A stretch of 64,000 bases of DNA from positions 41,751,912 through 41,815,911 of the forward strand of contig CP136064.1 of assembly GCA_032622095.1 (NCBI GenBank), in the 5' to 3' direction. The stretch comes from Siphonodentalium dalli. Its lineage: Eukaryota > Mollusca > Scaphopoda > Gadilida > Siphonodentaliidae. Every line of letters starts with the position of its first letter. Position 1 is the first letter of the stretch. Shown here one piece after another: positions 1 through 64,000 of this stretch. A model generated the notes under the pieces. The model was not told the DNA's origin and searched no databases. It was given only the letters and a program-made list of their open reading frames with translations. The position numbers and the translations under genes were made by a program.

Positions 1-14
1 TGAAAAAAATATTT

Positions 15-215
15 AGACTAAAACATTTGAACTTACTACGTGATTAGCAATGTTTGTTAACAAATAACATTAACAGTTTTGTTTATATAACAATGGTTTC
101 AACACTACGTCTACTTGTATTTCTCTACGCTCTTCCTAGTGGTGATGTTTTTCAGACATTCATATTTTTTTGCACATTTACCCACTGTGAAGGACTTGTG
201 TCCCTTTATATTCAG
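15..215. repeat. Dispersed repeat, copy 1 (partner 50020-50240)
   Basis: Shares long diverged stretches with 50020-50240, such as gatgtttgttaacaaat-like sequence, tttcaacac, and 'tacccactgtga' followed by 'cccttt'. In both places a palindromic MITE of the tgtctgtcatttgcagaatg type lies close by on the right. Family unknown. Confidence 0.6.
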
Positions 216-734
216 GGACTCCTTTTATTAAGCAGTTCACCACGGATGATACCACAAGTAAATTGTTAGAGATTAAAACAAGTCTCAAGAAGTCTCAAGT
301 GTTTAAAAACTATTTGGTGAATTGATGTTATTCTCTGTCCATAATATTGAAAGTGAAAAAAAAATCATGGTTTCACAACATGTGCCTGAATAAAACGCAA
401 AAAATAAAGTTACAAACCTCATGTCTGAGTGTCAATACACAATTATTCCCTCCGTAAATTCATTAATTTAGTCACACACACACCAGATGTTTTAATATTA
501 GAATTCAATTTATATGTAGTTTGATGTGCAGTCACTCAACTGGTGCGATCAGATATAACATCAAGATGATAGTTCATGTCAACTGATAATAGAATGTATC
601 TTAATTGAACTTGATCAGTACAAAAATTTATTAGAAACTACATGTTGTTATAAGTCTTGATAAAGAACATTCTGAGTGGCAGGGGAACATGGACTGAAGT
701 ATGGGATATATAAACAATACTCTAGAAAAAATCT
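216..734. other. No recognised feature
   Basis: AT-rich sequence between a dispersed repeat and a MITE. I see no exon with consistent splice sites and no clear repeat. Confidence 0.5.
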
Positions 735-1145
735 GGGATATAGTGTGTCTGACATTTGCAGAATGAGGTCTCCAGAGAATAAAGATAGTAACGCTATCCC
801 ACACAGTGGGCTAGCATCACCAAATTCACCCTCTGGGAACCTCATTCTGCTTAGGCCTCAACTCCTATGGGAAACAGGATCAGATTGAAGCTCCACCAGT
901 CACCTGATTATGCATTTTATCTTCTGCAAATTAGGGGATATAGAAACTGAACAGAAGGGAAAAAGTAACTATAAACATTAATTTGAGACTATAGATACTT
1001 CCCAGAAGATGAGGCTTAAGCAGAATGAGGCCCATAGAGGGTGAGTTTAGTAATGCTATCCCGCCGTGTGAGGTGTTATCACTAAATTCGTCCTCTGGGG
1101 ACCTCATTCTGCAAATGTCAGACACACTATATCCAGGCTTGTCTG
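735..1145. mobile_element. Palindromic MITE, family A, copy 1
   Basis: Long terminal inverted repeats: tagtgtgtctgacatttgca on the left and its complement at the right end. Inside each end lies a second hairpin (gcagaatgaggt ... acctcattctgc). The centre carries 'attaggggatatagaaactg', seen in other long copies. No transposase. Confidence 0.85.
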
Positions 1146-1256
1146 GAAACATATTAGTGGCATATATAAATATCTATATCTATCTATAATCTTGAACAAG
1201 GTCTCCCTTTCAGGGTGTAGAGGGAGGTTTGTAATCAAGATCAGAATAAAACAAGA

Positions 1257-1400
1257 GGTTACACCCACCTCGTGCTGGAATACCCCCCGATAGTGCCATA
1301 ATTGAAACATTGACAGGACGGACCCAAATTTAAAATAAACAAAGAAGGATAACTCTTGGTTGGAAAATGCAAACAACATCATTGTGCACTCATTGACCAC
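1257..1400. repeat. Dispersed repeat related to 16860-17100
   Basis: Shares 'aattgaaacat', 'aaataaacaaagaaggata' and 'gaaaaagc/gaaaatgc aaca' with the copy at 16865-16965, same orientation. The rest of 1401-2480 shows no feature I recognise. Confidence 0.6.
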
Positions 1401-2480
1401 TGGGAAGTATTGAGACCAAGATCGAGAAATTTAAAAAAGACTTGCCACATAACTATGCTTTTGAAGCCATCACTTAAAAAAAAATTCACAGTTGACATGA
1501 ACTATATCTTGGTCACTACGGTTACCTTCCTGTGATGGAATCCCTATGTGAATTTATAGCTGGCAATATCCCGAGATCAATGCCTTGGCTTGAAGAAAAA
1601 TGATGGCGAAAAGTTATGAAATAATCTGGTGGTTTCATTTCTGATATTTCATCCTTTGTTAGATGGAAGCCTATTTGAACAAATTTGGACTGCTTACTGA
1701 TATTTCAACCTTGTATTAAGAAGCTGGTAAATGAGTTAAACCCCATGCAGACAGTGTTGCGGTATCTGTGATTTCTGCATTGTGAGCAGCAAAACATGTT
1801 GTTGATTGTCGTTCAATTACGTCATGCTTTGGGCCTCTAAATTTGAATTATTGCGTAAATGTGCCGACAATGTAGGGCGTTACTCAATTTTTATAATAAG
1901 AAGTTAATTTGAAGCGACCACAGACTCGAATAGTTGACAGGTTAGATAACAATTACGGACATCTATGTCACCATTCAAAGACTCGTTCCAATTCTTGCAT
2001 TTGATGGTTTCATCGCTACGCATAAAATTCACACCATGTGAATGGGATTGATTTTTACAAAAAATCATTTAATTTGCGAGGGACTACGGGCGCGTTTGTC
2101 GCTCTATTTTGGTCCCCGTTCTCCATGACCAGTTTATTACTATTTTTAAATACAGCGCGAATTTGTCATTCTCTGTTTTGCTATTGTGGGTGAAAGACGT
2201 CAAGAATTTTTTACAAATATTTCACCCACTTGCTTTACGAAAGCCTAAATACAATATTATATTATATTGTTTAGAAGTGTTCACTTAATTACAAGCCCTC
2301 CCTTGCTAATTTATCAATGATATTACGTTTGTTCTAATTTAGCATCAGACAGAAAAATTGCAGATGATGCGCTGCTCACAACGGTATTTGCATGGACCTT
2401 CAAAAATTATAAGAATCGTGTTTTTTATCTAACCTAAGAATAACACCCTGGTAGAAAGTACATTAGATGGTTATCTATAT

Positions 2481-2696
2481 ACAGTAATGCTCTAAATAAT
2501 CAACTCCTTAACCACAGCAGAATTATGGGTAACTTTTCAGGATTTAGTCGGAAATATGGTTTGTTGCCATTCATCGAAAAGCCCTCACTGAGAGCTTTCC
2601 GATGAATGCCAACAAGCCATATTTCCGACTAAATCCTGAAAAGTTACCAATAATTCTGCTGTGGTTAAGGAGTCGATTATTTATGGCATTACTGTA
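2481..2696. mobile_element. Near-perfect palindromic MITE, mariner-like, family E copy 1
   Basis: 216 bp beginning tacagtaatgctctaaataa (from the preceding t) and ending with the complement ggcattactgta. The two arms match almost completely to a short centre. TACAGTA ends and a TA target suggest a Tc1/mariner-derived non-autonomous element. Confidence 0.85.
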
Positions 2697-2984
2697 CCTA
2701 CTATATATATATAATCATTTCATGAATGAGATATATAATTTTAGAAACTTGTTACTAACATTAATATGGTGAATGAAACAAATCATAATAATCAGAACAT
2801 TTTATCATGCATGGGTGCATTCAGAACTGGAACAGAACAGATTTAATATCAACAAGATCAGCCGCTGAATCATACTTTCTCGTCATCACTATGCTCTAAA
2901 TCCAACCCCCAAGTTTCTATGAGATTCTAGTAAATTATGGGAGATGGATGCATCCATATTACAATGTTTAATACACTAGCTAGA

Positions 2985-3491
2985 ATTAGTGCATCTGACA
3001 TTTGCAGAATGAGGTGCACAGAGGGTGAATTTATGATGCTATTCTACACGGCAGGCTATCGGCAAAATTCACCCTCTGGGAACCTCATATTCTGCTTAGG
3101 CCTCAACTGCTATGGGAGACTTGGATCAGATTGAAGTTCCCCAGTTAAGTTGGTGGTGTTCACCCATTAGTCACCTCGATTATGCATTTTCTCTTCTGTA
3201 AATTAGGGGATATAGAAACTGAACAGAAGGGAAAAAGTAACTATTATGAAATAGTGTGTCTGTCATTTGCAGAATGAGGTCCCCAGAGGGTGAATTTAGT
3301 GATGCTATCCCGCATAGCGGGCTAGCATCACAAAATTCACCCTCTGGGGACCTCATTCTGCTTACACCTCAGCAGAATGAGGTTCCCAGAGGGTGAATTT
3401 GGTGCTGCTAGCCCGCTTTGCGGGGTAGCATCACTAAATTCACCCTCTGGGAACCTCATTCTGCAAATGACAGACACACTATTTCAAGGCT
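2985..3491. mobile_element. Family A MITEs: partial copy followed by an intact copy
   Basis: 2985-3245 is a left part with the long centre. From about 3248, aaatagtgtgtctgtcattt starts a complete short copy with two internal hairpins, ending with the complement at 3491. The second seems to have inserted into, or replaced, the right half of the first. Confidence 0.8.
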
Positions 3492-3890
3492 TGATCCTTC
3501 TTGAGTTTATTTGTTGTGTAATCATTTGCTGAAATTGGAAACCACAAAATAGAATGTCATACATGCACCTGAATATAGTTTATTATGAGCATATACTAAA
3601 ATGTTGTTAGTGACAAGAGAAAACAATGCACATGCATATATATGTTAGCATCTATATACCATGCAGTGCTAGATTGAGCATGCTATGAAAGAATTCCTAT
3701 TATTGCACAAGTATCTCTGATATTTAAGTGAATTTTCCAATGAAAAACTATTGTCTTCATAGCAAATATATCAAAAGAGAAAAGAACTCATGCCATACCC
3801 AAAGGAAAGGTTCATTTCGTAGCTTCAAAATAACAAACTAAGTATGTGCATGGGATAATGACAAATAAGATATTTTCTTGTATTCCTTAA

Positions 3891-4157
3891 TTAATTCTTT
3901 GATGATGGGAGCTGCACTGGTGCAGCATTACAGATTCTGCGCCAGTGCATTCTCTTATATATGCGAGTCTCCCATTGGGAGCCTCACATATATACGAGAA
4001 TGCACTGGCTTACAAGGTCAAGGTAAATATTGTTAAGCCAATGCATTCTCTTATATATGCGAGGCTCCCTGTGGGAGACTCACATATATATGAGAATGCA
4101 TTGGCACAGGGTTTTCTAAAAATTTCAGGAAGCTCCATGCAGTCATGGAAGGATTAA
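3891..4157. mobile_element. piggyBac-like MITE, family B copy 1
   Basis: Degenerate TTAA-flanked ends (ttaattctttgatgatggga; ggaaggattaa). It contains two copies of the palindrome cattctcttatatatgcgag ... its complement, separated by 'caaggtcaaggtaaatattg'. It lies 20 bp below the stop codon of probable exon 18. Confidence 0.8.
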
Positions 4158-4177
4158 GAAAAAATATTATGCCTCAT

Positions 4178-4346
4178 TTATGTATTTAATAGCTTCTCTA
4201 GCACAACAGTCTGAAGCATATTAAGAAGCTTTGCACTGATTAGGCTATGTTTGGCATTCAGAGGCTGAAAATGTTTTAAAATATGAGCAATGTCATTTAA
4301 ACTTGACTGCGTGACACAATGTGCTTCAGGTATGTTGGATGGTCTG
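4178..4346 (-). CDS. Probable IP3R-like exon 18, ending in a stop
   Basis: The acceptor is a tandem NAGNAG site (gtagcag). Either AG keeps the phase required by exon 17. The frame reads RPSNIPEAHCVTQSSLNDIA, then a helical stretch including HSLISAKLLNMLQTVVLEKLL, then a stop at 4178. By eye it resembles the next IP3R1 segment (LDTINAFFSSPFSENSTSL, then VVQLLQSTTRLLE). I see no convincing donor before the stop. It could be a terminal exon of a truncated protein, an exon with a donor I cannot see, or a chance open frame. Confidence 0.45.
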
Positions 4347-7300
4347 CTACATGCAAATACTACAAACAGCACAATCCGAACATATTTCGGTAAATTTTGG
4401 CCTTATGTTTTCTCAAAGTAGCATCATATTGTGTATACAAAATTGTTTCAACTTCTGATTGACTACTGTTCTCAACATGTTTCTAAGCAAGTTTATAAAG
4501 TAGTTATTTTTTCCACACTAAATTTTGACAGAAGAAGAAGTGAATATTACACCAACTGGTTATAAATAGTAGATTATGAACATATCATTTTGTAATTGAA
4601 TTTTTTGTCTGGATCTGAACACAGCCTTAGTTTAACTCATTTTCGACTGGCCGCAGTTGCCACCACATGCAATTTTGCCATATTTCTGCAGCTTACCACT
4701 TTTCAGACGATTTGACGTTTTGATAAGATGATAACTCTCGGAGATAGTCTGATGTTATCTGTATGGTTTGTTCAGTCCCCTCTGTTTCTCTGAATAGCGA
4801 GTTTAATAATTAGCAAGCCTTGAAATAGGGTGTCTGTCATTTGCAGAATGAGGTCCCCAGAGGGTGAATTTAGTGATGCTACCCCGCATAGCAGGCTAGC
4901 ATCACCAAATTCACCCTCTGGGGACCTCATTTTGCTTACACCTCAGCAGAATGAGGTTCCCAGAGGGTGAATTTGGTGATGCTAGCCCACTATGCGGGGT
5001 AGCATCACTAAATTCATCCTCTGGGGACCTCATTCTGCAAATGACAGACACCCTATTTCAAGGCTTGATAATTAGGGCCCTGCGAATCAGGGGTTTTCAT
5101 TTCGAATCATATCTCGATTCAAATCGGGAAAACAGATTAGAAATTGCATTGAATCTCAAATCGCATCGTTGTCTTGAGTTATTATTTTTTATTATTTATT
5201 CATAGATTATTTGCAACACTGTTATCTTTATGTGTAGTTTGATCTGTAAAAACCATTGGAATGCATCTGCCACCTGGTGCTAATTACTTTATAAAATTTG
5301 TATCAGGACAGCCAATTTTGAATGGAATCGATTAGTACAACTGATTTTGAATTGAATCAGGTTCAATTCTCAGTGCCCTATTAATAATATCCATTTGAAT
5401 CAAGTTGTTTTAGTTAATAAATGCACTACCTGATATGAGAGTTAATGTTGAATCACTAATAATCTAGGCCTTAACTAAAATGCCCCACATCCTAAGGCTT
5501 GCAGCCTTTTTAAGCAGCATTCACACTCAAAACTGACAAAGAATTTTGATAAGGCTCACTAACAATTCAGCCAATACAATGTTAACCTCCGCACTGCTTA
5601 ATGACGATGTCGTGCCATTTCCTGTGACAATGATATCTTGGTCACTATGTAATGCAAAAGAATAAAAAATTTTTGCAATAATCTTACTACTAATTCCATA
5701 AAAGGACTGCTATAATTCTAAATGAACTCTGCGGGATGAGCCGAGAAATTAAAGCTGCAGAAGGCTTTCATGATAGGTAGGCCTACAGCTGAGACATCTT
5801 ACCAAGTTTGTTAAACCATTATTATACCAAGACGAACATCGAAAGATAGAATTTTTTTTTTCTTATTTTCATGACCAATAATTAACTCTTTTGATGCCAA
5901 ACGCGCATTATTGTGAATTATTCGGTCACCGCCAAACGTGCATAATGGTGAGAAATTCCCAGCTTATTCCAATATCGTGACACTGGGACATCCTGTTGTG
6001 GTGCCAGGTGGCATCAAAAGAGTTAATCGTCCAATGATTAGATTCTGCGTGTTAAAAGAATATTCAATACTGATTTCAACAACCATTGTTATCATGCCTA
6101 AATTTTACAGTCTCATATTCACACATGTTACCACCTAAACTTGCAAGCACTCTAAAATAGCCATGACATTCACATTTATGTGTTATCATGCAAACAACAG
6201 TTTGTGATAGAGAAAGGACACTTCATGGAGACCACCTTTTAAATAAGAGACTTGACCAGTTATTGTTAGTTTGGAAGTAAATGTATATATCATATAGTAT
6301 TATTATGGTGGTTATTGTTACAACAGAGTTAATTTTTACCTCGATTGTGTGCTGAAAACAGAAAATAAGTTGCAAAATAAATTAAAATGTGCGCACTAAG
6401 AAAGAAACAAAAAATTATATTATTTGCAAAATATAGTTCCTTTCATGCATTTTACAACACTTACATCAAGAGTGAAATCTTGACCTCAAAATGAATAAGG
6501 GAACTATTTCACAGCTAATTCAGGGCAAATGCCATACAACAATAATTACCTACAATTTTGTAAATTCTAATTTAAGAAAAAAAATCTAACTAATAAAACT
6601 GGGTGCATTTACTATAGAAAAATGAGAAGGAAAGAATACCTAAAGCTTGTAAACCTGAAAATTGTTTCATAATTATTTAGTTCACATGTTTAAAGAAATG
6701 AAATTCATATCACATGTTATCTAGGTATATGAGGCCATGTGTGGTTTCAATAAGAAGAAAATTTTCATATCGGTATATTTACATTCGTGCATGAATTCAC
6801 GTGGAACCAGAATGGAGGATGTTGGTTGGTTGAAATAATGTCATGTAACGTCGTGCGCAGGCCGGCCCCAACTAGTTTTCATATTGTATGGACTCAGCTT
6901 GCAATGCGATACCAGAATATTGTTCAAAATGGGCACTAAGTAATCTTTTAATCTGTAAGTTAGGTGTAGATACAGTATTGCCCTAAATAATCGACTCCTT
7001 AATTAACCACAGCAGAATTATGGGTATTTTTTCAGGATTTAGTCAGAAATATGGCTTGTTGCCATTCATCGGAAAGCTCTCACAAAATGTCAGACCAACT
7101 TGCATCCATACTCCATGAAACACACGCAAATTAACATCCATTTTCTTAAATTTTAAATCTTTTCAAAGTGAATTGGTACAAAAACAATTCAAGAACAACA
7201 TGTAGTTAATAACTATTAGTTATCTTATTGGTTCAAGTTATTTGGACCAGGAACAAGTCTATTCAACAAGTCGCCTTGAATTCGCCCCAATAAACAGATA

Positions 7301-10300
7301 GAATAGTCATAACGACAACGTAAGATGACAGCTTAAATAGCAATGTCCTTTCACATGGCATTTGTATTTACTTTGAGATGACAATCTGAAGTTCAAATGT
7401 ACTGTCACTACCGCATAGTACATACTAAAAGAGTTATTGCCAAATTTCGCACATTAGGCTGGTCTTTATTAAAGATATTGTTACTAAAGACTATTTAACC
7501 CTATCAAGACTGGAGCTGCGCTGGTGCTGCATTAAAGAACCTGAGCCAGTGATTCTCTTTTATATATGAGTCTCGCATATATAATAGAATGCACTGGCTG
7601 TCAAGGTAAATATTGTTAGGCCAATTTATTATCTTATATATACAAGGCTCCTTATTGGAGACTCGCATATATAAGAGAATGCATTGGAACAGGGTTTTCG
7701 CAAAATTTCAGAAAGCTCCAGTCATGTAGAATCATAGGATATAAATGATAGAGTACAGTAAGCTAGGAAATGGCTTCAACTCAACTGCAGAAATCCACTG
7801 CACAACACACAGTAAATGGAAATTCCTAGTTTCTTTTGAAAGAGGCCTTTTAGGCAGATATTTTATTAGCAAACTATATAATTCTAAGGGGCAAACAACT
7901 TGAAACAAGTTTAAAATCGACTTAACAAAACACTTCTTCCAGTCCTTCTTCAACAATATTTTGCTTAATGTTAACTTCAATGATTCCAACCTAAAATGTT
8001 TAGCAATTTTAATTCATTACTCAGAGCAATATAGTTAATACTTTTGAGATATTTTTTCCAAATCGCTTGGACTTTTTCAGTGAATATCAGAATTCCTTAC
8101 TCCAGAGGAGCATCAGAAGTGCTGCAGAGAATATTTTGTTCATATGGAGTAAACACCTTCCACAAACCAGTTAATTCATTAACCCTTTGAACCCGGTTGC
8201 CCGAAATATCAGGCTAAAGCGAATTTGACAATAACCTAGTAGCCTGAAATATTGGGCTGCAGACACCTGGCTCATTACCAATATTTGTAACTGGTATAAA
8301 CATCAAGATACTAACTAAGAACAACTTAACCCTTTACCCAACAGAAGGGCCCTGTGCCAATGCATTCTCTTATATATGCGAGTCGACCATAGGTCGCCTC
8401 GCATATATAAGAGAATGCATTGGCTTAACACATTAAAAATTATAAAATTGTTAAAGAATGTAAGAAAAAATGGTAAAAAAAAGATTTTTTTTAGGCCAAT
8501 GCATTCTCTTATATATGCGAGGCGACCTATGGTCGACTCGCATATATAAGAGAATGCATTGGCACAGGGCATAACTGTAACTATCACAATGTGGTCAAGG
8601 AGCCGGTTCCAATGATATCCATATTTGTATGGTTCTATTGAGACAGACCGAAGATATTTTAGGCTGTTGAAGCTTTATTTGGCCGGTTTTGGCCGCTTTG
8701 TTGGGTAAAGGGTTAAATAGCTGTACCTCACTTATGTGATGTTCAGGGTGTCTGTACCATGGGTATGGAAGAGTCAACATCAATAGTTCGGGTAGGTATA
8801 TTTGCGCATGCGCATAGTATATAGAAATGATAAAAATGTACCATACATCAAAAGTACACGCAAGTTGTGAAAGTATTGTATTGTGCTCTGATAGTAATTG
8901 TGCATCTCGTGTGTAGGTCTATGTGAAGAGATTCTAGTTCAAATTATCCTCACATATTCTAGATTTGTGGACTAATTTGTAAAACAATATATATTCGCGC
9001 ATACGCATAGCAATAGGACCTAAATACCGTAGATTTTGCAATGGAATTAAATGTTTACACGAAACTGTTCGCACATCATCTTATCGAATTACTTAGAGTA
9101 CGCCTCAGAGTCCATGGTCAATCCCAGTTACGCATTTGCTTAGCAATGCTTGCTACGTTTTACAGGGTTGGGGGCACCAGTTCTGGCAAATATTTGTCAT
9201 ACTTTACAGGTAGAGTGTTTGTCACTTTTATTTCACGATATAGGGCATAAACTAAAGGGAAATAACAATGTTTCACCTCCATTTTCGTATTTCTTTCCAT
9301 ATTCTGGGTTGTTGCCTAGCAACCATTACTAAGGGGGTATGACTTGGCAATACCTACCCATCTTAAAATTACTAATGGCTTACATGAATGATCATGTGAA
9401 GATTCGAATACATGCCACCTTTAGAACATTACCAACACCAAACATCTAAAGTGTATCTAAAACGGTGTAAAATGCCTGGAAGCCCAGGGTCACGTGTGTC
9501 GATCGCTGTGGGAAGCCAGGGTTCAAAGGGTTGAGACAACAACCATGTCATGTTAGGGACAGAGTGAGAGACTATAAGAAATGTTGCATCATTTAACACT
9601 GACTGAGCGATTGTCAGTCAGATGATTGAAAAAGTTCAAGCGATTTGGATGAAAGATCTCAAGCTATTAACTACAGTAATGCTCTAAGTAATCGACTCCT
9701 TAACCACAGCAGAATTATGGGTAATTTTTCAGGATTTAGTCGGAAATATGGCTTGTTGCCATTCATCGGAAAGCGCTCGATGAGAGCTTTCCGATGAATG
9801 GCAACAAGCCATATTTCCGACTAAATCCTGAAAAGTTACCCATAATTCTGCTGTGGTTAAGGAGTCGATTAATTAAGGCATTACTGTATATTACTCTGAA
9901 ATGACCTAAAATTGCTCTTGCAATGATTCCAATTTCCCGGCTAATACTAAATTTATAACATTTTTGTATTCCAAACAGCCATAGTCAACTGAGTCTTCTA
10001 CGGAATTCACAAAAAAGCAGTCTTTGTGACCAAATATATAAAACTTTGGTGTTCACAAACACCTTGCTTGTCCACTGATCAGATATTAATTTCTAATAAA
10101 TTCTAAATTCTGAACAACTCAGGGAGAGCCACTTTAATAAACATTAAATTTCAAGATGTAAGTTTTATTTGAATGGCAAGTATTTGTTTTATTTAATGGC
10201 AAATAATCATTTTATTTGAAATGCAAATAGTCTAGACCTGGCTTCAACCAACAATGACCAAAGATTTAAACTGATAGTAATAGAAGGAAGCTTCATAATT

Positions 10301-13300
10301 TGGAAGAAAATGACAATTATTTAGAAGAAAATTGAGAAAAAGTAAATTAATTAAAGATTGTCGATTGTCAATCTCTTCCTAAATATGTTTTATATAGTTT
10401 CCGGGATATGAACAAATTTGTAATATGACCTTGCCTAAGCCTGCATCCTGATTAGACAGTAGCCTGTATTCCCATGGATACATAAACATTGGTTTGTGGT
10501 ACAATTCTTGATTTCTAGATATTCTGTATTGTACCACAAAAATGTGGTATAATCAGCGCAATGCTGCCAATGCCTCAAACTTTCAGAACGCTCATAATTC
10601 AAACCACATATGTGAATTGGTTAATATCATGATATAGACTGAAGAAAGCGACATATAATGTCTAACTGCTAATACTGAATTTGATTTACAATCGAACAAA
10701 AAAAATGTCTTATCTGCAAATTTTGCCAGAGAGGTAACGAAAAGCGGTCGCCATTCAATGTTTGGTGGAAAATAATACCATACAGAGATTAAAACTTGGT
10801 TATTATATAGCAGGTTGCTTATCTGTCACTACAATTTCGACCAAAACATACAGTCGAATTACAAAAGAAATAAAAGGTCGCTGACCAAAATGTCCCCCCG
10901 ACGAAGGTGGAAGGTTTGAAGGATTTATAGGTTTCAGATCCCTATGCTGCAAACTGTAGAAGGAATTGATTACTCCAATATGATACAAAGTGTATATTCA
11001 CTAAATATGTAGCACATCTTCAATGCGTCGAGAAAGGGTCAATAACTCTAAAATAAAAGACATTAAAAAAAATGGCAATAAGTCCGCTAAAATGACTCCG
11101 ACTGACCTCAAAATTGAAGGTTCCCATGCTGGTTGACATCTATGCCAAGTTTAAAAAACATTTACTGGAAAATGACGTAGTACAGGCTCGGACAAAATAT
11201 GTGTCACTGGATGTACCTTTCTATGTCGAAAAAGGGCAATAACTCAACCAAATTGATTCCAAATTAATACAGGTATTAATTGTAAGTATTATACAAGAAA
11301 ATTCAAAATAAAATCAATATTAATTGATAAAAGCGTTTCCGTACAGGGGTCTTCAATTCATATTTATTATTTTATACCCAGAAAACTATATAAAACTTAT
11401 TATAGGAAGAGATATCATTAAAACTCTAAAAACCCTCAATTTGCAAGAAAAAAATGCTAAAAATCTCTAATGCAAATAAGAGGTAATAGTTCTACTATTT
11501 GTTAATATTACCTCTTTGATGGAGGCCGTTTTAACAGCTGCTTTGCTGTGTGAGGATCTGTCTGTGCGAAGTCGATACAATGCTGTAGGACTTGATTCAG
11601 TGATCGTAGGTACTTCCATAAACCCCTGAAAAGATAATAGTGGATATAGTTGGAGGATTACTGCATTATGCTTAACCCTTTCTACACTAAATACAGTAAT
11701 GCCCTAAGTAATCGACACCTTAACCACAGAAGAATTATGGGTAACTTTTCAGGCTAACAGATAATACAAGTGATAATATACATTTATTGCATTGTTTCGA
11801 GGTTGACATGAAGATTTATCAACCGAGATAGTTAATATTCATCGATGCCGCAGGCCGAGGTGAATATTAACTCCCAAGGGTTTATAAATCCTCATGTCAA
11901 CCTTGAAACAATGCAATAAGTGTACTATTATATGAGTGGATACATCAAATGCACAACAATTTAGATACTTTATCATTGGAAAAACCCAGGGATGTACAAT
12001 TCCTATCAATAACTCATGATGTCACGTGACTGAAATTGTTATTAACCCTTCTTGCCTATTTATAGCACTTTCCAGTAGATATCGTGATTTATCAACTTCT
12101 TTTCTGTATGATTTAGTATAGGACTTTTAGAAGAAATTTTATGATCATATAATAATACTATTTGTCTCTTAATATCTTGAACTCTGACCTCTATTCATAC
12201 TTACTGATCATGAGGAAGATCCCCTGCTCCGCTATCGATCATTCCACCAGCCGTGTTGAGGTATACCCACAAGAAGAATCGGAGGAATGGCCGCTTTAAG
12301 TTGTCGGAGACCTCCTGATTGTTGAGTACCTTCAGTAAGTCTGGGATCTTGAAGATCGTCTGACAGATTGATTCGATGAACCTGTTCTCTCCCTGTGTGA
12401 TAGAGAATACATATGCACTTGTAAAGTTTTAGTGCATTTTTTTGCTCTAAACTAACCATCCATATTGTTTTTTAAATATTCCATTTGAAATTGATCTAAA
12501 AACTCAAGGGGTGAGAGTGATAACCGGACTCGACCAAGTGACTCACCCATGTGAGTTTTCTGAATCCAGATCATGCGACTCTGTGCTAGAATGAGGCTGA
12601 TCGACGGAACTGTTTTCGATCTAAATATAGGCCTAGCAATGACTCAAATATGCATTAGATTCGGATGGGGTATGCGCTGGTGTACTTTCTGATATCCTTC
12701 CGTGCATGGATACCATGGGAATTCCATATTAACAATTTGGGAAAAAATATAGTCCCAGACTTAGACTTATTATCATGAGATATTTCTGGGTAATTGTGTG
12801 AATTTGTTGGTGAAATTCAATTCCTCTAAGTCATATAATAAACGCATTATCAGAAAGTGATATTTGTCTCCACATCCACATGGGGACTTGTGATGTCTTA
12901 ACGCTTCCATGACTGGAGCTTCTTTAAATTTTTAGAAAACTCTGTACCAATGTATTCTCTTATATATGCGAGTCTCAATCCCATAGAACCCTCGCATATA
13001 TAAGAAAATGCATTAGCCTAACAATATCTACCTTGACCTTGTTAGCCAGTGCATTCTGTTATATATGCGAGGCTCCCTATGGGAGACTAGCAAATATAAC
13101 AGAATGCACTGGCACAGGATATTTATTGCTGCACCAGTGCAGCTCCAGTCACAAAAGGGTTAATGTCAGTGGCCATGCATTATCGATATCAGTTCAAATA
13201 AGGTATCCCATATATCTATATATAATAATCCCACTGAAGAAAGTGACACTTAAATATGATGAACAGGCCCTATTTCATAACCTTGGAAATTACAAGAAAT

Positions 13301-16300
13301 TATTCCACCAAAGTTAAATGCATTTAATAATTATCATATATGAATTGCACTATTACTATTTTGGATAAAAATATAAACATGATGAATTTTAGCCTTTATC
13401 TAAGAAACAAGAAACTATTCTCACCTCAGCACATGTAGCTAACAGGTCCACCAATGCTATCAGATAAGTCAACTCTGCTTCATCATTTGAAGTCAGTATC
13501 TCCATTCTACAAAAGAAAGCAGTATTAAGCCACGTTACTAGTATCTAGAGTTCAGTGAATATAGATTGGTTACTTGTTACAGTCCCCAATATTTGATTTG
13601 AGCTGGTTAGTTAGTATTGTGTTAATTTTGAACTAATTCAGATGCCAATTGATATATATCTGTCATATTGTCGACTACCTTGCATGAGAAAATGTCGGTG
13701 AGCCATTCCGCAACAAACCAGAATGCAGAAAGAATTTTAGGAACCTGACACCGGTGGAGATAGTAAAATTAGAGACAAGATTGATTCCCAAATGGACTCT
13801 TTTTTTTATTTTGATGATGGATAAATTTAATATGATTTTTCCATAACAACAGTGTCAAAGTTTTAAAACAATATATGTATAACATGATTTGATCCAAAAA
13901 TATATGTATGATAAGCGATATATATCCAGGTGGACAACAAATTCGCCACAGTTGGAGCGGATCAAATATTTAGTCAATAATTTGTTTTATGAAAATCAAT
14001 TTGGAACGTTTCAACTTGGCCACCGAATCAACAATAATTGATAGGTGTGTTGTCACATTTCATCAAAAAGGCACAGTCAAATTGTCATTGTTCTCAATTA
14101 TCGGTATGTTATAATATAACCGACTGCTCCAGTAATCTTATATCTCTACAGTTAATACAGAACAAATGGTACAGCACAATCAACAACAAACTACACGTAC
14201 TGACATTTAATGGCCAAAGTTTGAACAAATTTATTGCACAAACCAGCACAAACAGCAATATTCGATCATCCGCATATAACTGGTCAGGAGACAATAAGCC
14301 CGGTCTGAAATTTGATCACCACGAGATAATTTTTCTACACAATACAAATTCTGTACTAATGACATAAGCTTACATAAGCTAAAAATCAATCACTTAATTA
14401 TCACTTGAATTAACTCATCAGCAAATGAATGGTACCAAACAGATTTCATGTACAAATCAGAAAAGACAGAAATAATCATAATTTTATAGAAACACATACC
14501 TCTTTTCACTAGGCATATCTATCACTGAGGCAACATCACTTCTGTACTGCATGAAGTAGGTCATGACATAACCTTGATTCCTCTTGAGTGGTAAATCTAG
14601 ATCCTCCACTTTGACTACTGCATTTAGTAGATCAAGCAGCTGCGGACATTGTGTCTGGTGTTTCGCAACCAGACCCATTATTTTCTGAACATGAGTCCCA
14701 CTAATCTTCATGCATGTTGATGAATTTCCAGTGAAAACCTATGAATTACATAATATAATTTGTCATAAATATATATATATATATATATAAAACCCAGTGC
14801 CTGTCTGTAACTCGATCCCACTTTTCGTGCATTTATAATTTTCCAACCATACAACCAATGTAGCCCAAATTTGGATCACAAACTACATTGTCGTAAAAGA
14901 CGACTCATCAATTTCATGTCGATTGGTCAAAGAAAACCGAAGCTCGTAATTGTGTTTTTTTCAATCATAAATGTGAAGATTATATATGTATAATCTGTAA
15001 AGATAGAATTATGCCGCTTGCATCGGCAAACACGAAAGATGCCCAGTTTACATAATAAAAATCAGATTTGACTGGACTCAGGTTTATCTCAATTAAAATG
15101 AAGCAAATAATTCGGTTGGAGGTTGTGCATGGGATGTGGAATTTATAGGAATTATACTCGAAAACCGTGAGTGGTCAGCCCGGGGATGCAGTTTGACCAC
15201 TCGCCATGCACAATAATTAGGTCAAAATCCCATTTGAAAAGCCACATTCCGACTGGGTAACACAGTCAAATCACTGGTAGTGCTATCTACTTTTTCCTAA
15301 AGAAACTGGACTAGTAGCATCCATTGAATTACCAAGGGTCGGGATAGAAATAATCCTGAAAGATTAATTTCAATTTTGTTACTAACTAAATATATATGGC
15401 TATAATCAGGGGAGGGGGGGGGGATAATTTTAATATTGTTATTAATTACATATATATGGTTACAAAAATAACTGAAAATGTGAGCCTACATAAAAAAGTA
15501 ATAAAGAGCTTTTATAGAGATATCATTTTTGACAGGTAATATCCCATAGTTGTACAGTACCTAAAGACCAGACTCCAACTATATTGAAGCCTGTTATACA
15601 AGTACAAGTGAGTATGCTGAATTAAAAATAAGGAGTTGGGAGGATAATATTTAGAAACCAATATCGACCCCCACTTCCTGGTATGTTTAGTTAGGGTTTT
15701 AAAATCATTTTAGCCACTAGCCACATCAAAACAAGCCTTCACTTCCTACAGATAGTAACAGTATGTGTCAAGACAAAATTTACAGAATTTACCATTTAAC
15801 CCTTTCATGATGGGAGCTGCGCTGGTGCAGCAATAATCATCCTGGGCCAGTGAAGTTTCTTATATATGCGAGTCTCCCATAGGGAGCCTCATATATATAT
15901 CAAGTTAAGGTGCCCTATGGGTGATTCACATATATAAGAGAATGCATTGGCACAGGGTTTCTGCAAAATTTCAGGAGCTCCAGTCATGAAAGGGTTAATA
16001 TATCTTCATCGAGGCTCAAGCACTAAAATCAAGATATCATGTACATTTAATGACATTGCCTCTTGATAAAAAATTCGATCAAATGGTAAGTTGACGACAG
16101 TGACAATGAATAATCCTTTGAGACAATCAAGTGTAAATATTTGCCTCAAAGGATTATTCAGTGTCACAGTCATCATGATTGTTAGTCCAGTAGGCACAGA
16201 GTGGATTCAGACCCTGACTTCATACTCATGATGACAAACAATGCTGCCGTACCTCTGTGAGGCACTCGGCCAGTTCCTGAGGTGCTCCTTCCTTCGACAA

Positions 16301-19300
16301 CAGCAGATCTAGTCGATCGAACAACCTTCCCTGTACCGTTGTGTAGTTCTTAGCCATGGACTTCAGCAGGACGAATGTTTTCTGGAATATCTTCCTCAAA
16401 CCAGCATACTGATCCTGGAATAACATGTCATAGATTTTAAATTTAACCCTTGTTTTACTGAATGGTTTGTCCCTTACAGTAATGCTCTAAATAATCGACT
16501 CCTTAACGACAGGAGAATTATGGGTAACTTTTCAGGATTTAGTCGGAAATATGGCTTGTTGCCATTCATCGGAAAGCTCTCAGTGAGAGCTTTCCGATAA
16601 ATGGCAACAAGCCATATTTCTGACTAAATCCTGAAAAGTGACCCATAATTCTCCTGTTGTTAAGGAGTCGATTATTTATATGGCATTACTGTATGTATTG
16701 GAATGATCTATTATTCATTTTGAGTGATGTTCAGGTAATAAAGCAGATTACAAAGTTTAGTCAATAATTGTGAGCTCATAAAATGAGGATTTAGCCCAAG
16801 CTGTTTTAATTTGGCCAAAAAATATTTCATTTGGCCAAAATATTTTTTGGCCCAGCGGCAACACTGCCATGGTGCCAAATTGAAACATGGGCAGGAGAGA
16901 ACCAATATTTAAAATAAATAAAGAAGGATATTTCTAGAACGGAAAAAGCTAACAATGCCATTGGGCCCTCTTTTGAAGGAGTCATGATGATGAACCTCCA
17001 TACGGAATTTCATTTAGATCTGATGACCTGTAGCTGAGATATCTGAGAGGACGGTAAAAAAAAACAATATTTCGAGATAAACAAAGAAGGATAACTCTAG
17101 AATGGAAAAAGCGAACAGAGTCATTTACCCCTCTTTTGAAAGTAGTCATGTTGTTGAACAGACAAACCAAATTAATTGAGATCTGTTGAACACTGACTGA
17201 GATATCTGTGCGAAAGGACAATCCAGATTTGAGAAAAAAAGAATAACTCTTGAATGGAAAATGCGAACAACATCATTTGCCCCTCCATTAAAAGTAGTTA
17301 TGATGGCAAACCTACATACCAAATATTATTCAGATCCGATAATCCATGGCTGAAATATATGTCCCTGGACAGACGCCCAACAGATCGATGAACAAACAGA
17401 CGGACAAAATCAATCCAGTATACCCCCCATTATTCTTCAAAAAAGTGGGAGGTACAGTACAAGCCATATTTCCGACTAAATCCTGAAAAGTTACCCATAA
17501 TTATGCTGTGATTAAGGGGTCGATTAATTAGGGCATTACTGTATAATTAGTATAAATTATAATAAAGTCAACTGCCATGATGTCATTAAAATAATTTTAA
17601 CAAACTGAATTACTAAACCATAAGAAAAAATATTAATTGAATTATGACCAAGTGCAAAGTCCATGAACTTAATTACAGAAGATACTAACCAGCAGTTTTA
17701 TGTCAATTTCCTGGGAGAGAATCGTGAAGGCATCCTCAACTACACCTATAGAATAGAAAAAAGGACAGTTATTTTTAATAAATAAGTATTGGAGTATTTG
17801 GCAAAAGATATATTCTACACTGTCATGAATGTTCAAGCCAGCAAATAGCGTGTCTGTCATTTGCAGAATGAGGTCCCCAGAGGGTGAATTTAGTGATGCT
17901 ACCCCACACAGCGGGCTAGCATAACAAAATTCAACCTCTGGAGACCTCATTCTGCTTAGGCCTCATCTTCTGTGAAGTATCTATAGTAACAAATTAACAT
18001 TGTTTTTAGTTACGTTTTCCCTTCTGGGAAGTTTCTATATCCCCGTAATTTTCAGAAGATAAAATCCATAATCGAGGTGCCCAATGGTTGAACATCACCA
18101 ACTTCAACTGTGGAACTTCAATCTGATCGTAGGTCTACCTAAGAGGGCCTAAGCAGAATGAGGTTCCCAGAGGGTGAATTTGGTGATGCTAGCCCGCTAT
18201 GCGGGATAGCATCACTAAATTCACCCCCTGGGGACCTCATTCTGCAAATGACAGACACACTATTTGCAGACTTGTGAATGTTATCTCCGTTACTAGGGTA
18301 TTTATTTTCTAAGAAATAACAAAATATATCACACTTCTGAAGTTGTCAAAATAAACACAGAGGTTTACATAATTTATGTTGTCACCATATGAACGACCTC
18401 TATGCATCCTGCTTGCATTCCAGTCATATAAGAAGCAAATCTTAATCTTATGGAAGAGTTTCTAATAAATACATAATTGATTGATTTTATTTTTTACAAT
18501 AACAAATAATATATAACATAAAAACTGATGGACAAGTAGATGATACGTATTGTACAGGAGCAGCATGACCATGAACAATGATTAGACTCCTTTAACAGAT
18601 TATTACCGTTATTGTAGACAATGCTCTGGTTCATTTGATGGCTCTCTGATCCTTCCGTATCTAACTGGCTCATCCTGATGAAAAAGAAAAGTTCAAATTT
18701 TATTAAATACATTCCAACCAACAAAGATGTAATCCAACAAGATCAAAGACGGCTGCATTCTTTATGAGATTCAATAAAACGTGTACTTTTACATAAATTC
18801 TTTATGTCCAGAAATTTACTCAAAGGACAAAAACATAAACTCCGTGGTCCAGTGGTTAGCGTGTCGGACTTGTATTCGCTGTAAACATATCGATATGGGT
18901 TCGCAGTGTGTCGCCGGTCATTGAGTCTCCACATAGCAGTGGCTTGGCTGCTTTGAGCAACGTGCAATTGTCAGATTGCTCGCTGTTTCAAAACCTGGGC
19001 CAAGTTGTGACCCTTGAGCATGGTCACTCGTACTGTGCCGGCTTCCCATCACTCATGCGTTAAAAGAGTACCAGTCAGCTTGTCATACTGATGAGTATCA
19101 GAGCATGTTCTGATCAAACTAGAGCAGCGCCTGCAATTGCTGCAGCCGGTTCATTGGTTAATTGGCTTGTACAAATGACTGGGGTAATATTGTACCGAGC
19201 GTGTTAGAGCAAGTAATTGGTTAATCGCTATATAAAACTGGTCATTATTATTATTATAAACAGGCCTACAATAATGATAAAGACTTGATACATTCATGTA

Positions 19301-22300
19301 TGTCCAATGAATCAGGGCTAATTTATGCCATATTCAACAAGTTAATTATATGAGATGTTCTTTTTATTTATGATTTTAATATTTGCGAGGCTATGTTACC
19401 GTGTCAGTTTATCCAAGATGCCAGCCAGTTCAGCGGTTTGTTCCACATTGAGCTTGGATGTTGACAGCCGCCTCAGTGTCGGAAGAAGAACCCAAAGCTC
19501 CTGGGCACAATTCACCGATTTATCAGTAATCATAACCTATATAAAACAGAAAGAGATCATCGCCTTAGTAATCATAACCTATATAAAACAGAAAGAGATG
19601 CCATAGTAATCATAACCTATATAAAACAGAAAGAGATGCCATAGTAATCATAACCTATATAAAACATAAAGACATGCCTTAGTAATCATAACCTATATAA
19701 AACAGAAAGAGATGCCTTAGTAATCATAACCTATATAAAACAGAAAGAGATGCCATAGTAATCATAACCTATATAAAACATAAAGACATGCCTTAGTAAT
19801 CATAACCTATATAAAACAGAAAGAGATGCCTTAGTAATCATAACCTATATAAAACAGAAAGAGATGCCATAGTAATCATAACCTATATAAAACAGAAAGA
19901 GATGCCATAGTAATCATAACCTATATAAAACATAAAGACATGCCTTAGTAATCATAACCTATATAAAACAGAAAGAGATGCCTTAGTAATCATAACCTAT
20001 ATAAAACAGAAAGAGATGCCATAGTAATCATAACCTATATAAAACATAAAGACATGCCTTAGTAATCATAACCTATATAAAACAGAAAGAGATGCCTTAG
20101 TAATCATAACCTATATAAAACATAAAGACATGCCTTAGTAATCATAACCTATATAAAACAGAAAGAGATGCCATAGTAATCATAACCTATATAAAACATA
20201 AAGACATGCCTTAGTAATCATAACCTATATAAAACAGAAAGAGATGCCTTAGTAATCATAACCTATATAAAACATAAAGACATGCCTTAGTAATCATAAC
20301 CTATATAAAACAGAAAGAGATGCCTTAGTAATCATAACCTATATAAAACAGAAAGAGATGCCTTAGTAATCATAACCTATATAAAACAGAAAGAGATGCC
20401 ATAGTAATCATAACCTATATAAAACAGAAAGAGATGCCTTAGTAATCATAACCTATATAAAACAGAAAGAGATGCCATAGTAATCATAACCTATATAAAA
20501 CATAAAGACATGCCTTAGTAATCATAACCTATATAAAACAGAAAGAGATGCCTTAGTAATCATAACCTATATAAAACATAAAGACATGCCTTAGTAATCA
20601 TAACCTATATAAAACAGAAAGAGATGCCTTAGTAATCATAACCTATATAAAACAGAAAGAGATGCCTTAGTAATCATAACCTATATAAAACAGAAAGAGA
20701 TGCCATAGTAATCATAACCTATATAAAACAGAATAAAAGGTCGCAGACCACATGTCCCCCGACTCGAGTGGTAAACTTCATGATTGGATACTATTTGCAA
20801 CAATGTTATACAGTTTATATATGTTGCAATCATAACCTATATAAAACAGAAAGAGATGCCTCAGTAATCATAACCTATATAAAACATAAAGACATGCCTT
20901 AGTAATCATAACCTATATAAAACAGAAAGAGATGCCTCAGTAATCATAACCTATATAAAACATAAAGACATGCCTTAGTAATCATAACCTATATAAAACA
21001 GAAAGAGATGCCTTAGTAATCATAACCTATATAAAACATAAAGACATGCCTTAGTAATCATAACCTATATAAAACAGAAAGAGATGCCTTAGTAATCATA
21101 ACCTATATAAAACAGAAAGAGATGCCTTAGTAATCATAACCTATATAAAACAGAAAGAGATGCCTTAGTAATCATAACCTATATAAAACAGAAAGAGATG
21201 CCTTAGTAATCATAACCTATATAAAACAGAAAGAGATGCCTTAGTAATCATAACCTATATAAAACAGAAAGAGATGCCTTAGTAATCATAACCTATATAA
21301 AACAGAAAGAGATGCCTTAGTAATCATAACCTATATAAAACAGAAAGAGATGCCTTAGTAATCATAACCTATATAAAACAGAAAGAGATGCCTTAGTAAT
21401 CATAACCTATATAAAACAGAAAGAGATGCCTTAGTAATCATAACCTATATAAAACAGAAAGAGATGCCTTAGTAATCATAACCTATATAAAGCAGAAAGA
21501 GATGCCTTAGTAATCATAACCTATATAAAGCAGAAAGAGATGCCTTAGTAATCATAACCTATATAAAACAGAAAGAGATGCCTTAGTAATCATAACCTAT
21601 ATAAAACAGAAAGGGATGCCTTAGTAATCATAACCTATATAAAGCAGAAAGAGATGCCTTAGTAATCATAACCTATATAAAACAGAAAGAGATGCCTTAG
21701 TAATCATAACCTATATAAAACAGAAAGAGATGCCTTAGTAATCATAACCTATATAAAACAGAAAGAGATGCCTTAGTAATCATAACCTATATAAAGCAGA
21801 AAGAGATGCCTTAGTAATCATAACCTATATAAAGCAGAAAGAGATGCCTTAGTAATCATAACCTATATAAAACAGAAAGAGATGCCTTAGTAATCATAAC
21901 CTATATAAAACAGAAAGGGATGCCTTAGTAATCATAACCTATATAAAGCAGAAAGAGATGCCTTAGTAATCATAACCTATATAAAGCAGAAAGAGATGCC
22001 TTAGTAATCATAACCTATATAAAGCAGAAAGAGATGCCTTAGTAATCATAACCTATATAAAACAGAAAGAGATGCCTTAGTAATCATAACCTATATAAAA
22101 CAGAAAGAGATGCCATAGCAACCATAGCATATATAATACAGAAAGAGATGCCATAGTAATCATAACCTATATAAAACAGAAAGAGATGCCATAGCAACCA
22201 TAGCCTATATAATACAGAAAGAGATGCCTTAGTAATCATAACCTATATAAAACAGAAAGAGATGCCTTAGTAATCATAACCTATATAAAACAGAAAGAGA

Positions 22301-25300
22301 TGCCTTAGTAATCATAACCTATATAAAACAGAAAGAGATGCCATAGCAACCATAGCATATATAATACAGAAAGAGATGCCATAGTAATCATAACCTATAT
22401 AAAACAGAAAGAGATGCCTTAGTAATCATAACCTATATAAAACAGAAAGAGATGCCTTAGTAATCATAACCTATATAAAACAGAAAGAGATGCCTTAGTA
22501 ATCATAACCTATATAAAACAGAAAGAGATGCCTTAGTAATCATAACCTATATAAAACAGAAAGAGATGCCTTAGTAATCATAACCTATATAAAACAGAAA
22601 GAGATGCCTTAGTAATCATAACCTATATAAAACAGAAAGAGATGCCTTAGTAATCATAACCTATATAAAGCAGAAAGAGATGCCTTAGTAATCATAACCT
22701 ATATAAAACAGAAAGAGATGCCTTAGTAATCATAACCTATATAAAACAGAAAGAGATGCCTTAGTAATCATAACCTATATAAAACAGAAAGGGATGCCTT
22801 AGTAATCATAACCTATATAAAACAGAAAGAGATGCCTTAGTAATCATAACCTATATAAAACAGAAAGAGATGCCTTAGTAATCATAACCTATATAAAGCA
22901 GAAAGAGATGCCTTAGTAATCATAACCTATATAAAACAGAAAGAGATGCCTTAGTAATCATAACCTATATAAAACAGAAAGAGATGCCTTAGTAATCATA
23001 ACCTATATAAAACAGAAAGAGATGCCTTAGTAATCATAACCTATATAAAACAGAAAGAGATGCCTTAGTAATCATAACCTATATAAAACAGAAAGAGATG
23101 CCTTAGTAATCATAACCTATATAAAACAGAAAGAGATGCCTTAGTAATCATAACCTATATAAAACAGAAAGAGATGCCTTAGTAATCATAACCTATATAA
23201 AACAGAAAGAGATGCCTTAGTAATCATAACCTATATAAAACAGAAAGAGATGCCTTAGTAATCATAACCTATATAAAACAGAAAGAGATGCCTTAGTAAT
23301 CATAACCTATATAAAACAGAAAGAGATGCCTTAGTAATCATAACCTATATAAAACAGAAAGAGATGCCTTAGTAATCATAACCTATATAAAACAGAAAGA
23401 GATGCCTTAGTAATCATAACCTATATAAAACAGAAAGAGATGCCTTAGTAATCATAACCTATATAAAGCAGAAAGAGATGCCTTAGTAATCATAACCTAT
23501 ATAAAGCAGAAAGAGATGCCTTAGTAATCATAACCTATATAAAACAGAAAGAGATGCCTTAGTAATCATAACCTATATAAAACAGAAAGGGATGCCTTAG
23601 TAATCATAACCTATATAAAGCAGAAAGAGATGCCTTAGTAATCATAACCTATATAAAACAGAAAGAGATGCCTTAGTAATCATAACCTATATAAAACAGA
23701 AAGAGATGCCTTAGTAATCATAACCTATATAAAACAGAAAGAGATGCCTTAGTAATCATAACCTATATAAAGCAGAAAGAGATGCCTTAGTAATCATAAC
23801 CTATATAAAGCAGAAAGAGATGCCTTAGTAATCATAACCTATATAAAACAGAAAGAGATGCCTTAGTAATCATAACCTATATAAAACAGAAAGGGATGCC
23901 TTAGTAATCATAACCTATATAAAGCAGAAAGAGATGCCTTAGTAATCATAACCTATATAAAGCAGAAAGAGATGCCTTAGTAATCATAACCTATATAAAG
24001 CAGAAAGAGATGCCTTAGTAATCATAACCTATATAAAACAGAAAGAGATGCCTTAGTAATCATAACCTATATAAAACAGAAAGAGATGCCATAGCAACCA
24101 TAGCATATATAATACAGAAAGAGATGCCATAGTAATCATAACCTATATAAAACAGAAAGAGATGCCATAGCAACCATAGCCTATATAATACAGAAAGAGA
24201 TGCCTTAGTAATCATAACCTATATAAAACAGAAAGAGATGCCTTAGTAATCATAACCTATATAAAACAGAAAGAGATGCCTTAGTAATCATAACCTATAT
24301 AAAACAGAAAGAGATGCCATAGCAACCATAGCATATATAATACAGAAAGAGATGCCATAGTAATCATAACCTATATAAAACAGAAAGAGATGCCATAGCA
24401 ACCATAGCCTATATAATACAGAAAGAGATGCCTTAGTAATCATAACCTATATAAAACAGAAAGAGATGCCTTAGTAATCATAACCTATATAAAACAGAAA
24501 GAGATGCCTTAGTAATCATAACCTATATAAAACAGAAAGAGATACCTTAGTAATCATAACCTATATAAAACATAAAGAGATGCCTTAGTAATCATAACCT
24601 ATATAAAGCAGAAAGAGATGCCTTAGTAATCATAACCTATATAAAACAGAAAGAGATGCCTTAGTAATCATAACCTATATAAAACAGAAAGACATGCCTT
24701 AGTAATCATAACCTATATAAAACAGAAAGAGATGCCTTAGTAATCATAACCTATATAAAACAGAAAGAGATGCCTTAGTAATCATAACCTATATAAAACA
24801 GAAAGAGATGCCTTAGTAATCATAACCTATATAAAACAGAAAGAGATGCCTTAGTAATCATAACCTATATAAAACAGAAAGAGATGCCTTAGTAATCATA
24901 ACCTATATAAAACAGAAAGAGATGCCTTAGTAATCATAACCTATATAAAACAGAAAGAGATGCCTTAGTAATCATAACCTATATAAAACAGAAAGAGATG
25001 CCTTAGTAATCATAACCTATATAAAACAGAAAGAGATGCCTTAGTAATCATAACCTATATAAAACAGAAAGAGATGCCTTAGTAATCATAACCTATATAA
25101 AACAGAAAGAGATGCCTTAGTAATCATAACCTATATAAAACAGAAAGAGATGCCTTAGTAATCATAACCTATATAAAACAGAAAGAGATGCCTTAGTAAT
25201 CATAACCTATATAAAACAGAAAGAGATGCCTTAGTAATCATAACCTATATAAAACAGAAAGAGATGCCTTAGTAATCATAACCTATATAAAACAGAAAGA

Positions 25301-28300
25301 GATGCCTTAGTAATCATAACCTATATAAAACAGAAAGAGATGCCTTAGTAATCATAACCTATATAAAACAGAAAGAGATGCCTTAGTAATCATAACCTAT
25401 ATAAAACAGAAAGAGATGCCTTAGTAATCATAACCTATATAAAACAGAAAGAGATGCCTTAGTAATCATAACCTATATAAAACAGAAAGAGATGCCTTAG
25501 TAATCATAACCTATATAAAACAGAAAGAGATGCCATAGTAATCATAACCTATATAAAACATAAAGAGATGCCTTAGTAATCATAACCTATATAAAACATA
25601 AAGAGATGCCTTAGTAATCATAACCTATATAAAACAGAAAGAGATGCCATAGTAATCATAACCTATATAAAACATAAAGAGATGCCTTAGTAATCATAAC
25701 CTATATAAAACAGAATAAAAGGTCGCAGACCACATGTCCCCCGACTCGAGTGGTAAACTTCATGATTGGATACTATTTGCAACAATGTTATACAGTTTAT
25801 ATATGTTGCAATCATAACCTATATAAAACAGAAAGAGATGCCTCAGTAATCATAACCTATATAAAACATAAAGACATGCCTTAGTAATCATAACCTATAT
25901 AAAACAGAAAGAGATGCCTTAGTAATCATAACCTATATAAAACATAAAGACATGCCTTAGTAATCATAACCTATATAAAACAGAAAGAGATGCCTTAGTA
26001 ATCATAACCTATATAAAACATAAAGACATGCCTTAGTAATCATAACCTATATAAAACAGAAAGAGATGCCTTAGTAATCATAACCTATATAAAACAGAAA
26101 GAGATGCCTTAGTAATCATAACCTATATAAAACAGAAAGAGATGCCATAGTAATCATAACCTATATAAAACAGAAAGAGATGCCTTAGTAATCATAACCT
26201 ATATAAAACAGAAAGAGATGCCATAGTAATCATAACCTATATAAAACATAAAGACATGCCTTAGTAATCATAACCTATATAAAACAGAAAGAGATGCCTT
26301 AGTAATCATAACCTATATAAAACATAAAGACATGCCTTAGTAATCATAACCTATATAAAACAGAAAGAGATGCCTTAGTAATCATAACCTATATAAAACA
26401 GAAAGAGATGCCTTAGTAATCATAACCTATATAAAACAGAAAGAGATGCCATAGTAATCATAACCTATATAAAACAGAATAAAAGGTCGCAGACCACATG
26501 TCCCCCGACTCGAGTGGTAAACTTCATGATTGGATACTATTTGCAACAATGTTATACAGTTTATATATGTTGCAATCATAACCTATATAAAACAGAAAGA
26601 GATGCCTCAGTAATCATAACCTATATAAAACATAAAGACATGCCTTAGTAATCATAACCTATATAAAACAGAAAGAGATGCCTCAGTAATCATAACCTAT
26701 ATAAAACATAAAGACATGCCTTAGTAATCATAACCTATATAAAACAGAAAGAGATGCCTTAGTAATCATAACCTATATAAAACATAAAGACATGCCTTAG
26801 TAATCATAACCTATATAAAACAGAAAGAGATGCCTTAGTAATCATAACCTATATAAAACAGAAAGAGATGCCTTAGTAATCATAACCTATATAAAACAGA
26901 AAGAGATGCCTTAGTAATCATAACCTATATAAAACAGAAAGAGATGCCTTAGTAATCATAACCTATATAAAACAGAAAGAGATGCCTTAGTAATCATAAC
27001 CTATATAAAACAGAAAGAGATGCCTTAGTAATCATAACCTATATAAAACAGAAAGAGATGCCTTAGTAATCATAACCTATATAAAACAGAAAGAGATGCC
27101 TTAGTAATCATAACCTATATAAAACAGAAAGAGATGCCTTAGTAATCATAACTATATAAAACAGAAAGAGATGCCTTAGTAATCATAACCTATATAAAAC
27201 AGAAAGAGATGCCTTAGTAATCATAACCTATATAAAACAGAAAGAGATGCCTTAGTAATCATAACCTATATAAAACAGAAAGAGATGCCTTAGTAATCAT
27301 AACCTATATAAAACAGAAAGAGATGCCTTAGTAATCATAACCTATATAAAACAGAAAGAGATGCCTTAGTAATCATAACCTATATAAAACAGAAAGAGAT
27401 GCCTTAGTAATCATAACCTATATAAAACAGAAAGAGATGCCATAGTAATCATAACCTATATAAAACAGAATAAAAGGTCGCAGACCACATGTCCCCCGAC
27501 TCGAGTGGTAAACTTCATGATTGGATACTATTTGCAACAATGTTATACAGTTTATATATGTTGCAATCATAACCTATATAAAACAGAAAGAGATGCCTCA
27601 GTAATCATAACCTATATAAAACATAAAGACATGCCTTAGTAATCATAACCTATATAAAACAGAAAGAGATGCCTCAGTAATCATAACCTATATAAAACAT
27701 AAAGACATGCCTTAGTAATCATAACCTATATAAAACAGAAAGAGATGCCTTAGTAATCATAACCTATATAAAACATAAAGACATGCCTTAGTAATCATAA
27801 CCTATATAAAACAGAAAGAGATGCCTTAGTAATCATAACCTATATAAAACAGAAAGAGATGCCTTAGTAATCATAACCTATATAAAACAGAAAGAGATGC
27901 CTTAGTAATCATAACCTATATAAAACAGAAAGAGATGCCTTAGTAATCATAACCTATATAAAACAGAAAGAGATGCCTTAGTAATCATAACCTATATAAA
28001 ACAGAAAGAGATGCCTTAGTAATCATAACCTATATAAAACAGAAAGAGATGCCTTAGTAATCATAACCTATATAAAACAGAAAGAGATGCCTTAGTAATC
28101 ATAACCTATATAAAACATAAAGACATGCCTTAGTAATCATAACCTATATAAAACAGAAAGAGATGCCTTAGTAATCATAACCTATATAAAACATAAAGAC
28201 ATGCCTTAGTAATCATAACCTATATAAAACAGAAAGAGATGCCTTAGTAATCATAACCTATATAAAACAGAAAGAGATGCCTTAGTAATCATAACCTATA

Positions 28301-31300
28301 TAAAACAGAAAGAGATGCCATAGTAATCATAACCTATATAAAACAGAAAGAGATGCCATAGTAATCATAACCTATATAAAACATAAAGACATGCCTTAGT
28401 AATCATAACCTATATAAAACAGAAAGAGATGCCTTAGTAATCATAACCTATATAAAACATAAAGACATGCCTTAGTAATCATAACCTATATAAAACAGAA
28501 AGAGATGCCTTAGTAATCATAACCTATATAAAACAGAAAGAGATGCCTTAGTAATCATAACCTATATAAAACAGAAAGAGATGCCATAGTAATCATAACC
28601 TATATAAAACAGAAAGAGATGCCTTAGTAATCATAACCTATATAAAACAGAAAGAGATGCCATAGTAATCATAACCTATATAAAACATAAAGACATGCCT
28701 TAGTAATCATAACCTATATAAAACAGAAAGAGATGCCTTAGTAATCATAACCTATATAAAACATAAAGACATGCCTTAGTAATCATAACCTATATAAAAC
28801 AGAAAGAGATGCCTTAGTAATCATAACCTATATAAAACAGAAAGAGATGCCTTAGTAATCATAACCTATATAAAACAGAAAGAGATGCCATAGTAATCAT
28901 AACCTATATAAAACAGAATAAAAGGTCGCAGACCACATGTCCCCCGACTCGAGTGGTAAACTTCATGATTGGATACTATTTGCAACAATGTTATACAGTT
29001 TATATATGTTGCAATCATAACCTATATAAAACAGAAAGAGATGCCTCAGTAATCATAACCTATATAAAACATAAAGACATGCCTTAGTAATCATAACCTA
29101 TATAAAACAGAAAGAGATGCCTCAGTAATCATAACCTATATAAAACATAAAGACATGCCTTAGTAATCATAACCTATATAAAACAGAAAGAGATGCCTTA
29201 GTAATCATAACCTATATAAAACATAAAGACATGCCTTAGTAATCATAACCTATATAAAACAGAAAGAGATGCCTTAGTAATCATAACCTATATAAAACAG
29301 AAAGAGATGCCTTAGTAATCATAACCTATATAAAACAGAAAGAGATGCCTTAGTAATCATAACCTATATAAAACAGAAAGAGATGCCTTAGTAATCATAA
29401 CCTATATAAAACAGAAAGAGATGCCTTAGTAATCATAACCTATATAAAACAGAAAGAGATGCCTTAGTAATCATAACCTATATAAAACAGAAAGAGATGC
29501 CTTAGTAATCATAACCTATATAAAACAGAAAGAGATGCCTTAGTAATCATAACCTATATAAAACAGAAAGAGATGCCTTAGTAATCATAACCTATATAAA
29601 ACAGAAAGAGATGCCTTAGTAATCATAACCTATATAAAACAGAAAGAGATGCCTTAGTAATCATAACCTATATAAAGCAGAAAGAGATGCCTTAGTAATC
29701 ATAACCTATATAAAGCAGAAAGAGATGCCTTAGTAATCATAACCTATATAAAACAGAAAGAGATGCCTTAGTAATCATAACCTATATAAAACAGAAAGGG
29801 ATGCCTTAGTAATCATAACCTATATAAAGCAGAAAGAGATGCCTTAGTAATCATAACCTATATAAAACAGAAAGAGATGCCTTAGTAATCATAACCTATA
29901 TAAAACAGAAAGAGATGCCTTAGTAATCATAACCTATATAAAACAGAAAGAGATGCCTTAGTAATCATAACCTATATAAAGCAGAAAGAGATGCCTTAGT
30001 AATCATAACCTATATAAAGCAGAAAGAGATGCCTTAGTAATCATAACCTATATAAAACAGAAAGAGATGCCTTAGTAATCATAACCTATATAAAACAGAA
30101 AGGGATGCCTTAGTAATCATAACCTATATAAAGCAGAAAGAGATGCCTTAGTAATCATAACCTATATAAAGCAGAAAGAGATGCCTTAGTAATCATAACC
30201 TATATAAAGCAGAAAGAGATGCCTTAGTAATCATAACCTATATAAAACAGAAAGAGATGCCTTAGTAATCATAACCTATATAAAACAGAAAGAGATGCCA
30301 TAGCAACCATAGCATATATAATACAGAAAGAGATGCCATAGTAATCATAACCTATATAAAACAGAAAGAGATGCCATAGCAACCATAGCCTATATAATAC
30401 AGAAAGAGATGCCTTAGTAATCATAACCTATATAAAACAGAAAGAGATGCCTTAGTAATCATAACCTATATAAAACAGAAAGAGATGCCTTAGTAATCAT
30501 AACCTATATAAAACAGAAAGAGATGCCATAGCAACCATAGCATATATAATACAGAAAGAGATGCCATAGTAATCATAACCTATATAAAACAGAAAGAGAT
30601 GCCTTAGTAATCATAACCTATATAAAACAGAAAGAGATGCCTTAGTAATCATAACCTATATAAAACAGAAAGAGATGCCTTAGTAATCATAACCTATATA
30701 AAACAGAAAGAGATGCCTTAGTAATCATAACCTATATAAAACAGAAAGAGATGCCTTAGTAATCATAACCTATATAAAACAGAAAGAGATGCCTTAGTAA
30801 TCATAACCTATATAAAACAGAAAGAGATGCCTTAGTAATCATAACCTATATAAAGCAGAAAGAGATGCCTTAGTAATCATAACCTATATAAAACAGAAAG
30901 AGATGCCTTAGTAATCATAACCTATATAAAACAGAAAGAGATGCCTTAGTAATCATAACCTATATAAAACAGAAAGGGATGCCTTAGTAATCATAACCTA
31001 TATAAAGCAGAAAGAGATGCCTTAGTAATCATAACCTATATAAAACAGAAAGAGATGCCTTAGTAATCATAACCTATATAAAACAGAAAGAGATGCCTTA
31101 GTAATCATAACCTATATAAAACAGAAAGAGATGCCTTAGTAATCATAACCTATATAAAACAGAAAGAGATGCCTTAGTAATCATAACCTATATAAAACAG
31201 AAAGAGATGCCTTAGTAATCATAACCTATATAAAACAGAAAGAGATGCCTTAGTAATCATAACCTATATAAAACAGAAAGAGATGCCTTAGTAATCATAA

Positions 31301-34300
31301 CCTATATAAAACAGAAAGAGATGCCTTAGTAATCATAACCTATATAAAACAGAAAGAGATGCCTTAGTAATCATAACCTATATAAAACAGAAAGAGATGC
31401 CTTAGTAATCATAACCTATATAAAACAGAAAGAGATGCCTTAGTAATCATAACCTATATAAAACAGAAAGAGATGCCTTAGTAATCATAACCTATATAAA
31501 ACAGAAAGAGATGCCTTAGTAATCATAACCTATATAAAACAGAAAGAGATGCCTTAGTAATCATAACCTATATAAAACAGAAAGAGATGCCTTAGTAATC
31601 ATAACCTATATAAAACAGAAAGAGATGCCTTAGTAATCATAACCTATATAAAACAGAAAGAGATGCCTTAGTAATCATAACCTATATAAAGCAGAAAGAG
31701 ATGCCTTAGTAATCATAACCTATATAAAGCAGAAAGAGATGCCTTAGTAATCATAACCTATATAAAACAGAAAGAGATGCCTTAGTAATCATAACCTATA
31801 TAAAACAGAAAGGGATGCCTTAGTAATCATAACCTATATAAAGCAGAAAGAGATGCCTTAGTAATCATAACCTATATAAAACAGAAAGAGATGCCTTAGT
31901 AATCATAACCTATATAAAACAGAAAGAGATGCCTTAGTAATCATAACCTATATAAAACAGAAAGAGATGCCTTAGTAATCATAACCTATATAAAGCAGAA
32001 AGAGATGCCTTAGTAATCATAACCTATATAAAGCAGAAAGAGATGCCTTAGTAATCATAACCTATATAAAACAGAAAGAGATGCCTTAGTAATCATAACC
32101 TATATAAAACAGAAAGGGATGCCTTAGTAATCATAACCTATATAAAGCAGAAAGAGATGCCTTAGTAATCATAACCTATATAAAGCAGAAAGAGATGCCT
32201 TAGTAATCATAACCTATATAAAGCAGAAAGAGATGCCTTAGTAATCATAACCTATATAAAACAGAAAGAGATGCCTTAGTAATCATAACCTATATAAAAC
32301 AGAAAGAGATGCCATAGCAACCATAGCATATATAATACAGAAAGAGATGCCATAGTAATCATAACCTATATAAAACAGAAAGAGATGCCATAGCAACCAT
32401 AGCCTATATAATACAGAAAGAGATGCCTTAGTAATCATAACCTATATAAAACAGAAAGAGATGCCTTAGTAATCATAACCTATATAAAACAGAAAGAGAT
32501 GCCTTAGTAATCATAACCTATATAAAACAGAAAGAGATGCCATAGCAACCATAGCATATATAATACAGAAAGAGATGCCATAGTAATCATAACCTATATA
32601 AAACAGAAAGAGATGCCATAGCAACCATAGCCTATATAATACAGAAAGAGATGCCTTAGTAATCATAACCTATATAAAACAGAAAGAGATGCCTTAGTAA
32701 TCATAACCTATATAAAACAGAAAGAGATGCCTTAGTAATCATAACCTATATAAAACAGAAAGAGATACCTTAGTAATCATAACCTATATAAAACATAAAG
32801 AGATGCCTTAGTAATCATAACCTATATAAAGCAGAAAGAGATGCCTTAGTAATCATAACCTATATAAAACAGAAAGAGATGCCTTAGTAATCATAACCTA
32901 TATAAAACAGAAAGACATGCCTTAGTAATCATAACCTATATAAAACAGAAAGAGATGCCTTAGTAATCATAACCTATATAAAACAGAAAGAGATGCCTTA
33001 GTAATCATAACCTATATAAAACAGAAAGAGATGCCTTAGTAATCATAACCTATATAAAACAGAAAGAGATGCCTTAGTAATCATAACCTATATAAAACAG
33101 AAAGAGATGCCTTAGTAATCATAACCTATATAAAACAGAAAGAGATGCCTTAGTAATCATAACCTATATAAAACAGAAAGAGATGCCTTAGTAATCATAA
33201 CCTATATAAAACAGAAAGAGATGCCTTAGTAATCATAACCTATATAAAACAGAAAGAGATGCCTTAGTAATCATAACCTATATAAAACAGAAAGAGATGC
33301 CTTAGTAATCATAACCTATATAAAACAGAAAGAGATGCCTTAGTAATCATAACCTATATAAAACAGAAAGAGATGCCTTAGTAATCATAACCTATATAAA
33401 ACAGAAAGAGATGCCTTAGTAATCATAACCTATATAAAACAGAAAGAGATGCCTTAGTAATCATAACCTATATAAAACAGAAAGAGATGCCTTAGTAATC
33501 ATAACCTATATAAAACAGAAAGAGATGCCTTAGTAATCATAACCTATATAAAACAGAAAGAGATGCCTTAGTAATCATAACCTATATAAAACAGAAAGAG
33601 ATGCCTTAGTAATCATAACCTATATAAAACAGAAAGAGATGCCTTAGTAATCATAACCTATATAAAACAGAAAGAGATGCCTTAGTAATCATAACCTATA
33701 TAAAACAGAAAGAGATGCCTTAGTAATCATAACCTATATAAAACAGAAAGAGATGCCATAGTAATCATAACCTATATAAAACATAAAGAGATGCCTTAGT
33801 AATCATAACCTATATAAAACATAAAGAGATGCCTTAGTAATCATAACCTATATAAAACAGAAAGAGATGCCATAGTAATCATAACCTATATAAAACATAA
33901 AGAGATGCCTTAGTAATCATAACCTATATAAAACAGAATAAAAGGTCGCAGACCACATGTCCCCCGACTCGAGTGGTAAACTTCATGATTGGATACTATT
34001 TGCAACAATGTTATACAGTTTATATATGTTGCAATCATAACCTATATAAAACAGAAAGAGATGCCTCAGTAATCATAACCTATATAAAACATAAAGACAT
34101 GCCTTAGTAATCATAACCTATATAAAACAGAAAGAGATGCCTCAGTAATCATAACCTATATAAAACATAAAGACATGCCTTAGTAATCATAACCTATATA
34201 AAACAGAAAGAGATGCCTTAGTAATCATAACCTATATAAAACATAAAGACATGCCTTAGTAATCATAACCTATATAAAACAGAAAGAGATGCCTTAGTAA

Positions 34301-37300
34301 TCATAACCTATATAAAACAGAAAGAGATGCCTTAGTAATCATAACCTATATAAAACAGAAAGAGATGCCATAGTAATCATAACCTATATAAAACAGAATA
34401 AAAGGTCGCAGACCACATGTCCCCCGACTCGAGTGGTAAACTTCATGATTGGATACTATTTGCAACAATGTTATACAGTTTATATATGTTGCAATCATAA
34501 CCTATATAAAACAGAAAGAGATGCCTCAGTAATCATAACCTATATAAAACATAAAGACATGCCTTAGTAATCATAACCTATATAAAACAGAAAGAGATGC
34601 CTCAGTAATCATAACCTATATAAAACATAAAGACATGCCTTAGTAATCATAACCTATATAAAACAGAAAGAGATGCCTTAGTAATCATAACCTATATAAA
34701 ACATAAAGACATGCCTTAGTAATCATAACCTATATAAAACAGAAAGAGATGCCTTAGTAATCATAACCTATATAAAACAGAAAGAGATGCCTTAGTAATC
34801 ATAACCTATATAAAACAGAAAGAGATGCCTTAGTAATCATAACCTATATAAAACAGAAAGAGATGCCTTAGTAATCATAACCTATATAAAACAGAAAGAG
34901 ATGCCTTAGTAATCATAACCTATATAAAACAGAAAGAGATGCCTTAGTAATCATAACCTATATAAAACAGAAAGAGATGCCTTAGTAATCATAACCTATA
35001 TAAAACAGAAAGAGATGCCTTAGTAATCATAACCTATATAAAACAGAAAGAGATGCCTTAGTAATCATAACCTATATAAAACAGAAAGAGATGCCTTAGT
35101 AATCATAACCTATATAAAACAGAAAGAGATGCCTTAGTAATCATAACCTATATAAAACAGAAAGAGATGCCTTAGTAATCATAACCTATATAAAGCAGAA
35201 AGAGATGCCTTAGTAATCATAACCTATATAAAGCAGAAAGAGATGCCTTAGTAATCATAACCTATATAAAACAGAAAGAGATGCCTTAGTAATCATAACC
35301 TATATAAAACAGAAAGGGATGCCTTAGTAATCATAACCTATATAAAGCAGAAAGAGATGCCTTAGTAATCATAACCTATATAAAACAGAAAGAGATGCCT
35401 TAGTAATCATAACCTATATAAAACAGAAAGAGATGCCTTAGTAATCATAACCTATATAAAACAGAAAGAGATGCCTTAGTAATCATAACCTATATAAAGC
35501 AGAAAGAGATGCCTTAGTAATCATAACCTATATAAAGCAGAAAGAGATGCCTTAGTAATCATAACCTATATAAAACAGAAAGAGATGCCTTAGTAATCAT
35601 AACCTATATAAAACAGAAAGGGATGCCTTAGTAATCATAACCTATATAAAGCAGAAAGAGATGCCTTAGTAATCATAACCTATATAAAGCAGAAAGAGAT
35701 GCCTTAGTAATCATAACCTATATAAAGCAGAAAGAGATGCCTTAGTAATCATAACCTATATAAAACAGAAAGAGATGCCTTAGTAATCATAACCTATATA
35801 AAACAGAAAGAGATGCCATAGCAACCATAGCATATATAATACAGAAAGAGATGCCATAGTAATCATAACCTATATAAAACAGAAAGAGATGCCATAGCAA
35901 CCATAGCCTATATAATACAGAAAGAGATGCCTTAGTAATCATAACCTATATAAAACAGAAAGAGATGCCTTAGTAATCATAACCTATATAAAACAGAAAG
36001 AGATGCCTTAGTAATCATAACCTATATAAAACAGAAAGAGATGCCATAGCAACCATAGCATATATAATACAGAAAGAGATGCCATAGTAATCATAACCTA
36101 TATAAAACAGAAAGAGATGCCTTAGTAATCATAACCTATATAAAACAGAAAGAGATGCCTTAGTAATCATAACCTATATAAAACAGAAAGAGATGCCTTA
36201 GTAATCATAACCTATATAAAACAGAAAGAGATGCCTTAGTAATCATAACCTATATAAAACAGAAAGAGATGCCTTAGTAATCATAACCTATATAAAACAG
36301 AAAGAGATGCCTTAGTAATCATAACCTATATAAAACAGAAAGAGATGCCTTAGTAATCATAACCTATATAAAGCAGAAAGAGATGCCTTAGTAATCATAA
36401 CCTATATAAAACAGAAAGAGATGCCTTAGTAATCATAACCTATATAAAACAGAAAGAGATGCCTTAGTAATCATAACCTATATAAAACAGAAAGGGATGC
36501 CTTAGTAATCATAACCTATATAAAGCAGAAAGAGATGCCTTAGTAATCATAACCTATATAAAACAGAAAGAGATGCCTTAGTAATCATAACCTATATAAA
36601 ACAGAAAGAGATGCCTTAGTAATCATAACCTATATAAAACAGAAAGAGATGCCTTAGTAATCATAACCTATATAAAACAGAAAGAGATGCCTTAGTAATC
36701 ATAACCTATATAAAACAGAAAGAGATGCCTTAGTAATCATAACCTATATAAAACAGAAAGAGATGCCTTAGTAATCATAACCTATATAAAACAGAAAGAG
36801 ATGCCTTAGTAATCATAACCTATATAAAACAGAAAGAGATGCCTTAGTAATCATAACCTATATAAAACAGAAAGAGATGCCTTAGTAATCATAACCTATA
36901 TAAAACAGAAAGAGATGCCTTAGTAATCATAACCTATATAAAACAGAAAGAGATGCCTTAGTAATCATAACCTATATAAAACAGAAAGAGATGCCTTAGT
37001 AATCATAACCTATATAAAACAGAAAGAGATGCCTTAGTAATCATAACCTATATAAAACAGAAAGAGATGCCTTAGTAATCATAACCTATATAAAACAGAA
37101 AGAGATGCCTTAGTAATCATAACCTATATAAAACAGAAAGAGATGCCTTAGTAATCATAACCTATATAAAACAGAAAGAGATGCCTTAGTAATCATAACC
37201 TATATAAAGCAGAAAGAGATGCCTTAGTAATCATAACCTATATAAAGCAGAAAGAGATGCCTTAGTAATCATAACCTATATAAAACAGAAAGAGATGCCT

Positions 37301-40300
37301 TAGTAATCATAACCTATATAAAACAGAAAGGGATGCCTTAGTAATCATAACCTATATAAAGCAGAAAGAGATGCCTTAGTAATCATAACCTATATAAAAC
37401 AGAAAGAGATGCCTTAGTAATCATAACCTATATAAAACAGAAAGAGATGCCTTAGTAATCATAACCTATATAAAACAGAAAGAGATGCCTTAGTAATCAT
37501 AACCTATATAAAGCAGAAAGAGATGCCTTAGTAATCATAACCTATATAAAGCAGAAAGAGATGCCTTAGTAATCATAACCTATATAAAACAGAAAGAGAT
37601 GCCTTAGTAATCATAACCTATATAAAACAGAAAGGGATGCCTTAGTAATCATAACCTATATAAAGCAGAAAGAGATGCCTTAGTAATCATAACCTATATA
37701 AAGCAGAAAGAGATGCCTTAGTAATCATAACCTATATAAAGCAGAAAGAGATGCCTTAGTAATCATAACCTATATAAAACAGAAAGAGATGCCTTAGTAA
37801 TCATAACCTATATAAAACAGAAAGAGATGCCATAGCAACCATAGCATATATAATACAGAAAGAGATGCCATAGTAATCATAACCTATATAAAACAGAAAG
37901 AGATGCCATAGCAACCATAGCCTATATAATACAGAAAGAGATGCCTTAGTAATCATAACCTATATAAAACAGAAAGAGATGCCTTAGTAATCATAACCTA
38001 TATAAAACAGAAAGAGATGCCTTAGTAATCATAACCTATATAAAACAGAAAGAGATGCCATAGCAACCATAGCATATATAATACAGAAAGAGATGCCATA
38101 GTAATCATAACCTATATAAAACAGAAAGAGATGCCATAGCAACCATAGCCTATATAATACAGAAAGAGATGCCTTAGTAATCATAACCTATATAAAACAG
38201 AAAGAGATGCCTTAGTAATCATAACCTATATAAAACAGAAAGAGATGCCTTAGTAATCATAACCTATATAAAACAGAAAGAGATACCTTAGTAATCATAA
38301 CCTATATAAAACATAAAGAGATGCCTTAGTAATCATAACCTATATAAAGCAGAAAGAGATGCCTTAGTAATCATAACCTATATAAAACAGAAAGAGATGC
38401 CTTAGTAATCATAACCTATATAAAACAGAAAGACATGCCTTAGTAATCATAACCTATATAAAACAGAAAGAGATGCCTTAGTAATCATAACCTATATAAA
38501 ACAGAAAGAGATGCCTTAGTAATCATAACCTATATAAAACAGAAAGAGATGCCTTAGTAATCATAACCTATATAAAACAGAAAGAGATGCCTTAGTAATC
38601 ATAACCTATATAAAACAGAAAGAGATGCCTTAGTAATCATAACCTATATAAAACAGAAAGAGATGCCTTAGTAATCATAACCTATATAAAACAGAAAGAG
38701 ATGCCTTAGTAATCATAACCTATATAAAACAGAAAGAGATGCCTTAGTAATCATAACCTATATAAAACAGAAAGAGATGCCTTAGTAATCATAACCTATA
38801 TAAAACAGAAAGAGATGCCTTAGTAATCATAACCTATATAAAACAGAAAGAGATGCCTTAGTAATCATAACCTATATAAAACAGAAAGAGATGCCTTAGT
38901 AATCATAACCTATATAAAACAGAAAGAGATGCCTTAGTAATCATAACCTATATAAAACAGAAAGAGATGCCTTAGTAATCATAACCTATATAAAACAGAA
39001 AGAGATGCCTTAGTAATCATAACCTATATAAAACAGAAAGAGATGCCTTAGTAATCATAACCTATATAAAACAGAAAGAGATGCCTTAGTAATCATAACC
39101 TATATAAAACAGAAAGAGATGCCTTAGTAATCATAACCTATATAAAACAGAAAGAGATGCCTTAGTAATCATAACCTATATAAAACAGAAAGAGATGCCT
39201 TAGTAATCATAACCTATATAAAACAGAAAGAGATGCCTTAGTAATCATAACCTATATAAAACAGAAAGAGATGCCTTAGTAATCATAACCTATATAAAAC
39301 AGAAAGAGATGCCTTAGTAATCATAACCTATATAAAACAGAAAGAGATGCCTTAGTAATCATAACCTATATAAAACAGAAAGAGATGCCTTAGTAATCAT
39401 AACCTATATAAAACAGAAAGAGATGCCTTAGTAATCATAACCTATATAAAACAGAAAGAGATGCCTTAGTAATCATAACCTATATAAAACAGAAAGAGAT
39501 GCCTTAGTAATCATAACCTATATAAAACAGAAAGAGATGCCTTAGTAATCATAACTATATAAAACAGAAAGAGATGCCTTAGTAATCATAACCTATATAA
39601 AACAGAAAGAGATGCCTTAGTAATCATAACCTATATAAAACAGAAAGAGATGCCTTAGTAATCATAACCTATATAAAACAGAAAGAGATGCCTTAGTAAT
39701 CATAACCTATATAAAACAGAAAGAGATGCCTTAGTAATCATAACCTATATAAAACAGAAAGAGATGCCTTAGTAATCATAACCTATATAAAGCAGAAAGA
39801 GATGCCTTAGTAATCATAACCTATATAAAACAGAAGAGATGCCTTAGTAATCATAACCTATATAAAACAGAAAGAGATGCCTTAGTAATCATAACCTATA
39901 TAAAACAGAAAGAGATGCCTTAGTAATCATAACCTATATAAAACAGAAAGAGATGCCTTAGTAATCATAACCTATATAAAACAGAAAGAGATGCCTTAGT
40001 AATCATAACCTATATAAAACAGAAAGAGATGCCTTAGTAATCATAACCTATATAAAGCAGAAAGAGATGCCTTAGTAATCATAACCTATATAAAACAGAA
40101 AGAGATGCCTTAGTAATCATAACCTATATAAAACAGAAAGAGATGCCTTAGTAATCATAACCTATATAAAGCAGAAAGAGATGCCTTAGTAATCATAACC
40201 TATATAAAACAGAAAGAGATGCCTTAGTAATCATAACCTATATAAAACAGAAAGAGATGCCTTAGTAATCATAACCTATATAAAGCAGAAAGAGATGCCT

Positions 40301-43300
40301 TAGTAATCATAACCTATATAAAACAGAAAGAGATGCCTTAGTAATCATAACCTATATAAAACAGAAAGAGATGCCTTAGTAATCATAACCTATATAAAAC
40401 AGAAAGAGATGCCTTAGTAATCATAACCTATATAAAGCAGAAAGAGATGCCTTAGTAATCATAACCTATATAAAACAGAAAGAGATGCCTTAGTAATCAT
40501 AACCTATATAAAGCAGAAAGAGATGCCTTAGTAATCATAACCTATATAAAACAGAACGAGATGCCTTAGTAGTCATAACCTATATAAAACAGAAAGAGAT
40601 GCCTTAGTAATCATAACCTATATAAAACAGAACGAGATGCCTTAGTAGTCATAACCTATATAAAACAGAAAGAGATGCCTTAGTAATCATAACCTATATA
40701 AAACAGAAAGAGATGCCTTAGTAATCATAACCTATATAAAACAGAAAGAGATGCCTTAGTAATCATAACCTATATAAAACAGAAAGAGATGCCTCAGTAA
40801 TCATAACCTATATAAAACAGAAAGAGATGCCTCAGTAATCATAACCTATATAAAACAGAAAGAGATGCCTTAGTAATCATAACCTATATAAAACAGAAAG
40901 AGATGCCTTAGTAATCATAACCTATATAAAACAGAAAGAGATGCCTTAGTAATCATAACCTATATAAAACAGAAAGAGATGCCTTAGTAATCATAACCTA
41001 TATAAAACAGAAAGAGATGCCTTAGTAATCATAACCTATATAAAACAGAAAGAGATGCCTTAGTAATCATAACCTATATAAAACAGAAAGAGATGCCTTA
41101 GTAATCATAACCTATATAAAACAGAAAGAGATGCCTTAGTAATCATAACCTATATAAAACAGAAAGAGATGCCTTAGTAATCATAACCTATATAAAACAG
41201 AAAGAGATGCCTTAGTAGTCATAACTATATAAAACAGAAAGAGATGCCTTAGTAATCATAACCTATATAAAACAGAAAGAGATGCCTTAGTAATCATAAC
41301 CTATATAAAACAGAAAGAGATACCTTAGTAATCATAACCTATATAAAGCAGAAAGAGATGCCTTAGTAATCATAACCTATATAAAGCAGAAAGAGATGCC
41401 TTAGTAATCATAACCTATATAAAGCAGAAAGAGATGCCTTAGTAATCATAACCTATATAAAGCAGAAAGAGATGCCTTAGTAATCATAACCTATATAAAA
41501 CAGAAAGAGATGCCTTAGTAATCATAACATATATAAAACAGAAAGAGATGCCTTAGTAATCATAACCTATATAAAACAGAAAGAGATGCCTTAGTAATCA
41601 TAACCTATATAAAACAGAAAGAGATGCCTTAGTAATCATAACCTATATAAAACAGAAAGAGATGCCTTAGTAATCATAACCTATATGAAACAGAAAGAGA
41701 TGCCGTAGTAACCATAGCATATATAAAACAGAAAGAGATGCCTTAGTAATCATAACCTATATAAAGCAGAAAGACATGCCATAGCAACCATAGCCTATAT
41801 AATACAGAAAAATATGCATCAACAAGAAATTGTATCAAATGATTCTCATATTCTCAAATGAAAATAGCCAACACTTAAAGATAAACGATCTGATTATACC
41901 AATTCTCCAAACTTGGGTTGGTGTAAACATTATATATTTTGTATCCCAGATATATACAATACTTTACAAGATGATGTACATATACTCAAGCATGGTAAGT
42001 CTGAGAGAGAAGAGGAGATGACGTCAAGCGCCAGGTGCTTAAATGGAGCCATCTTCTCAGAAAAGAACAGTATTTGCGTATTTGGAAAGATAGAACGTGA
42101 GATCGAGAGGTGAGAGATAAAAGATATGGAGTGAAAAACAGAGGAATGAATGAAGTAAAGGTAAAATTTATGGAATGAAAACGGAAACAAAACAAACTTG
42201 GGTTATGACAACCACAAATTTATTTCAGACATTGATAAAAAAAATAAGATTCTCTTCAAACTCACCTGCGCTTGAACAGCACGGTTGAATAGACTGTTGA
42301 AGGTTGAGTAGTAACGGTTGAGTAAATACATACTCCGTCGAATGATATCCTCATAATCATAATGAGACAAGTCCTGCAAGACAACATATGGAAGCATGAA
42401 GTGTTAATTACATCCAGCATTGCAATATGACCTTGCCCAATACCTAATACATGGCACATCTGCGATTTGCGTGATCCTACAATTCTACTGTGGTTGTTAG
42501 CTTGGCAATTGGATTAGTGGTTTTTATGTCTTGTCAGGTTAATGTTGCTATTCAGGTCAGATTTTTTGTTTGAATTATGTCTGAATAGATGCATTTTTAT
42601 ACTAGAATTTTGGATCATAGAATAAACTGTTCACTTCACTGGCAGCTATATGGACCTAAATCATATAAAAAACCCACCGATCATCTAATGACGCGCCATC
42701 AGAATTCACAGCCCATGGCTTGTCGATACAGAAATATGGAATGTATTTTGCTTGTGTATATCTCGCATATAACCATGTGTAAAATACACAGGCTACAGGC
42801 ATCTGGCCACTAGTGTTTACTTATACTTTTATATTTCCCTCTAGTATAGGTGTATTCCGAGACAAATATTATGAAAGACAATGAAGAACAATACCACCAT
42901 AGTGAGTGGACTAACAGAGACCCATACTTACAAGAAGAATATCAGAAAGATCGTAGTGTTTCATGAATGCTGTTTCATCAAATATGACCTTTAATTTCCT
43001 CATCACCTTATTGTTAACTCTGTTAAGAAAGTAAAAAAAATAAGCAATAAATCAATTGTTTTAGTAAGAGAATATATTAACTTGTTCCTTAGACCATTTC
43101 ATGGTCATACTGGGTACTCACCACTACAGATACAAAACTCAGTACGAAAAACAACTCGTTATCCAGCACCACAAAATGACGTCATTGACCCCAATTGACA
43201 TTGGTGGACACAAACATTGGCAAAAAAAATTTGGTTCGCTCATTAAACTTTATCGTCATTTCAGCCAATAGGCCATTTATGATGTCAGCTTTACTGGCCA

Positions 43301-46300
43301 CACAGAGGGTCAAATTTGCCAGGAAATCACAGCGCATAGAACCCACCGACCTCCGGAATTCAACTGACGAACCTGCCCAGATACATGAATCATTTTATCT
43401 TCCCTTCGTATGGATCGCATTATTAGGATTTGAGCCAGGTTGTTAGCGGCTTCAGTTAATTTAATGCACCATGCACCTCACCAACAGAGCCACTCTGTAT
43501 CCCATGAATGTTATATGATCCTATACAACAGACATTCAATATAAAACATGATGTCCCGTGATATTGCAAGTAACACAGATACTATGGGCACATAAAAAAC
43601 TTATGATACACAATATATCAGCAGAGATGTACCACAGCAATGAATTTTGTTAACCTTCCACCCATAAGGGAGAGTGCAAATTAGTGCTAGAGAAGCATAC
43701 ATACTCTTGAGAATCTTCTATTGAGAAGTTTTCAATGACCAGAACACCAAGCTCAGGCATGTTCAAGTTTGAAGTTGACATCTCATTGTAGGTTTCTTTG
43801 AATGTGTGCATAAATTTCTGAAAATAAAGATATATTTATATATATATCATTCAATTGCACACAACATAGTACACAATACAAATGGTACCAATTGAATTGC
43901 TGAACACATGTTAGTTCAAATCATCAAAATATGAACATGTCATGCAATCAAATTCACTTGGTACTAATTAACAAATAGATGTTTATTTGCTTGTGTTCCA
44001 TAGAATATGGATGCAAGTTGGTCTAACATTTTGTCTGGAAAGCGTAACATAAAAATGTCAGACCAACTTGCCTCCATACACTATGGAATGCAACAAAATC
44101 AACATCCATTACTTATATTTACTTATATTTACACTCAACTGGTAGATTAAACATGCATTTAGCGCCCATTTCCACCGTTATTCTCGTAGCACGTTGCAAG
44201 TTGCGTCTACACAATATGGAAGCAAGTATGGTTCAGAGTGCAAGTGTTATGTGACATAATTTCGACCAACTAATGTCCTGCATTCATGTGCCACAGCACG
44301 AATGTATGTGTCAGTGTAAGTATTTGAACATCAAAGTGTTGGTTACCTTTAGGCCAAATAAAAAATAAATAGTGAGATTCAGGTTACATGCCAGGTCAGT
44401 AGGTCGGCTTTTAAGTTTTTTTATTTATTTTGTTTTGTGTTTAGTTTTTAGAGTCTTTAGATATTCACAGAATGTGTTGATAAAAAGTTCATCTGGATAT
44501 TAATTGCAGTAAAATGTGACAGTAATGCTCAACACTTTCCCTTGCTTTGGTCCAGAAGAGAAAAAACATCACTTTGATGACACTTTTGACTGTAATACAT
44601 GTACAAACAATTATTTTTTTGAAGCCTTATTTACATGGCCTTAGCATTGTGTGGGTCTTGAAATAGCGTGTCTGTCGTTTGCAGAATGAGGTCCCCAGAG
44701 TGTGAATTTAGTGATGCTACCCCGCATTGTGGGCTAACATCAACAAATTCACCCTCTGGGGACCTCATTCTGCTTAGGCCTCATCTTCTGGGAAGTAGCT
44801 ATAGTTTAAAATTAACATTGTTCTGGTTTTAGTTACTTTTTCCCCTCTGTTCAGTTTCTACATCCCCTAATTTGAAGAATATAAAAGCATAATCGAGGTG
44901 ACTAATAGGTGAACATCACCAACGTCAACTGGGAACTTCAATCAGATCCTAGGTCTACCATAGCAGTTCAGGCCTCAGCAGAATGAGTTTCCCAGAGGGT
45001 GAATTTGGTGATGCTAGCCTATTGTGTGGGATAGCGCCACTAAATTTACCCTCTGGTGACCTCATTCTACAAATGACAGACACATTATTTCAAGGCTTCA
45101 GTAAGTGTACCAAATATTGATGGTATTTTTGTTCCAGGGTAATAAATTGTTCAACTATTATTGTGAAACTACAGCGGTGTCATCATTTTTTTTGGCAGGC
45201 TTAAAAAATTCTTCATCTCATAATTCTTTTTCAATTCTTCAGAAAACTCTTTCACTGATTGGTAGATGATAGAATGATGGATTGATATCTAACTCAGTAT
45301 ACCACATTATATCAACAGGAATGTGCTGCACACAGAAATTACTTTAAATTCATTGCTTTCATTTCCAGAGAAATTAAGATCTGTTTCAGCTGGTTTCAGA
45401 TAATAATAATAATAATAATAATATATATATATAGCGCCTATCCCCCGCAAGGGGCCCTAAGCGCTTTACACATTATATAAATACACAAGAAATGCACATG
45501 GAAAATAATCAATAGATATGTGGAATTATATATAATCAGATTTTGTTAGTTTTCTTTGTGTCGGGGTAGCGTCGTCGGAATATGTGAGTTTTTAAAGCAG
45601 ATCGAAAATCGGTTAGCAAGCAAGATTGTCGCATTTCATTTGGTAGAGAGTTCCAAATGTCGGGACAGGCAACAGAGAAAGCTCTGTCGCCGACGGTCAA
45701 AAGATTTGCACCTTGAGGGCAGAGAAGGGACGATTCACCAGAACGAAGTGTTCGCCGGGTAGTGTATGGATATATCAGACTGTTAATATATTCGGGAAGG
45801 GATTCAGAGACAAACATCCGACAGAAACCAAATGTTGCTATTTTGAATTGTATCCGATCTTTGATAGGTAGCCAGTGAAGGTCGGCGTGCATGGTTGTTA
45901 CGCTACAGCCTTTCCTTCTTCAGAGTACAATTCTGGCGGCGGTGTCCTGCAAGCGTTGAAGTCTGTTGATTTGCGAATCGGGGAGCCGGAATAATAGTAT
46001 GTTACAGTAGTCTAGTCGACTCATAACAAACGAAGCAACAAGTTTTTTGAATAAAATAAGTTATTAAATTAAATAGTAATTAGACACTCACCTCCATTCT
46101 CAGATTGAAAATAAAGTTGAAAAACAGATTTAAGACCTCCAGAGCTCTGAAACAGAGAACACCAAAATGAATTACAGAGGAATTACAAATAAAATTGTTA
46201 TAATTGCTAAACAATGGGCCCCAAGTCACATTCATAAGATACTCTGCTTCCAAATGGATTTTCACTCCTAGATTGTGCAGAAAGACAGATCTTTTCTAAT

Positions 46301-49300
46301 AGGAAGTTTTACACCTATTCGAAAATCTACATTAACCTTTTCTATACTAAAGCATTTTTGATGAGTAGTTATCCAATTGGAAATGTTAAAATAATAAGTT
46401 CAACAAATTATTATCGAACATTTTCCTGAATAAATAGGGCTCCTTCTGCACTTTATTTATCTGGCGTCTACTTTTTACAAATGAGAAGTTTGGAGTTTGG
46501 GATATTACCCGGGAAGATTTGAAAGGGCTGTCAGCCCTCTCCTATAACCCACTTTTGTATGATGTAATTCCGCTGAAGAGCATATGTAGGGTTTGTGACT
46601 TTGTAAGTACATTACTATATGCCCATACTGTGTATGGGGTGGATGCCACCGCAGCAAGAAGTAGAGCCCCCCCCCCCCCCCCCCCCCCCCCCCATCCGAA
46701 CCTAGCCCGGCGATGAAGACTTACCTTGATTTCTTTTGTGAGATGAATAATAGACTATCCAAATATACTTTTTCTAACTGAATGGGAGAATCCGTTTTGT
46801 ATAGAATGCGTTAACCAGGTTCCAAATCGGAAGAAATGTTGTGGCATGATTTAGACAACCTTATTGAGCCCATAATTTAGTGGCCCCAAGATAAATATTA
46901 TGCTCTAAGAATTCATGTTACACACATGTTTGATGAACTAAAAAATAGAAACTCACTGCACTTTAGCATCTACAATAGCCTTGGTTTCTGGGCTCTGCTG
47001 GAATCTTCCCACAGCTCTGAAATGCTTCACAACATTCTGTGCCTCTGGACCTAAAATAGGTTTGAATAATAAGTTAAATTTAACTCATACTTTATAAATT
47101 CTAACAACATATACATTCAACCATGCTTTGATGAATCACGTCAGGGATACCAAATAACCAATTGGATAAATGATCAATACCAATCAAATTGTGTCTTTCT
47201 GTCAATTGAGGGGAAAGAAACTAGGATCGCACTATTGCCATCTGCCCAAGCCTTGAAATAGGGTGTCTGTCATTTGCAGAATGAGGACCCCAGGGGGTGA
47301 ATTTGGTGATGCTAGCCCGCTATGCGGGGTAGCATCACTAAATTCACCCTCTGGGGACCTCATTCTGCAAATGACAGACACACTATTTCAAGACTTGCAT
47401 CTGCCAAACTGCAGGTTGAGTTTAAGCCAAACAGTACATTAGGCATGTCTACATTTGTTCAACATTCATAGAGAATTATCTTCAATTTTCAGCATAGGCA
47501 ATTTACTGCTAATCCACTGACCTATGATAAAACTTGTTATGTTGTCGCTGCGTATTCACTATGACCCGGATAACAATTCAATAAAATGCATTGAAACTAA
47601 TTTACTAAATAGGTCATTTGTTGAACATGTTATCTTAACATTTCCCACCAATATTTTAGAGCCCTTCTACTCTTGTTTTGTCTTTTGGTCCTTTCTGTCG
47701 TTTGTTCATTGTTTAGGAACACCCATGACCCATCCAAATGAATAATAGACATTTCCAAAGTATAATTTTATAACTGAATGGGAGAATCTATTTAGCCGTT
47801 TGATGACAGGAGCAAAGCTGGTGCACCATTAAAGATCATGTGCCAGTGCATAGGGAGCCTCGCAAATATAAGAGAATGCACTGGCATACAAGGTCAAGGT
47901 AAATATTGTTAGGCCAACGTATTCTCTTATATATATGAGGCTCCCTATGGGAGACTTGCATATATAAGAGAATGCATTGGAAAAGGGTTTTCGCAAAATT
48001 TCAGGAATCTCCAGTCATGAATGGGCTAATATAGAAATGGTTGAATGGATTGATTTTAATTATTAAATACTAGCTGATGTGCCCGACTTCGTCCAGGCTA
48101 TGTAGGGATTTCTTTGTGATCGCCTCCATTTGGGCAGAATATACAGAAAAGTATTAGCAGAAAGAAAAAAACTTTTGTTCGATCGATCCAGAAACATATC
48201 TATATGAGCGTATATAATGTGATCAAGGTCAAGGACATGGTCGCACATGAAATTGGACCCACCCATATTGATCCCGGGATCCAAGTAGGCCTGCATACCA
48301 AATTTGAGTAGGAACGGTCGAGATCCAGAAACATGCCTCAGTTTTCGAGTCTATAACACACGCACATACATACAGACAGAAGTTCCAAAATATATAATAC
48401 TAGCAGATTAGCCCGCCACTGGCGGGATTGGTCCCATGGCTCTGTCACCGCTGACGACCAAGATGTCGCCCAAGGTCATTTGTGGGTACCTGTTTCAATG
48501 TCAAGGTCACCTCGGGCGGACAAACTGACCCGACGAAAATCTCCCCTGTCCCTTGGAACCCCTAAGTATGCCGAGACTGTCAAATGCCGTATTTCACTAA
48601 AGTAGATAAACGCTCTTTAATAGCGACTCCTCATATACAAACGCTCATTAATTATCACGCGATTAACCCATCAATCTCCATTACAGTGGCAGTTGAAGGG
48701 TGAAGTAGTGGTCACACGGGCTCGCGAATGGTCCAAGTGCACTGCCTGTGGCTTTTTACCCTTACACAGCAAGTTTGGGCTCAATCGGTCGAGCCGTTTT
48801 CGAGTCCATAAAGGATATATATATATATATACGGAAGTCTCAAAATATATAGTAGACATTAGTCACCTGATATGTTTGGATAAGGCTTGTCATTTCTACC
48901 ATCTAACAGACTCATGAGTGGTTCCAATAAGAGCTTGATGTCTTCAGATCGGTGGTAATACCCATACTTCACCAGATAGTGAACCAGTCGTAGCACCTAT
49001 GAATGGAGAGAGAGTAATATTAGGGTTCATACTAAAACAGATAGTGAACCAGTCATAGCACCTATGAATATGGAGAGAGAGAGAGTAATATTAATACCCG
49101 TACCTCACCAGATAGTGAACCAGTCATAGCACCTATGAATATGGAGAGAGAGAGAGAGAGTAATATTAATACCCGTATCTCACCAGATAGTGAACCAGTC
49201 GTAGCACCTATGAATGGAAAGAGAGTAATATTAGGGTTCATACTAAAACAGATAGTGAACCAGTCATAGCACCTATGAATACGGAGAGAGAGAGAGTAAT

Positions 49301-52300
49301 ATTAATACCCGTACCTCACCAGATAGTGAACCAGTCATAGCACCTATGAATACGGAGAGAGAGAGAGAGTAATATTAATACCCGTATCTCACCAGATAGT
49401 GAACCAGTCATAGCACCTATGAATACGGAGAGAGAGAGAGAGAGAGTAATATTAATACCCGTACCTCACCAGATAGTGAACCAGTCATAGCACCTATGAA
49501 TACGGAGAGAGAGAGAGAGAGTAATATTAATACCCGTATCTCACCAGATAGTGAACCAGTCATAGCACCTATGAATACGGAGAGAGAGAGAGAGAGTAAT
49601 ATTAATACCCGTACCTCACCAGATAGTGAACCAGTCATAGCACCTATGAATACGGAGAGAGAGAGAGAGAGTAATATTAATACCCGTACCTCACCAGATA
49701 GTCAACCAGTCATAGCACCTATGAATGGAGAGGGAGAGTAATATTAGCATCGTACTAAAACAGATAGTGATCCAGTCGTAGCACATGCGGAGAGAGAGAG
49801 AGTGAACCAGTCATAGCAAAATAAAATAGACTGACTTTGTTCTTATTTTCTTTATTAATAATTCTCCAATACTGTGATGCATGTCAAGTAAACATTACTG
49901 TTACAGTGGAATTACTGACAAAAGTCAAATGAGATATCAATAGTTTAATCAACACTTGATGGCAAACAGTGAAAAAGGTCAAAGCATTTAAAAATATTAT
50001 GAAAATCATATTCAGATTAAAATATTTGAACATACTACACGATTAGTGATGTTTGTTAACAAATCACTGTAACAGTCTTGTTTACATAAAACTGATTTCA
50101 ACACGTGAAACGTTGTTATTGGAGAACTATCAATAATGAATAACAAAGTTTATCTATTTCTCCACTTAGTGTGATATTTTTATAGACTTGTATATTTTTT
50201 GCAATTTTACCCACTGTGAGTGCCTTGAGTCCCTTTCAAGCCTTGAAAATAGTGTGCCTGTCATTTGCAGAATGAGGTCCCCAGAGGGTGAATTTAGTGA
50301 TGCTACCCCACAGAGCGGGCTAGCATCACCAAATTCACCCTCTGGGAACCTCATTCTGCTGAGTTGTAAGCAGAATGAGGTCCCTAGAGGGTGAATTTGG
50401 TGATGCTAGCCCGCTATGCGGGGTAGCATCACTAAATTCACCCTCTAGGGACCTCATTCTGCAAATGACAGACACACTATTTCAAGGCTTGGTCCCTAGT
50501 TCTAGATAGAAGTTTCACAAATCTGAACCGGACTATTGTTTTGTTTACCTGCTGCACCAACATGTTGTTCCCAATGAGACTCGCCGTCATGTCACCATTC
50601 GTCGACAGGAACTTTGATATCCAATCTCTCAGAGATGGGAAGTATGCATAGGTCGGTGTGGTTGACTTGTCAAGTTTATCCTGGAAGAAACAGAAATATT
50701 ATATGAAAACTGAGTATGAGCCTAAAGTTAGTATTCTCCCGACGCTTGTGAAGAGGCGCTGTCTGAAAGATAATAGCGAGTTTGCGATTTCAAACGGGTA
50801 CGGGCACCGGTACGGGTACTGGTAGCTACCCGTACCGGTACACGTTTTGAAATCGCAAACTGTTTTACGGGTAGAATTAAGCATATCGACGGGTAGTGTA
50901 TGGTGAGCCAATTGCAGCACAATATATATGATATAGAGAAATTGTTATCCGCATTCGCTTTCTTGGCCGACGTTATACTTGCTGTTATGGTTATATGATG
51001 GACATCTGCGTGGATAATGGATTGCATTAACCAGGGACGAGGCGAAAGTGGAAGGGGTTGGCGTCTTTCTTTGACTCATTTTGGTAACATTTTCAATAAT
51101 TAGCTTTCATAAGTAATTTCCCAGACCGTTCGAGTGTCGTCTAGAACAGATGGAATTTTCTGACTGAGAAAATATGTTATGATAGCACAAATATACAATT
51201 ACGCTAATTTAATAATCCAACCATTATTCAGTGTAAAATGTGTTGGTTTAGACCCAGGGTCCAAGAATGTCCTATATACATGCATGCACTTTTAGTCAGA
51301 TATAAGACCGAAATTGCCCCTTATATTAGTTGGGGAATATTTAGTCATATAACTGGTAATGGGTTGGAATCTTTCGAAGGGTCGGGCAAGAGAATATTCA
51401 TCCCAAGAACTTGGATATTTGTCTGGGTCTAAACCCGGATGTAGGTAGAACAAGAGCTACGCTGGGCGTGCAAAATACGCCCTCTCTTGGGTCGGCGGAA
51501 ACTGGTAAAAAAGGGACATAACTCTGGTAAAAATTGGCGGACGGAACTCAAATTTGAACTTGACCTGTGTTTTGGTGGGAGAAAGTAATATACCATATTA
51601 TCATTGAATCCGATAAGCTCTAGTAAAGTTATCATCCGGACAACAAATTTCAGGGATTTTCTAAGTCAAATTACGTCAAATAAGGGGCATAACTCCGGTG
51701 AAAATTGGTGGACGGAACCCAAATTCGAATTTGCGCTGTCTTTTCTCCTAATAAACCCACATACCAAATTTGATTGAAATCGGTTCACTCTAACTAAAGT
51801 TATCATCCGGACAACAAATTTCAGGGATTTTCTAAGTCAAATTACGTAAAAAAAGGGGCCATAACTCTCGCAAAAATTATCGCATTAAAACGAAATTCGG
51901 ACATTAGCTGTATTTCGATATATGTAATCCACAAAACAAACGGGTTTTGCGTATAAACATTCCAAACTCGAGTTATCATCCGGAAACCAAAAAACATAAG
52001 AAAAACAGAATTTTCTGAGTCAAAAAAGGGGCATAACTCTGCCAAAAATGGTCGGACAGAACCCAAGTTCGAACTTGACCTATGTTTTGGTGGGAGAAAG
52101 TAATATACCAAATTTGGATTCATTCCGATAAACTATACTAAAGTTATCATCCGGACAACAAATTTCAAGGATTTTATAAGTCAAAAAACGTCAAATAAGG
52201 GCCATAACTCCGGTGAAAATTGGCGGGCGGAACCCAAATTCGAACTTGAACTTACTTTTCGGCTAATAAACCCACATACCAAATTTTAATGAATTTGGTT

Positions 52301-55300
52301 CACTCTAACTAAAGTTATCATCCGGAAACCAGGTTAACGGACGTCCATACGCACGACAGGGTACTTGTGAGGTGCGATCTTTTGTTTGCATGACTTGTGG
52401 GGTGCACCCCACAAGTAACGTACGGAAAATCCAATTTTAAAGAGAAAATCCAATTTACAGACCAATACTATAATATGGCCGTTTTTTCAAACGGGCGTAT
52501 ACAAATCAAACTTGTTAAATATAAAGGGTGTTTAATGGTACACTATTCATTATATGGTTCGAATAAAGAGCGTTTGCTTCACGTCTATGCGAAACAAAGA
52601 AAACAGCTAAAAGTCGCTCTGCATGATGACGGTAAGATTGTGCCGAGTATGAGGTGTGTATATCAGTATTTGGTGTCACTATCGGCCACTACAATATACA
52701 ACAGTCTTGGGGTTCAAATGCGCCATGTCCGTTCAAAAGTCAAATATCTATATTAAAATGAGAAATCAGTGACCACCACATAAGGTACAATAACTGAACG
52801 GTTGTATTCAATCGTGTAACACATTCACGGTGTACTTATGCCCATGCACAAAGGGTCGATAGGGGACGTGGCGAGAGGGTGGGGTGTATCACCCCAACTT
52901 TTGTCAACAGTTGGATATTGCATATACCTAACACACCAAAACATACGTTGAAATTATTCTGTCATTCAGTTTGATTTTCCAAAAATGTATTAGTGGGAAT
53001 TATTTTTTTTATATTTTTAGACCAACATTTGCAAATATTCCTACTTTTGGTAGAAAAACATTCGGGCTATATGGTCAACAGCAGGTTGGAAATATCCAAC
53101 AAATGTAAAGCTTGAGGAAAGTCAATAATTTATCAATTTTCATGTCCAGATTTCAAAACGTTCTCACACCAGACCGAACCATGGTCGACCCGGTATGCCC
53201 TGGTCTAACCACATTCAGTGGCTCGTCAATACTGATAATTAATTTGTGAAAAACAAACCAGGGCGTGAATTTGCCTGGTGTTAGACCACTAGATGTTATG
53301 ATTTTGCAAGTTCCAGGTTCATATCTACAAAACTGTTCTCGTACTGCATGGTCGGCAAGGTGGACCCCCCCCCATCACAGGACTTCTGCAACAAGACTAC
53401 TGATCCATTTAGAACAGTCCACAATAATATTCAGGACAGTGAAGGATCAGTTGGGGGAAAAGAGCCCAACGGCGTGCACAATTTGAATTACGCACAAACC
53501 TCTGTTTGGTGTGGTTTAAGGGGGTGTATAGTTGGGAATTTGAAGGTGGACACCTTCTCAACGCGGAGACCCCCTATAATTGCGTATAGCACCGCCAACT
53601 CACTCTCTTAATCATAACATGTCATTCCTTGAGTGAAGACAGTTGTCAGTAAACAAACCGGCGTTCCATAGTTATCTTAGTGTTAGAAGCCGCCTCGATA
53701 CTTTGAACATAAAACATGGCTTAAATGACAAATGTATCAATGAGATTTGGCAATGAAATCGTGCAATAAATAGATTAATGCATAGCTGACTGTTATTTCG
53801 TAGAACTAATGTACTTTTGAGTGAGAAAACTTTAGCGAAAGACTACCAATCAACGGGATACATCTACCCGTTCCAAATCCCTATCGCTTTATGTGCTGCA
53901 TTCAAAGTACGCAAATGACCGTGACGATTTTCACCGATCTACCTGGATCTATCGGTACCCGTACCCGTCCGACGGGTATCGCAAACTCGCTAATAACCCT
54001 TTACCCAACAAACCGGCCAAAAACGCCCAAATAAAGCTTCAACAACCTAAAATATCTTCGGTCTGTCTCAATAGAACCATACAAATATGGATATCATTGG
54101 AACCGGCTCCTTGACCACATTGTGATAGTTACAGTTAGTCCCTGTGCCAATGCATTCTCTTATATATGCGAGTCGACCATAGGTCGCCTCGCATATATAA
54201 GAGAATGCATTGGCCTAAAAAAAATCTTTTTTTAACACTTTTTACCATTTTTTCTTATATTCTTTAACAATTTTATAATTTTTAATGTGTTAAGCCAATG
54301 CATTGTCGACTCGCATATATAAGAGAATGCATTGGCACAGGGCTCTTCTGTTGGGTAAAGGGTTAACCATTTCTTTACTGGATTTTCCCATCAGTTATAA
54401 AAGTATACATTGGAATGGTTTATCTATTCATTTGGAGGGGTGCTCAGGTAATGAATGACCAGACGACAGACAGGAAGATAACACAAGGACATAAGGATTT
54501 CTTTTAATTGATGGCAAATGTTTAGATAATAAGTTCAACAAACACGGTCATTATCTGGAAATTTCCTAAGGATCTACTCATCAATGAGTATTTGGTACAG
54601 AATGGTTTATTTATTCATTTGGAGGGGTGCTCGGGTAATGACCAGATGACAAACAGACGGGAAGATAACACAAGGACAGATTGATTTCTATTAATTGATG
54701 GCAAATGTTTAGATAATAAGTTAAACAAACATGGTCATTTGTTGAACTTATTATCTGAACAATTCCTAAGGAACTACTCATCAATGAGTATTTGGTGTAG
54801 AAAGGATTAAGGTGGGAATAACGTGACAGAGTTTTCCACCTATAGTAATGCCCTAAATAATCGACTCCTTAACCACAGGATAATTATGGGTAACTTTTCT
54901 AGTCACTGAGAGCTTTCCGATGAATGGCAACAAGCCATATTTCCGACTATATCCTGAAAAGTTACCCATAATTCTCCTGTGGTTAAGGAGTCGATTATTT
55001 AGGACATTACTGAATGCAGAGATCTCAGCTCGTCATAAGCTGGAAAAACAAAAGACAAAAATACCACTGATTTATATTTGCAGTAAATTGGAAATTGATT
55101 TCAAAACTACAGGTATGGATGAATTTAAACCTTTCATGATGGGAGGTGCACTGGTGCAGCATTAAAGATCCTGTGCTAGTGCATTCTCTTATACATGGAA
55201 TTCTCACATATATAAGAAATTTCACTGGCTTCCAAGGTCAAGGTAAATATTGTTAGGCCAATGCAATCTCTTATATACATGTATGCGAGGCTCCCTATGG

Positions 55301-58300
55301 GAGACTCGCATATATATAAGAGAATGCATTGGCACAGGATTTTCATAAAATTTTGGGAAGCTCCCTAATGGATGGGTTAAAGTAAGATGTTTGCTAATAG
55401 TTTTCAATCCATCCATTAGGTTGAAGATGTAGTTTCATATCTGATTTATTATTTTAAATTGCCAGTTAACCCATGTGGAAATAAGTCATTAAAAGGCCAC
55501 CTTAAACCTTCCATGACTGGACCATCCTGAAAATTTGAGAAAACCCTGCACCAATGCATTCTCTTATAGGGAGCCTCGCATATATAAAAGGAAAGTGTCA
55601 ATGACTCTGTAGCCCAACATGGGGAGGAGTTAATTTTTTGCTGAGCAATGGAAAGAGTGATAAATAAGAAGTCATGCTGAAGATCCATATACAGTTTGAT
55701 CATGATCGGATGAGGGATATGGTCTGTAGGATGCGCCAAAGGATTCAGTCATATAAAGAGTAAATTCCAAGATGGCTGCTTGCAGCCAAGTTTTACAACG
55801 AACTTCGGTCAAAATAAGAGTCTCCCATAGAGGTCACCCTGAAGATCCATATGAAGTTTGGTGAAAATCAGATGAGGGATGTGGTCTGTAGTGTGAGCCA
55901 AATTTAGTCATGCAAAGAGTAAAATCCAAGATGGCTGCCAGCACCCATGTTTTTCATTGAAAATCATTCAAATTTGATAGCACTCATCTACAGGTGATCA
56001 CAATGGTGCCTGCAAAATTAAAAAATAATCCGGCCATAAATGTGAGCTGTAGGGTGTGTCGATGGATTCAAATTTGAAATGCAAGATGGCTGCTGGCAGC
56101 CATGTTTTTAATCGAAATTCAGAAATAATTGATATCTCCCATCTATAGGTCACCCTGAAGCTACATATGAAGTTTGGTGAAGATCAGATGAGGGATGCGA
56201 CCTGTAGCTTTTTGTTCTTAACCCTTTGAGTGCCAGGTCGATTTTTGTATCAACCCATATACCCTGTGCCAATGCATTCTCTTATATATGCGAGTCGACC
56301 ATAGGTCGCCTCGCATATATAAGAGAATGCATTGGCCTAACATTTTTTTTTTTTTTATATACAATTTTAATAATTTATTCTTATATTCTTTAACAGACTT
56401 ATTTTGTAGGTTTAGGGCCGATGAGATCGGCCCCTGGCACTCAAAGGGTTAAAACTAAAACTCTTTCTGAAAAGAAGAAAAGCTGTACTCAGCTAGGTAC
56501 AGCGGGTGCATGTATTGTGTGATCAAAGTTGGATATCTAGGTCTCATGCTGTTGTTTGTGAACAAAAGTCTAAAAAAATATCATGTACTCACGTAGAGCG
56601 ATATGTGAACTACATAGTTTACCATACACATATGATACACATAACATCTAAAGAACATATAATCATCCAGACCTTGAATTAAGCAGTAACTTAGTTATAG
56701 GTTACACCCTGACATTCAATACAAGATACTTCAGTCCAAATTTGAATAACTTTTTCATGAGTCTCTGTACACCAAAAATACAGATCTTACTTTGGTTATA
56801 TAAAATGACTTTGTCTGTTTCATTTCTAAGATTATATGGTGCCAAACAACTATAAGATGTGGAAACATCCCAAAAATGAGGTCTAAGCAGAATGAGGTCT
56901 CCAGAAGCCTCATCTTCTGGGAAGTATCCAATAGTCTCAATTGAACATTGTTTTAGTTACTTTTTCCCTTAAGTTCAGTTTCTATATCCACTAATTTGCA
57001 AAAGATAAAATGCATAATCGAGGTGACTAATGTGTGAACATCACCAGCTTCAACTGGGAAACTTCAATCTGATCCTAGTTCTCCCACAGCAGTTGAGGCA
57101 TCAGCAGAATGAGGTTCGCATAGGGTAAATTTTGTGATGCTAGCCCACCATGCGGAATAGTGTCACTAAATTCACCCTCTAGGGACCTCATTCTGAAAAT
57201 GACAAGGCTTGAAATTGACTTCCCATGGCCTGAGGCTAATGTTTTAGAACATCATTTTCTTTTATTTTTCTCAGGATATATTGCTTTAGCACCAAAAAGA
57301 TTGTAAGTCAATGCAATCTGAGTGCTTTTTCAATTGATAAGTAATGTTATATAGTCCAATATGAACTTCTATCTTCAAAATAGACGGATTCATTTTAATA
57401 TAACAAAAACAGTAATATTACTTTCTAACACAACAAATAAGGATTAACTGTCATGTGGACTGTTTTTATGGAGATGTAACCGTGAGGTAAGTGGTCATAA
57501 CTTGCGTAAACCCAAAGGGTTTTACATACAAGTTATGACCACTTACCTCACGATTACATCTCCATAAAAACAGTCCACATGACAGTTAATCCTTATATTT
57601 ATATACATTTAGCGAAAAAGCCACTTTTGTAAATGTATTTAAATCGAAAAATATATCGTGACAAAACCAGCCCAAAATATCCCATAGCACCCTTGGTAAA
57701 AGTTAACAGGAACAATTCTCTTTATATTGAAACCCGATGATTTATTAAGTCAATCCTGCGCGAGTCCAAATGCGCCCAAAACATTATGCGTTCGTCTTTC
57801 CAAAACCTATGACGCGTTGATGTAATTATGAGGCTGCAGTTATGAGCTGTTGCGCGTTCCCTGAGAAATAATTGCAACTAGCCACGTGGGCGCCGACCAA
57901 TCAGAATGCTGGATTTAGTGATGATCACACTTAGTATGTAAATATAATGGAATAACACACTTAAAAATTTCGATTCCTGATTGTCATCTATGCACCTAGA
58001 ATGTGTGGAGTAAGAGACCTAATACTAAGGTAACACTCTTAACCCTTTGAGTGCCAGGTCGATTTTTGTATCAACCGATATACCCTGTGCCAATGCATTC
58101 TCTTATATATGCGAGTCGACCATAGGTCGCCTCGCATATATAAGAGAATGCATTGGCCTAACAATTTTTTTTTTTTTTACAATTTTTTACAATTTTAATA
58201 ATTTATTCTTATATTCTTTAACCCTTTGAGTGCCAGGGGCCGATCTCATCGGCCGTAAACCTACAAAATAAGTCTGTTAAAGAATATAAGAATAAATTAT

Positions 58301-61300
58301 TAAAATTGTAAAAAAATTGTAAAAAAAAAAAAAATAATAATTGTTAGGCCAATGCATTCTCTTATATATGCGAGGCGACCTATGGTCGACTCGCAATAAT
58401 AAGAGAATGCATTGGCACAGGGTATATGGGTTGATACAAAAATCAACCTGGCACTCAAAGGGTTAAAGGAGCAATTAATTTCCAAATCAACATCGGGGCA
58501 GTCTCATTCTGTAGAATAACAATGTTGTCTATATGAAGCAAGGATGATAGCCTACCAAAGCGAATGTACCATGTAAAGTTATTAGGTGAGGTGTTCTTAA
58601 GCGAAAAGCAGGGGATAAGAAAAAAATAACATATAAGGTCATGAATATGAAGTGTTTACATGAAGGTAAAATAGTTAAAGCTTATGATATTTTAGCTATT
58701 GACTCTTCTTGACAAGTCTGGAAGCCTGGTAATAAGCATCTGGTCAAGGACAATGAACGGCTGAAAATGCCCAAATGACCAATGCATGTTTGCATGTGCC
58801 GATGCCGATTTATCTACCATGCACAGGTAAAATTGCATTCTGGGTAGTGTAGTTGGGAGTTTTCACAAATGCACCTGCCATGTTCATCAAGTATGCTCCA
58901 CATGGTTATGTTAATAAATCTCGCTGAGTTTTGTGTTTTTCAGTATTCAATTTTTGTTGGTGTTTACCAATTACCAGGGTTCATTTATAATTAAAAGTCG
59001 TATTAGGCACATTCATAGAAATATATATATAGTAGCTTATTAGCGAGAAGGTGGTATTAACCAAATTTGATAAAATTTACTTGATTTTTTTACTTTCAAG
59101 TTTATCAAATACTTATATTTTATTCGATACCTGAATTATCCCATAACACATAGCATATACATGTCCTCTTGAAAATTTATTTGACATCCATGAAATTATT
59201 AATGACCAGTACTAACCAATGGGTGCCTGAAATATTGGCCGGCACCAAAATTTTAGATATTGCTCCTTGAAATTGAATACTGTATAGAGCTTTCATTTTA
59301 TTGACTGAAGGGCAGCGATGAGCCTCATTCCCATAATTAGCTGCCAAAAAAATCATTTCAAGTTATTTCAAGTTTAGTCTCAAAACAAATATGCCTGATT
59401 TCAATTCACGATCCATACTTTACAAACCCAAATAAAAAAGCTGACATAAATATTAGGGTCGGTGAAATTATTCTGGAAAATTATTTATTGCTGTCCAAAT
59501 TTCCAAATGATAAAAGAAACAATTGCAATGACAAATGTAGCATAAAATATGCCCAACGCTCAGTTTAGAGAGTGGGTAAAGCTAAATATTTGAATGTGGC
59601 TAATTAATAGTGAGATGGCATTCTTATAGGGAAATATGGTCACACAACAGGACTCATTCACTCACTGACTTTACATTATGGTCAAATGATAAATATAAAG
59701 ATGGGAGTAAAAATATTCGAGTGTCAAAGACATTGAAGCTCAACTTCACAATGCTAAGGTATTGGAGTGTTTTCAAACCAAACATGACAAAGAAATTATG
59801 AACACATGCTCTGTCAGTTCCACTTTAGTTCCACTGTAGTATTTTCACTAAACATTCACTCAGGGTTTATCTACCACTCAAACTGACACAAATCAGCTAC
59901 CATGCAAACGAAAAGAGACCTCCACAATAAGATGCACAATATGTAAAGTAATGCCCTAAATAATCGACTCCTTAACCACAGCAGAATTATGGGTAACTTC
60001 TCAGGATTTAGTCGGAAATATGGCTTATTGCCATTCATCGGAAAGCTCTCACTTTAAGTGGTTAAAGGCCCACTTTATTTTGGAGTCGCCAATTATTTTT
60101 TTTATAGTGACTTTATATACGGTTTTAATAACAATCTATGCCATAAAATATGATTAAAATACTATAATTCATTACTATTTGAAACATCTGTGTCTCAGAA
60201 GATGCCCAGAGAAATAGAAAACAGCTGAAATCATAGAATGACTTCCCCCCCTTTGGCTCCCAGAATGCAACAGAATTCAAACTTTTCAATGGAAGGGGGA
60301 GAACTCTATCTTTAAACATAGAGTTATTCCCCCTGAATTGAAAATAATACTGCTTTTTTCTGCAATCTAGATGACAAAATGCGTTGGCAACTCAACAAAA
60401 ACAATATGTCCTCAGTTTATTACACCGGATAAGTTGATAATACAATGTTTTGGAGCTTCCTCTTTCAAATGGTGTATAATATGGAATATATTTAATATAA
60501 TGTAATCTGGGGGTTCGAAAAGTAAGTGGGCCTTTAAGGAGTCAATTATTTAGGCCATTACTGTAGTTGAACGAAAGTGTTAGTAGAATGTGACGATGAA
60601 TCTGCAGTCTCACCTGTTCCCTTTCACCCTGAGAAAAACAAATGTTTTTAGATGAAATGACCTGAAGATATATAATCATGGATGAAATGACCTGCAGATA
60701 TATAATCATGGATGAAATGACCTGAAGATATATAATCATGGATGAAATGACCTGAAGATATATAATCATGAAGGATGAAGAGAGAAACAGATGATCGATA
60801 ACTGGGATTACATGGAAGGTAAGGCAATCACAATAAATATAGAAATATTAGGAAATATATCAGCTCATGCTTAGAGAGAAGCCATTCCAGTAGGCTGCAT
60901 ATGAGTATTAGAAAGCTGCATTTCACGGTATGTGCCTTCATCTGGGACCCATTTGATTCTATTTTAGAAATCACAGACAAAATGCTGTTCAAATTAAAAG
61001 CAATATATATACAGTATGGCATATTAGCTGAAATATTTCAAGTTTTATACTATACTAAACTCAAACTGATTCAAAATATGTTCTCAACAAAGGAATTTTT
61101 TTATCAGAAATAGGCTGCCGATGTGGAGATGGACTATCCACCATGTTATTTCACATGGGCCTGTATGGGCTGCAACTATTTTAAATGATAATTTAACACC
61201 CAGTTTGGTACAGCATATGGAACTGTGACAAAATGTACTCCACAATGTTCAACACAAATCAAACAGGTCCCCGATGACATACCTAAGGTCAATATAAAGT

Positions 61301-63148
61301 CTGTATTCTTAGATACTGCCTGCTTCTTTTTTTAAATACTGTCATTCCTTATTGCTCTTGAAAAAATTTCAGCATGCCTTTTAAAAATAATTTGGAACAA
61401 TTTCCTGAGAACACTTGAGAAGAAGCCTGATTATAAGGATAAAAGGATAACAGATTCAGACAGGTTCAGATATCAATATTTTAGCTTATAAACTTATAAA
61501 CAGCAGCTTCACCAATGCATTCTACATCAAAGATTTTTCTCTTTAATGAATAAACAATGATATCTGCAAAAACCTGAACATGATTTTATGAGTTGCAATA
61601 ACAGGCTACATGGTATATGCAAAAAACCCACATATCGGAATAAAGTAACAAATTTATATTTAAAATATCACTTATATCTTCCTATTTTTTTGACTTACAC
61701 AAAATCAGAATGACCTACCCAAATAACCCAATAATCATTGTGTTAGTCATTTTGACCAATGCCTTTTGGAACATTTTAATCAGGCTCGCTCCAGAACACA
61801 GACTTATTTTAGTCGCCTAACAAAGACAGATTAAAAAAAATCTGGTACAGAGCGTTAAGATGAACTGAATAGGTTTATTGTCATAGCACTAATAATAGAG
61901 AGACACCAAGGTAAGAGCAGTCCAAGAACATAAGATAGTACTGTGAATATAGATATTAGATATCAGATCCTGCAAAAGTTGTTGTAGATTGTGATTTTCG
62001 TTCCAATGAAGTATTAACAAAACACAAAACACGAATGGCTATATCTCAGTATCACCTTTGCACAACATCATAAAATGTTCATAAAGTAAAATTTGTTTTA
62101 ATAGACTTCTAAGAAAATCTTCATCAATTACTATAACTGAATACAGGCTATATATAGGATGCATTATGATTATGATAATATGATAAGGAAACTGAGATTA
62201 TTTGCTTTGCCTTTCAAATCGCATATAACTGAGACTGGGAAGTTTCCATTAAAAAAAGTCAAATAGATGTTGTAAAATGATATTTGAGGATGTTACTGTA
62301 GTCAGTAGCAGACTGGAAGATTGGAAAACAAAAATTTCCCCAAATTTTATTTTGTTTTCTCAATGAAATTAATAATTTTCTAGAAAATATATTTAATAGT
62401 TTATGAAAAACAAATAGGAAGTGAAGGAAATTTGTGAAATAGAAGACCCTCATTGTTGTTTTCCAAGCCATTTGTTGTATCAGAGGGCCAGATTATTGTT
62501 ACTAATGTACCAGGTACGTTAGGTTGAATTGGTCCTTGTCGCATGGTATCATGCAAAAAGACACCCAAACGTGCAAAAAGACACCCAGGATCTCTAAATG
62601 TGCAAAAAGTCACCCAGCATATCAATATCTCATAAAAAAAATACGATTTTAGATTAGTTTCCTGCTGATTATTATAAATATTTGTTTTGATCGGAGTGGA
62701 AATTCGACTGAATTTGAATAGAAATTTTGTTCGCTTTGGGTTTGACTTGCACTCAAACTTGACTTGACATGAATCGACTTTGAGATGCTGAGTGTCCTTT
62801 TGCACATTTGGGAGATCCTGGGTGTTTTTTTTTTACACGAAACCATGCGACAATGACTAATTCAGCTTAAGTTAGGCCCAAAGATTTCCCAAAATTGAGT
62901 TCCAGTCAGTAACTGACTATGTGAATTAGCATTTGATTGAGAAAACTGTTATTGTTTATTAAAATAGGCTAAAAGTACTTTATATTATGCTTTTATTGGT
63001 TAAAATGTCAACCAAGCCTATCATTAGCTGTCATGAGTTAAAGTTAAAAGCGAAATGTTTACCTCATACTGGTCAATTTCATCATATACGTAGGTCAGGT
63101 TAACTCTGTCGATGATTGACACATTCTCTGCAATGTCCACAAATAGTG
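4178..63148 (-). CDS. Divergent IP3-receptor-family gene, internal part (17 exons plus a probable 18th)
   Basis: IP3 receptors are tetrameric Ca2+ release channels of the endoplasmic reticulum; this segment would form the helical ARM/RIH solenoid that couples ligand binding to the pore. Exons, 5' to 3' on the minus strand: 63063-63148, 60614-60628, 50549-50680, 48867-48996, 46957-47050, 46092-46146, 43705-43817, 42932-43019, 42266-42373, 19400-19536, 18607-18674, 17690-17745, 16253-16414, 14500-14738, 13425-13506, 12205-12392, 11512-11625, then probably 4178-4346. All introns among the first 17 are GT-AG and phases agree throughout, giving about 622 codons without a stop. From memory of vertebrate IP3R1, matches include VLRLVHYLVKYGYY with LLRLLKKLLKFGFY, and LVDLLATCAEGEN with LVDLLAACAEGKN. 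Similarity elsewhere is low, so a divergent paralogue is more likely than the canonical receptor. No start codon or pore region is in the window. Confidence 0.85.
4816..5070. mobile_element. Family A MITE, copy 3 (intact, short form)
   Basis: Ends are cttgaaatagggtgtctgtc and its complement. Two hairpins lie inside, joined by 'ttacacctca'. Confidence 0.9.
5071..5881. other. No recognised feature
   Basis: Contains diverged wording such as 'tttcgaatcatatctcgatt' that looks like an old repeat, but I cannot assign it. No exon found. Confidence 0.4.
5882..6026. mobile_element. TTAA-flanked MITE with CTCTTTTGATGCC ends
   Basis: Begins ttaactcttttgatgccaaa and ends ggtggcatcaaaagagttaa. TTAA at both ends followed by a C-T-rich terminus fits the piggyBac target rule, with different termini from families B to D. 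The following 6027-6968 shows nothing I recognise. Confidence 0.75.
6970..7143. mobile_element. Half of a family E palindrome joined to half of a family F palindrome
   Basis: 6970-7084 is the left arm of the mariner-like MITE. It breaks at aagctctcac and is followed by 'aaaatgtcagaccaacttgc', the right arm of the palindrome found whole at 43975-44111. Confidence 0.75.
7495..7735. mobile_element. piggyBac-like MITE, family B copy 2 (decayed)
   Basis: Starts ttaaccctatcaagactgga and ends gaaagctccagtcatg with a lost right TTAA. The internal palindromes are partly decayed. Confidence 0.7.
8179..9534. mobile_element. 1.36-kb piggyBac-like element containing a nested MITE
   Basis: The ends are ttaaccctttgaacccggtt and, at 9510-9534, ccagggttcaaagggttga; 14-15 bp are perfectly inverted. 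Family C MITE (8326-8716) sits inside. No convincing transposase is open. Short open frames at 9041-9332 have no recognised domain. Confidence 0.6.
8326..8716. mobile_element. piggyBac-like MITE, family C copy 1
   Basis: TTAA plus ccctttacccaaca, and tgttgggtaaagggttaa at the other end. Two 62-bp palindromes (cattctcttatatatgcgag type, centre tcgaccataggtcg) lie inside. Confidence 0.85.
9672..9888. mobile_element. Family E palindromic MITE, copy 3 (intact)
   Basis: Tacagtaatgctctaagtaa to ttactgta; the two ~100-bp arms are almost perfectly complementary, meeting at 'gctcgatgagagc'. The next stretch, 9889-10865, holds nothing I recognise. Confidence 0.88.
10866..11250. repeat. Dispersed repeat sharing its end with the satellite insert
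   Basis: Starts aaaaggtcgctgaccaaaat then gtccccccgac, and holds 'agggtcaataactct' and 'agggcaataactc'. The start matches the 94-bp satellite insert, making it the likely parent family. Confidence 0.6.
11512..11625 (-). CDS. IP3R-like exon 17
   Basis: The acceptor is tatcttttcag and the donor AAGAG|gtaata. It encodes GLWKYLRSLNQVLQHCIDFA, then QTDPHTAKQLLKRPPSK. The first part corresponds to HIWTLFENFTLDMARV of IP3R1. It ends two bases into a codon, so the reading frame must continue downstream, at positions below 11500. Confidence 0.88.
11673..11918. mobile_element. Partial family E arm followed by a 134-bp palindrome
   Basis: 11694-11755 is the left ~60 bp of the mariner-like MITE. 11785-11918 is an inverted repeat: ttattgcattgtttcgaggt and its complement around 'atgccgcaggccgaggt'. 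This lies in the intron between exons 17 and 16. Confidence 0.65.
12205..12392 (-). CDS. IP3R-like exon 16
   Basis: The acceptor is atcacacag and the donor GATCA|gtaagt; 62 codons plus 2 nt. It runs GENRFIESICQTIFKIPDLL, then LKRPFLRFFLWVYLNT and ends DLPHD. The second segment equals the IP3R1 stretch KMAYVNFVNHCYVDT. Confidence 0.92.
12898..13163. mobile_element. piggyBac-like MITE, family B copy 3 (inverted)
   Basis: ttaacgcttccatgactgga to cagtcacaaaagggttaa, reverse orientation to copy 1, with two internal palindromes. It lies in the intron between exons 16 and 15. Confidence 0.85.
13425..13506 (-). CDS. IP3R-like exon 15
   Basis: The acceptor is tttgtag and the donor GCTGAG|gtgaga; 1 nt plus 27 codons. 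It encodes MEILTSNDEAELTYLIALVD, then LLATCAE, and exon 16 supplies GEN. LIALVDLLATCAEGEN against HISLVDLLAACAEGKN of vertebrate IP3R1 is the best conserved motif in the window. Confidence 0.93.
14500..14738 (-). CDS. IP3R-like exon 14
   Basis: The acceptor is attcatag and the donor AAGAG|gtatgt; 79 codons plus 2 nt. Key segments are VFTGNSSTCMKISGTHVQKI, PQLLDLLNAVVKVEDLDLP and KRNQGYVMTYFM. They line up with IP3R1 FLNNYQLCSEIS, YLDFLHTVIKAEG and KKCQDMIMTEL. This is one of the two clearest pieces of family evidence. Confidence 0.92.
14768..14790. repeat. (TA)n microsatellite
   Basis: About 11 TA repeats in the intron between exons 14 and 13. The intron also contains a run of G at about 15411-15423 and no other feature I recognise before 15796. 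Confidence 0.9.
15796..15998. mobile_element. piggyBac-like MITE, family B copy 4
   Basis: Cleanest ends of the family: ttaaccctttcatgatggga and cagtcatgaaagggttaa. An internal deletion removed the arms between the two palindromes (around 15900). Confidence 0.88.
16253..16414 (-). CDS. IP3R-like exon 13
   Basis: The acceptor is attccag and the donor ACAGAG|gtacgg; 54 whole codons. It begins DQYAGLRKIFQKTFVLLKSM, includes RLFDRLDLLLS and ends QELAECLTE. It maps to the IP3R1 helices containing LRYTHQFLQKFC and LLHKHLQLFL. Confidence 0.85.
16475..16693. mobile_element. Family E palindromic MITE, copy 5 (intact)
   Basis: Tacagtaatgctctaaataa to ggcattactgta with matched arms, in the intron between exons 13 and 12. 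Shared changes (acgacaggag; ctcctgttgt) occur on both arms, keeping the hairpin paired. Confidence 0.88.
16860..17450. repeat. Dispersed repeat with three ~155-bp sub-repeats
   Basis: Sub-repeats begin near 16911, 17079 and 17233 with 'aaagaaggata' or 'aaagaataactct', then 'ggaaaaagc', 'gaac' and 'atctgagat'-like text. It ends near 'taccccccattattcttc'. Sub-repeat spacing is regular but the copies are diverged. Confidence 0.6.
17455..17543. mobile_element. Right half of a family E MITE
   Basis: Right arm only: agccatatttccgactaaat to gggcattactgta. It directly follows the dispersed repeat. Confidence 0.8.
17690..17745 (-). CDS. IP3R-like exon 12
   Basis: The acceptor is ttctatag and the donor CTGCTG|gttagt; 2 nt plus 18 codons, VVEDAFTILSQEIDIKLL. 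It corresponds to the start of the second RIH (RYDR_ITPR) domain, SENYQIVKGILERLNKM in IP3R1 as remembered. Confidence 0.8.
17839..18277. mobile_element. Family A MITE, copy 4 (long form)
   Basis: gcaaatagcgtgtctgtcat to its complement at 18277, with hairpins at both ends and the unique centre (gaagtatctatag ... gtttctatatcccc). It is in the intron between exons 12 and 11. A reading frame running over it is an artefact of the palindrome. Confidence 0.88.
18607..18674 (-). CDS. IP3R-like exon 11
   Basis: The acceptor is tttttcatcag and the donor AACG|gtaata; 68 nt. It encodes MSQLDTEGSESHQMNQSIVY, then NN. It is polar and low in predicted helix, so probably a linker of the solenoid that precedes the second RIH repeat. 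Confidence 0.75.
18838..19256 (+). mobile_element. tRNA-derived SINE with LINE-like tail
   Basis: The head resembles a tRNA: A box TGGTCCAGTGGTTAGCG and B box ggttcgcagtg about 40 bp later. An unrelated ~300-bp body follows, then a tail 'cgctatataaaactggtc' and (att)n. The tail resembles the 3' end of the LINE at 45405 (gcgctatata, att repeats), which suggests that LINE type supplied its reverse transcription. It lies in the intron between exons 11 and 10. Confidence 0.7.
19400..19536 (-). CDS. IP3R-like exon 10 (3' of the satellite intron)
   Basis: The acceptor is ctgttttatatag and the donor ACACG|gtaaca; 45 codons plus 2 nt, phase 0 start. It encodes VMITDKSVNCAQELWVLLPT and ends AGILDKLT(R). 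Joined to exon 9 it reads AVQAQVMIT, comparable with KQVQLLIS in IP3R1. The acceptor and first 12 nt are identical to the satellite unit, so the array touches the exon without any gap. Confidence 0.9.
20734..20827. repeat. 94-bp insert in satellite, copy 1
   Basis: Replaces 14 bp of a unit. It begins taaaaggtcgcagacc and ends gtttatatatgttgc. Its start resembles the dispersed repeat at 10866-10900 (aaaaggtcgctgacc, then atgtccccccgac). Later copies look identical. Confidence 0.95.
25716..25809. repeat. 94-bp insert in satellite, copy 2
   Basis: Same sequence and same junctions as the copy at 20734, 4982 bp further on (131 units plus 4). Confidence 0.95.
26480..26573. repeat. 94-bp insert in satellite, copy 3
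   Basis: Same junctions; 764 bp after the previous insert, which is 20 units plus 4 bp. Confidence 0.95.
27471..27564. repeat. 94-bp insert in satellite, copy 4
   Basis: Same junctions; 991 bp after copy 3. The remainder is 3 rather than 4 because a unit near 27150 has lost one base (ataactatat). Confidence 0.95.
28919..29012. repeat. 94-bp insert in satellite, copy 5
   Basis: Same junctions; 1448 bp after copy 4. It opens the second large higher-order block. Confidence 0.95.
33939..34032. repeat. 94-bp insert in satellite, copy 6
   Basis: Same junctions; 5020 bp after copy 5, exactly one 38-bp unit more than the spacing of copies 1 and 2. Confidence 0.95.
34399..34492. repeat. 94-bp insert in satellite, copy 7
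   Basis: Same junctions; 460 bp after copy 6 (12 units plus 4). It opens the third large block. Confidence 0.95.
41813..42265. other. Unique intron sequence 5' of the satellite
   Basis: About 450 bp between the diverged end of the satellite and the exon 9 donor. Purine-rich stretches such as gagagaagaggagatg are present; nothing else recognised. Confidence 0.5.
42266..42373 (-). CDS. IP3R-like exon 9 (5' of the satellite intron)
   Basis: The acceptor is gtcttgcag and the donor GCGCAG|gtgagt; 36 whole codons, phase 0 to 0. It encodes DLSHYDYEDIIRRSMYLLNR and ends SLFNRAVQAQ. It matches the IP3R1 stretch HDYPPLVSGALQLLFKHF followed by HTFKQVQ. Its donor opens a 22.7-kb intron occupied almost wholly by the 38-bp satellite. 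Confidence 0.9.
42932..43019 (-). CDS. IP3R-like exon 8
   Basis: The acceptor is tcttaacag and the donor CTTCTT|gtaagt. It encodes VNNKVMRKLKVIFDETAFMK, then HYDLSDILL. The first of two closely spaced AGs is the one that keeps the frame from exon 7 (GA + A = Glu). Confidence 0.8.
43160..43510 (-). mobile_element. Possible tRNA-derived SINE
   Basis: On the minus strand from about 43505: agtggctctgttggtgaggt resembles an A box, and ctggctcaaatcct a B box about 55 bp later. The body downstream is unassigned and no tail was identified. Confidence 0.45.
43705..43817 (-). CDS. IP3R-like exon 7
   Basis: The acceptor is ttttcag and the donor CAAGA|gtatgt; 37 codons plus 2 nt, phase 0 start. It begins KFMHTFKETYNEMSTSNLNM and ends IENFSIEDSQ. 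LRMEKFMHTFKETY across exons 6 and 7 matches LDYRISYLLSVFKKEF in IP3R1. The long acidic linker of vertebrate receptors is much shorter here. Confidence 0.8.
43975..44111. mobile_element. 137-bp palindromic MITE, family F
   Basis: Arms atagatgtttatttgcttgt and ggatgcaagttggtctaaca pair with their complements at 44050-44111. One arm recurs at 7086-7143. The following ~540 bp (44112-44654) show nothing I recognise. Confidence 0.75.
44655..45100. mobile_element. Family A MITE, copy 5 (long form, diverged)
   Basis: cttgaaatagcgtgtctgtc to gacagacacattatttcaag, with the same unique centre as copies 1 and 4. The hairpins contain several mismatches. Confidence 0.85.
45405..46050 (-). pseudogene. 5'-truncated LINE, reverse transcriptase C-terminus
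   Basis: On the minus strand, about 46034 to 45536 encode the RT tail typical of CR1/L2-type LINEs: MSRLDYCN, LPDSQINRLQRLQ, AARIVL, a stop codon (TGA, near 45915), then LHWLPIKDRIQFKI, GDRAFSVACPDIWNSLP and FRSALKTHIFRR. The 3' end has the short hairpin 'cccttgcgggggat', 'gcgctatata', and (att)n at 45405-45425. The catalytic RT core and 5' parts are missing, so it is dead. It lies just downstream of exon 6. Confidence 0.88.
46092..46146 (-). CDS. IP3R-like exon 6
   Basis: The acceptor is gtttcag and the donor ATGGAG|gtgagt. It encodes ALEVLNLFFNFIFNLRME, phase 2 to 0. This equals the IP3R1 helix around VLEILEYILDVRLDYRI. A second AG two bases into the exon would break the frame, so I chose the first. 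A 5'-truncated LINE lies just beyond the donor. Confidence 0.85.
46330..46810. repeat. Decayed dispersed repeat (family K) with a poly-C run
   Basis: 46333 'ttctatactaaa', 'gatgagtagtt' and 'aagttcaacaaattatt', and 46730-46810 'gaatgggagaatcc', recur at 47600-47790 and 54366-54810. 46664-46693 is a pure C run, a likely place for length error. Confidence 0.5.
46957..47050 (-). CDS. IP3R-like exon 5
   Basis: The acceptor is attttag and the donor GTGCA|gtgagt; 2 + 90 + 2 nt. It encodes PEAQNVVKHFRAVGRFQQSP and then ETKAIVDAKV. The AKVQALEVL sequence, continuing into exon 6, corresponds to AKLKVLEIL in vertebrate IP3R1. Confidence 0.85.
47248..47398. mobile_element. Family A MITE, copy 6 (minimal form)
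   Basis: A single hairpin: gccttgaaatagggtgtctg to its complement at 47398 around gctagcccgctatgcgggg. It is the shortest form of the family and suggests that longer forms arose by doubling. Confidence 0.88.
47600..48030. mobile_element. Family K fragment and piggyBac-like MITE, family B copy 5
   Basis: 47600-47790 is a family K fragment. 47792-48030 has degenerate family B ends (ttagccgtttgatgacagga; cagtcatgaatgggctaa), and its left palindrome has lost its first arm. Confidence 0.65.
48067..48852. repeat. Two head-to-tail copies of a dispersed repeat
   Basis: Copy 1 (about 48067-48407) starts tactagctgatgtgcccgac and copy 2 (about 48405-48852) atactagcagattagcccgc. Each has 'gttttcgagtc', and each ends with 'aaaatatata'. 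Both lie 15 bp to 800 bp beyond the exon 4 donor. Family not assigned. Confidence 0.6.
48867..48996 (-). CDS. IP3R-like exon 4
   Basis: The acceptor is ttcatag and the donor ATCAG|gtgact; 43 codons plus one base, phase 0 start. It begins VLRLVHYLVKYGYYHRSEDI, matching the IP3R1 helix pair LLRLLKKLLKFGFYSMTDLL as I recall it. The first ~45 nt together with the acceptor are tandemly repeated in the upstream intron (about 48997-49830), so copies of this exon start flank the real one. Confidence 0.85.
48990..49830 (-). repeat. Tandem array copying the acceptor and start of exon 4
   Basis: About ten imperfect units of roughly 65-80 bp. On the sense strand a unit runs (CT)n, ccgtattcatag, then a near copy of the first ~45 nt of exon 4 (GTGCTATGACTGGTTCACTA and onward), then more (CT)n. 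In the copies GTGAAGTATGGG of the exon has become GTGAGGTACGGG, a much better donor-like sequence. Most copies also carry CTATGA for CTACGA, giving an in-frame TGA. (CT)n length differs between units. Confidence 0.92.
50020..50240. repeat. Dispersed repeat, copy 2 (partner 15-215)
   Basis: Diverged copy of the repeat at the start of the window, again directly followed by a family A MITE. Confidence 0.6.
50239..50492. mobile_element. Family A MITE, copy 7 (intact, short form)
   Basis: agccttgaaaatagtgtgcc to its complement at 50492; two hairpins joined by 'tgagttgtaa'. It ends 57 bp from the exon 3 donor. Confidence 0.9.
50549..50680 (-). CDS. IP3R-like exon 3
   Basis: The acceptor is tttcttccag and the donor CAGCAG|gtaaac. 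It holds 44 complete codons, phase 0 to 0: DKLDKSTTPTYAYFPSLRDW, then a stretch ending NNMLVQQ. The LRDWISKFL and LIGNNMLVQQ segments have the amphipathic pattern of solenoid helices and lead into the VLRLVHYLVKYG helix of exon 4. Confidence 0.8.
50771..53995. mobile_element. 3.2-kb TIR element with sub-repeats
   Basis: Inverted ends: tagcgagtttgcgat at 50774-50788 and its exact complement at 53978-53992, both followed inward by gtacc/gggtac-rich motifs, and a taata direct repeat at both borders. From 51460 to 52370 there are about five diverged ~170-bp sub-repeats ('ggggcataactc', 'gttatcatccgga'). An open frame at 52397-52756 (119 codons) has no domain I recognise. I cannot name the superfamily. 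It lies in the intron between exons 3 and 2. Confidence 0.6.
53993..54366. mobile_element. piggyBac-like MITE, family C copy 2
   Basis: taaccctttacccaacaaac to tgttgggtaaagggttaa, inverted relative to copy 1. Its second palindrome lost the left half (cattgtcgactcgc). It directly abuts the right end of the 3.2-kb element. Confidence 0.85.
54400..54810. repeat. Two tandem ~190-bp copies of family K
   Basis: Both copies hold tttggaggggtgctc, gaagataacacaaggaca and ttgatggcaaatgtttagat, and each ends with ctactcatcaatgagtattt. Related text closes the window at 63940-64000. Confidence 0.75.
54841..55013. mobile_element. Family E MITE, copy 7 (internal deletion)
   Basis: tatagtaatgccctaaataa to taggacattactg; the left arm is shortened after 'aacttttct'. 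Confidence 0.82.
55125..55380. mobile_element. piggyBac-like MITE, family B copy 6
   Basis: ttaaacctttcatgatggga to taatggatgggttaa with two palindromes, the first partly deleted. Confidence 0.8.
55502..55590. mobile_element. piggyBac-like MITE fragment, family B copy 7
   Basis: ttaaaccttccatgactgga followed by one truncated palindrome; the rest is missing. Confidence 0.65.
55591..56217. repeat. Dispersed repeat of four ~155-bp sub-repeats
   Basis: Sub-repeats share 'gatccatatgaagtttgg', 'gatcagatgagggatg', 'gtctgtag', and 'caagatggctgc' then 'catgttttt'. Regular spacing, diverged copies. It resembles in layout the sub-repeat parts of 16860-17450 and 51460-52370. Confidence 0.65.
56218..56452. 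mobile_element. piggyBac-like MITE, family D copy 1
   Basis: ttaaccctttgagtgccagg to cctggcactcaaagggttaa, with one 62-bp palindrome of the same sequence as in family C. Confidence 0.88.
56875..57212. mobile_element. Family A MITE, copy 8 (decayed)
   Basis: Contains the family centre (gaagtatcc, gtttctatatcc, atgcataatcgaggtgac) and a right hairpin ending 'cctcattctgaaaatgaca'. The left hairpin is largely lost. Confidence 0.75.
57437..57596. mobile_element. 160-bp near-perfect palindrome
   Basis: ataaggattaactgtcatgt and onward for about 67 bp pairs with the right arm ending at 57596, around a ~25-bp centre (gcgtaaacccaaagggtttt). One mismatch (ccgtgagg / cctcacga) was seen. No second copy in the window. 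Confidence 0.85.
58039..58466. mobile_element. Two family D MITEs in inverted arrangement
   Basis: 58039-58221 is the left part of a copy starting ttaaccctttgagtgccagg. At 58218 a TTAA starts a complete inverted copy ending at 58466 (cactcaaagggttaa). They share the central TTAA, so together they form a large inverted structure. Confidence 0.82.
58467..59940. other. No recognised feature
   Basis: About 1.5 kb of AT-rich intron between exons 3 and 2. I see no exon with consistent phase and no repeat that recurs in the window. Confidence 0.5.
59947..60566. mobile_element. Family E MITE, copy 8, split by a nested element
   Basis: Left arm 59947-60053 and right tip 60538-60566 (ggagtcaattatttaggcca) are separated by another element at 60062-60537. 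The inner part of both arms is missing. Confidence 0.8.
60062..60537. mobile_element. 476-bp element nested at a TTAA
   Basis: Ends ttaaaggcccacttta and taagtgggcctttaa are inverted and both carry TTAA. In intact family E copies the right arm has gtggttaaggag at just this point, so the target TTAA is identifiable. No coding capacity recognised. Confidence 0.8.
60614..60628 (-). CDS. IP3R-like micro-exon 2 (15 nt)
   Basis: A 15-nt micro-exon encoding GEREQ, bounded by a strong acceptor (gtttttctcag) and donor (gtgaga). It is phase 0 on both sides, so exon 1 could also join exon 3 without it; a cassette role is possible. A 4 x 30-bp tandem array lies 20 nt upstream on the sense strand. Only 15 nt of coding sequence supports it, hence moderate confidence. 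Confidence 0.55.
60651..60770 (-). repeat. 4 x 30-bp tandem repeat next to micro-exon 2
   Basis: Four 30-bp units, plus-strand form gatgaaatgacctgaagata followed by tataatcatg, one with cctgcag. On the sense strand each reads tatatatcttcag|gtcatt, again AG followed by GT. The array ends 20 nt before the exon 2 acceptor. Confidence 0.95.
60790..62505. other. No recognised feature
   Basis: About 1.7 kb of AT-rich intron between exons 2 and 1. Open frames here are short and lack splice support. Confidence 0.5.
62506..62877. mobile_element. ~370-bp inverted-repeat element
   Basis: Left arm gtccttgtcgcatggtatca then gcaaaaagacaccca pairs imperfectly with the right arm (tgggtgt ... accatgcgacaatgac). 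The left arm also has three direct copies of gtgcaaaaagacaccca-like text. Confidence 0.65.
63063..63148 (-). CDS. IP3R-like exon 1 of window
   Basis: The acceptor is ctttacag and the donor GAG|gtaaac. The exon begins with 2 nt of a split codon, followed by 28 codons starting LFVDIAENVSIIDRVNLTYV, and ends phase 0. It is open in this frame only. It is the most 5' exon I can support firmly; its upstream partner must end with one base of a codon. Confidence 0.75.
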
Positions 63149-63369
63149 CTGTAAAGAAAAGAAAATCATAATCTCATATTGATCAACTGGAGTGGTAAAT
63201 ACTTTCGAAAAAAATAATTCTGTTCAATGTTGTTAAGACGATGAACCACCAGAATTAAATATTTGCCTGTGAACTTCACAGAGTATAAAACTTCATGAGC
63301 AAATTGAACACATTTATTGTTGGATAATTTGTTTATTATATGCATGCCTATAAAATAGTGGAATCTTAC

Positions 63370-63396
63370 CAAAAACGTAGATCATCGTATGTATCT
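63370..63396 (-). CDS. Candidate micro-exon upstream of exon 1
   Basis: A good donor (TTTTTG|gtaaga) ends a 25-27 nt stretch that leaves exactly the one base exon 1 needs, reading IHTMIYVF + A + LFVDIAENV. The acceptor (ttctaag or taagag) has a poor pyrimidine tract. It may be chance. Confidence 0.25.
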
Positions 63397-63408
63397 CTTA
63401 GAAGCCAC

Positions 63409-63720
63409 AGTGAAATATGATTTTGTTATTTCACTGTAGTTTGTCATTGGTTTACGCGAGCGCATATCAATATGCCCAGTACACACCAGACTCCCACCTG
63501 TTTGTAAACACTGACACATGCTCTTTAATTAGATAGAGTTAATAATTTAATTAAGGAAGAGTTAATTTAGCAACTTAGAGGATTAACAAGGCACACAAAA
63601 TAAAAAGAATACCTACAGTTTTTTGTTTGAATAACTAAAACATCTCATTCGTGTCCGGAAATAAATAATTCTTTCTGGACACTCATGAGATATTTTGGTA
63701 TTAAAAAAAAACTGAAGATA
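63409..63720. repeat. Two hairpins upstream of exon 1
   Basis: 63407-63440 is a small hairpin (cagtgaaat ... atttcactg). 63612-63720 is a longer palindrome with arms aacatctcattcgtgtccgg and ctggacactcatgagatatt. The remaining 63721-63940 is unassigned, and 63940-64000 matches family K. Confidence 0.6.
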
Positions 63721-64000
63721 TTCTCTGTTTATTCCATCACAAAATCAATAATGTGTGAAAGCAACTGTTGGTGCAATTGGCCCACCCCTTGCAATGCATT
63801 AGCTGCTAGCGCCAATATCGATGTAACTGTTTCGGAAATTGGCAAATAGCTTGCGAAAGCCCAGTACCATGTTCCTCTCCTTTGTATATACCATTTGGCA
63901 GGGGTGGCACCAGAGGGGGGAGGTCAAGAGGGACGACAGCCTATGGTCATTTGTTGAACTTGTTATGTGAACATTTTCTATGGGAACTACTCATCAATGA

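Follow-up and report, generated by a model that had tools for sequence, protein, structure and literature searches.

A mirage-like minisatellite of extreme size at the border of intron 9 and exon 10 of a putative IP3-receptor-like gene

Minisatellite-like tandem duplications of exon/intron boundaries, known as 'mirages', have been described in amphioxus in the genes Adh3, TnC and PGBD5 and in the globin genes BflGb6 and BflGb9 (PMC3087553; PMC3902484). According to the excerpts available of the former report, they span both 5' and 3' borders, their length and somatic instability have been demonstrated, and regular splicing, as judged by RT-PCR, seems undisturbed (PMC3087553). Other repeats located within introns, as far as the parts consulted of the respective reports describe them, are TRACT, a VNTR with a 30-bp unit and a length of 3-30+ kb that lies within human CACNA1C (PMC13131567), the gigantic introns of the Drosophila genes kl-3 and kl-5, which consist almost entirely of satellite DNA (PMC6508621), and the intronic minisatellites of earthworm metallothionein genes, which also show fourth-exon duplications (PMC12783039).

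Within the 64,000-nt stretch of DNA analysed here (the window), an array of 38-nt units (array 1) was delimited by Tandem Repeats Finder and unit parsing at positions 19525..41817 of the minus strand. Tandem Repeats Finder reported a period of 38, 585.9 copies and 94% match, and 572 acceptor anchors were counted, which is consistent with the approximately 570-fold amplification proposed in an initial annotation of this DNA. The array comprises about 22,000 bases, or about 98% of intron 9 (22,729 nt in total), the non-array part of this intron being 448 nt in length (41818..42265, minus strand). Each unit is composed of the first 12 nt of exon 10 and the last 26 nt of intron 9. The array start given by Tandem Repeats Finder lies exactly 12 nt inside exon 10, counted from 19536, confirming to the base the identity that had been noticed between 12 nt of the unit and the start of this exon; the next base of exon 10 is G, where the consensus unit has A.

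Like the amphioxus mirages in the published parts we could compare, array 1 adjoins an authentic border, its units cross a true exon-intron boundary, many of them carry AG/GT splice signals, and its edges are excluded from the homogenisation of the other units. The unit size is also comparable (10-72 bp in the Adh3 mirage, 38 in array 1). In contrast, an amphioxus globin mirage has 6 units in one haplotype and 3 in another, whereas array 1 has 572 units in 22 kb; the host genome is lophotrochozoan-like, not that of a cephalochordate; and the amphioxus cases are described by RT-PCR and instability data, array 1 from genome sequence. The muscle myosin exons of the host genome had their best matches among structures from scallop and squid; a search with the mollusc haemocyanin domain PF14830 gave no match, and neither did its controls. 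Compared with those cases, as far as they are described in the excerpts, the lophotrochozoan-like host and the far higher copy number are new, as is the suggested enrichment of arrays at junctions (see below). The open-licence literature searched, with queries of general scope rather than lophotrochozoan-specific ones, returned mirages in lancelets only, and newness in lophotrochozoans is to be read as this absence of hits. TRACT resembles array 1 in being intronic, in its unit and total length and in lying in a calcium-channel gene, but it is described in the available text as intronic without mention of splice-site content (PMC13131567). The kl-3 and kl-5 introns resemble intron 9 in being nearly all satellite, but they hold megabases of simple satellites for which the accessible part of the report states no exon-border origin (PMC6508621). 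The earthworm repeats are likewise of minisatellite size and in introns of a lophotrochozoan gene, but the excerpt does not state that their units span splice sites (PMC12783039).

In the sense (minus) direction, the spacing between successive anchors is 38 nt in 559 cases, 37 in 4, 118 in 7 and 42 in 1. There are 21 distinct sequences among the 571 units, and the consensus GTTATGATTACTAAGGCATCTCTTTCTGTTTTATATAG is found exactly in 336 of them. The initial annotation had recognised a branch point-like TACTAAG in the unit, 24 nt before the acceptor. The motif is indeed present in 485 of the 559 full 38-mers, the others carrying TACTATG (36), TGCTATG (22), TACTGAG (15) or TACTACG (1), but it ends in G where the consensus branch motif, TACTAAC, has a final C; moreover, its TACT is exon-derived, and the motif therefore straddles the joint between units. 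The distance of 24 nt from the branch A to the end of the AG holds for the typical unit but not for the terminal one (19537..19578, minus strand), which is 42 nt long owing to a 4-nt insertion and in which the distance is 28 nt.

The host gene reads on the minus strand, as had been proposed. Nine exons (9 to 17), when joined, stay open in one frame of 384 aa, and five concatenated exons matched the RIH domain PF01365 (E=1.8e-9; score 37.8 bits, cut-off 22.3). Its matches in PDB are IP3 receptors, though weak ones, with best whole-query E values of about 0.009 and 0.008 and no single stretch significant alone. The gene is designated here as a putative IP3-receptor-like gene. Exon 9 (42266..42373; 108 nt, 36 codons, phase 0) ends in the donor CAG/GTGAGT and has a counterpart in the paralogues; exon 10 (19400..19536; 137 nt, VMITDKSVNCAQELWVLLPTLRRLSTSKLNVEQTAELAGILDKLT) has as its first 12 nt the last copy of the unit's exon part. 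The downstream part of the gene (exons 11-17, 11512..18674), also on the minus strand, continues the open joined frame with exon 11 (18674-18607), exon 12 (17745-17690), exon 13 (16414-16253), exon 14 (14738-14500), exon 15 (13506-13425), exon 16 (12392-12205) and exon 17 (11625-11512). The AG of exon 10, at 19538-19537, belongs to the terminal unit, and the earlier proposal that the last unit serves as the acceptor of exon 10 agrees with the open frame. Frame and homology point to use of this acceptor, and splicing to exon 10 would be normal.

The AG is intact at 558 of the 572 anchors. When acceptors were scored by a position matrix built from 17 other acceptors, only 1 of the 2,081 same-strand AGs that lie outside the array came as high as the unit. 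When joined from exon 9, 557 of the 558 AG acceptors led to a stop within 1-52 codons, and an open frame was given only by that of the last unit. No sign of selection against decoy acceptors was seen among the 572 anchors, since the AG was lost in 14 of them, fewer variants than at several other unit positions. The scale of the array stresses the splicing machinery, which would face 558 AG acceptors of near-equal strength with one of them right, and splicing of exon 9 to exon 10 would bear directly on the mode of acceptor choice, be it exon definition, transcription order or scanning.

We consider it highly probable that array 1 is a junction-spanning minisatellite of the mirage kind, of extreme size and tolerated through exon definition. 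Through a small tandem duplication, position 12 of the exon would have come to adjoin position -26 of the intron, so that every unit has an acceptor, a pyrimidine tract and the TACTAAG motif, the last of these extending over the joint between units. Local unit duplications together with duplications of multi-kb blocks may then have raised the number to 572 copies, and a dispersed element inserted once would have been co-amplified to seven identical copies. Such an array would be tolerated because each duplication leaves one intact downstream intron-exon border. A whole exon with its donor would follow the last acceptor only, and exon definition, which we infer to be the reason for the tolerance, would pick that acceptor; the array is thus most likely harmless.

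Further arrays at splice junctions were found in this genome. Array 2, in the same gene (48956..49784, minus strand), has a 75-nt unit in 11 copies of ATTCATAG/G, made up of the start of the exon that follows (its first ~41 nt) and a CT-rich intron tail, and its last copy is the acceptor of the exon at 48867..48996 (minus strand; VLRLVHYLVKYGYYHRSEDIKLLLEPLMSLLDGRNDKPYPNIS). This exon matched a paralogue with E=1e-7 in a tblastn comparison from which queries with more than two hits were left out, and its boundary is common to a paralogue (AG/GTGCTGAGT, VLSLLHHLVKFGYY). Array 3 is a candidate (60651..60770, minus strand), with a 30-nt unit repeated four times (...TATATATCTTCAG/GTCATTTCATC) preceding a putative exon, VISSKNICFSQGEREQ, for which a homology search gave no homologue. 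Array 4 (C4:41824391-41826035, ~33 copies) also belongs to the host gene of array 1; its exon is weakly supported and had no counterpart in the paralogue stretches compared. A survey of 80 exons of myosin and kinesin genes revealed 6 further junction-spanning events; the arrays at unrelated genes include ones at donors and are short and of ordinary size. At these other junctions, too, the repeated part includes exon sequence. These observations suggest that splice junctions are enriched for tandem arrays in this genome. It is possible, though we propose it only tentatively, that junctions are hot spots of tandem amplification at which a process linked to splicing or transcription seeds minisatellites genome-wide, array 1 being the extreme case, in which 558 near-identical competing acceptors would make a natural test of exon definition as opposed to an acceptor choice that is first-come or made by scanning. 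If the enrichment is true genome-wide, it would indicate that some mutational process is linked to splice sites, which would affect how introns grow and also intron gain, for which the accessible part of the amphioxus report offers a model (PMC3087553).

The strong score and the intact AGs would also be expected if the array had a function, its acceptors titrating U2AF, SF1 or PTB-like factors or delaying removal of intron 9, as a timer or, given the stops behind the 557 earlier acceptors, as a switch to unproductive splicing of a calcium channel. In Drosophila, according to the excerpt, genes with satellite-filled introns need special RNA-binding proteins (PMC6508621). Homogenisation by itself, however, keeps units intact, the amphioxus mirages are reported in the part available not to disturb splicing (PMC3087553), and the occurrence of arrays in unrelated genes, and at donors too, points to a mutational process that is general; we regard a function as improbable.

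The usual unit reads AG/GTTATG, with GT right after the AG in nearly all units. As the last bases of exon 9 are CAG, joining it to a decoy rebuilds CAG/GT. Decoy joins might accordingly be put right by further rounds of splicing, one unit after another, until the last acceptor is reached. Such recursive splicing is very unlikely, however: the consensus donor is GTRAGT, GTTATG is a poor match to it, and two ordinary acceptors in the host gene, those of exons 12 and 14, show AG/GT as well.

The array contains blocks of 118, 76 and 68 units that are repeated without any difference. Seven 118-nt units, one at 20726..20844 (minus strand) and six starting near 34509, 34049, 29029, 27581, 26590 and 25826, carry identical copies of an 80-bp insert, which is a dispersed genome repeat. 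The growth by unequal exchange suggested initially fits the 118-unit blocks and the seven inserts, as does block duplication, and we infer that unequal exchange was the probable process. Repeated assembly of the same reads, inflating a short real mirage, might also produce exact blocks, but the identical blocks differ in spacing and context, the arrays at junctions of other genes are short, and the five one-off units are placed at the edges, four of them within the first 53 units, at the distal end, and one as the terminal unit, as in concerted evolution with less homogenised edges; there is little to recommend this explanation. The length of array 1 comes from one assembly, and the exact 4.5-kb internal duplications are possibly in part assembly effects.

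The start of exon 10 is older than array 1, as had been supposed, because two paralogues have an intron at the same position and in the same phase as intron 9, followed by exon starts VLMT (VLMTHDS...) and ILLT (ILLTQDS...) in place of VMIT. The counterparts of intron 9 are 381 nt and ~20 kb in length, and a scan of the latter detected no array of the kind of array 1. The 12 nt common to unit and exon 10, and the mobility of arrays, could also be read as an array that arrived in the intron, or expanded there, and put its terminal unit in place of the earlier start of exon 10, with VMIT satellite-derived, but this is hardly credible in view of the conserved paralogue introns, of the exon sequence repeated at other junctions, and of a unit core that has no copies elsewhere in the genome at three or fewer mismatches in 32 bases. 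A search of the 2.23 Gb genome at this threshold gave 548 matches to the core, all 548 inside array 1, against 0 in a reversed-sequence control.

The anatomy of array 1 could be read directly. TRF placed it at 19525-41817 of the window, in intron 9 of the host gene (sense on the minus strand), with a period of 38 bp, in agreement with the intronic splice-site satellite of 38-bp units proposed in the initial annotation. On the minus strand, 572 acceptor anchors were counted, and unit parsing gave 571 complete units with 21 distinct sequences. The consensus unit is comprised of GTTATGATTACT, the first 12 nt of exon 10 (19536..19400, minus strand), followed by AAGGCATCTCTTTCTGTTTTATATAG, the 26 nt with which the intron ends. 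Exon 10 starts at 19536, directly after its acceptor AG (19538-19537). The AG is intact in 558 of the 572 anchors, and TACTAAG in 485 of the 559 38-mers. The exon contributes TACT and the intron AAG, so that this branch-like motif crosses the joint of the unit. The distance of 24 nt from branch motif to acceptor, as annotated initially, holds for the typical unit but not for the terminal 42-nt unit, where it is 28 nt. Intron 9 is 22,729 nt in length, and 448 nt when array 1 is subtracted. On the antisense (+) strand, the TATA-box-like sequence CTATATAAAAC occurs 479 times within 19525-41817.

Nine exons of the host gene (42373-42266 to 11625-11512) have canonical borders and, when joined, encode 384 aa in a single open frame. 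Five concatenated exons are matched by PF01365 (RIH domain) at 1.8e-9. Comparison with PDB gave weak IP3 receptor matches (E 0.009) for a query that carried five wrong residues; in a second comparison the main rows were IP3 receptor at E 0.008-0.018, single stretches each being not significant alone. On these matches we call the gene IP3R-like. Two paralogues are located on contig C2. The corresponding intron of paralogue 1 (stretch L007 of the same genome) measures 381 nt, and the exon that follows begins GTTTTGATGACACAT (VLMT); in paralogue 2 (L009/L011) the exon begins ATTCTATTGACACAA (ILLT), and the intron of about 20 kb contains no array like array 1. Exon 10 of the window begins GTTATGATTACTGAT (VMIT). 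Because the position and phase of intron 9 are identical in all three genes, the start of the exon is ancestral, and the 12 nt of the satellite were borrowed from it, which is the order of events supposed from the beginning.

The initial annotation also raised the case that the satellite might be abundant elsewhere. The 32-base core of the unit, with at most 3 mismatches, was found 548 times in the 2.23-Gb genome and likewise 548 times in the window, while its reversed control gave 0 matches, so that by this measure the unit is private to the window; a 19-base unit pattern with 1 mismatch gave 542 matches in the genome, 539 in the window and 5 for the control. The units are homogenised, and growth has left traces as identical blocks of 118, 76 and 68 units. 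Seven identical 118-nt units contain an 80-bp insert, a dispersed repeat lying outside array 1 in 33 of the 40 matches listed (40 of 791 candidates were scored). Five units are one-offs, four within the first 53 at the exon-distal end and one being the terminal unit. The array probably grew through unequal exchange.

Unit strength was ranked, roughly, with a small position matrix built from 17 other acceptors (11 of the host gene and 6 of paralogue 1). The unit scores 10.2, a value reached by 1 of the 2,081 same-strand AGs outside array 1 and by 2 of the 17 true acceptors, each left out in turn. The decoys are unproductive: when exon 9 was joined in turn to all 558 AG acceptors, 557 led to a stop in 1-52 codons and only the last kept an open frame. 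As a whole exon and donor follow the last acceptor only, array 1 would be tolerated via exon definition.

Further arrays were found in the host gene. Array 2 (TRF row, 48956-49784) has 11 copies of ATTCATAG/G in 75-nt units (slashes outside brackets mark splice borders), and the first 41 nt of the unit match the beginning of the exon, at 48996, a boundary common to paralogue 1; the 10 upstream copies are identical to the exon start at 32-38 of 41 positions. Seven of the 11 copies read ATAG/GTGCTATGA...CTG/GTGAGG or GTGAGA and resemble mini-exons of 24 nt that contain TGA in frame. Array 4 (about C4:41824391-41826035, from L016 8480 to L017 124), just beyond the window, has a 50-nt unit, ACCATGCAG/GGTAAGATTGGTTTGAATGCTG, with 32.9 copies by TRF and 29 exact acceptor strings. 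The boundary of its exon is based on splice consensus and frame; the RIH match is weak (E 0.002, under the curated cut-off), as is the IP3R match, and the paralogue stretches compared hold no counterpart. Exon-proximal units of array 4 contain CAG/GGTAAGA, an acceptor nearly fused to a donor. A donor-side array (L018 7057-7211, 37 nt, 4.2 copies) begins at a putative exon end, CTGCAG/GTTAGT, for which homology support was sought and none was found. The arrays at 60651-60770 (array 3) and L016 4717-4843 are candidates only. Altogether, the 104-kb gene region gave 17 TRF rows at score of at least 100 and period of at least 20, of which two were array 2 and nine, with dispersed-looking 96-171-bp units, were excluded by eye. 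Among the 7 remaining arrays, 2 span paralogue-confirmed acceptors, 1 the acceptor of a weakly matched exon and 1 a putative donor; another 2 are the candidates named above, and the seventh lies at L018 7640.

A survey at unrelated genes covered 40 of 85 myosin-head and 40 of 123 kinesin matches, with flanks of about 550 nt (at L076, 275 nt on one side), that is, 53,747 plus 51,525 nt. The places were hand-picked, mostly from list tops, one myosin cluster being largely avoided, and spanning of an exon-intron border was called by eye. Arrays span donors at L057 (18.8 copies), L026 and L028 (2.1 copies; these two places are paralogous and count as one), L088 (3.1 copies), L091 (3.8 copies; its 90-nt unit is present in L094 too) and L069 (2.0 copies, the unit including just some 4 nt of exon). 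At L047, on the acceptor side, two full acceptors TTTTACCC(A/G)CAG bracket 13-15 copies of the first 28-32 nt of the exon, the inner units being mainly exon sequence. In total, 7 of 80 exon windows, or 6 events, have junction-spanning arrays; the array at L051 ends 5 nt before the acceptor and was scored as non-spanning. The muscle myosin of this genome has its best PDB matches in 2ec6, 2os8, 1dfk, 1b7t and 1qvi, then 3i5f, which we take to be scallop and squid myosin structures; the vertebrate muscle myosins listed rank lower. In C4:274.2-275.5 Mb, numerous matches to myosin head exons with near-equal scores are clustered, which suggests a large local myosin gene family.

Since similar arrays occur at these unrelated genes, a putative timer or sponge function of array 1 is unlikely. 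Six of the 18 survey arrays (TRF score at least 100, period at least 20) span a junction, against 1.67 expected (P 0.004) when every duplication is placed uniformly across the 1,100 nt flank. With all 18 arrays kept in the simulation, P is about 0.02 without L047 (5 spanning) and about 0.07 without L047 and L069 (4 spanning). Because the list of spanning arrays was set after inspection, the enrichment is suggestive rather than demonstrated. Given this, and the weaker support for array 4, we slightly lowered an already low estimate and consider it rather unlikely that splice junctions are genome-wide hot spots of tandem amplification with array 1 as an extreme. The 29.9-kb stretch of paralogue 1, where 0 of 5 arrays touch a known exon, counts against a general rule. 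Minisatellites off known exons in the paralogous gene region are at L014:7210-8078 (29 bp, 30 copies), L014:6907-7039 (33 bp, 4 copies) and L015:1576-1903 (31 bp, 10 copies).

Arrays of the same kind, tandem repeats across exon-intron borders on either side, are the amphioxus 'mirages', which are reported to be unstable in length and to leave regular splicing apparently unaffected (PMC3087553; PMC3902484). The junction-spanning kind is thus already known; the lineage and the scale are new as far as literature searches could show.

Two other repeats were seen in passing. At C1:41806427-41806740, at least 6 copies of TACTAAGTCGTTATA(G/A)TGG(C/T)ATATATAG, spaced about 46-92 bp, form a small, unrelated array containing TATATAG as well as a branch-like motif. 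A 103-bp palindrome-like unit, GCAGAATGAG(G/C)TCCCCAGAGGG..., was repeatedly found by TRF across the gene region (window 3269-3464, 4843-5038 and 50267-50462; L019:4745-4940).
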